The notes below the pieces were generated by a model. The model was not told the origin of the DNA and did no database searches. It saw only the letters and a list, made by a program, of their open reading frames with translations. Both the position numbers and the translations under genes were made by a program. Below are positions 1 to 40,108 of a DNA stretch of 40,108 bases, in pieces. Each line of letters begins with the position of its first letter. Positions within the stretch are counted from its first letter, which is position 1. Source of the DNA: Herbinix sp. (lineage in GTDB: Bacteria > Bacillota > Clostridia > Lachnospirales > Lachnospiraceae); the NCBI GenBank assembly GCA_029239235.1, contig JAQZBD010000005.1:1-40108 (forward strand), given 5' to 3'.

Positions 1-38
1 TCCAACAATAACCAAAACAACTACTGCCAAACAAAAAT

Positions 39-82
39 ACCGCAGTATATTAAGGGGTTCCTCAGTATACTGCGGTGTTTTT
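39..82 (+). terminator. Strong hairpin plus T-run, probably bidirectional terminator
   Basis: ACCGCAGTATA (39-49) pairs with TATACTGCGGT (66-76), followed by GTTTTT; A-run on the other side. Confidence 0.8.
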
Positions 83-123
83 GATATTCGTTAAAGATTA
101 TCTGTAAATTGGAATTGCATTGT

Positions 124-1524
124 TTACGCTTCTAATATGACATCTTGTTCGAGAAGTGTTTTTCTAAGCTCAGAATAATCCAGTTCTCGTGTATCACAGC
201 CTTTGATACTACACATCGCTGCAGCTACACCGGCTGCCTGCCCCATAATCATGCAGCTGACGGTGTTTCTTGTGGACATATGCGCTTCAATATCTACGGT
301 TACGCATCGTCCTGCCATATATAGATTTGAACATTTTTTTGGCAGGAGCATTTTATAAGGCATTCCATAAAAGCCTGGCTCTCTCACCAGGCATTCTGGT
401 CTCCTTGGACTCAGGTCATGAAATCCATATAAACCAATTTCATCCTCAAAGCGTGTCGCCTCCAATATCTCCTGCTGCGTCAGGATTCTATCACAGATGG
501 TGATTTTGCTGGCACGTATGCCAAGCTGTATCGACGCCCATGAAATATAAGAGTTTTCAAAGCCTGGTACGCTTTCCTTAAATACTCTTGCCATCTTCAT
601 TATTTTGATGCGCATCTGCATTTCCGCATGACTTAAATTTTCTGCTTTACTGGCATCGGTCATGACCCCTTTGGAGTTGTTAATATACGTAGCTTCATTT
701 GGATGAATGGACTGAAACGATGTGAAAAAATTAATATCAAGCTCCTCTACTTTTTTATATTTTCCGGGAACAGCCGTATGAGCAAAAGCAAATCGTTGAA
801 TTGGAAGCTTGCCATCTCGGGCAGGTATCGTTGTTCCTAAGGGAAAAGCCGCCTCGGGATTCTCCGCAATTACACGGTCAAAATCAATTCCATTCATGCC
901 AAACACAAGCCCGGTAGGACCGCCGCAAACCTGATCATAGTTCTGCCAGTTTTCAACCTGTTCCAGACCTGCGTGTTTTGCAATATCCCCGTCTCCGGAA
1001 GCATCAATATATTGTTTTGCAATAACAGCTCTACGACCATCCTTATTTTCAATAAATGCTGCCATAATTCGCTCTTCTTCCATAGCAACACCGCAAAACA
1101 TAGTTTGCAGGAATACGGTAACACCGGCTTCTATTAGCATCTCAGAAATGACTCCCTTGTAAATTTCATGGTCAGCCATAAATCGATAAGGGCTATGGTA
1201 ATGGTCATTCGCTGTCGGAACAAAGCCGGTTGCACCTCCTGCAGCTTCCAGACGCTGCGCCAGTTCAAAGGCAATACCCCCAACAATTCGCTTGGCACGC
1301 TCCGGATTTGTTTCCGCGGCATAAAAGCTATAAGTTCCAATTCCCCCATTTGTATATGTCCCCCCTGGGACGGGCAACTTTTCCACCAATACTACTTTTG
1401 CCCCTGTACGAGCTGCTGCGATCGCTGCGATGCAGCCCGATGTTCCGGCTCCGGCTATGAATACATCCGTTTCTATCTGCGGAATTTGTTTACTTGGCTC
1501 GCAATAATACTTTTCTGTTTTCAT
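124..1524 (-). CDS. FAD-dependent oxidoreductase (FAD_oxidored family)
   Basis: 466 aa; N-terminal dinucleotide-binding motif DVFIAGAGTSGCIAAIAAARTGAKVVLVEK; C-terminal NLYMAGRCV...GQAAGVAAAM. Confidence 0.85.
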   Translation of the reverse strand: MKTEKYYCEPSKQIPQIETDVFIAGAGTSGCIAAIAAARTGAKVVLVEKLPVPGGTYTNGGIGTYSFYAAETNPERAKRIVGGIAFELAQRLEAAGGATGFVPTANDHYHSPYRFMADHEIYKGVISEMLIEAGVTVFLQTMFCGVAMEEERIMAAFIENKDGRRAVIAKQYIDASGDGDIAKHAGLEQVENWQNYDQVCGGPTGLVFGMNGIDFDRVIAENPEAAFPLGTTIPARDGKLPIQRFAFAHTAVPGKYKKVEELDINFFTSFQSIHPNEATYINNSKGVMTDASKAENLSHAEMQMRIKIMKMARVFKESVPGFENSYISWASIQLGIRASKITICDRILTQQEILEATRFEDEIGLYGFHDLSPRRPECLVREPGFYGMPYKMLLPKKCSNLYMAGRCVTVDIEAHMSTRNTVSCMIMGQAAGVAAAMCSIKGCDTRELDYSELRKTLLEQDVILEA

Positions 1525-1548
1525 TTACTACCTTCTCCCTCTGTAGAC

Positions 1549-1686
1549 TTATTGATTTACTACATTGACAGGCTCCCCAGGTAAAAACGCGCGAAGGTTC
1601 TCTACTGCGATATCCATGAGTCGCTGCCTGCTTTCTTTGTGGTTATCTCCTATTTCAACATCACATTCATTTCTTAACCACTCCAT
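1549..1686 (-). pseudogene. C-terminal remnant of a D-2-hydroxyacid dehydrogenase (45 codons)
   Basis: Minus-strand translation MEWLRNECDVEIGDNHKESRQRLMDIAVENLRAFLPGEPVNVVNQ*, resembling the C-terminal tail of D-isomer 2-hydroxyacid dehydrogenases (..IGxxTxESxxRmxxIAxENLxAFlxGxPvnvVN); rest of gene absent; in-frame TGA just upstream. Confidence 0.6.
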
Positions 1687-1948
1687 TCTGTATCATTTTT
1701 AAAATTGCAAACCCATTCAATTTCAATTATTAAAATCTCATTATTATATTTAAATTCACATAAAAATAATACCATATATATTGCCACTATTTCAACCAAC
1801 ACTTATACCAACAATGTTGGCTAAATTATTGCTTACATAGATGTAATCCGATTAGAATACGCTTTCATGTTATTCATAATTAAATTGCAATTATTGAAAC
1901 CAGATGCTATAGTATATCTAAGTTATTTACCCAAATGATTCTGGAGGA

Positions 1949-2749
1949 ATGGAGATTACCATGAACGATATAATTGCTTCACCGTTTCAAGCGAATCAGT
2001 CTTCTGATAAATTACTTACAATTCTTGAGTTTTTGGCAGAACAGCCAGAACCGGTTCGTTTACAAGACCTGGCTGAATTGTGCAGTATGTATCCAAGCAC
2101 AGCATTACGGTTTTTGACTACGCTTCGTAACCGGGGCTATGTTGCTCAGGAAACAGAATCCGGAAAATATTATTTAACATTGAAGATATGCAGCCTTGCC
2201 CAGAGGAGGTCTGCACAGATTGATGTGCGTAACATTGCATTCCCTTTTATGCGCAGTATTGCAAATCTGTTTACTGAAAGCTGCAATTTAGCTGTTCAAA
2301 AGGATCTGACCGTAATATATATTGAAGTGGCCAATGTTGCCAATAAAGCTTTGATGAGCACTCAGCGCATAGGAAGTGCTGCTCCTATGCATTGTACCGG
2401 CATTGGAAAACTTTTTTTATCGGAATATACCTCCGCCGAACTTGATGCCTACTGCCAGGTCAAGGGTCTGGACAAGTATACTGAATATACACTTACTAAT
2501 AAAAGTACACTTCTTCAAGATCTTGAAGAGATACAATCGCTTGGATATGCCTTTGACAATCAAGAATGTGAGCTTGGCGTACGATGTATTGCGGTACCGA
2601 TTCGGGATTTTACCGGCCGAATTATTGCCGGGCTAAGTATAAGCGGTCCCAATGTCCGAATGACAAACGAACATATATACAGCCACTTACAAAATCTGCT
2701 TGATGCAGGAAATCAAATTTCAATTTATATGGGATATCAGCGGCTTTGA
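1949..2749 (+). CDS. IclR family transcriptional regulator
   Basis: N-terminal wHTH (LLTILEFLAEQPEPVRLQDLAELCSMYPSTALRFLTTLRNRGYV) and IclR effector domain (PMHCTGIGKLFL...GVRCIAVPIRDFTGRIIAGLSISGP). Confidence 0.92.
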   Translation: MEITMNDIIASPFQANQSSDKLLTILEFLAEQPEPVRLQDLAELCSMYPSTALRFLTTLRNRGYVAQETESGKYYLTLKICSLAQRRSAQIDVRNIAFPFMRSIANLFTESCNLAVQKDLTVIYIEVANVANKALMSTQRIGSAAPMHCTGIGKLFLSEYTSAELDAYCQVKGLDKYTEYTLTNKSTLLQDLEEIQSLGYAFDNQECELGVRCIAVPIRDFTGRIIAGLSISGPNVRMTNEHIYSHLQNLLDAGNQISIYMGYQRL

Positions 2750-2789
2750 TCTATGAATGATTTATCTGATAATGATTGGAGGGATGTCA

Positions 2790-4010
2790 GTGATTGGAAA
2801 AGAAGAGCGACTGGAAGTCTTTCAACAGCTGACTGCTTGTTGTTATAATATCTGGAACTGGAAATATGATACGCAATTTAACGTGATTGAGAGCAATTGT
2901 CCTCACGAATTATTATTTGATCAACTCTTTCTGTCGGAGGGACGCCGCAAGACAATTGATGAGCATATGCGTAAGTGCCATGTACCGATTGTCTATACAG
3001 CTTCAGCAATATTATCTTGGATTATAGCGTTCGAGAGATTAGAAGACAGCGTTACAGCCATCTATGTGAAAGGTCCATTTTTTAAAGGATTTAACGATGA
3101 AAAGAGTTATTCAGACATTCTTAAACCGCTTTGTCTGGATAAGGAAGCTGAATCCACTCTACGCTCCGATTTTCAGTCATTACCAATGTTGACTTCCTCC
3201 AGTATTATTCAGTTTGCAATAATGCTCCATTATAGCCTGAATGCTGAAACAATTTCAGCTTCGGAAGTATTGCCCTACAGTACAAAAGAATCGAAGCATA
3301 AAAAGCCCGGCAAGATATTAGTAGATCAGTTTGAGGGAACCAACGGCTATTGGAATACAGAACAAGAGCTGCTTTACAAAGTACGAAATGGAGATCTGAA
3401 TTATCGTGATATAATCGAACGTGCTTCTGTACTCTCTAATTGGAAGTATGATGGTGATAAAATGAATGTGGATTACTACAGACAGCACCTTCATGTTCTT
3501 TTAACATTGGTTTCTCGAGCTGCAGTGGAAGGCAGCCTCCCACGAAAAATATCATTTTCTTTGTGCTCCGAATACAGAAGAATGCTCAACCGGTGCTATA
3601 CTATTAGTGGTTTACATCAGATAAGTGATGTTATGTTATCAGACTATATCCAACGCGTTCATGAAATGAAGGAACTTTCTACCTGCCCCAGCCCAATACG
3701 CATGTGCTGTGCGTATATTGATACACATCCCGGGGAAAAATTGACATTAGAGTTTCTAGCAAAGAAAGTTGGCTATTCCGTGTATTATTTATCTAGAAAA
3801 TTTGAGCAGGAAGTAGGCATATCAATAACAGACTATATCTGCAATAAACGTCTTGAAAAAGCCAAATATATGCTGACTAGTACTAATTTAAGGATTGAAA
3901 AAATCAGCGAGGTATTAGGATTCGGTTCAAGAAGTTATTTTACATCTATATTCAGCAAGAATATGGGCATGACACCAAGTGCTTACCGCAGAAGCACTGA
4001 TACGATATAG
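2790..4010 (+). CDS. AraC family transcriptional regulator
   Basis: C-terminal double HTH (LTLEFLAKKVGYSVYYLSRKFEQEVGISITDYICNKRLEKAKYML...GFGSRSYFTSIFSKNMGMTPSAYRR). ORF opens at 2757; GGAGG at 2778-2782 favours GTG start at 2790. Confidence 0.88.
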   Translation: MIGKEERLEVFQQLTACCYNIWNWKYDTQFNVIESNCPHELLFDQLFLSEGRRKTIDEHMRKCHVPIVYTASAILSWIIAFERLEDSVTAIYVKGPFFKGFNDEKSYSDILKPLCLDKEAESTLRSDFQSLPMLTSSSIIQFAIMLHYSLNAETISASEVLPYSTKESKHKKPGKILVDQFEGTNGYWNTEQELLYKVRNGDLNYRDIIERASVLSNWKYDGDKMNVDYYRQHLHVLLTLVSRAAVEGSLPRKISFSLCSEYRRMLNRCYTISGLHQISDVMLSDYIQRVHEMKELSTCPSPIRMCCAYIDTHPGEKLTLEFLAKKVGYSVYYLSRKFEQEVGISITDYICNKRLEKAKYMLTSTNLRIEKISEVLGFGSRSYFTSIFSKNMGMTPSAYRRSTDTI

Positions 4011-4037
4011 AATACTTTCTAAATTAACGTGAAGTGT

Positions 4038-4097
4038 AAAAGCCATTTATAGTAAGATCCTCTTCCTTTGGACTCTTATCACAAATGGCTTTTTTTC
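4038..4097 (+). terminator. Rho-independent terminator after the AraC gene
   Basis: AAAGCCATTT...AAATGGCTTTTTTT hairpin with T-run. Confidence 0.75.
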
Positions 4098-4145
4098 TGT
4101 GCCCGGCATTCCTCAGGGTTCATTTTCGAGTTATAATTACTTGCT

Positions 4146-5426
4146 TTATATGAACTTACTTCTGTCTGCCCACAATCCTAAAGCCGGATTACTTATATAA
4201 AAAATCTCTTCGCCATTTTCCAAGGTATTAAAACCGTCCTTAAGCTTATCAGGATTGTAACGCTTAATCGCATCATCCAAGGGCATATAGTTGAAATTTA
4301 CTCCTTCCATTTCCTCTTTTGATAGTTTTTCTACTGCATAGGTGATAGAAAACCTATTGTCTGAAGATCCGTGAATAAGATGGGCAGCTACAGATAAGTT
4401 ACTTTGAAGATCCTCATGTTCCTTAATCAGCTCAAGAACCTTCTCTCTGCCTACATAACCATATTTTCTTATTAGTTCATCATTTCTGTCATCTTCGCCA
4501 AACTTTCTTACACCCGGCGCCAACACAATTAAGTCTCCACCATCAGCTATAGCCATTCTTGTCCTATAAACGGCCTTATTGCCCAACCATGTACTCTTAA
4601 ATTCCTTTCCATCCAAATAAACTATTACCTTTTTCAAAGGCTTATCAATAAAGTTAAGATTCTTTTGCTGGCTTTGCTTTACCGCTGACTCAAAAAGCTC
4701 TCTCTCCCTTCCTATGTAAAGTCCATGAATAGCTACTTTTCCTTCTTTGGCTGTGGTGACAGTTAGAACATACATTAAGGGAACCTCTGTAATGAAATTC
4801 TGTTCAGCAAAATCAAAAACCTTTCTTACTGGAGTTCCATCCTTGCCCATGATTCTCTCCATACCATAGAATGCCCCCAGCATATGAGACTTGTTAATCA
4901 TGCTGCTTCCTCCACAGCCAACAAATATATTTTTACTATAGTTTGCCATGCCAACAACCTCGTGAGGAACCACCTGACCTATGGAAATGATTAGATCATA
5001 AGACTTATCTATTATACGTTTGTTTACTTCTACATCTATTGCTTCGTTTACAAGGTCTTCAGATATGCTACTTACATATTCTTTAGGAACCTCTCCTATC
5101 TTTACAACATCATATCTCCAGTTGTGAACCACCATACATTCAAAAGGAACATCCGCACCAAAGAATTCCTCCCACTCGCCGCGACTCATTGGCTCATGTG
5201 TTCCTAACGCAGGCATTATATCCACTTGACAGGTACTTTTCAGCATGTTGTAGTATATGTTAGTGATTTTTCCTGCCCCTGAATGCATTCTTGTAAAATC
5301 AGGAGGCAGAAGAAGTACCTTCTGAAGTCGCGGCATTATTTCACGAACTGCCTGTTCCAATGACTTTGCTAACTCTTCATCGGCTATGCCATTCTCTCTA
5401 TTTTCTGTCACTATAATCTTCTGCAT
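4146..5426 (-). CDS. LarA-like nickel-dependent hydroxyacid racemase/epimerase (DUF2088 / lactate racemase family)
   Basis: Start set to MQKIIVTENRENG with GGAGG upstream (ORF track extends to 5612, into gnd). LarA-type motifs LGTHEPMSRGEWEEFFG, PHEVVGMANYSKNIFVGCGG, NKSHMLGAFYG. Confidence 0.82.
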   Translation of the reverse strand: MQKIIVTENRENGIADEELAKSLEQAVREIMPRLQKVLLLPPDFTRMHSGAGKITNIYYNMLKSTCQVDIMPALGTHEPMSRGEWEEFFGADVPFECMVVHNWRYDVVKIGEVPKEYVSSISEDLVNEAIDVEVNKRIIDKSYDLIISIGQVVPHEVVGMANYSKNIFVGCGGSSMINKSHMLGAFYGMERIMGKDGTPVRKVFDFAEQNFITEVPLMYVLTVTTAKEGKVAIHGLYIGRERELFESAVKQSQQKNLNFIDKPLKKVIVYLDGKEFKSTWLGNKAVYRTRMAIADGGDLIVLAPGVRKFGEDDRNDELIRKYGYVGREKVLELIKEHEDLQSNLSVAAHLIHGSSDNRFSITYAVEKLSKEEMEGVNFNYMPLDDAIKRYNPDKLKDGFNTLENGEEIFYISNPALGLWADRSKFI

Positions 5427-5448
5427 CGCACCCTCCACCTTCCTTTCT

Positions 5449-6855
5449 TTAAAACCACTGGTAATGAAACACCCCTTCTTTATCGCTTCTCTCAAACGTA
5501 TGAGCGCCAAAATAGTCTCTTTGTGCTTGAAGCAGATTTGCCGGGAGCACTTTGCTTCTATAGCTATCAAAGTAAGCCAATGCACTTGAAAACGCCGGGG
5601 TTGGAACTCCATACTTAACAGCTGTGCAAATCACCTCTCTCCACGCATCCTGATAGCTCTCCAGTATGTTTTGGAAGTATGGATCAAGCATAAGGTTTGT
5701 CAGCTCTGGATTATTGTCATATGCTTCTTTTATTCTGTGAAGAAATTGTGCTCTAATAATACAGCCACCTCTAAATATCATTGCTATATTTCCGTAATTT
5801 AAATTCCAGCCATATTCCTTAGCGGCAGCTTTCATTAATGCAAAGCCTTGAGCATAAGAACAGATTTTACTTGCATAAAGAGCTTTTCTAACAGCCTCTA
5901 TCAGTGCCTTCTTATCACCAGCAAATTCCGGTAACGAAGGACCCCTAAGTATTTTACTTGCTGCCACACGCTCATCCTTTATTGCTGAAATACACCTAGC
6001 AAAAACAGCCTCAGTTATGGTTGGCGTTGATACTCCGAGATCTAACGCATTTTGGCTGGTCCATTTTCCTGTACCCTTCTGCCCGGCAGTATCAAGAATT
6101 ATGTCAATCATTGGCCTTCCTGTATCAAGGTCATACTTTGTAAATATTTCTTTTGTAATGTCTATTAAAAAGCTGTCTAATTCTCCTTCATTCCAATCTG
6201 CAAATACCTCATGAAGCTCCTTCTCATCAAGATGTATCACCTCTTTTAATACGGCATAAGCTTCACAGATTAATTGCATGTCACCGTACTCTATCCCGTT
6301 GTGAATCATCTTTACATAATGTCCGGCTCCATCCGTACCAATATAGGTGCAGCATGGTGCCCCTTCCACCTTTGCCGAAATTGCTTCTAATATAGGTTCA
6401 ACCAATCTGTAGGCATCTTCCTGTCCTCCAGGCATTATAGCCGGTCCCTTTAGAGCCCCTTCTTCTCCGCCGGAGATCCCTGTACCTATGTATCTATAGC
6501 CTTCCTTTTCTAGCTCCATATTTCTTCTCATCGTATCATCAAAGTAAGAATTCCCTCCATCTATCAGGATGTCACCTTTTTCAATGTAAGGCTTAAGCTG
6601 CTCTATTGTATCGTCAACAGCCTTTCCAGCCTTAATCATTATTATTATTTTTCTAGGCTTCTCCAGTGAGTTAACGAACTCGTCGATTGCGTAGGTCCCT
6701 AATACATTTTTTCCTTGAGCTTCATGAATCAGTTCATCTGTTTTTTCACGTGATCGATTGTAGACAGAAATACTATAACCTCTGCTTTCAATATTTAGTG
6801 CAAGATTTTTGCCCATTACTGCAAGTCCAATTACTCCTATTTGCTGTTTGCTCAT
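5449..6855 (-). CDS. gnd: 6-phosphogluconate dehydrogenase, decarboxylating
   Basis: 468 aa; [56 protein letters not shown]-terminal [20 protein letters not shown]. Confidence 0.96.
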
Positions 6856-6915
6856 TTTTGACCTCCTTTTATTTTTGCCCGTTATTATTCAACACGGTTC
6901 TTATATTTAAATCGC

Positions 6916-8454
6916 TTATTTTTGAAAATCTGCTAATTGCTCTAGTATTGGTGTTAACTTTTCAATGGATTGTTTATAGAGAGCATATAAAATTTTATAT
7001 GTGTCCTTAGTTTCTTTCATCGGCTTAAGTACTTGGCTTACGTTAATCAAATAGCTGCACTGCTCCAGCCTTTCTACCTCACCGACTGCTAGCATGCCAA
7101 GCATAATCGCCCCAATGCAGGAACTCTCGTAGTTGTCAGAAATGAAAACATCTAAATTGAAAACATTACAGAGCATTTGAACCCAGATTAATGAACGAAC
7201 AAAGCCACCATTGGCATAAATGCATTTTACATCTCCCACCAACTCGTTCAGAGCATCAAGTACATCATTCATATCGTAGCAAATACCTTCCAGTAATGCC
7301 CTTGCAAAATGACTTTTACTATGGCGGTCTGAAATACCAATGTATGCTCCTCTAAGATTTGTATTCCAGTATGGCGCTCTTTCCCCTGTTAAGAAAGGTA
7401 AGAATAGCAGCCCCTCACTCCCTGGCTTCGTGTCTTCAACCCTTCTATTTATTAACTCATAAGGATCAATATTTCGTTTTTTCGCCTGTTCCTTTTCGAC
7501 TTCTCCAAATTCATCTCTGAACCATCGATATACGATTCCGCCATTATTAATTGCTCCGCCTACAACATACTTGTTCTCGGAAAGATAATAACAAAAGCAC
7601 CTCTCTTTTTCGTCTGTTATAGGTTTATTAGCAACTACTCTCACAGCACCGCTTGTACCGATTGTCGCTGCTGCCACGCCAGGTTCAATTGCGTTAGAGC
7701 CAAGATTCGCAAGACACCCATCGCTAGCACCAACTACAAAGCGAGTTTTCTTCGTCAATCCTGTTTTTGCACAAATTTCAGGATCCAGGTTACTCATTAT
7801 ATGGGTCGTTGGAACTAGTCTTGATAGCTTATGCTCACCCAGCCGGAGTGTTTCAAGAATATCCTTATCCCACCGAAGGTCAAATATATTAAACATTCCT
7901 GTAGCAGAGGCAATGGAATAATCTACCACATATTCATGAAATAACTTATAAAAAATATATTCTTTTACTGAAATAAATTTATATGCTTTCTGATATAGGT
8001 CAGGCTCATTGTCCTTTAACCACATCAATTTATAAAGTGGAGACATAGAATGTGTCGGAGTTCCTGTTTTAATATAAAACTCTCTTCCTTTTCCATTTCT
8101 TTTGTACTCTTCAGCATATGGAGCACTCCTATTATCATTCCATATAATACAACGTGTTAATGGGTCTCCATTTTCATCCACTGCAATGATGCTGTGCATC
8201 ATAGAACTAAAGGATATAAATGCTATGTTTTCAGGATCTATATTGGCTCGTTCCATGCTATCCTTTAATGTTAAAATAACAGCAGCAAGCATCTCTTCGG
8301 GTTCTTGTTCTTTGAAATCCTTCCTTGGTGAATAAATTGGATATTCTTTCGTTGATTTAGACACTATTTTCCCATCTTTTGCAAAAACAATGGATTTCGT
8401 ACTAGTAGTACCGATATCGATTCCTAAATAATATTGTCCCATAGCTTCCTCCAA
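6916..8454 (-). CDS. gntK: FGGY-family carbohydrate kinase, probable gluconokinase
   Basis: YYLGIDIGTTSTKSIVF; SFSSMMHSIIAVD; GTPTHSMSPLYKLMW typical of FGGY gluconokinases; adjacent to gnd. Alternative start MGQYYLG at 8442. Confidence 0.88.
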   Translation of the reverse strand: MEEAMGQYYLGIDIGTTSTKSIVFAKDGKIVSKSTKEYPIYSPRKDFKEQEPEEMLAAVILTLKDSMERANIDPENIAFISFSSMMHSIIAVDENGDPLTRCIIWNDNRSAPYAEEYKRNGKGREFYIKTGTPTHSMSPLYKLMWLKDNEPDLYQKAYKFISVKEYIFYKLFHEYVVDYSIASATGMFNIFDLRWDKDILETLRLGEHKLSRLVPTTHIMSNLDPEICAKTGLTKKTRFVVGASDGCLANLGSNAIEPGVAAATIGTSGAVRVVANKPITDEKERCFCYYLSENKYVVGGAINNGGIVYRWFRDEFGEVEKEQAKKRNIDPYELINRRVEDTKPGSEGLLFLPFLTGERAPYWNTNLRGAYIGISDRHSKSHFARALLEGICYDMNDVLDALNELVGDVKCIYANGGFVRSLIWVQMLCNVFNLDVFISDNYESSCIGAIMLGMLAVGEVERLEQCSYLINVSQVLKPMKETKDTYKILYALYKQSIEKLTPILEQLADFQK

Positions 8455-8590
8455 TACTTATTATAACTACAACTTTGTTATTCAAGTTATTTGCAAATCT
8501 AAACTATTCTTCAATATTTTATTGTTCGTATTTTTAATCTAGTGTCATGATTTTATAAAGTTATAGCAGGCTCAATTGATAGTTTTTTAA

Positions 8591-8787
8591 TCCTTTCACA
8601 TTGATAAAGCCCTTCCTTATAACAACAAACAATTTATGTATGTTTGGATAAATTGTTTGTAAAATATATTGTAAAGTATTCCGAAATCAAATAACAACCA
8701 ATATCTTGCTTCCAAAGCAAAAATATTGCCTTGCTTTATAATAAATCAATAATTTTATTCTTTCTCAAAAATACAATCTTTCTATAT
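8591..8787 (-). promoter_or_regulatory. Upstream regulatory region of gntK-gnd-larA, copy 1 of a duplicated promoter region
   Basis: Aligns by eye over ~200 bp with 18452-18655 (shared blocks TCCTTTCACATTG, CCTTATAACAA, ATTGTAAAGTATTCCGAAAT, TAACAACCAATATCTTG). Minus strand: TTTACA (8670-8675), 17 nt, TTTATC (8647-8652). Confidence 0.75.
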
Positions 8788-8821
8788 TACAATACAAAGT
8801 TAACTGTGCTTTCGCTCATTG

Positions 8822-10603
8822 TTACAGAGGTTTTTCTTTCTCAATATCAATGTTATCTTCTGCTAATTTAAATTTATTCACCAAATTTTTCAGCTCCAGC
8901 GCTAAAGCATCCACTTCTATGCACACTTGGTTTATATTTGTCATAGCGGCAAGGACTTCTTCCGTAGTTGCTGATGATTCCTCCGTGCTGGCAGCGTATT
9001 CTTCGGAAACGGCAGATACATTGCTTCCAAAATCTGCTACACCCCTGCGGCTCTGTTCCATATTAAAGGAAATCGTTTCTAGTTCTCCAATATCTCGGTT
9101 AATATCATCCAGAGCGCCTACAATAGCAATATATTTATCCTTTGTTTCATTTACGATATCCGCTTGTAGCTTTACTACGTACTTCACAACTTTACTTTCA
9201 CTGCAGGCAGTATTAATGCCAGATGTAATTTCATTTAATATCTCGTCTATAATCATCGTAGATTTTTTTGACTCCTCAGATAGTTTACTAATCTCATTTG
9301 CTACTACCGCGAATCCTTTTCCTGCTTCGCCGGCACTAGCTGCTTCGATGGAAGCATTCAGAGCCAATAGTTTTGTTTTTTTAGATATATCTGTTATTAT
9401 AGTGCTTGCCTCACCGATTCTACTTGCTTTTGAACTGGTCGCATCAATAATATTAAAGATTGTCAGGAAAGCATCTTCACTCTTTCTTGTTATTTTCTCC
9501 AATTTATTTACAGTCTCCAAACCCAACTCGGTGGCTCCCATAATATTTTGGCTGGCTGCCGATAACCCTTTCACATTTTCGGTGCTATGCGAAATTGCCC
9601 TTCCAAGATCAGTAATTTCTACTACTAATTGCTGAGCATCCTCAGCTTGGTGGAAAGCTCCCTCTGCTATATCACTGATTGTTTTTACTATTTCGTTCAT
9701 TGACCCAGTTACTTCACTTGTATTAACACGAAGTAAATTTGACGCGGTTGACAATTGCTCTGAGGTTTTGATTACCTGCGTAATGATTCCACGGAGTGAT
9801 ACGATCAGTTTGCCGATGGACTTTGACAATACTCCCAGTTCATCCTTACTGTTCATATCATATCCTCCGATTGATAGATTGTTATCTGCCAGCGACTCCA
9901 TATTACCCGTTAATTTCTTTATATTATCTCTTATATATCGGATTATGAAAATCGCAGCTATCATAGTTATTATGATAATAGCTAACATCCCTGACGATAC
10001 TGCAATAATTTCACCTAGCATCTCCTCATTAAGCTTCTCATCTGCCTGAGTGACGTAGGAATCCAGGGTAATTGTCATATGATCAAGAACTGTTCTAATT
10101 TGTTCAGCAAGCTCCTGCTTCTCCTTCCGTAGTTCAACAGAGCCATTACTCGTCATTATTTCATAAGAATCCCATTGGTCGTATAAGGTCATATACTGAT
10201 CCCTGAGTTCCAAAAGGCTTAGCTTAATTTCACTATCTTTAAACTCCAAATAAACTTCTTCCTTATTCTGAAGATTGTTCATTGCTTCATTGACCTGATC
10301 AAACACCAGTTTTTTTTTATCGGTATAATTGCTGCTTACTTGCTTGATTGTATCTCTATCTAACGAATTGCCATTGAGCAATACTTCCATCTCTAACATT
10401 GAGGTTTGATAAAAATCCCGCTTTGCATCATTTAATAAAGATGCATTATGATATATTACATCGTAATAAAGCCCACTTGCTTCCATGTTAGAATCATGAG
10501 CCAAAATGCTAAGCCTGGTTACAGCTCCGATAGACATTAACAATGTCGGCAATAACACCATCCATAATTTAAATGCTACTTTTGTATTTCTTATTAAGTT
10601 CAT
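8822..10603 (-). CDS. Methyl-accepting chemotaxis protein
   Basis: 593 aa; two TM segments, HAMP-like region, signalling hairpin [40 protein letters not shown]. Confidence 0.95.
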
Positions 10604-10870
10604 TCGTATCTTCCTTTCACGAAAACTTTATCGTATTTATCTAACAGTTTATTCTATCCGAGCCAAAATAAAATTCTGGAATATTTTCAAAAGGTTTCTA
10701 CAGCTCCATCATGATTATCATCTTGATTTCTTTGTCTACAAGAGCTTCCATTACCAGTGGTCTTAATCCTGAAACCAGTATTAATTATGCAGAATCTAAT
10801 ACTAAAAACTAAAGTCTGCACCGATGTGAAACAACAGGATGATGGAATTAAATCAATTTATTTTATTGAT

Positions 10871-10908
10871 GATAGAATGGGTCTCCTCATAAGGAGACCC
10901 ATTCTATC
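10871..10908 (-). terminator. Very strong stem-loop downstream of 10927-11577
   Basis: GATAGAATGGGTCTCCT - CATA - AGGAGACCCATTCTATC, 17-bp perfect arms; tail only weakly T-rich. Confidence 0.65.
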
Positions 10909-10926
10909 ATTCTTACATTCCCATAA

Positions 10927-11577
10927 TTACTTAACTGTTACTGTTTTTGTTTTACTTTGAACATTATCCACTTTTAAACTTACAGAAATTTTAGTACCTT
11001 TCTTTAAGGCAGGTACTTTAACTGAATATTTTCCGGAGGATGTGGTTTTATCCGTATATGTCTTACTTCCTACTTTTACATACACAACTGTGTTTTTTAA
11101 GCAGGCGCCACTGATTGTAGTTGTTCCAGCCTTATATGCGGTAATGGTTGGTGTATAGTTCTTTACCTTATCAGAGGACGCTGCAGATGATACTTCCTTT
11201 TTGCCGGCCTGCTTTTCAAAATCTAAAACTGCTTCTTTGAAGAATTTATTGTCTGTATCAACAGCCGAACCATCATTCTTTTCTACCATCTCCTTACAAA
11301 AACCAGCAAATTCATCGTACTGCGCCTTTAATTCAGGCTTTTTATCCACGTAAGCATCTAAGCTTGTACCATTCATAAACATATGCATTGACGCAGATTT
11401 AATCTTTCCATCGGATACAACTGTTTCTAACTGATACTCGAAGTCTCCTGCTGATTTTCCAGTATATGTACCATCCTTATAAGTATAAGACTTCGCTGCT
11501 GCGAATACTGTTGACGTGCTGCTGATAACCATAATTGCAATTAACATTGTTACTATAATCTTCTTGATATTTTTCAT
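10927..11577 (-). CDS. Secreted protein with FMN-binding-like repeat region and C-terminal bacterial Ig-like domain
   Basis: Signal peptide MKNIKKIIVTMLIAIMVISSTSTVFAAA; YTYKDGTYTGKSAGDFEYQLETVVSDGKI resembles FMN_bind start; C-terminus TPTITAYKAGTTTISGACLKNTVVYVKVGSKTYTDKTTSSGKYSVKVPAL Ig-like. Confidence 0.65.
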   Translation of the reverse strand: MKNIKKIIVTMLIAIMVISSTSTVFAAAKSYTYKDGTYTGKSAGDFEYQLETVVSDGKIKSASMHMFMNGTSLDAYVDKKPELKAQYDEFAGFCKEMVEKNDGSAVDTDNKFFKEAVLDFEKQAGKKEVSSAASSDKVKNYTPTITAYKAGTTTISGACLKNTVVYVKVGSKTYTDKTTSSGKYSVKVPALKKGTKISVSLKVDNVQSKTKTVTVK

Positions 11578-11905
11578 AATAAAATTCCTCCCATAATTTA
11601 ATTAAATACCCTTAGATTTTCTGGAAATATCCAGAATTTGATACTTTAACAATCTTGCTTTCAAAATGTAATAACCATCTTATCCTACCCCGAACATAAC
11701 TTTGACGGATAACTAGTTACTGCATACTGCATAAAACTTAATTTTTCTTCATTACACCATTCCTCCCACAAAACATTATATTAATTAAAATTTAGCTTCG
11801 CTCATATAATCAGTGCACCACTAAATTGTTAATATCGGTGCTAAACCCCATCTGCATTGAATCTATTATTAAACCAGTTCATAAATTTCACTTCACAAAC
11901 CTGAG

Positions 11906-13042
11906 TTATTTATTGTCGAAACCTCGTATGAGTCGAAGTACATCAATCAGTGTCAATCGATAGTCTTTGGCACTACGGCTTGAAGATTCAGAAAAAGGTA
12001 ATGCCGCACGGTCAATGCTGAACATAGCTGTAATTCCGAGTTCATATGCTGCACTTGCACTGTCGTCAATGCATCCAACAATAGCAACAAGCGGTATATC
12101 ATGAGGTTTTGTTCTATTGGCAATTCCTGAAATAACCTTACCGTTGATACTCTGATTGTCTATTTTTCCTTCACCGGTTATGACAAGGTCTGCACCCTCT
12201 AGATGACTATCAAAATTCAGCATATCAAGAATTGCTTCGATTCCGGATTTTAATTCTGCGCCCAAGAAGGCCAGACATCCTGCACCCATGGCACCAGCCG
12301 CACCGGCTCCCGGAATCTCTGCAACATTAATTTGTAGCTGACTTTGCAGCAGATCTGACAGATGTCTAAGATTATCATCCAGTTGCTGTACCATTACAGC
12401 ATCGGCACCTTTCTGGGGTGCAAAAACATATGCTGCACCCTTAGGTCCATACATAGGGTTATCTACATCACACATAATTGTGATGCGAACATTCTTCAGA
12501 CGTTCAGACATTGCATCATTACATATTCTAGTGATTTGATCCAAGGTACCGCCGGTTGGAATAAACGAATCATTCTTCTGATTATAGAAAATGGTGCCAA
12601 GCGCCGCTGCGCATCCACAACCACCATCATTGGTAGCACTCCCACCGAGCCCAAGCAGTATTTCGGTACAGCCCTGCTCCAGTGCATGGGCAATGAGCTG
12701 ACCAACACCATAGGTTGTGGTCGCAGCGGGATTTTTTCGAGTTCCCACCAACGGAAGTCCGGAAACCGAAGCCATTTCAATGACTGCAGTATTTCCAAAG
12801 CGACCATAGATTGCCTCAATGGTTTCTTCCGGATATGGTCCGACAACAGTAAGTGATACCGACTCTCCCTGTAAGGTCTCCAAAAAGCATTCGACAGTAC
12901 CTTCTCCACCATCGGCGACCGGAAATGTAAGAACCTCACAGTCTGGGAAGATCTCAGGAACCGTTGTCTTGGCAATCCTTGCGATTTCCGAACTGGAAAG
13001 CGTACCCTTAAAAGAATCCGATATAATTATACATTTTTTCAT
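11906..13042 (-). CDS. Glycerate kinase (GarK/GlxK family)
   Basis: 378 aa; IISDSFKGTLSSSEIA; PVADGGEGTVECFL; LLGLGGSATNDGGCGCAAALG; DLVITGEGKIDNQSINGKV. Confidence 0.95.
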   Translation of the reverse strand: MKKCIIISDSFKGTLSSSEIARIAKTTVPEIFPDCEVLTFPVADGGEGTVECFLETLQGESVSLTVVGPYPEETIEAIYGRFGNTAVIEMASVSGLPLVGTRKNPAATTTYGVGQLIAHALEQGCTEILLGLGGSATNDGGCGCAAALGTIFYNQKNDSFIPTGGTLDQITRICNDAMSERLKNVRITIMCDVDNPMYGPKGAAYVFAPQKGADAVMVQQLDDNLRHLSDLLQSQLQINVAEIPGAGAAGAMGAGCLAFLGAELKSGIEAILDMLNFDSHLEGADLVITGEGKIDNQSINGKVISGIANRTKPHDIPLVAIVGCIDDSASAAYELGITAMFSIDRAALPFSESSSRSAKDYRLTLIDVLRLIRGFDNK

Positions 13043-13120
13043 AAAACCTCCATCTCTCGATTAACAATTGCTTTGTAACTATCAATGGTATCAATCTAAA
13101 ATATCATTTATAACAAAATA

Positions 13121-13161
13121 AGAGACAGCCTAAACGGTTGTACTCCACTTAAGCTGTCTCT
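13121..13161 (-). terminator. Terminator between the DUF2877 gene and the glycerate kinase gene
   Basis: AGAGACAGC...GCTGTCTCT hairpin; on minus strand followed by TATTTTGTT. Confidence 0.65.
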
Positions 13162-13245
13162 CATGCTTCTAGCTAATAAGCTGCATGAACTCCTTAAACT
13201 GGTGGAAATACCGCCGGATTAGGTAACTCAACATCAGTATTAATA

Positions 13246-14196
13246 TTAAAAAAGTAGTAATTTACTCAGTTCCCTGTAAGCAATCTCCATACCAAACAGC
13301 ATATCCCGACCGGAGCTTTCACCCACCAAAGAAACGGCATAGATATAAGGTCTTAAATCTTCCTCCTTATCGGAAAAAACAGCCTTTACTAACTCTATGA
13401 TTACGTCGGAAAAACGCTCCTCCTGAGAACAGCACAAATACTTTAATGAAACATCGGTGGTTCGGTTGAACAATAATCTGTTAAAAGGGGTAAGGCTCCC
13501 AATATCTATCAGTTCTATCCACGCTTTTAAGTTTTGATTCGTTATACCAGCTGTGCTCTTGGCATAAAGTCTTGCCCCGGTATACACTGCGATTATTCCA
13601 ATCAATGCATCATCACAGGATGGTGTCAACCCGATACCTCGCCCTGTTAATTTCAATAAAATTGATTCCATTTTTGTATAATCTTTTTCCAGCCATGCTT
13701 TCGAAAAGCACTGCAGATCTTCAACCATTCTCATTCGCTGTTCTGAGCTTAAAACTGAGTCCTTATCATTAAAATAAGATTCCGTAAAATGATTTTTCAG
13801 TTCTATTAAATAACTTGTCAAATTAGGCAACCCAACCGAATCATTTGACATATTATTAATTACGATAGTACTTTGCCGAAGGCATTGTATATTTCCTTTC
13901 AGCACCTCAAAAATGGAATCAAAATAAAATTCATAATTTTTGCATAAAACCTTGGAGCCTATTGGCAGAAACATAAGCTGAGCAAAATATTTCTCTGTTA
14001 CGGTTATGCTATCCGGAATTCCTTTTGTACCAGAGGTAATCACTGTAATTAACCTAGTACCGCCTCCCGGCATCCTGAAAAGTATATTAAGTGCAGTACG
14101 AAACTTTGAGTGAATTACACCATATATTTCTGCCGAAGCATTAAAATCCTCCGTTAAGCGAGCTTCCATAATTTGTGACACGAATTTAACCTTCAA
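13246..14196 (-). CDS. DUF2877 domain-containing protein (YlbF/AllH-like)
   Basis: GRGIGLTPSCDDALIGIIAVY and SSGRDMLFGMEIAYREL typical of DUF2877; neighbours FdrA and DUF1116 genes. Start ambiguous (TTG 14196 or downstream codons). Confidence 0.8.
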   Translation of the reverse strand: MKVKFVSQIMEARLTEDFNASAEIYGVIHSKFRTALNILFRMPGGGTRLITVITSGTKGIPDSITVTEKYFAQLMFLPIGSKVLCKNYEFYFDSIFEVLKGNIQCLRQSTIVINNMSNDSVGLPNLTSYLIELKNHFTESYFNDKDSVLSSEQRMRMVEDLQCFSKAWLEKDYTKMESILLKLTGRGIGLTPSCDDALIGIIAVYTGARLYAKSTAGITNQNLKAWIELIDIGSLTPFNRLLFNRTTDVSLKYLCCSQEERFSDVIIELVKAVFSDKEEDLRPYIYAVSLVGESSGRDMLFGMEIAYRELSKLLLF

Positions 14197-14209
14197 CGCT
14201 TCAATTTTA

Positions 14210-15391
14210 TTATTCAGCGCTCTCTATTAATTTTTTAACTTGTCTGGCAACCATAAGTTCTTCGTTGGTCTCAAGTACCCATACAGATACCTTGCTCACC
14301 TCTGTATTGATTCTTTCCTCGCTGGCCTTAAGGTTTTTATTGCTGTCGATTTGCAGTGATAACCAACCCAACTCATTGCATACCATATCTCGGATTACCG
14401 CACTATGCTGTCCTATTCCACCTGTAAATACGATAGAATCCAGTCCGCCGAGGTATGACGTAAACATTCCGATATAACCTACAATGGAATCCACAAAGGC
14501 TCTCACAGCTAAATCAGCTCTCTGATTCCCCTCTTCTCGTGCTTGAAGAACCTCTCGAAGGTCATTGCTAACTCCACTGATACCTAAGAACCCGCCTTTT
14601 GTTGATAACTGCTTAAACACCTCATCATAATCACCATTGTATCTTTTGATCAAGTCAGGGATGCAAAAGGCATCGAAATCACCGACACGATTATTATGGA
14701 ATAATCCCGATTGAGTTGTTGCTCCCATGCTTTCTGCAATACTGATTCCATCTTTAATCGCACACAGAGAAGAAGAACCTCCCAGGTGAATTGAAACGAT
14801 TCGTTTCGCTGCCGGTTCCAATTCATTAAGCTTCCATGCTATGTAACTGTGACTGGAGCCATGAAAACCATATCTGCGGATTCCGTAGTCAGCGCACCAT
14901 TCGTATGGTACTCCGTATACCGCACGATACTCAGGCATAGTAGCGTGAAATGAAGTTTCAAAATAGGCAACCTGCTTTAAATGAGGATATTTATTCTGCA
15001 AGGAACGCATGGTACTTAGATAAATAGGATTATGTGCCGGTACAAAGGAGGAGAAATCGTCCATAACCTTCATCAAAACATTATCCACGAATTTTGCTCC
15101 GGTTATACTTCCACCATGAACAGCTTTATAGCCTGTTGCATCCACATCTCCTATGGTCTTAATCACATTGTTCTTTATCAATGTATCAACACACAGATCC
15201 ATAGCATCACCATGAATAGCGCAAGTACATTCCCCTTTTACAACGACTCCAGGCAACTTTATACTGTAGGCACCTTTCGGGCTTCCAATACTCTCTACTC
15301 CACCTGATGCCAATACCTTTTCTTCTGTACTAAAATCAAATAACTTAAATTTAAAACTCGTCGAACCCAAATTAAGAACCAGAATTTTCAT
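14210..15391 (-). CDS. Acetate/propionate kinase family protein, divergent
   Basis: MKILVLNLGSTSFKFKLF; FVPAHNPIYLSTM; YFETSFHATMPEY; GIRRYGFHGSSHSY; LGISGVSNDLREV; VFTGGIGQHSAVIR; ETNEELMVAR. Start trimmed from 15412. Confidence 0.9.
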   Translation of the reverse strand: MKILVLNLGSTSFKFKLFDFSTEEKVLASGGVESIGSPKGAYSIKLPGVVVKGECTCAIHGDAMDLCVDTLIKNNVIKTIGDVDATGYKAVHGGSITGAKFVDNVLMKVMDDFSSFVPAHNPIYLSTMRSLQNKYPHLKQVAYFETSFHATMPEYRAVYGVPYEWCADYGIRRYGFHGSSHSYIAWKLNELEPAAKRIVSIHLGGSSSLCAIKDGISIAESMGATTQSGLFHNNRVGDFDAFCIPDLIKRYNGDYDEVFKQLSTKGGFLGISGVSNDLREVLQAREEGNQRADLAVRAFVDSIVGYIGMFTSYLGGLDSIVFTGGIGQHSAVIRDMVCNELGWLSLQIDSNKNLKASEERINTEVSKVSVWVLETNEELMVARQVKKLIESAE

Positions 15392-15453
15392 ACAATATAA
15401 TACCCCTTTCATTTTTATATCTTCTATTGATATGTTTTCTGCTTATATGCCTC

Positions 15454-15633
15454 TTATATACCACCTAAAGCCTCTAATATTGCAATCATTTCCTTGTCTC
15501 CACCGGCCAGAGGCTTCCAGTCCACTTGAATAACCTCTGCTCCCTGCTTTCTTACTGCATCACCGAACATTTTGGGGCCAATATTAACAACTACTAATTC
15601 ACTTTTAAAAAGCTCATCTATTTTATTTTGCAT
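15454..15633 (-). CDS. Small conserved-looking protein (59 aa) between FdrA and the AckA-like gene
   Basis: Not in ORF track (<60 aa). MQNKIDELFKSELVVVNIGPKMFGDAVRKQGAEVIQVDWKPLAGGDKEMIAILEALGGI*; tight operon spacing; GAGGGCTTAAGT upstream of ATG. Confidence 0.75.
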   Translation of the reverse strand: MQNKIDELFKSELVVVNIGPKMFGDAVRKQGAEVIQVDWKPLAGGDKEMIAILEALGGI

Positions 15634-15635
15634 AC

Positions 15636-17183
15636 TTAAGCCCTCCTCATTTTGCTCTTGATCATTTTTCCAGCAAGTAAAGCCGCCTGATAATTATCGT
15701 GGCAAACTATTACGCCTGCCTCTCTAAGCATTTCTTGTTGAAGGGAACGTTTCTGTGGATCAGCCTCGGTACCGCATACTGATGCAACGACTGCTAGTTT
15801 GCCACCGCGGTCACTTACGATTTTCATGGCTTCTTTTATATTGTTAATGACTGAACCAACGGGATCACTATTGACTGCAGGACCCAAAACGAAGTCAAGT
15901 AACATTACTGCCGTTTCAGGATCATTTGCTTCACGTATAATACCCATTGCTCTTGGTTCAGTGTCAATAACAGGGTGAGGACGGCTCATGGTAAACTCTT
16001 CATCACCGTAATCAACCACAGAGTTTTTATAGCTAACGGTAGCTTTCCCAAGCTTGAATTCCTCGCTCAAAGGAGCGTTGGAATAGATATCTCCAATATC
16101 TTCTCTCATAGCAACCATTGCTTCTTCAACAAAAGTTCCTCCACAGAAAAGTCCTCGTACATATTTTTGTTCCTTGGACATAGCTGTTGCATGCGCATCT
16201 GCTAACTCTTGGACTTTTTCCGGATCAGCTTCCTCCAGGACTATTCCTGCAAGACTTAATGCCTTCCGTGCTGCGGCCTCCAGATTATGAGCATATACAG
16301 CTCCCGACTTAAGAATCTCTTCCTTTTCACATCCCATGAAACAAATAATTACTGGTTTAACACATTTGGCCACCCTGTCTAATACGCTTTCAAGAGATTT
16401 ACTTTCCGGTTTTCGGGATATGAGAACAATTACTTTAGTTTCCTCATCTTTTTCCAGCGCATCAATACCAGAAAGCATAGTAAGTCCTCCGACTTTATCC
16501 TTTAAGTCCTTACCTCCGGTACCAATACCCTGTGAAATACCGCTTCCTGCTTCATGTACCAGTACTGAAACCTCCTGAAGTCCCACTCCTGATGCTGCAC
16601 AGATACCAATTGGTCCTTTTCTTACGATACTGCCCACTAAGAAGGATTTGCCATTAATATTAGCTACTCCGCAGTCAGGTCCCATGCAAAGAAGACCTTT
16701 TTCCTGCGCAAGAAGTTTTATTTCTCTCTCATCCTCAAGCGGTACATTATCACTGAATATCAATGTATGCAGACCCGAATTCAGTGCTTTAATTGCCTCT
16801 GCCTTCGCATATTCTCCAGGCACAGAGATTATGCAAAGGTTGGCTTTATTATTTGCCTGCACAGCAGATTTCACACTGGAATATGACGTTTTATCTTCGA
16901 CTGCAGCGCCCTCAGCTTTTAACAAGGCCTGAGCTTCCTCAATCGCTTGATCGCAGGTCGCTTGGTCTAGCGCACTAACGCCGATAATCATATCATTTGG
17001 ACCAGCTTCCCCTACAGATTTACTGTTCATACCGATATCTATAAAAATTTCCTTATTCGCTTGTGTACCCATTGCTACTAAAACAGTTGTAATTCCCTGT
17101 TTTTTCTTTAATGCAGAAGTGATAAACATCAACTGCACCGAGTCATAATATTGATTTGGATATACCTTAATTACAGATTCCAT
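15636..17183 (-). CDS. fdrA: FdrA-like protein (acyl-CoA synthetase/succinyl-CoA ligase alpha-like; AllF-like)
   Basis: Start MESVIKVYPNQYYDSVQLM behind GGGGG; ICAASGVGLQEVSVLVHEAGSGISQGIGTGGKDL; MLLDFVLGPAVNSDPVG. ORF track start 17276 overlaps upstream gene. Confidence 0.88.
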   Translation of the reverse strand: MESVIKVYPNQYYDSVQLMFITSALKKKQGITTVLVAMGTQANKEIFIDIGMNSKSVGEAGPNDMIIGVSALDQATCDQAIEEAQALLKAEGAAVEDKTSYSSVKSAVQANNKANLCIISVPGEYAKAEAIKALNSGLHTLIFSDNVPLEDEREIKLLAQEKGLLCMGPDCGVANINGKSFLVGSIVRKGPIGICAASGVGLQEVSVLVHEAGSGISQGIGTGGKDLKDKVGGLTMLSGIDALEKDEETKVIVLISRKPESKSLESVLDRVAKCVKPVIICFMGCEKEEILKSGAVYAHNLEAAARKALSLAGIVLEEADPEKVQELADAHATAMSKEQKYVRGLFCGGTFVEEAMVAMREDIGDIYSNAPLSEEFKLGKATVSYKNSVVDYGDEEFTMSRPHPVIDTEPRAMGIIREANDPETAVMLLDFVLGPAVNSDPVGSVINNIKEAMKIVSDRGGKLAVVASVCGTEADPQKRSLQQEMLREAGVIVCHDNYQAALLAGKMIKSKMRRA

Positions 17184-17187
17184 TTCA

Positions 17188-18441
17188 TTACCCCCTAACC
17201 AATTCATAAAAAGCTCTGAGTCCCTGTTTAAAACAATCCATTGGGACGAGCATTGAGCCTGCTCCGCCTTGCCCACCTACTAATCTAGCTGACCCTCCAT
17301 GGCTAGTCGGCGTAATATTTGTGGCAACTACCTTACGCATGTCAATTCCCACCGGGAAGCCACGGTAATCATCCCAAGGTATCGGTGCAAACAGATGCTC
17401 TCCCAGAGACACTTCTCTTGCATCCTCTGTTCTCTTTTTGGCATCTGCGAAGGATCCTCCTGTGAGTCTTACAAATGCCGGAGATGCTATGGCGGAAAAG
17501 CCTCCCAAGCCATAGATTTCCGTCACACAGCTGTCACCAAGATATCCTGCCAGATCCGCTTCTGTCCAGGATGGGTTTAACAGCTGCCCCAGTATCTTAG
17601 GTGCTGGTACAGAAAACCATTGCTTTCCGGTTCCTGCGAACTGCAGCCCAAACTCTGTTCCATTTCCACCCATGGCTACCATTACAGTGGACATTGGTAC
17701 GTTTCTAGCTGTTTCCAGAATTCCCATGGTACCTGCCATCATAACATGCAGGAAGGATCTATCATTAGCGGCAAATGCTCGAATTACGTCATCACGCTGT
17801 TCAATTTTAAGCTCCAGCAATGCAGGTATCAATTCTAATATCAGAGCCGAGGAGGAAGCTGGCTGGCGCACGTGGTTCTCATCTCCCATACCTGCAGTAC
17901 GTGCTAAAATCGTCTTCATGTTGATTCCACCCATACTTCTGACCGCTTCCCCAAGTGCGGGACCAAATACATCTCGAAACCAGGAAAGATCCTTTTCAAC
18001 ATCTTCATCATAAAACCCCCAACGGAGACATTTCGGGTTCGGCCCCGGATGAATAGAAGCATAGCCCACACCTCCGAAGACTGTATCCTTACCTACGATA
18101 ACAGGCATGGAGGCACTGATTACCGTAACAGCAGCACAGGACGCATTATAATCCTGAGCAGGTTTTATTGCTACCTCACCTGTTTTAATCATTTCCCAAG
18201 CTGCATCCATCGTGCTTGCTAAGCCTTCATGTATAATCGAACCACAGAGGGAGGTTCTTAATGTAGGCACAATATCATTCACATCCTCGAAGGGAGGACC
18301 TGGATGAAGCAGCATATTTTTTTCAAAGCCAGGAATAATCTCCCCTGCTGGTTTAACATCCACCCAGGTCGGTTGGCTGTTTAGAAGGATATCAATGACT
18401 TTTTCATTGGCTTTTTCTATTTGTTCTCTAATTGCATTCAT
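17188..18441 (-). CDS. DUF1116 domain-containing protein (YlbE/AllG-like)
   Basis: 417 aa; ANEKVIDILLNSQPTWVDVKPAGEIIPGFEKNMLLHPGPPF; HVMMAGTMGILETARNVPMSTVMVAMGGNGTEFGLQFAG; adjacent to fdrA. Confidence 0.88.
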   Translation of the reverse strand: MNAIREQIEKANEKVIDILLNSQPTWVDVKPAGEIIPGFEKNMLLHPGPPFEDVNDIVPTLRTSLCGSIIHEGLASTMDAAWEMIKTGEVAIKPAQDYNASCAAVTVISASMPVIVGKDTVFGGVGYASIHPGPNPKCLRWGFYDEDVEKDLSWFRDVFGPALGEAVRSMGGINMKTILARTAGMGDENHVRQPASSSALILELIPALLELKIEQRDDVIRAFAANDRSFLHVMMAGTMGILETARNVPMSTVMVAMGGNGTEFGLQFAGTGKQWFSVPAPKILGQLLNPSWTEADLAGYLGDSCVTEIYGLGGFSAIASPAFVRLTGGSFADAKKRTEDAREVSLGEHLFAPIPWDDYRGFPVGIDMRKVVATNITPTSHGGSARLVGGQGGAGSMLVPMDCFKQGLRAFYELVRG

Positions 18442-18451
18442 TGTTTTTCAG

Positions 18452-18655
18452 TCCTTTCACATTGTTAAAGTATTTCCTTATAACAATCGACAATTTATTT
18501 CTGTACCTTTGGATAAACTGTATGTAGCATTCATTGTAAAGTATTCCGAAATTAATTAACAACCAATATCTTGTTGTCAGGAAAAAAATATTGCTCCATT
18601 TTTTTTACAAAACAATAATATGATTATTTTCACAAAAATACGATCTTTTAATATG
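18452..18655 (-). promoter_or_regulatory. Upstream regulatory region of DUF1116-fdrA operon, copy 2 of the duplicated promoter region
   Basis: Aligns with 8591-8787. Minus strand: TTTACA (18535-18540), 17 nt, TTTATC (18512-18517). Confidence 0.75.
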
Positions 18656-18676
18656 TTTTGCAAGATACAAAAATTT

Positions 18677-18708
18677 CAGAGCTTCCGCTTGTTGCTGCAG
18701 AAGCTCTG
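18677..18708 (-). terminator. Terminator downstream of the GarR-like gene
   Basis: CAGAGCTTC...GAAGCTCTG hairpin; on minus strand followed by AAATTTTTG. Confidence 0.7.
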
Positions 18709-18767
18709 TTACTGCCGTCGGCGACACAGCTACTATATGTTGCATAAAATATACAATACTCCTGTAA

Positions 18768-19649
18768 TTAATATATTGTATCACCGGCCATTTTTTCGTA
18801 GAACTTAGCTATGGCGCTATGATCAGACTGCCCCAAGCCATCCTTATGAAGGTTCTGCAGCATTTCCATAACCATAACGCTAAGCGGTATTGGTGCCCCG
18901 GTGGCATGAGCAGTTTCAATTGCGTTATTCAAATCTTTTATGTGAAGATCAATCTTGAAACCAGGTTGAGTGTTATTGGCAAGCATCATAGTACCTTTCG
19001 CATTCATGACTGTGCTTCCAGCCAGTCCGCCTTTAATAGCTTCATATACTTTGTTCGGATCCACACCAGCCCTTTTAGCTAGCATAAAAGCTTCAGATAC
19101 TGCGGCGATATTGACGGCAACAATAACCTGATTAGCCAGTTTGGTGGTATTACCCGCACCCGCTTCTCCGCAATATACAATGTCGGATCCCATACAGTTG
19201 AGGACAGGTACACATTCCTCGAACAGTTTTTGGTCACCACCGCACATAATTGAAAGTGTCCCGTCTATGGCTTTTGGTTCACCACCACTTACTGGTGCCT
19301 CCAACATTCTGACCCCTTTTATTGCACATTCCCTTGAAATCTCCTGGGATGCCAAGGGTGCTATGGAACTCATATCAATCAGTACCAGCCCTTCTTTGGC
19401 TGCGGAAAGTATTCCATTTACACCACAGACAACCTCTTTTACGTTGGGTGAATTCGGTAACATAGTGATAATGATATCATTGTTGCGAGCAAGTTCTGCA
19501 CCACTTGCAGCCGTTTTTGCGCCTTCATTAACAAGCATCGCTATATTTTCTTTATTCATATCGTTTACTGTAAGTTCATGTCCTGCCTGGATAAGGTTTT
19601 TTGCCATTGGCTTCCCCATAATTCCAAGTCCTATAAATCCTATTTTCAT
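18768..19649 (-). CDS. 2-hydroxy-3-oxopropionate (tartronate semialdehyde) reductase / 3-hydroxyisobutyrate dehydrogenase family
   Basis: MKIGFIGLGIMGKPMAKNLIQAGH; IDMSSIAPLASQEIS; LEAPVSGGEPKAIDGTLSIMCGG; GNTTKLANQVIVAVNIAAVSEA; closely resembles GarR/GlxR. Confidence 0.92.
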   Translation of the reverse strand: MKIGFIGLGIMGKPMAKNLIQAGHELTVNDMNKENIAMLVNEGAKTAASGAELARNNDIIITMLPNSPNVKEVVCGVNGILSAAKEGLVLIDMSSIAPLASQEISRECAIKGVRMLEAPVSGGEPKAIDGTLSIMCGGDQKLFEECVPVLNCMGSDIVYCGEAGAGNTTKLANQVIVAVNIAAVSEAFMLAKRAGVDPNKVYEAIKGGLAGSTVMNAKGTMMLANNTQPGFKIDLHIKDLNNAIETAHATGAPIPLSVMVMEMLQNLHKDGLGQSDHSAIAKFYEKMAGDTIY

Positions 19650-19790
19650 ATTTTACACCCATTGTATATCGCAGGCTTGTCTGCGATACCGCCACTAATA
19701 AAAATGAGTAAAAGAATCTCTTCGTGGCGTCCTTTCTTTGTTTTTATTTTCTTTCACTCTTATCTTTTTTCAGATGTATTAATGATTTGA

Positions 19791-21794
19791 TTAAAATAAT
19801 ACATTGATAGCTTCTATCTCACCAAGCCTGTCAATTCGAAAATGAACATAACCCTCTTTCCATATAAAAGGAATACTTTTCTTGGTTACTAGTGACTTAA
19901 GTTCAGATGGCTCCTTATTCAAAGCAACTCTAAGATTGATATCCCGAACTTCAACCGGTTCAAAAAATGAACATCCAAAATGTCCCGTTCCATTGATAAG
20001 ATGTATCATTGCATGTGTTCCGCTCATATCATAACCGCGCGTTACCTCAATCATCGGAGTGAATGCAGTATCCTCTGCCGTCTCCAAACCTGCAAAATTC
20101 TTCATAAGATCCTTCATAAAAAAGAATGTATTATCATATCCTTCGAGATGATATACCTTACCGGGTAACCACGGGATATGTATTGCCTTCCCTTTTCCAT
20201 ATGAATTAACTGTAAAGCCTGGCAGATCTGTAACCTGTGTATAATAGCACTGTTCAGGAGGTCCAAACATATGAGGCGGAATCAGTCGCAAATACTTCTC
20301 TGCTTTTTCGTCATACTGCACATAGATATACTCATCTCCAAAATATATAACTTTTGTTTCAGGAAGAGAAGGGAACTTCTGCTGCTCTGAATTTCTCAAT
20401 TCAAACATGGCTGATTTCATATCGTTCCTGTAATAAATGATTTTTTTAGCACCAATGCTTTCAAATGCTATATTACTGCGCTCATTGCCCTCTTCATCGT
20501 AACGGCCTGTCTGTCCGGTTATTATTAAACAGCCACCGTTTCTAACGTATTCATCCATAATCATTTTGAGTTCATTTGAAATTGTTTGCATATCTGCGAA
20601 AATCACGGTTTTAAACCTTTCAATGTCCGCTAGCGAGGTTATATGATCAGGGTCAGACTCCTCGAATAGGATATGACTTTCTGTAAGAGCACGAATCCAT
20701 CCGCACGCTTCAAAGGAAGAGATATATCTTGCACATCTTATCAGAAGTGCATCACCGCTAATCTGCATGTTTTTATAGATATCGTTATTTTCAGACATGT
20801 ATTTAAAAGCTCTTTGTACACGTACATACCCACTCTTATCTTGATGATTATCAAGCCGTCCCATCACATAATAATCAAGACCTATATAATTCGCCACATC
20901 CTGCCACATTCGAAGAGACTGCATATTGGGACTTACCGCCACATGCCTATAATAAAATCCAATAAATTCTGTCGCTGCATTGCTGCATACCTTGAAAGGC
21001 TTAAGTGATTTCTCACATCTGGCCACGGAAGAAGAGTTATACATCCACTGTGGCTCCTTACGCGGATACTCGGTTCCGGACTCGATTCTGGAGAAATCAA
21101 TTCCGTCTACAGCGATCTGCGAATTAATCGATTTAAGCATGTCATACATTCGCCTCTGAATTGACTTTGTAATGACCTTTTGGAAGATTTTATACTTTCT
21201 ATATACGATGTCATTCATATCTTCCTTATCAGGGAGCTCCAGCCCAAATTGTTCCTTGAAAAGTTTCTTACAATTATCACAATGGCAGATATCATAATAA
21301 TTATAGCTATAGTCCATCTGCCGAAATCCTCCCATATTCATGAAGACACCGTCAATTGGCAGCCTGTTTGCTGCTTCTTTCATAATCTCAAATACCATTT
21401 CCTGAAGATATCCTCCGCAAGGACACATATGGACATTGCCATTATAGTCTATAATCTCGCCCTTCATCGATCGATATGCCCAATCAGGATGCTTCTCATA
21501 TACCGGTCTTCTCACCTTGGAGAAATCCATTCTTGCAATTATCTTAATGTCAGCTTTATGACATTCATCCATAATCTTCTCAAGTGAATCCCCGGTAAGA
21601 TGCTCACTGATTGTATGATCTTCAATGTCCGAAGGATAGCTTGCCAGAATTCCTCCGGTGTTGATCATCACTACTGTTGCACCAAAATCCTTTAGTTGCT
21701 TAATATACTGTCCTGCATCAATATCGATCATATCGATTTCTCTCAAGTTTGTCTGTATCAGCCTCCATGGCCTTTCATTCCACCAATTACCCAT
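19791..21794 (-). CDS. Putative glycoside hydrolase (hypothetical glycosyl hydrolase 6 / alpha-amylase-superfamily-like), paralogue 1
   Basis: 667 aa; TIM-barrel-like N-terminus (VVMINTGGILASYPS; IKIIARMDFSKVRRPVYEKHPDWAYRS; IDGVFMNMGG), CHCDNC motif, ThuA-like middle region. Confidence 0.65.
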   Translation of the reverse strand: MGNWWNERPWRLIQTNLREIDMIDIDAGQYIKQLKDFGATVVMINTGGILASYPSDIEDHTISEHLTGDSLEKIMDECHKADIKIIARMDFSKVRRPVYEKHPDWAYRSMKGEIIDYNGNVHMCPCGGYLQEMVFEIMKEAANRLPIDGVFMNMGGFRQMDYSYNYYDICHCDNCKKLFKEQFGLELPDKEDMNDIVYRKYKIFQKVITKSIQRRMYDMLKSINSQIAVDGIDFSRIESGTEYPRKEPQWMYNSSSVARCEKSLKPFKVCSNAATEFIGFYYRHVAVSPNMQSLRMWQDVANYIGLDYYVMGRLDNHQDKSGYVRVQRAFKYMSENNDIYKNMQISGDALLIRCARYISSFEACGWIRALTESHILFEESDPDHITSLADIERFKTVIFADMQTISNELKMIMDEYVRNGGCLIITGQTGRYDEEGNERSNIAFESIGAKKIIYYRNDMKSAMFELRNSEQQKFPSLPETKVIYFGDEYIYVQYDEKAEKYLRLIPPHMFGPPEQCYYTQVTDLPGFTVNSYGKGKAIHIPWLPGKVYHLEGYDNTFFFMKDLMKNFAGLETAEDTAFTPMIEVTRGYDMSGTHAMIHLINGTGHFGCSFFEPVEVRDINLRVALNKEPSELKSLVTKKSIPFIWKEGYVHFRIDRLGEIEAINVLF

Positions 21795-21837
21795 ATTTTA
21801 TTAAACCTTCTTTCCGCCACATGGCATATAATACCCC

Positions 21838-23424
21838 TTACAATACCGAGCGATGATTATTCCTTTTATACTCACTGGGTTTTACACCCATACGTCTTTC
21901 AAACATCTTATTAAAATGGTTGGGGTCAGAATATCCAACCATTTCACAGATTTCATAAATATTCAAGTTGGTTTCTTCAAGAAGCCTCATGGCCCGGCTG
22001 ATCCGTAAACCGGTAATATAGCTATGATATGTTTCTCCGGTTTTCCTTTTAAAGAGCTGACTGAAATAATAAGGATTAATATAAAAACGTTCCGATATAT
22101 CATTAAGACTTATTTTTTTATTAAAGTTTTTATCTATATATTCCTTCGCTTTTGTCACCACGTCTTGTTTTTCCGGTATGTTTTCCTTCAGCATCAACTC
22201 ATTCATGCTCTTTATCGTATTGATAATCCAATTCTTTAATTGTTCAATGGTTTGAAATTTAGCAATACTCTCCAGTGATAGTATGTTCCTTCCCAGGTAT
22301 TCATTTAACTGGAACTGCATAAACGGCATTTTTCTAATTCCCGTTAGGACAAGATTCAGACTTAATAGCTGTAGATCTCCCGGAGTCAAGTCCTTTTCCT
22401 TTTCAACTTTATAGAATATCTCTTCAATTATCTGACGACAGCCTTTATCATCCATCCTATCAATGCAGGCTTCCAGCTTCTTCACATCCTCAGATTCTAT
22501 CAGTTTGGGGGCGGCCGTAATTCTCCTTATTTCCTCATAGCTGATGATGCAGTCCGGACCTTTAATCACCTTATAGTTTAAGGCACACCTGGCCTCCTCA
22601 AAAGATTCTCTGATTTCTTCTATTTTATGGTGTGTCAGACCTGCGCCTCCGCTCACTGAAACTCCGATTTTCTCTGCCAGCTCCAGCCGAAACCTACCCG
22701 CAGCATTTAACAAATGCCTGTAATCCGCTTCTTTATCAAAAGCCAGTATAACAACCGCCATGGAACCAGAATAAGGAATTACAATTCTTGATTTACTGAA
22801 ATAGAAATACTTGTCTGCCAATTCTACAATATTTTGGTGAAAATTTTTTTCTGTTTCCTGCTGACCCGCTCTGCTATATTCCAGAACAATGCAGTTGTAC
22901 CATTGACACATGACCGGAAATCCCAAATTCCCAAGGCGGCTTTTCTTTTTCTCAATTTCCGACCCTGACAATTCCAGAATATCTTTCAGCATATACTCTT
23001 TCATAGAATGTTCCATTTCCAAAGCCAGCTCACTCTTTTTCCTAGATTCCAAAATGGAATTACAGGATTTCCTGAGTACGGAACATAACTCATCTTCCTC
23101 CACGGGCTTCGTAATGTAATCTTCTACCCCTAGCACCATGGCACTTCTGGCGTATTTAAATTCTGCATATCCGCTTAGTATAATAAACCGAGCCGGATTG
23201 CCGGCTTCTTTTAACCTGCGTATCATTTCGATTCCATCGCATTCCGGCATACGTATATCGGTTAGTACAATGTGTGGAGTCAGTTCCATTGCCTTTTTAT
23301 ATCCCTGTAATCCATCAAAAGCCAGATCTACCACCCGGCACTCCGGCACCATCCGCTCGATCAGAAATTTAAGTCCCTCTGCAATTAAAGATTCATCATC
23401 CACCACCAATACCTCATATATCAT
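21838..23424 (-). CDS. Response regulator with AraC-type output domain (YesN-like)
   Basis: Receiver VLVVDDESLIAEGLKFLI...VLTDIRMPECDGIEMI...YITKPVEEDEL; C-terminal AraC HTH NPYYFSQLFKRKTGETYHSYI...YSDPNHFNKMFERRMGVKPSEYKR. Confidence 0.95.
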   Translation of the reverse strand: MIYEVLVVDDESLIAEGLKFLIERMVPECRVVDLAFDGLQGYKKAMELTPHIVLTDIRMPECDGIEMIRRLKEAGNPARFIILSGYAEFKYARSAMVLGVEDYITKPVEEDELCSVLRKSCNSILESRKKSELALEMEHSMKEYMLKDILELSGSEIEKKKSRLGNLGFPVMCQWYNCIVLEYSRAGQQETEKNFHQNIVELADKYFYFSKSRIVIPYSGSMAVVILAFDKEADYRHLLNAAGRFRLELAEKIGVSVSGGAGLTHHKIEEIRESFEEARCALNYKVIKGPDCIISYEEIRRITAAPKLIESEDVKKLEACIDRMDDKGCRQIIEEIFYKVEKEKDLTPGDLQLLSLNLVLTGIRKMPFMQFQLNEYLGRNILSLESIAKFQTIEQLKNWIINTIKSMNELMLKENIPEKQDVVTKAKEYIDKNFNKKISLNDISERFYINPYYFSQLFKRKTGETYHSYITGLRISRAMRLLEETNLNIYEICEMVGYSDPNHFNKMFERRMGVKPSEYKRNNHRSVL

Positions 23425-23456
23425 ACTAATCCTCCCATTTCACAAGCATCTTTCCT

Positions 23457-25247
23457 TTACCCCGGTATTAAGATTTCTATCACGGTACCTTTCTCTGTAC
23501 TGTCTGCTATTCTTAAATAAGATCCGCTACCATAATGGAGTTTAATCCGCTCTGCGATATTCTTCAAACCAATGCTTGTTTCCCGTTCTTCCTGCACCAC
23601 CTCCACTGATAACCAATCAGAATCTGCCATAATAATCAAGTTGTTGATTTCTTTCACCCGCTCTGGAAGCATACCCTTCCCATCATCACTGATTTGGAGA
23701 AGTATATTCTGTTCCTGTGTTACAGTTCCTTTTAAAGCAATATGAAGTGGTGTATTATATCCTTTGAACCCATGCTCAATGCTATTCTCAATAACAGGCT
23801 GCAGTACCATCGAAATAATCGAGGAGTTCAAAATCCGTTCTTCTAAATCCACACTGAAGGAAAACATATTATAAAAACGCATATTCTGCAGTTTTACATA
23901 ATTCTCTACATAACCGACCTCATCTTTTATCAAATTGGGGGTGGTCTGTTTACTGAGAGCATTTCGAAACATTTTCGCAAGAATTTTAATCATTTCTGCA
24001 ACTTCATCATCCCCATTTACCAGTGCCTTCATTCGAATAGAGTCCAGTGTGTTATAAAGCATATGAGGATTAATCTGGGTCTGAAGGGCTAAAAATTTTG
24101 CATTTTTTTGCTTGATTTCAGCTATATAGACATCCTCAATCAATGTTTTAATTTTCATAACCATGTGGTTATAGCTAGTTACCAGATTGCCAATTTCATC
24201 ATTTGACTCTTTTTGAAGCAATACCTTATATTGGCCTTGCTCTACCTGCTTCATTCGCTGCTGCATCTTTCTGATAGGCTTTGTTATCGTCCGGCTGAAC
24301 AAGGAAGAGATTATCACAACAATTACAATACATACCAGTAGGGCAAAGACTGTTGCATAACCGATTTTATTGATCTTAAACAAAAGGTCACTCCGTGGAA
24401 TCACAGCATTGATTTTTAATCCTCCCCGCTTTGTTTCATTGGTCAAGATCAGATAATCATCGGCTTTCTTATGAAACAGGAAAGGATTCTCCAAACTCTG
24501 TGCCTCTTCCCATGTAATCCTTCCACTTGCTACATCAGAGTCATACAAGATGCTGTTGTAAGCATCCGTAATGCTGATTTTTATATTATAATTATTTCGA
24601 GCCAGAAGAAAACCGTCACTTAAGGAAATCAAACTAGAAGGCTCTAAATCAATTAAAAGAACGCCTACATAAGCACCTCCATTGTTAAAAATTTGTCTTC
24701 CTACCGTTAACGTGATTCCATCTGAATTTCTGTCATAATAAGATCTGTCATGTATTGAAGTAATTGTCAGATTATCCTTTGCCTTCATGATTCTATCCAG
24801 CCAAACCTGGTCCTTCAAACTTTGAACATCCACATTTGCCCCATCAGTATTAAAGTGATAAAGACGATCCTGTTTCGTTAAGAAAATGATCCCCTTAATT
24901 TCCGGTTTCAGAGTCGTCAGACGTAACATGATCTTTCGCAAAATAAGCTGTCTATTCACTTGATCTAATACAGAAGAATCCATGTTGTCACCTAGCTCGT
25001 AAATGATATCATTATCCACGAGTATCGATTTTGTTACCTTATCATATTCCTCAATAAAATCATCAATATTTGTAACGATTTGAGAACTGAAGGCTGAAGC
25101 AAATTCCAATGAAGACTCTTCAAGGTTATCAGCCGATACCTTATAGATAATCAGACTCATTGCCAAAAGGGGGACAAGACATGCCAAAAGATAGCTCAAT
25201 ATTAGTTTTTTGCCTATTTTCATGTCCCTGAATACTCCTTTTCTCAT
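23457..25247 (-). CDS. Sensor histidine kinase (YesM-like)
   Basis: N-terminal TM, dCache-like sensor, HAMP, FLALQTQINPHMLYNTLDSIRM, VLQPVIENSIEHG, DDGKGM. Confidence 0.95.
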   Translation of the reverse strand: MRKGVFRDMKIGKKLILSYLLACLVPLLAMSLIIYKVSADNLEESSLEFASAFSSQIVTNIDDFIEEYDKVTKSILVDNDIIYELGDNMDSSVLDQVNRQLILRKIMLRLTTLKPEIKGIIFLTKQDRLYHFNTDGANVDVQSLKDQVWLDRIMKAKDNLTITSIHDRSYYDRNSDGITLTVGRQIFNNGGAYVGVLLIDLEPSSLISLSDGFLLARNNYNIKISITDAYNSILYDSDVASGRITWEEAQSLENPFLFHKKADDYLILTNETKRGGLKINAVIPRSDLLFKINKIGYATVFALLVCIVIVVIISSLFSRTITKPIRKMQQRMKQVEQGQYKVLLQKESNDEIGNLVTSYNHMVMKIKTLIEDVYIAEIKQKNAKFLALQTQINPHMLYNTLDSIRMKALVNGDDEVAEMIKILAKMFRNALSKQTTPNLIKDEVGYVENYVKLQNMRFYNMFSFSVDLEERILNSSIISMVLQPVIENSIEHGFKGYNTPLHIALKGTVTQEQNILLQISDDGKGMLPERVKEINNLIIMADSDWLSVEVVQEERETSIGLKNIAERIKLHYGSGSYLRIADSTEKGTVIEILIPG

Positions 25248-25326
25248 CTTGCCCTCCCTTATAAAGCATATTTATAATAAATCCAAGCAGCAAGGAATTG
25301 CTCCCCGCTGCCCGGATGACATCTTA

Positions 25327-26916
25327 TTATTGTTGCGTTTTCGCATACCATTCTCTGGCTGCCTTTGTCACCTCTTCTCCGCCGGAAGCATTCCATTTTT
25401 CTACGAATTCATCAAATTTATCAATGGAATATTCTCCAGTAATGATTCTAGATGCGTATTCCACATACAGAGTCCTATTCATTATGTCAGGATGCCCTTC
25501 ATAAACACTGCTTGGTATACCATTACCAGCAATCAATTTGCCATATTCAGGCATTTTCGCCAAATTGGCGACGCTCATATCGACAGACCATGAAGTATCA
25601 TCCGTTCTAATGTTTTCTAATAGCTGAGTAACGCTTTCTACTGTGGATATGTCAGTTCCCGGCTGTAAAAGCAGATTTTCCATGGTTTTTTTATCATCCG
25701 GAAGTCTTCTAAGCTTTCCGTCTACCATTTCGGAATGCATCCCTTCTACACCAAGGAAGAATTTCTGCCATAAATCCTTATTGCCATATGCATCAAGCAC
25801 TTTCATACAAGCATCAATTTTTTCCTGGTCATCGGTATTCTTAACGACCCACTGGATACCCTTGCTCTTTTGCTCTGTGTAAAATCCTTCATACCCCGGT
25901 GCACTGATGGGTGGCATCACTACCAAGTTTGGCTTCGCGCCTGTTGCATTATAGATTGATTCTGCCTTTTGATTTGTTGTTTGTGCCCAATGATAGTATA
26001 CCCCAACCTGATTCGAAGCAATCTTACCTTCCCAGCCAGCTTTATCATTTAACAGTGTTTCCTGATCCATAAGCCCTTCCTTGTATAACTCACTCATAAA
26101 CTGAAGAGCATCTTTCATATTTTTAGTCACAGCAGAATAGGTCAGTTCTCCGTCATAAATATCCCACTGTGGATTTCCTTCCCACATAGCAATTCCATAC
26201 ATGGAAAATAAATGATCCATCCATCTAGCTTCCTGACGTCCGCCGGTAGGAATTTCATCTGCTTGTCCATTCCCATTTGGATCTTGGGTTTTAAACGCCC
26301 TCAGTACATTTACAAACTCTTCCTGTGTCTTGGGCATGGGTAATCCCAGCTTATCAAGCCAATCCTGTCGGATAATACCGCCGCTCACCGGATAATCAAC
26401 CACATTGGGAATCATATAGATTCTGCCTTTTCCGCTTGGATCGTAGGAACGGATTACATCCCAGGCCTCCTTCGGAATTGATTCCCATAAATGGGGAGCC
26501 TTTTCCGGTAAGAGATCTGTTAAATCAAGAAGTGCTCCGTTCTTAACCAGATCAACTTCCATACCATTGACAGGAAGAAAGATATCAGGCATTTCCCCAG
26601 AGACAATTTTCAAATTTAACTGCTCCTGATAAGTAGTTCCACCATTCCATTCCACATAAGGAGAAACGATTCCCACACCAGTCAGATCCTTATAAAAATT
26701 GTACAAGGCTCCACCTTTTTTCACTTCTAAGAATCCTTCGTTAATGTACCACATTTCTAAATCCACTGTCTTTTCCGCCTCGGCACCACTTTCCTCTGTC
26801 TTACCTGTAGATCCTGGCTCTGATGTTTCCTTCCCCGTTCCCTTTGAACATCCTGTCAAAGCTGACAGTGTCATCACACCAACCAGAACCAGCGCAATTA
26901 GTTTGTTCCGTTTCAT
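25327..26916 (-). CDS. Extracellular sugar-binding lipoprotein (ABC transporter SBP), paralogue 1
   Basis: Lipobox LSALTGCSKG; 529 aa LipO-like SBP; upstream of YesMN, downstream of permeases. Confidence 0.93.
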   Translation of the reverse strand: MKRNKLIALVLVGVMTLSALTGCSKGTGKETSEPGSTGKTEESGAEAEKTVDLEMWYINEGFLEVKKGGALYNFYKDLTGVGIVSPYVEWNGGTTYQEQLNLKIVSGEMPDIFLPVNGMEVDLVKNGALLDLTDLLPEKAPHLWESIPKEAWDVIRSYDPSGKGRIYMIPNVVDYPVSGGIIRQDWLDKLGLPMPKTQEEFVNVLRAFKTQDPNGNGQADEIPTGGRQEARWMDHLFSMYGIAMWEGNPQWDIYDGELTYSAVTKNMKDALQFMSELYKEGLMDQETLLNDKAGWEGKIASNQVGVYYHWAQTTNQKAESIYNATGAKPNLVVMPPISAPGYEGFYTEQKSKGIQWVVKNTDDQEKIDACMKVLDAYGNKDLWQKFFLGVEGMHSEMVDGKLRRLPDDKKTMENLLLQPGTDISTVESVTQLLENIRTDDTSWSVDMSVANLAKMPEYGKLIAGNGIPSSVYEGHPDIMNRTLYVEYASRIITGEYSIDKFDEFVEKWNASGGEEVTKAAREWYAKTQQ

Positions 26917-26988
26917 TTCATAAACCTCCCTTGATTTATTATATCATTATCTTTGATACCCTACACTATATTTTACCATCTTGCGATT

Positions 26989-27861
26989 TTATCCTTTTAC
27001 AGATCCCAGCATGGCCCCCTTGGCAAAATACTTAAGAAGCCATGGATAAACTGCTATAATAGGAATAATGGCAAATACTACCGTCGCTGCGCTTAATGTA
27101 TTTTCCGTATAGTTTACATTGTTCACTGCCACTATATTAGCAAACTCACTTCCTCCGTTGATTAATTGCCTTATCTTTAATTGCAGTGGAAACAGATCCG
27201 TTTTCTGTATAAACATGACTGGAGTCTGAAACTGATTCCATATTGTCACTGCATAAAACAATCCTACGGTTGCAAGAACCGCCTTAGAGGACGGGAGAAC
27301 AATCTTATAAAGAATTTGGAAACACCCACAACCATCAATCATGGCTGCTTCCTCTACTTCCACCGGAAACTGTTTAAAAAAGGTTCTCATGATAGCAAGA
27401 TTATAAGCACTCAAAATATGAGGTAAAATTAGCACCAGCGGATTATTAAGCAAACCCATTCCCTTAACGGTTAAGAAATATGGAACGACAGGAGCTTTAA
27501 AAATCATGGTGATTATGACCATAACCATTAAAAACCGACCTAATTTGAAATCCGCTTTCGATAGAGGATACGCCATCAAAGCCGTAACCATCAGACCAAG
27601 CATTGTACCGATAACCGTAGTGACGAGACTGATGAAAAACGCTCTCCAAAGCCCTAGATCTGATAATATGTACTTCCATGAATCAAATGTAAAACCAACA
27701 GGCAGCAAATTTATAATATTCATATCTGAAGCCACCTTAGAACTGAGGGATCTAGCAAGTACCGTAAGAAAAGGGATTAGTGCAATCATTCCCAAGATAC
27801 CAAGAATCAAGGTTATAACCCCTTGAAAAACCCGGTCTTTTATTGATTCTTTCATTACCAT
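26989..27861 (-). CDS. Carbohydrate ABC transporter permease (YtcP/MalG-like)
   Basis: 290 aa membrane protein; EEAAMIDGCGCFQILYKIVLPSSKAVLATVGLFYAVTIWN EAA motif. Confidence 0.93.
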   Translation of the reverse strand: MVMKESIKDRVFQGVITLILGILGMIALIPFLTVLARSLSSKVASDMNIINLLPVGFTFDSWKYILSDLGLWRAFFISLVTTVIGTMLGLMVTALMAYPLSKADFKLGRFLMVMVIITMIFKAPVVPYFLTVKGMGLLNNPLVLILPHILSAYNLAIMRTFFKQFPVEVEEAAMIDGCGCFQILYKIVLPSSKAVLATVGLFYAVTIWNQFQTPVMFIQKTDLFPLQLKIRQLINGGSEFANIVAVNNVNYTENTLSAATVVFAIIPIIAVYPWLLKYFAKGAMLGSVKG

Positions 27862-28826
27862 AATCCTCCGTCATCTGAATATTTTTTAGCTAGTTTATTA
27901 AATGTCAATACAAGAATTAGACCGATGGTTGACTGGAATAATCCTACTGCTGTTGTAAAGCTGTATCGTGCCTGCTGGATTCCAACACGATAAACATAGG
28001 TATCGAATATATCCCCAACACTGTAAGTCATCGGTGTCAAAAGGTTATAAACCTGTTCAAATCCCAGTTCAAGAAAACTTCCGATGCTAAGAAGGAATAA
28101 AGTTAGGACTGCCGGAATGATAAGCGGAAAAGTAATATGTTTCATTCTTGCAAATCTCGAAGCACCATCAATTGCAGACGATTCATAGAGCGATGGATCA
28201 ATTCCACTGATGGCGGCCAAATAAACTACAGTTCCCCAGCCTGCTTCCTTCCAAATAGAAGATATTATATAAATGGGGCGAAACCAAGATTCTTTCTGCA
28301 TCGCCAACAGAGTATCAAGACCAAAGAAATTTCGTATATTGTTAAAAAGACCACCCACTCCAAATATATCAAATACCAGTCCCCCGACAATTACCCAAGA
28401 GAGAAAGTATGGAACATATACCGCCGTCTGTATTATCTTTTTCACTTTTAGGTTTTTTACCTCATTCAACATTAAAGACAATATCACCGGTATGGGAAAT
28501 ATTAAAACTGTCTTACATAATCCCAGTACCAGTGTGTTGGTAAAAATCCGAATAAAATCAGGATATGTAATCAATGCCTTAAAATTCTTTAAACCAACCC
28601 AGTCACTGCCGACGAAACCTTTAAAAACGGAGTAATCCTGGAATGCAATCATGCTTCCCAGCATGGGAATGTATTTGAACCCTAAAAAGAATATGACACC
28701 TGGGAGTACCATTACATAATAAGGCCAGTATTTCTTCATATTGCTGATTAGACTAGTTTTTTTCTTAGGCGGCGGCGCTGAAGCTACCGCTGCTACTTTT
28801 CCTTTTGTCATCTTAAAAACCTCCAA
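27855..28826 (-). CDS. ABC transporter permease (LplB-like)
   Basis: YYVMVLPGVIFFLGFKYIPMLGSMIAFQDYSVFKG; YESSAIDGASRFARMKHITFPLIIPAVLTLFLLSIG. Confidence 0.93.
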   Translation of the reverse strand: MEVFKMTKGKVAAVASAPPPKKKTSLISNMKKYWPYYVMVLPGVIFFLGFKYIPMLGSMIAFQDYSVFKGFVGSDWVGLKNFKALITYPDFIRIFTNTLVLGLCKTVLIFPIPVILSLMLNEVKNLKVKKIIQTAVYVPYFLSWVIVGGLVFDIFGVGGLFNNIRNFFGLDTLLAMQKESWFRPIYIISSIWKEAGWGTVVYLAAISGIDPSLYESSAIDGASRFARMKHITFPLIIPAVLTLFLLSIGSFLELGFEQVYNLLTPMTYSVGDIFDTYVYRVGIQQARYSFTTAVGLFQSTIGLILVLTFNKLAKKYSDDGGLW

Positions 28827-28927
28827 CTCTTAATTTAAAATCTCTGCAACTCTTTACATTCATTATCTCATTTTCATACTGAATCTCAATGGAGTGTTTT
28901 TATATATTTCCATGTCTTTTTTTAGAT
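28823..28927 (-). repeat. Promoter-proximal segment of the lplB operon, homologous to 37598-37703
   Basis: CCAACTCTTA..TTTAAAA..CAACT.TTTACA...ATTATCTCATTTT.ATACT.AATC.CAATGG.GT.TTTTTATATATTTC.ATG.CTTTTTTTAGAT shared by both. Confidence 0.75.
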
Positions 28928-28961
28928 ATCTTATTGATCAGAATGAATTTATAGCCATTCA

Positions 28962-29654
28962 TCAATGTAGAGATGATAACATCGGGAATACAACAGCAGT
29001 AACTATACCGGCAACCACCAGCGATAAGCTACTAACCGCACCAGCCAGTTGACTCTGCTCAGATGCTTTTGCAGTTCCAATGACATGAGAAGCTGTTCCA
29101 AAGGCAACTCCATAAGCAATCGGATGATTGATCTTCAATAATTTACAGATTGATGTACCTAATAAGCTTCCCAATATACCCGTAACAATGATGGCGGCGG
29201 TGGTCACCCCTGCGATACCTCCGCTACTTTCACTCAAAGCCAACCCCATTGCCGTTGTTATACTTTTAGGTAGCAATGATACATAAAGTGTATGGTCTAA
29301 TTTGAAAAGAACAGCCAGCAAAACAATAACACCTAGGCTTGTTGCGGTTCCGCATAAAACTCCCGCTAAAATACCGACCATATCCCGTTTTAGTATTTTT
29401 AATTGATCATATAGGGGAACTGCCAGACAGACTGTAGCCGGAGTTAAAAAATATTCTAAATAACCTGCACCGTTTTGATAATTCTCATTCGAAATTCCAA
29501 CCAGTTTAGTTATAATAATGACCTGCACAACAGCAAGCAGAATTGGATTACAAAGAGGCGAATCCCATTTTCGCTTCAATAATAATGCTGTCTCATAAGA
29601 AAATATCGTAAGCATAACAGCAAAGAAGTTACTTTCTTGCAATATCTCGCTCAT
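28962..29654 (-). CDS. lrgB: LrgB family protein
   Basis: 230 aa; SLLPKSITTAMGLALSESSGGIAGVTTAAIIVTGILGSLLG; AYGVAFGTASHVIGTAKA. Confidence 0.93.
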   Translation of the reverse strand: MSEILQESNFFAVMLTIFSYETALLLKRKWDSPLCNPILLAVVQVIIITKLVGISNENYQNGAGYLEYFLTPATVCLAVPLYDQLKILKRDMVGILAGVLCGTATSLGVIVLLAVLFKLDHTLYVSLLPKSITTAMGLALSESSGGIAGVTTAAIIVTGILGSLLGTSICKLLKINHPIAYGVAFGTASHVIGTAKASEQSQLAGAVSSLSLVVAGIVTAVVFPMLSSLH

Positions 29655-30015
29655 TCCTATTCTTCCTCCTCTCTCTATAGCGTATTATGACCTGTGTTAC
29701 TGTACCCGATACAGCGAAGGTTCCCAATGTGGTCGTAACAATTAAAAGTGTAATTTGTCCAAGGTTTGGCGTTATTCCCCCCCAATAGTCTACTAAATTT
29801 ACAGCAGGAGCCACAAACATTACTGGCATGATAACGATAAAAAAATCACATATTTCTCTCACACTATCCCGGTGAAGGATCCTAGTACATAATGCAATAA
29901 AAAGCAGCAGTAATCCGTAAATTGCTGCCGGTACCGGTAGTGGAACCACGTGATGAATCATCTCTCCTGCAAAAGAAAAAAACAGGAGTATGCAAAACTG
30001 TTTTAAATATTTCAT
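29629..30015 (-). CDS. lrgA: CidA/LrgA family protein
   Basis: MKYLKQFCILLFFSFAGEMIHHVVPLPVPAAIYGLLLLF behind AAGGAGG; overlaps lrgB. Start trimmed from 30042. Confidence 0.9.
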   Translation of the reverse strand: MKYLKQFCILLFFSFAGEMIHHVVPLPVPAAIYGLLLLFIALCTRILHRDSVREICDFFIVIMPVMFVAPAVNLVDYWGGITPNLGQITLLIVTTTLGTFAVSGTVTQVIIRYRERRKNRNERDIARK

Positions 30016-30118
30016 AAATAAACCTCCTTCGGCAGAAGTCAAACTAAAATGAAGCTATAACTCCAGTCTCACAGTCACTATTCAGATCTGATCCATAATG
30101 CTAGCATGGATAAAAAGG

Positions 30119-30154
30119 GGGAGACTTAATCAACTATTTTCAATTAAGTCTCCC
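30119..30154 (-). terminator. Terminator downstream of the GH43 gene
   Basis: GGGAGACTTAAT...ATTAAGTCTCCC hairpin; on minus strand followed by CCTTTTTATC. Confidence 0.75.
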
Positions 30155-30261
30155 TCTCAATTTTCTGCTGCCATTTTTTTATTTACTTGTAAATACTAGC
30201 CTTTCGTCATTGTGATTGCAGAATGTGACCTGCCATGCTCTGTTCCTAGTTATCTTCTTCG

Positions 30262-31767
30262 CTATTTAAATTCAAAATTGAGAAAATCTAAACTTCCATC
30301 CCCTTCATATTTAAAAAACAACCCCTGTACTCCATCTGGAACCTCTGCTTTTACGGTGTAAGTATTCCATATTTTCAGATTACTGTTTTCCTGCGTGACA
30401 GCAACTTCAACGCAAATCTTTCCGCAAGGTTCTGTTGTTATTAAGAATTTACCATGTGCATTTCCTCGTACACATATCGTTACTTCTTTTAGTCCGGAAA
30501 ACATAAAATATTTAAATCCGCAGACTGCTCCATCCCTGATATTTGCAATGTACTGATTCGGATGATCTTCTCTGTCCGGCCCGTCTTGTGTAAAATAGGG
30601 ATAATCACTTTCTGCATCCTTTTTCCGTAAGAACGCCACACCGTTCTTCCCCCATAAATTGCAGGCGATTCGTGCTTCATAAATGCCTTTTCCACGAAGA
30701 GGTCCGCCGTTTAGTCCACAGGATGTAATTTCCACCTGCGGTATCGTACCATCGGGAAGTATCCTAATCTCTTCAGCACACCCCTGTCTGCTGTATTGTG
30801 TATGATTTGTCTGACGGTGATAAAATATATACCACTTACCATTGATATACTCAATTCCTCCATGCGTATTTCCGGGAAAATTCGTCTTATAGTTCCTTCC
30901 AGCAATCCCGTTATCACAGATGTCTATCAACACTCCGCCGAACTGATATCCGGAATCCGGATGCTCGCTTACTGCATAACATAAGGAAGAACTATTCACA
31001 TCCGAATATACAAAATAATAACATTTACCAATCTTTCTGACAGAACTTGCTTCAAAAAATTCATGTCCCTCATATCCTGTTCCCGTACTGTTCAAAATAG
31101 AAGGAATTAAGGGTACCGGACCTTCTTCTATTGTAAGCATATCTGCCATCAATTTCATAACCTGTGAAGACTTTTTCTCTGTATTCTGAGCATCTTCCAT
31201 ACGCTTTGGTGCATTTCCTGAATATAAATAGATACTTCTATCACTATCGATAAAAATACCAGGATCAAATTGAATATAATCTCCTTCTTTCCTACCCAAT
31301 ATACTTCCGTCAGAATATCGTACCAAACCTAAATATTCATATTTACCGGCAGGAGTATCACATACGGCTACACCAATCTCCGGTAGTACATCCAAACAGT
31401 AATACAGATAATACCTTCCATCTAACCCTTTTGCTACATCCGGTGCCCATAAGCAATAACTTCCGTCCGCATTTCTAGGATCTTGATTTTTCATATAGAT
31501 AACACCCTCATATCTCCATGCCGATAGATCCGTAACGGAAGCAGAATAGCATACATAATCATTCATGCAATATAAGTCCCCGTCAAAGGAATCATGGCTG
31601 CCATAAATATAAACCCTGTCTCCAAATACATGTGGTTCTCCATCAGGTATATATTCATTGGAAGGAAGATAAGGATTAAAAGCCTGCGGTGTTTCATCAG
31701 TCTCAATTATATAATTGTCTTCTCTTCCTTCTAATACTTCCTGTAAACAGTTATTTTTAACCATCAA
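30262..31767 (-). CDS. Glycoside hydrolase family 43 protein with C-terminal carbohydrate-binding-like domain
   Basis: DGEPHVFGDRVYIYGSHDSFDG; YCLWAPDVAKGLDGRYYLYYCLD; IQFDPGIFIDSDRSIYLYSG; HEFFEASSVRKIGKCYYFVYS. Confidence 0.92.
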   Translation of the reverse strand: MMVKNNCLQEVLEGREDNYIIETDETPQAFNPYLPSNEYIPDGEPHVFGDRVYIYGSHDSFDGDLYCMNDYVCYSASVTDLSAWRYEGVIYMKNQDPRNADGSYCLWAPDVAKGLDGRYYLYYCLDVLPEIGVAVCDTPAGKYEYLGLVRYSDGSILGRKEGDYIQFDPGIFIDSDRSIYLYSGNAPKRMEDAQNTEKKSSQVMKLMADMLTIEEGPVPLIPSILNSTGTGYEGHEFFEASSVRKIGKCYYFVYSDVNSSSLCYAVSEHPDSGYQFGGVLIDICDNGIAGRNYKTNFPGNTHGGIEYINGKWYIFYHRQTNHTQYSRQGCAEEIRILPDGTIPQVEITSCGLNGGPLRGKGIYEARIACNLWGKNGVAFLRKKDAESDYPYFTQDGPDREDHPNQYIANIRDGAVCGFKYFMFSGLKEVTICVRGNAHGKFLITTEPCGKICVEVAVTQENSNLKIWNTYTVKAEVPDGVQGLFFKYEGDGSLDFLNFEFK

Positions 31768-31964
31768 GCCTTCTCCTTTGCAATTAATTCTGGCCGTGCT
31801 CTAACATGTATTTCAATCCTCTTTTATTGATTTCCTCAATTATCTTATATTTGAATTTGCATCACAATAGGCTATCTTTATATTTTTCTATGCAATTTTT
31901 AAGAACTACTTTTCATTCTGTTTTGCTATTTAGGTTCTCCCTATGGTAAAAAATCATAAGGTAA

Positions 31965-32096
31965 ATGCGGTTGCTGTGCCGCCAGCGCTCCGTGTTGATG
32001 AATGATATTACATGCTACAAAAAACGTCTGACCGCACTTTTGGATCAGGTCTTTTCCGGCTATGACAAAGTGTTTTCTGATGTGGGTGGAGTTTAG
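31965..32096 (+). pseudogene. Remnant of an IS110-family transposase (internal fragment)
   Basis: MRLLCRQRSVLMNDITCYKKRLTALLDQVFSGYDKVFSDVGGV*, resembling the IS110 segment LcRxRxSLVxDIxxYKrrLtalLDQVFPgYdklFSDvFG; stops on both sides. Confidence 0.7.
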
Positions 32097-32104
32097 AGAT
32101 ACGA

Positions 32105-32132
32105 TTGCTGTACTTGTATTTAGTAGTATAAT
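32105..32132 (+). promoter_or_regulatory. Possible sigma-A promoter for the HTH-ABC operon
   Basis: TTGCTG (32105-32110), 16 nt, TATAAT (32127-32132). Confidence 0.45.
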
Positions 32133-32250
32133 TATCTTATACTTTGCAAATTTACAGAAAATCTCTAACTTTTAAGCCAACTCTACTACTGGTAGGTGTA
32201 CATTTTTTGCTTATATTATATGATTAAATTCAATAGGAGGTCTTAATTAC

Positions 32251-33330
32251 ATGAACCAAATAAAAATAGGAAATTTCATTGCAACACGCCGGAAGGCCCA
32301 TGGCATGACGCAAAGTCAATTAGCCGAGAAATTAGGCATTACAGATAAAGCTGTATCAAAATGGGAAACAGGAAAATCTATGCCCGACCTATCATTATTT
32401 ACTCCACTATGTGACCTCTTGGAAATCACCTTAAATGAACTTCTCTTAGGTGAATTTATTACTGATGATAACTTGAGAGAAAAATCAAATCAGGTTCTTT
32501 TTGAGGTCATTACAAGTTGGTTGGGTAAAGATCAATGGGAGTATCATACACAATTCGATGCCCCTCATATTGTCTTGAAATTACAAAACCTTAAGAAAAT
32601 ATACAATACGGAAAATACATCGACTTTAGCTGTGAATAATGTTAGCTTAGAGGTATCAAAAGGGAGCTTCGTTGGGATTATGGGAGCTTCCGGATCTGGA
32701 AAATCTACATTATTAAATATGATAGCTACCATAGATAAGGCGACAAGTGGGATAATCGAAATTAGCGGACAAAATATCGCTAAATTATCAGAGAAAGATT
32801 TATCTGCTTTTCGTCGAGAACATTTAGGCTTTATTTTTCAAGAATACAATTTACTTGATACATTGACAATATATGAGAATATTACTTTAGCGTTGACAAT
32901 TAAGCAAACGCCTAAAGAAAGTGTGAAACACATCATTTATGAATTAGCTGAAAAACTTGAAATATCTGACATATTGAGTAAGTTCCCCTATGAAGTGTCG
33001 GGGGGTCAACGCCAACGCTGTGCTTGTGCAAGAGCGATTGCCGTTAATCCCAGTCTTATTTTGGCAGACGAGCCTACCGGCGCATTGGATAGCCATTCCG
33101 CAAAGCAATTGTTGGAAACGCTAGTTATGTTCCGACGGGATTACTCCGCTACAATTTTAATGGTTGCACATGATGCTTTTTCGGCAAGCTATTGCGACAA
33201 GATATTGTTTATGCAGGACGGAGATATTAAGGCGGTATTAGACAGGGGAGAAGAAAATAAGCATACTTTTTTTGCTAATATCTTGGATGTGATGGCAAGG
33301 CTTACAGAGGGAGGGAGCTATGTATACTAA
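32251..33330 (+). CDS. Fusion of N-terminal XRE-type HTH with ABC transporter ATPase
   Basis: HTH: IGNFIATRRKAHGMTQSQLAEKLGITDKAVSKWETGKSMPDL; ATPase: Walker A GASGSGKSTLL, signature VSGGQRQRCACARAIA, Walker B LILADEPTGALD; AGGAGG RBS. Confidence 0.93.
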   Translation: MNQIKIGNFIATRRKAHGMTQSQLAEKLGITDKAVSKWETGKSMPDLSLFTPLCDLLEITLNELLLGEFITDDNLREKSNQVLFEVITSWLGKDQWEYHTQFDAPHIVLKLQNLKKIYNTENTSTLAVNNVSLEVSKGSFVGIMGASGSGKSTLLNMIATIDKATSGIIEISGQNIAKLSEKDLSAFRREHLGFIFQEYNLLDTLTIYENITLALTIKQTPKESVKHIIYELAEKLEISDILSKFPYEVSGGQRQRCACARAIAVNPSLILADEPTGALDSHSAKQLLETLVMFRRDYSATILMVAHDAFSASYCDKILFMQDGDIKAVLDRGEENKHTFFANILDVMARLTEGGSYVY

Positions 33331-34642
33331 ATTAGCCTTACGCAATGCAAAACGCTCCATTTTCAACTACTTGCTTTACATTACTACCATGACAATTCTT
33401 ATTGCGGTTATGTACGTATCTAATGGTATTGCAATCTTTGGAAATATACAGGCAGGGTTCCAAACCGCATCATTACCGCTGCTTATTATTGTAATTATGG
33501 TTGCGTTAGTAAACTATATAAACACTTTTATGGTGAAGCAAAGAGCTAAAGAATTTGCCACCTATCTATTGCTTGGAATGGAAAAGAGCAAATTATCCCA
33601 AATGTTTCTCTTGGAATTTTGCGTCTTTGGAATTGTGTGTTTTATCTTGGGGGGACTAATAGGGTCAACCACTTATCTCACTTTTTTGTCTAATGAACTT
33701 CACGGCGCTGAAATTCAGCTAATACTTTCAATACAAACTATTTTGCAAACATTTTTCTTCTTTTGTATCGTAGAAATTTTGTCTGCTATTCGTATGCGCA
33801 GAAAAATATATAAATTGCAGATTTGTGAGTTGATGAATGATAATCGCCGTAACCAATCATTAGGAGGAAAGAAGCAAAAATTATGGGGGATTTTGTTTTG
33901 TATCAGTTTTTTTAGCATTATTCTCCTGCTGTGTGGAATCGTGTTTTGTACCGAAAATGTCGCAGACATTATAATTTCATTTATCTCAATACCTTTGATC
34001 GCTTGCATATTTACATTCTATAAATGGATATACGCGTATTTCTCATTCAAACGCCTAGCACAATCAGAAGATTTATATCAAGGTAATAGACTTTATAGCA
34101 TCGCAGAAGTAACAACAGGAACTAAAACGAGCTCATTAATGAGTTCTATTTTTTGCATCTGCCTACTTTTTGCAATACTATCGTTTGTATTTGGAACGCT
34201 CCTATTTAATAAAGAACTGGATATTTTGAACCCTGCAAGTCAGCAATGGATGGGCTTTTTGCAGATTAGTATCTCTATCATATTTATTACTATATATTTT
34301 TCTATTCTCTCTTTACAGCAAATCATTGAGTTAAAGCGGCAATCAAAAAATATTCGTGTACTGTATTATATGGGCAAAAGCCAATCACAAATTAAGTATT
34401 TAATAAAAATGCAAGTAATGCTAAAACTAGTTATTCCAACATTGATGTGCTTTGTTTTGTTATTGACTGGCACACCCTTCATAAATTATAAAATGAATAT
34501 GGTATTGCCCGACACAATGAATAATTTCTTGATAAATGCAGTAGGAGGGTTTTTAGCTTGCTTTGTTATACTGTACATTTGCTATTTTGAAGTAGTTTAC
34601 ATTACCAGCATACGTTATGTTAAAACAGCCATTCAGTTTTAG
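33320..34642 (+). CDS. FtsX-like ABC transporter permease
   Basis: 440 aa, about 10 hydrophobic segments by eye; MYTKLALRNAKRSIFNYLLYITTMTI; overlaps the ATPase gene by 11 nt. Confidence 0.85.
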   Translation: MYTKLALRNAKRSIFNYLLYITTMTILIAVMYVSNGIAIFGNIQAGFQTASLPLLIIVIMVALVNYINTFMVKQRAKEFATYLLLGMEKSKLSQMFLLEFCVFGIVCFILGGLIGSTTYLTFLSNELHGAEIQLILSIQTILQTFFFFCIVEILSAIRMRRKIYKLQICELMNDNRRNQSLGGKKQKLWGILFCISFFSIILLLCGIVFCTENVADIIISFISIPLIACIFTFYKWIYAYFSFKRLAQSEDLYQGNRLYSIAEVTTGTKTSSLMSSIFCICLLFAILSFVFGTLLFNKELDILNPASQQWMGFLQISISIIFITIYFSILSLQQIIELKRQSKNIRVLYYMGKSQSQIKYLIKMQVMLKLVIPTLMCFVLLLTGTPFINYKMNMVLPDTMNNFLINAVGGFLACFVILYICYFEVVYITSIRYVKTAIQF

Positions 34643-34720
34643 TTTCAAACATATAATCGCGATCCAACGAAATAAAAAAAACGTTGTTCCAGCGATGGAG
34701 TTGTCATGCTCCCACAAATT

Positions 34721-34774
34721 AAGTAGCTAAGCGGCGGTTTTGAAATCAACTTCAAAGCCGCTGCTTCCCTACTT
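34721..34774. repeat. Long imperfect inverted repeat, function unknown
   Basis: AAGTAGCTAAGCGGCGGTTTTGAA / TTCAAAGCCGCTGCTTCCCTACTT; no clear T-run on either side. Confidence 0.6.
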
Positions 34775-34786
34775 CAGTTGATAAAG

Positions 34787-35776
34787 CTATTTGCCAAAAA
34801 TGTCACACTTGCACAATTGATTTAGCATGGGTTTATCTTCTTTGTATCTCCTGATATTTTCAGTTATGATTTCAAGTGAACGCCCCGTCCTGTCAGGTAC
34901 TTGAGGTGTGACATGTGGTGTTATAATAGTATTCGGCGCATCCCATAATGGATTGTCTGCCAACAGCGGTTCCTGTTCAAAAGTGTCTAGTCCTGCTCCT
35001 GCAATCCAGCCATTCTTAAGTGCATTTATTAATGCTCTTTCCTCTATGACGGCCCCTCTTGCTATATTGATCAGATAAGCAGATGATTTCATTAATTTCA
35101 ACTCACGTTCCGATATTAAATGGTAAGATTCATTCGAAAGTGGCAATGCCAATACAACGAAATCGCTAAGTTTAAGAAGTTCATCGATAGAATCACCTGA
35201 ATCCTTGTAATACAGCTTATCAACACCTGCTGGTATTTCGTTCCTATGTCGTTTGTAACCGAGGACATTCATACCAAGAGCCTTTGCCCGTACAGCAAGG
35301 TCCCTACCGGTATTGCCCATTCCGACTATGCCTATTGTCCTTCCAAAAAGACATCTTAGGGAATCACGTAATTCATAATCGGTAACGTAGTTATGTTCCA
35401 GCTGTGCTTTATAAAATAAAGGAAATGAAAAAGTAAAGGATAACATAAAATAAAGCGCATGCTCTGCAAGTGCTGGGGCTGACCGTCCGGCGGAACCTGT
35501 TATAATCAGATCTTTATCTAACACTTCCTGCCTTGCAATCCTGTTTAAGCCTGCATGGTCATAATGTATCCATTTTATATTGGGCGCATTTAGAACCCGT
35601 TCATCCCGGTCGGTACCCAAAACCGCTACATCAACACTCTTTAATGCTTCTGCGATACCTTCCATATCATCAACCCTAAGATGAATAAATTCAGCCGGTT
35701 CAAAAATTTCCTTAAGTTTTTTTACATGTTCTTCATCATATAAAACCGTTGACAAAACTTTTTCAATTTTAGCCAT
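34787..35776 (-). CDS. D-2-hydroxyacid dehydrogenase (NAD-binding)
   Basis: TIGIVGMGNTGRDLAVRAKALGMNVLGYKR; LINIARGAVIEERALINALKNGWIAGAGLDTFEQEPL; ITPHVTPQVPDRT. AAGGAG favours ATG at 35776. Confidence 0.93.
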   Translation of the reverse strand: MAKIEKVLSTVLYDEEHVKKLKEIFEPAEFIHLRVDDMEGIAEALKSVDVAVLGTDRDERVLNAPNIKWIHYDHAGLNRIARQEVLDKDLIITGSAGRSAPALAEHALYFMLSFTFSFPLFYKAQLEHNYVTDYELRDSLRCLFGRTIGIVGMGNTGRDLAVRAKALGMNVLGYKRHRNEIPAGVDKLYYKDSGDSIDELLKLSDFVVLALPLSNESYHLISERELKLMKSSAYLINIARGAVIEERALINALKNGWIAGAGLDTFEQEPLLADNPLWDAPNTIITPHVTPQVPDRTGRSLEIITENIRRYKEDKPMLNQLCKCDIFGK

Positions 35777-35821
35777 TTTTTTCACTCCTTGTAGATACTT
35801 TATCTTTTATGTGGGTATTTT

Positions 35822-35879
35822 CCAATCTCTGTCAATTCGAAAATGAGTATGATCTTCTTTCGATTCAAAAGGAATACTC
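35822..35879 (-). pseudogene. 3'-end remnant of a glycoside hydrolase gene related to 19791-21794
   Basis: Minus strand AGTATTCCTTTTGAATCGAAAGAAGATCATACTCATTTTCGAATTGACAGAGATTGG (SIPFESKEDHTHFRIDRDW) vs paralogue 1 AGTATTCCTTTTATATGGAAAGAGGGTTATGTTCATTTTCGAATTGACAGGCTTGG (SIPFIWKEGYVHFRIDRLG). Confidence 0.75.
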
Positions 35880-37469
35880 TTATTGTTGCGTTTTCGCATA
35901 CCATTCTCTGGCTGCTTTTGTCACCGCTTCTCCGCCGGAAGCATACCACTTTTCTACGAATTCATCGAATTTATCAATGGTATATTCTCCTGTAATGATC
36001 TTAGACGCGTATTCCACATACAGGGTTCTGTTCATAATATCAGGATATCCTTCATAAACACTATTCGGTATACCATCTCCAGCAATTACCCTTCCATATT
36101 CAGGCATTTTAGACAAATTTTCAACTGCCATATCAACAGACCACGCCGTCTCATCCGTTCTAACAGCTTCCAATAGCTGGGTAACACCTTCTACTGTTGA
36201 AATATCCTTCGCAGGCAATAATAACAGATTTTCCATGGTCTTCTTATCTTCCGGTAGAAGCTTTAACTCTCCGTCCACCATTTCGGAGTGCATTCCTTCT
36301 ACACCAAGGAAGAACTTCAGCCATAAATCCTTATTTCCATATGCGTCAAGTACTTTCATACAGGCGTCAATTCTTTCCTGATCATCGGTATTCTTAACAA
36401 TCCATTGGATACCTTTGCTCTTTTTCTCTGTATAAAATCCTTCATATCCCGGTGCACTGATGGGCGGCACTACTACCAAGTTTGGTTTCACTCCTGTTGC
36501 ATTAAATATTGCGTCTGCTTTTTGATTAATTGTAAATGCATTATGGAAGTACTCTCCAACCTGATTTGAAGAAAGCTTTCCTTCCCAAGCCGATTTATCA
36601 TTTAACAGAGTTTCCTGATCCATAAGCCCTTCCTTGTATATCTCGCTCATAAACTGAAGTGCATCTTTCATATTCTGAGTCACCCCTGAATAGGTCAGTT
36701 CCCCGTTGTAAATATCCCACTGGGGATTTCCTTCCCACATAGCAATTCCATACATGGAAAATAAATGATCCATCCATCTGGCCTCCTGGCGTCCACCGGT
36801 AGGAATTTCATCTGCCTGACCGTTCCCATTTGGATCCTTTGTTTTAAATGCACGAAGAACATTTACATACTCTTCCTGAGTCTTTGGCATGGACAATCCC
36901 AGGTTATCTAGCCAATCCTGTCGTATAATCCCGCCACTCATCGGATAATCAACCACAGTGGGAATCATATAGATTCTGCCTTCTCCACTTGGATCGTAGG
37001 AACGGATTACATCCCAGACCTCCTCCGGAATTGCTTCCCATAAATGGGGAGCCTTTTCCGGCAAGAGATCTGTTAAATCAAGAAGCGCATCGTTCTTAAT
37101 CAGATCTGTTTCCATACCATTAACCGGAAGAAAGATATCAGGCATTTCCCCAGAGACAATTCTTAAATTTAACTGCTCCTGATATGTAGTTCCACCATTC
37201 CATTCCACATAGGGAGAAAAGAGTCCCACTCCGATTATATCCTTATAAAAGTTGTACAAAGCTCCACCCTTTTTCACTTCCAGAAAGCCATCATTAACAT
37301 TCCAGATTTCCAAATCCACTGTCTCTGCAGTGGCAGAACCACCTTCCGTAGTTTTACTTGTAGGTTCTGTTCCTGATGTTTCCTTGCCCGCTCCTTTTGA
37401 ACATCCTGCTAATGTGGATAAAGTCATCACACCAACAAGCACAAGAGCAATTATTTTGTTCCATTTCAT
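35880..37469 (-). CDS. Extracellular sugar-binding lipoprotein (ABC transporter SBP), paralogue 2 (orphan)
   Basis: 529 aa, collinear with 25327-26916 and roughly 80-90% identical by eye; lipobox LSTLAGCSKG; no adjacent permease genes. Confidence 0.93.
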   Translation of the reverse strand: MKWNKIIALVLVGVMTLSTLAGCSKGAGKETSGTEPTSKTTEGGSATAETVDLEIWNVNDGFLEVKKGGALYNFYKDIIGVGLFSPYVEWNGGTTYQEQLNLRIVSGEMPDIFLPVNGMETDLIKNDALLDLTDLLPEKAPHLWEAIPEEVWDVIRSYDPSGEGRIYMIPTVVDYPMSGGIIRQDWLDNLGLSMPKTQEEYVNVLRAFKTKDPNGNGQADEIPTGGRQEARWMDHLFSMYGIAMWEGNPQWDIYNGELTYSGVTQNMKDALQFMSEIYKEGLMDQETLLNDKSAWEGKLSSNQVGEYFHNAFTINQKADAIFNATGVKPNLVVVPPISAPGYEGFYTEKKSKGIQWIVKNTDDQERIDACMKVLDAYGNKDLWLKFFLGVEGMHSEMVDGELKLLPEDKKTMENLLLLPAKDISTVEGVTQLLEAVRTDETAWSVDMAVENLSKMPEYGRVIAGDGIPNSVYEGYPDIMNRTLYVEYASKIITGEYTIDKFDEFVEKWYASGGEAVTKAAREWYAKTQQ

Positions 37470-37703
37470 TTCGTAAACCTCCCTTGATTTTTTATATCAT
37501 TTTTTTGATACCCTCCACTATATTTTTCCGCTTCCCACTTGTTTTCAAAACCTGCTAGGTAGTCGTCTGCATTCACTATAAGAAAGCTGTTTCCCTTCCA
37601 ACTCTTACCTTTAAAACTTTACAACTTTTTACACTTATTATCTCATTTTTATACTTAATCACAATGGGGTCTTTTTTATATATTTCAATGGCTTTTTTTA
37701 GAT
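37470..37703 (-). promoter_or_regulatory. Chimeric upstream region of the orphan SBP
   Basis: 37470-37530 matches the sequence just upstream of SBP1 (26917-26978); 37598-37703 matches the upstream region of lplB (28823-28927). Confidence 0.7.
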
Positions 37704-37841
37704 TGTGTTATTTATCAGAAAGATTATTAAATATGTTCAAAGGTACATGCATGCAAATACCCCCATGCCAAAATAGCAGAAAAATTAAATGTAAACTGAA
37801 GTTACTTACTGGTCCAAAGATCACGCCGTAATAAGCAAAAT

Positions 37842-37881
37842 AAGCAACATCACCTGGATTAAAATTGAGGTAATGTTGCTT
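37842..37881 (-). terminator. Terminator (possibly bidirectional) downstream of the second glycosidase
   Basis: AAGCAACATCACC...GGTAATGTTGCTT; minus strand followed by ATTTTGCTTATT, plus strand by TTTAC. Confidence 0.65.
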
Positions 37882-38012
37882 TTTACTTGATAAACTAAAT
37901 GATAGGACTTTTATTTATTTGGAAAAGCTATCCAGATACAATTAATTGAATACTTTGTATTATTACATTGTTCTATACTGGAAAAATACATTATAAATTA
38001 ACAACTCCTCCC

Positions 38013-40055
38013 TTACGATGCCGATTCTGGTAGTATTTTGATTGCCTCGAATAAACCGAGCTGCCCGATTTTGACTGTCACATAACCGTTGTTTACTTCG
38101 TAACTGCAGTTCTTACCAGTGACCAGACTGGTAACAGATTCCGGAAATCCTCCATAGGAAACCTCTATTTCAATATCATGCATTGTAATAGGGGCAAAGT
38201 ACGAGTTTCCCGTATAACCTGAGCTATTTATCAAATGTACATATATGGCTGATTGATCTTTCTTTTCCATAACAGTTACTTCTACCATTGGAGAAAGCTC
38301 TCCTCCAATCGGTTTTATTTCCAATTCTGTTTCTAAAAAGTCAGCAATAAAATTAGTCAGGTTCAAAAATCCATTTTCAGAAAATTCCTTGCCGGGTTCC
38401 CAAGGGATATATACTCCCCTCCCTTTGCCGTAAGCATTTACGGTAAAGCCCGGGTAATCTGACACAGTTTTATAATAAGCTCTCTCCGGAGGGGCATACA
38501 TATGTGGTTCAATTAAATTCAAATGCATCTCTACATCCTTTTCATAGTCTACATAGATATAACTGCCGCGAACATAAACCAGTTCCGTATTAGTTAATCT
38601 GGGATATTTATCTCTATCCGCAATTTTTATATAGGATGAACGCATATCAGAACATATTCTATCGATCTTTTTGATACCCAGTGATTTGATAATCGGTTTA
38701 TCCAGCAATTCCTCAGAACGATCATATAAACCAGTACTTCCTACAGAAATTACTGTCCCTCCCTCTTTCACAAAAGCATCAATCTGAGTGGCAAATTCTT
38801 CACTTATATATTTGATGTCCGGAAGTATTATGACCTTATATTTATTTAATTGAAGGGATTCTGTGGATTTTACAATAAGTGAATCAAACACAAAATGATT
38901 TTCCACTAAAAAATTGTACCATCCACGGTACTCCGATTTTTTTCTAAGAAGTTGAAGAGGAGCGTTTATCTGGATTAAAGCAATATCCGCAGTGGAAACC
39001 AGATTCCGGTACTCCTCTTCATTTTGTGCGTGATATTGATAAATCCTTTTTACCGGCTCATGTCCCGATTTATCAGCATGCGTATCCAGCCTCCCTATTA
39101 CGAAATAGTCAATGGAACCACCATTAGCCAGACTCTGTGATAAACGCAGCTCTTGTTGATATGGTGAAACAGCAACGTGACGATATGGTGTGTCAATAAA
39201 ATCTACGGAAGCAATATCTATGACATCCGCCATGCCGGAACCTACCGCCGTCTTCGCAAGTGCCGAAGCATTGTATTGCCAATTCGGCATCATCTCATTG
39301 AAAGAAGTATTAGCCTCGATTCTCATAAAATTTTGTTTATCGATGAAGATATCCGGTTTAACTGCTCCTATAGAATCCATCATTCTTGAATGGTACTCTC
39401 TCAAGGTTCTTTCTTGGAATAATGCATATTTCTGATATGCTTCATCCTTATTATCCGGATTCTTTGGTAATTCCATGCCGTACATCTCCATAAACCTCTG
39501 TCTGCAGCCCTCGCATTGGCATATTCCCTGCCAGCCGTTGGCATAATCCATACCGGACATATAACCTCCCATGTTCAGATAAATGCCGTCAATATCAAGC
39601 TCCCTGATTGTTTCCTTTATTATCTCAAATGCATATTCCTGTTGATATTTACTGTTAAAGCACACGTGTGTATCGCCATTGCAGTTAATGGTTTTGCCTT
39701 TAGGACTTATATACGCCCATTCAGGATTCTTATCATAGATTGGTTTACGAACTTTTGTAAAATCCATTCTTCCAATAACTTTTATGTTGGCATTATGACA
39801 TGCAGCTACAATATCTTTAAGGCTATCCCCTTTCAAATAAGGGCTTTGGAAATGATAAGGCAGTTTGGTATCATAGCTTGCTATGATACCGGATGTGTTG
39901 ATCATTACAACATCAGCTTTGAATTTTTTAAGTTCATCAACGTAGCTGTCAGCTTTTATGTCAAGCATATCTGTTTCCCGCAAACAGGTTTGAATCATAC
40001 GTAACGTTTTATTTTGCCACCATTTCTTGCTTTTAATAATTATATCGTTGTCCAT
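38013..40055 (-). CDS. Putative glycoside hydrolase (hypothetical glycosyl hydrolase 6-like), paralogue 2
   Basis: 680 aa; WWQNKTLRMIQTCLRETDMLDIKADSYVDELKKFKADVVMINTSGIIASYDT and CQCEGCRQRFMEMYGMELP, collinear with 19791-21794. Confidence 0.65.
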   Translation of the reverse strand: MDNDIIIKSKKWWQNKTLRMIQTCLRETDMLDIKADSYVDELKKFKADVVMINTSGIIASYDTKLPYHFQSPYLKGDSLKDIVAACHNANIKVIGRMDFTKVRKPIYDKNPEWAYISPKGKTINCNGDTHVCFNSKYQQEYAFEIIKETIRELDIDGIYLNMGGYMSGMDYANGWQGICQCEGCRQRFMEMYGMELPKNPDNKDEAYQKYALFQERTLREYHSRMMDSIGAVKPDIFIDKQNFMRIEANTSFNEMMPNWQYNASALAKTAVGSGMADVIDIASVDFIDTPYRHVAVSPYQQELRLSQSLANGGSIDYFVIGRLDTHADKSGHEPVKRIYQYHAQNEEEYRNLVSTADIALIQINAPLQLLRKKSEYRGWYNFLVENHFVFDSLIVKSTESLQLNKYKVIILPDIKYISEEFATQIDAFVKEGGTVISVGSTGLYDRSEELLDKPIIKSLGIKKIDRICSDMRSSYIKIADRDKYPRLTNTELVYVRGSYIYVDYEKDVEMHLNLIEPHMYAPPERAYYKTVSDYPGFTVNAYGKGRGVYIPWEPGKEFSENGFLNLTNFIADFLETELEIKPIGGELSPMVEVTVMEKKDQSAIYVHLINSSGYTGNSYFAPITMHDIEIEVSYGGFPESVTSLVTGKNCSYEVNNGYVTVKIGQLGLFEAIKILPESAS

Positions 40056-40108
40056 TTGACAACCTCCAATCTACTACAATTAGTTTTATAGGGTATGGTA
40101 CATGACAT

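Follow-up and report, generated by a model that had tools for sequence, protein, structure and literature searches.

The window, by which we mean the whole 40,108-nucleotide stretch of a Herbinix sp. contig analysed here, carries two genes for closely related extracellular solute-binding proteins (SBPs) whose products share 84% amino acid identity. SBP1 is the binding protein of an operon that also encodes LplB- and YtcP-type permeases, with genes for a sensor histidine kinase and an AraC-type response regulator alongside, and SBP2 stands alone, with a D-2-hydroxyacid dehydrogenase gene on its downstream side (Table 1). A strong stem-loop (25281-25317; 17 pairs and a T-rich tail) lies between SBP1 and the kinase gene. 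We found no counterpart of it, and no terminator-like site, between SBP2 and the dehydrogenase gene, which is possibly co-transcribed with SBP2.

Table 1. Features of the two SBP loci, in window coordinates
Feature	Position	Strand	Remarks
AraC-type response regulator	21838..23424	-	Pfam Response_reg + HTH_18; presumed activator of both promoters
Sensor histidine kinase, dCache-HAMP-His_kinase	23457..25247	-	Pfam; syntenic in L028, L062, L063, L064
SBP1, binding protein of the operon	25327..26916	-	
YtcP-type permease	26989..27861	-	Pfam BPD_transp_1
LplB-type permease	27855..28826	-	Pfam BPD_transp_1
Parental operator/promoter block upstream of lplB	28822..28946	-	Half-sites 28925-28892; predicted promoter TTGAGA-N16-GATAAT 28889-28862
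D-2-hydroxyacid dehydrogenase	34787..35785	-	Pfam; 94 bp downstream of SBP2
SBP2, solo Cluster-G-type extracellular solute-binding lipoprotein	35880..37469	-	529 aa
SBP-type leader with ribosome-binding site	37470..37528	-	Homologous to ytcP-SBP1 intergenic leader, 26917-26976
Junction in place of lplB and ytcP	37529..37597	-	69 bp; no detectable source
Retained operator/promoter block	37597..37723	-	Homologous to 28822-28946 upstream of lplB
Predicted SBP2 promoter	37637..37664	-	TTGTGA-N16-GATAAT
Tandem operator	37668..37701	-	Two direct half-sites, CTAAAAAAAGCCA and TATAAAAAAGACC

Glycosidase-like proteins of the GHL6/GH42M type are encoded both downstream of the regulator gene (19791-21794) and upstream of SBP2 (38013-40055), the two sharing 40% identity, and a GH43 gene at 30262 is syntenic in two related loci (L062 and L064). 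In another related locus (L057), homologues of both GHL6 and the dehydrogenase (41%) are found near the transporter. From the linked GH43, the GHL6 pair and the dehydrogenase we infer that plant cell-wall oligosaccharides may be the substrate. Separately, 11906-19649 holds a cluster for an FdrA-like acyl-CoA synthetase, AllG- and AllH-type proteins, an acetate-kinase-family protein, glycerate kinase and tartronate semialdehyde reductase, which looks like an oxamate/allantoin-type or glycerate pathway.

When 34.5-38.2 kb of the window is compared with 24.5-29.7 kb by BLASTN, two collinear matches emerge. One joins SBP2 and its leader to SBP1 and its leader (85.3% over 1653 columns, E 0) and stops, on the other side, at the SBP stop codon. 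The other joins the block farther upstream to the DNA preceding lplB (82.7% over 127 columns, E 9.5e-31). Local alignment gives the promoter block a score of 79.5, where 500 shuffles reach at most 21.5, and the leader a score of 47, where they reach at most 23. The preliminary description had claimed that the sequence directly upstream of SBP2 matches the SBP1 leader, which holds for the last ~60 bp (~53 of 60 aligned positions identical, by hand count), and that 37598-37703 matches 28823-28927, coordinates that prove right to ~1 base, with the match continuing ~20 bp further upstream. The 69-bp junction that separates the two pieces showed no match above shuffles to the window, the compared loci or permease genes by local alignment, blastn-short or tblastx. 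A short open frame on the minus strand at 37470-37580 (GTG AAT GCA GAC ... ACG AAA TGA) runs through the junction and the leader as far as the SBP2 start codon, which it overlaps; it may be chance.

Predicted promoters occupy the same position in the lplB and SBP2 blocks (TTGAGA and TTGTGA, respectively, 16 bases from GATAAT), and similar boxes lie upstream of lplB in L028 and L062. Just upstream of the predicted promoter and adjoining the -35 box are two half-sites of ~13 bp, CTTAAAAATGACC-like and arranged as direct repeats, whose starts are 20-23 bp apart, or about two helical turns; such a pair reaches p <= 0.005 versus shuffles in most promoters tested, those of SBP2 and the window lplB among them. 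The spacing from the second half-site to the -35 box is one base longer at SBP2 than at lplB. In the whole assembly the operator block occurs only twice, at these two promoters. A weight matrix did not detect the tandem operator in L029, L054, L056, L057, L064, L104, L114 and L117, so it is not universal among such operons. Given what is known of the AraC family and the position of the half-sites at the -35 box, the operon's own AraC-type response regulator would be the candidate to bind the tandem operator. Additional copies of the operator, in divergent promoters near two-component genes and elsewhere (L043 4236 (-), L055 4269 (-) and 4331 (+), L051 18322 (-), L032 4421 (-)), indicate a wider regulon in Paenibacillus.

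The ancestral arrangement can be read from relatives, of which a scan of genome contigs returned 30. Nearly all have the order lplB-ytcP-SBP with the kinase and regulator genes before or after it, and three have SBP-lplB-ytcP. The nearest, L028 of Hungatella sp. UBA5385 (Lachnospiraceae; the same place as L058 of G104), is a single operon lplB-ytcP-SBP-HK-RR (HK, histidine kinase; RR, response regulator). Its sequence upstream of lplB aligns with the two window copies at scores of 42.5 and 34 (shuffle maxima 22.5 and 21.5), and its ytcP-SBP gap with the two SBP leaders at 44 and 40.5 (shuffle maxima 18 and 19.5), so the promoter originally lay before lplB and the leader after ytcP. The order promoter-lplB-ytcP-SBP1 that had been proposed as original is thus borne out by a single-copy operon with homologous promoter and leader. 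A maximum-likelihood tree built from 41 SBPs groups SBP1 with SBP2 as sisters (bootstrap 100) and places L028 next (bootstrap 100); hence the duplication postdates the split from L028. The SBP2 branch is about twice as long as that of SBP1 (0.133 versus 0.068), a difference that is not significant by simple count (29 versus 17, p 0.10). The preliminary description had also proposed searching related strains for an intact second operon. The operon was found, in single copy, in L028, and neither a second operon nor a second SBP of the group was found in 33 congeneric and 397 family genomes, four of the latter having one SBP of the group each. A plasmid search gave no match of 60% identity or more. 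The second copy could be an internal duplication or an operon received from a close relative, and either fits the data.

The assembly, which is 93% complete, encodes 37 lplB-like permeases. After the window copy the best of them is 43% identical, making the window LplB the sole member of its close group, just as SBP1 and SBP2 are the only SBPs of theirs. The lplB and ytcP genes closest to SBP2 are ~7.1 kb away, beside their own SBP1, and none adjoins SBP2 on the contig, which ends at 40108, 2.6 kb upstream of SBP2. As for an intact permease pair just outside the window, a possibility raised in the preliminary description, the contig end leaves the rest of the assembly as the place to look, and no other lplB of this type is present there. 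The operon has no ATPase gene, as is expected of CUT1 systems that share an ATPase, and the assembly contains one OB_MalK-type ATPase match. The collinear matches, the polarity given by L028, the sister relationship of the SBPs and the lack of a second permease copy together argue that SBP2 is what remains of a duplicated operon after the loss of both permeases.

Comparable arrangements occur in Paenibacillus. We searched 105 Paenibacillaceae genomes, of which 23 were positive; of the 34 SBPs listed in them, we count three that have no adjacent permeases, and two more, in P. rigui, run into the ends of their contigs. The first of the three, in P. aestuarii (L040), is 83% identical to the operon copy of that species (L030) and has no permease match within 10 kb. 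It is preceded by the lplB operator/promoter (56 versus 15.5 for shuffles) and an SBP leader (29.5 versus 18.5), and between operator and SBP lies an lplB relic, 75 bp of which align to the L030 lplB (33 versus a shuffle maximum of 21.5; tblastx E 2e-6); the corresponding stretch of other lplB genes matches more weakly. In Paenibacillus 32352 the second SBP, which we call SBPb (L043 14613-16181; L113 14601-16169), lies beyond the operon SBP and a large open reading frame, and again has the lplB operator (49 versus 17.5 for shuffles) and a leader (31 versus 16). Read by eye, its operator equals that before P. rigui lplB over 54 nt. The two contig-edge SBPs of P. rigui each start just after the ytcP 3' end, are 94-95% identical to SBPb and group with it in the tree, and on these sequences we read P. 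rigui and 32352 as the states before and after permease loss. L040 and SBPb are both still under purifying selection (dN/dS 0.02-0.11), and each is accompanied in its genome by an intact permease pair of that group. Because they do not group together, the window and these two SBPs most likely record at least three separate events; some deeper Paenibacillus nodes are weakly supported. The third solo case, in the Paenibacillaceae genome G539 (C1:4351500-4359000; L152, L155), is an HK-RR-SBP cluster without either permease and without the lplB promoter, in which only a short gap separates the RR stop from the SBP start. The best lplB in that genome is 59% identical, which would suit an SBP that acts in sensing or works with a less closely related permease. 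In one further locus (L101, G471:C25) the complete unit operator-lplB-ytcP-SBP is present twice in tandem, and permease loss may start from such a state. The claim that SBP2 is an operon copy deprived of lplB and ytcP with its promoter kept thus gains support from the L028 polarity, the tree and these parallels.

The SBP2 frame is intact. Relative to SBP1, dN is 0.084 and dS 0.603 (NG86), a ratio of ~0.14 (0.13 by YN00), so SBP2 is, to judge from its codons, under purifying selection and not decaying. The upstream pieces also changed less than expected: at this dS, unconstrained DNA should be ~59% identical, and the promoter block is 83% identical (binomial P 5e-9) and the leader ~88% (P 5e-7, from a hand count of the alignment). 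The 69-bp junction, unlike both, has no similarity.

The AF2 model of SBP2 (pLDDT 85.6) has a Cluster G fold. Foldseek placed 5gx8, 1kwh and 5gub, followed by AlgQ1 and FusA, as the best PDB matches at a TM of ~0.65, a value that perhaps reflects different domain opening; by sequence, the relatives of SBP1 and SBP2 are AlgQ1/AlgQ2, Smon0123 and FusA. Both window proteins have a lipobox-like LxGC and the EF-hand-like calcium motif DPNGNG (D212-G217) that has been described for Cluster G binding proteins (PMC12710961). They differ at the predicted pocket. Trp310, present in SBP1 and in 33 of 39 relatives, aligns by profile with Trp284 of Smon0123, which packs on the bound disaccharide, and is Asn in SBP2. 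The change W310N is SBP2-derived, as are V306E, Y308F and Q312F, and G127D alters an otherwise invariant Gly; R227 (Smon0123 R204) and T313 (Smon0123 S287) are kept. Residues 293-312 contain seven SBP2-derived changes, a clustering that is suggestive (p 0.008 for a 20-residue window; 0.08, not significant, for a 7-residue window) and that SBP1 does not show. Given W310N and the derived changes around it, the ligand of SBP2 has likely changed.

On all of this, we think it probable that SBP2 descends from a permease-stripped operon copy and provides LplB-YtcP with a second, co-regulated binding protein whose pocket has changed. One could instead imagine SBP2 as a sensory protein that presents sugar to the dCache histidine kinase, or to the chemoreceptor encoded at 8822-10603, and does not feed a permease. 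The dCache-like sensor domain of the kinase would suit this role, G539 has retained a cluster of just this kind, and pectin-binding SPH1118, from the same group of papers as AlgQ1/AlgQ2, has a role in chemotaxis (PMC7055323, PMC9314435). However, the SBP2 gene is far from the kinase gene and keeps the transporter operator, and in both P. aestuarii and strain 32352 the genome with the solo SBP also encodes an intact permease pair of that group, so we regard a sensory role as unlikely. It is more doubtful still that SBP2 works with a different permease pair, encoded at another place in the genome or within the unassembled 7%. The contig end and the number of lplB-like permeases leave room for one, but the next lplB is only 43% identical whereas the two SBPs are 84% identical, the permease matches at C330 and C128 have SBP relatives nearby, and the loss of permeases from SBP2's own promoter would be needed anyway.

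The remaining alternatives concern how the locus arose and whether it still functions. Against a deletion counts the window's own junction, in which no permease relic is detectable, and an SBP-plus-leader copy might have landed beside an independently copied promoter. Two such separate events seem very improbable to us, as both pieces keep the order and orientation of the operon, and an lplB relic in P. aestuarii and the before-and-after pair of P. rigui and 32352 attest to deletion in other lineages. The idea that SBP2 is a functionless, decaying remnant could draw on its lost permeases and on the fact that the same arrangement occurs in none of the 33 congeneric genomes, yet it can hardly be reconciled with an intact 529-aa frame, a dN/dS of 0.13 at a dS of 0.6 and a promoter conserved above neutral expectation.

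Under the permease-stripping reading that we favour, a duplicated (or incoming second) copy of operator-lplB-ytcP-SBP, perhaps including HK-RR, would have lost lplB and ytcP, leaving the operator/promoter to drive SBP2 directly. The linked histidine kinase and AraC-type response regulator would most likely switch on both promoters together. SBP2, secreted and lipid-anchored like SBP1, would capture a related but different oligosaccharide and hand it to the sole LplB-YtcP pair, with energy supplied by a shared MalK/MsmX-type ATPase encoded elsewhere. Two binding proteins on one transporter would be consistent with co-regulation, purifying selection and the precedent of AlgQ1/AlgQ2.

Those two proteins of Sphingomonas sp. 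A1 deliver to a single ABC importer, AlgM1-AlgM2/AlgS (PMC7055323). They have the Cluster G fold of SBP2, are its best PDB relatives by sequence and are among the best by structure; organism and ligand differ, and here the sharing of permeases is our reading of the locus and one of the two copies has another residue in place of the pocket Trp. We know of no promoter scar for AlgQ1/AlgQ2. Smon0123, a GAG-binding protein of Streptobacillus moniliformis, has the same fold and pocket layout (R204, W284 and S287 corresponding to R227, W310 and T313), with SBP2 differing by the Asn at the Trp position. The parent type of both window copies is the lplB-ytcP-SBP operon with a linked two-component system of Lachnospiraceae and Paenibacillus, from which SBP2 differs in having no permeases and standing alone behind an lplB operator. 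Orphan SBPs that use remote transporters, their genes lying apart from the permeases as that of SBP2 does, have been described as common (PMC3223731, citing Thomas 2010, 'Homes for the orphans'). In comparison with the orphans as that citing paper presents them, the origin of SBP2 is legible in the DNA, as operator, deleted permeases and leader, and recurs in several lineages of one subfamily. Orphan SBPs and importers with several SBPs were thus known, and what is added here is a legible, repeated route with the parent operator retained.

Which importer an orphan binding protein serves is usually guesswork. For SBP2, both the partner transporter and the regulator are indicated by the operator it has kept, and its origin can be read from the scar. 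As the same event is readable in independent lineages, operator and leader signatures could help match orphan SBPs to their permeases. Separate losses of the same kind in soil Paenibacillus suggest that bacteria make extra binding proteins for an existing importer in this way. Whether the stripping of permeases from two-component-controlled lplB-ytcP-SBP operons is a recurrent route in Bacillota to co-expressed 'satellite' SBPs, each with the parent operator and a new ligand (gained in SBP2 by losing the sugar-stacking Trp), seems to us evenly balanced. If it is, an extra binding protein would widen the substrate range of one importer without new permeases.
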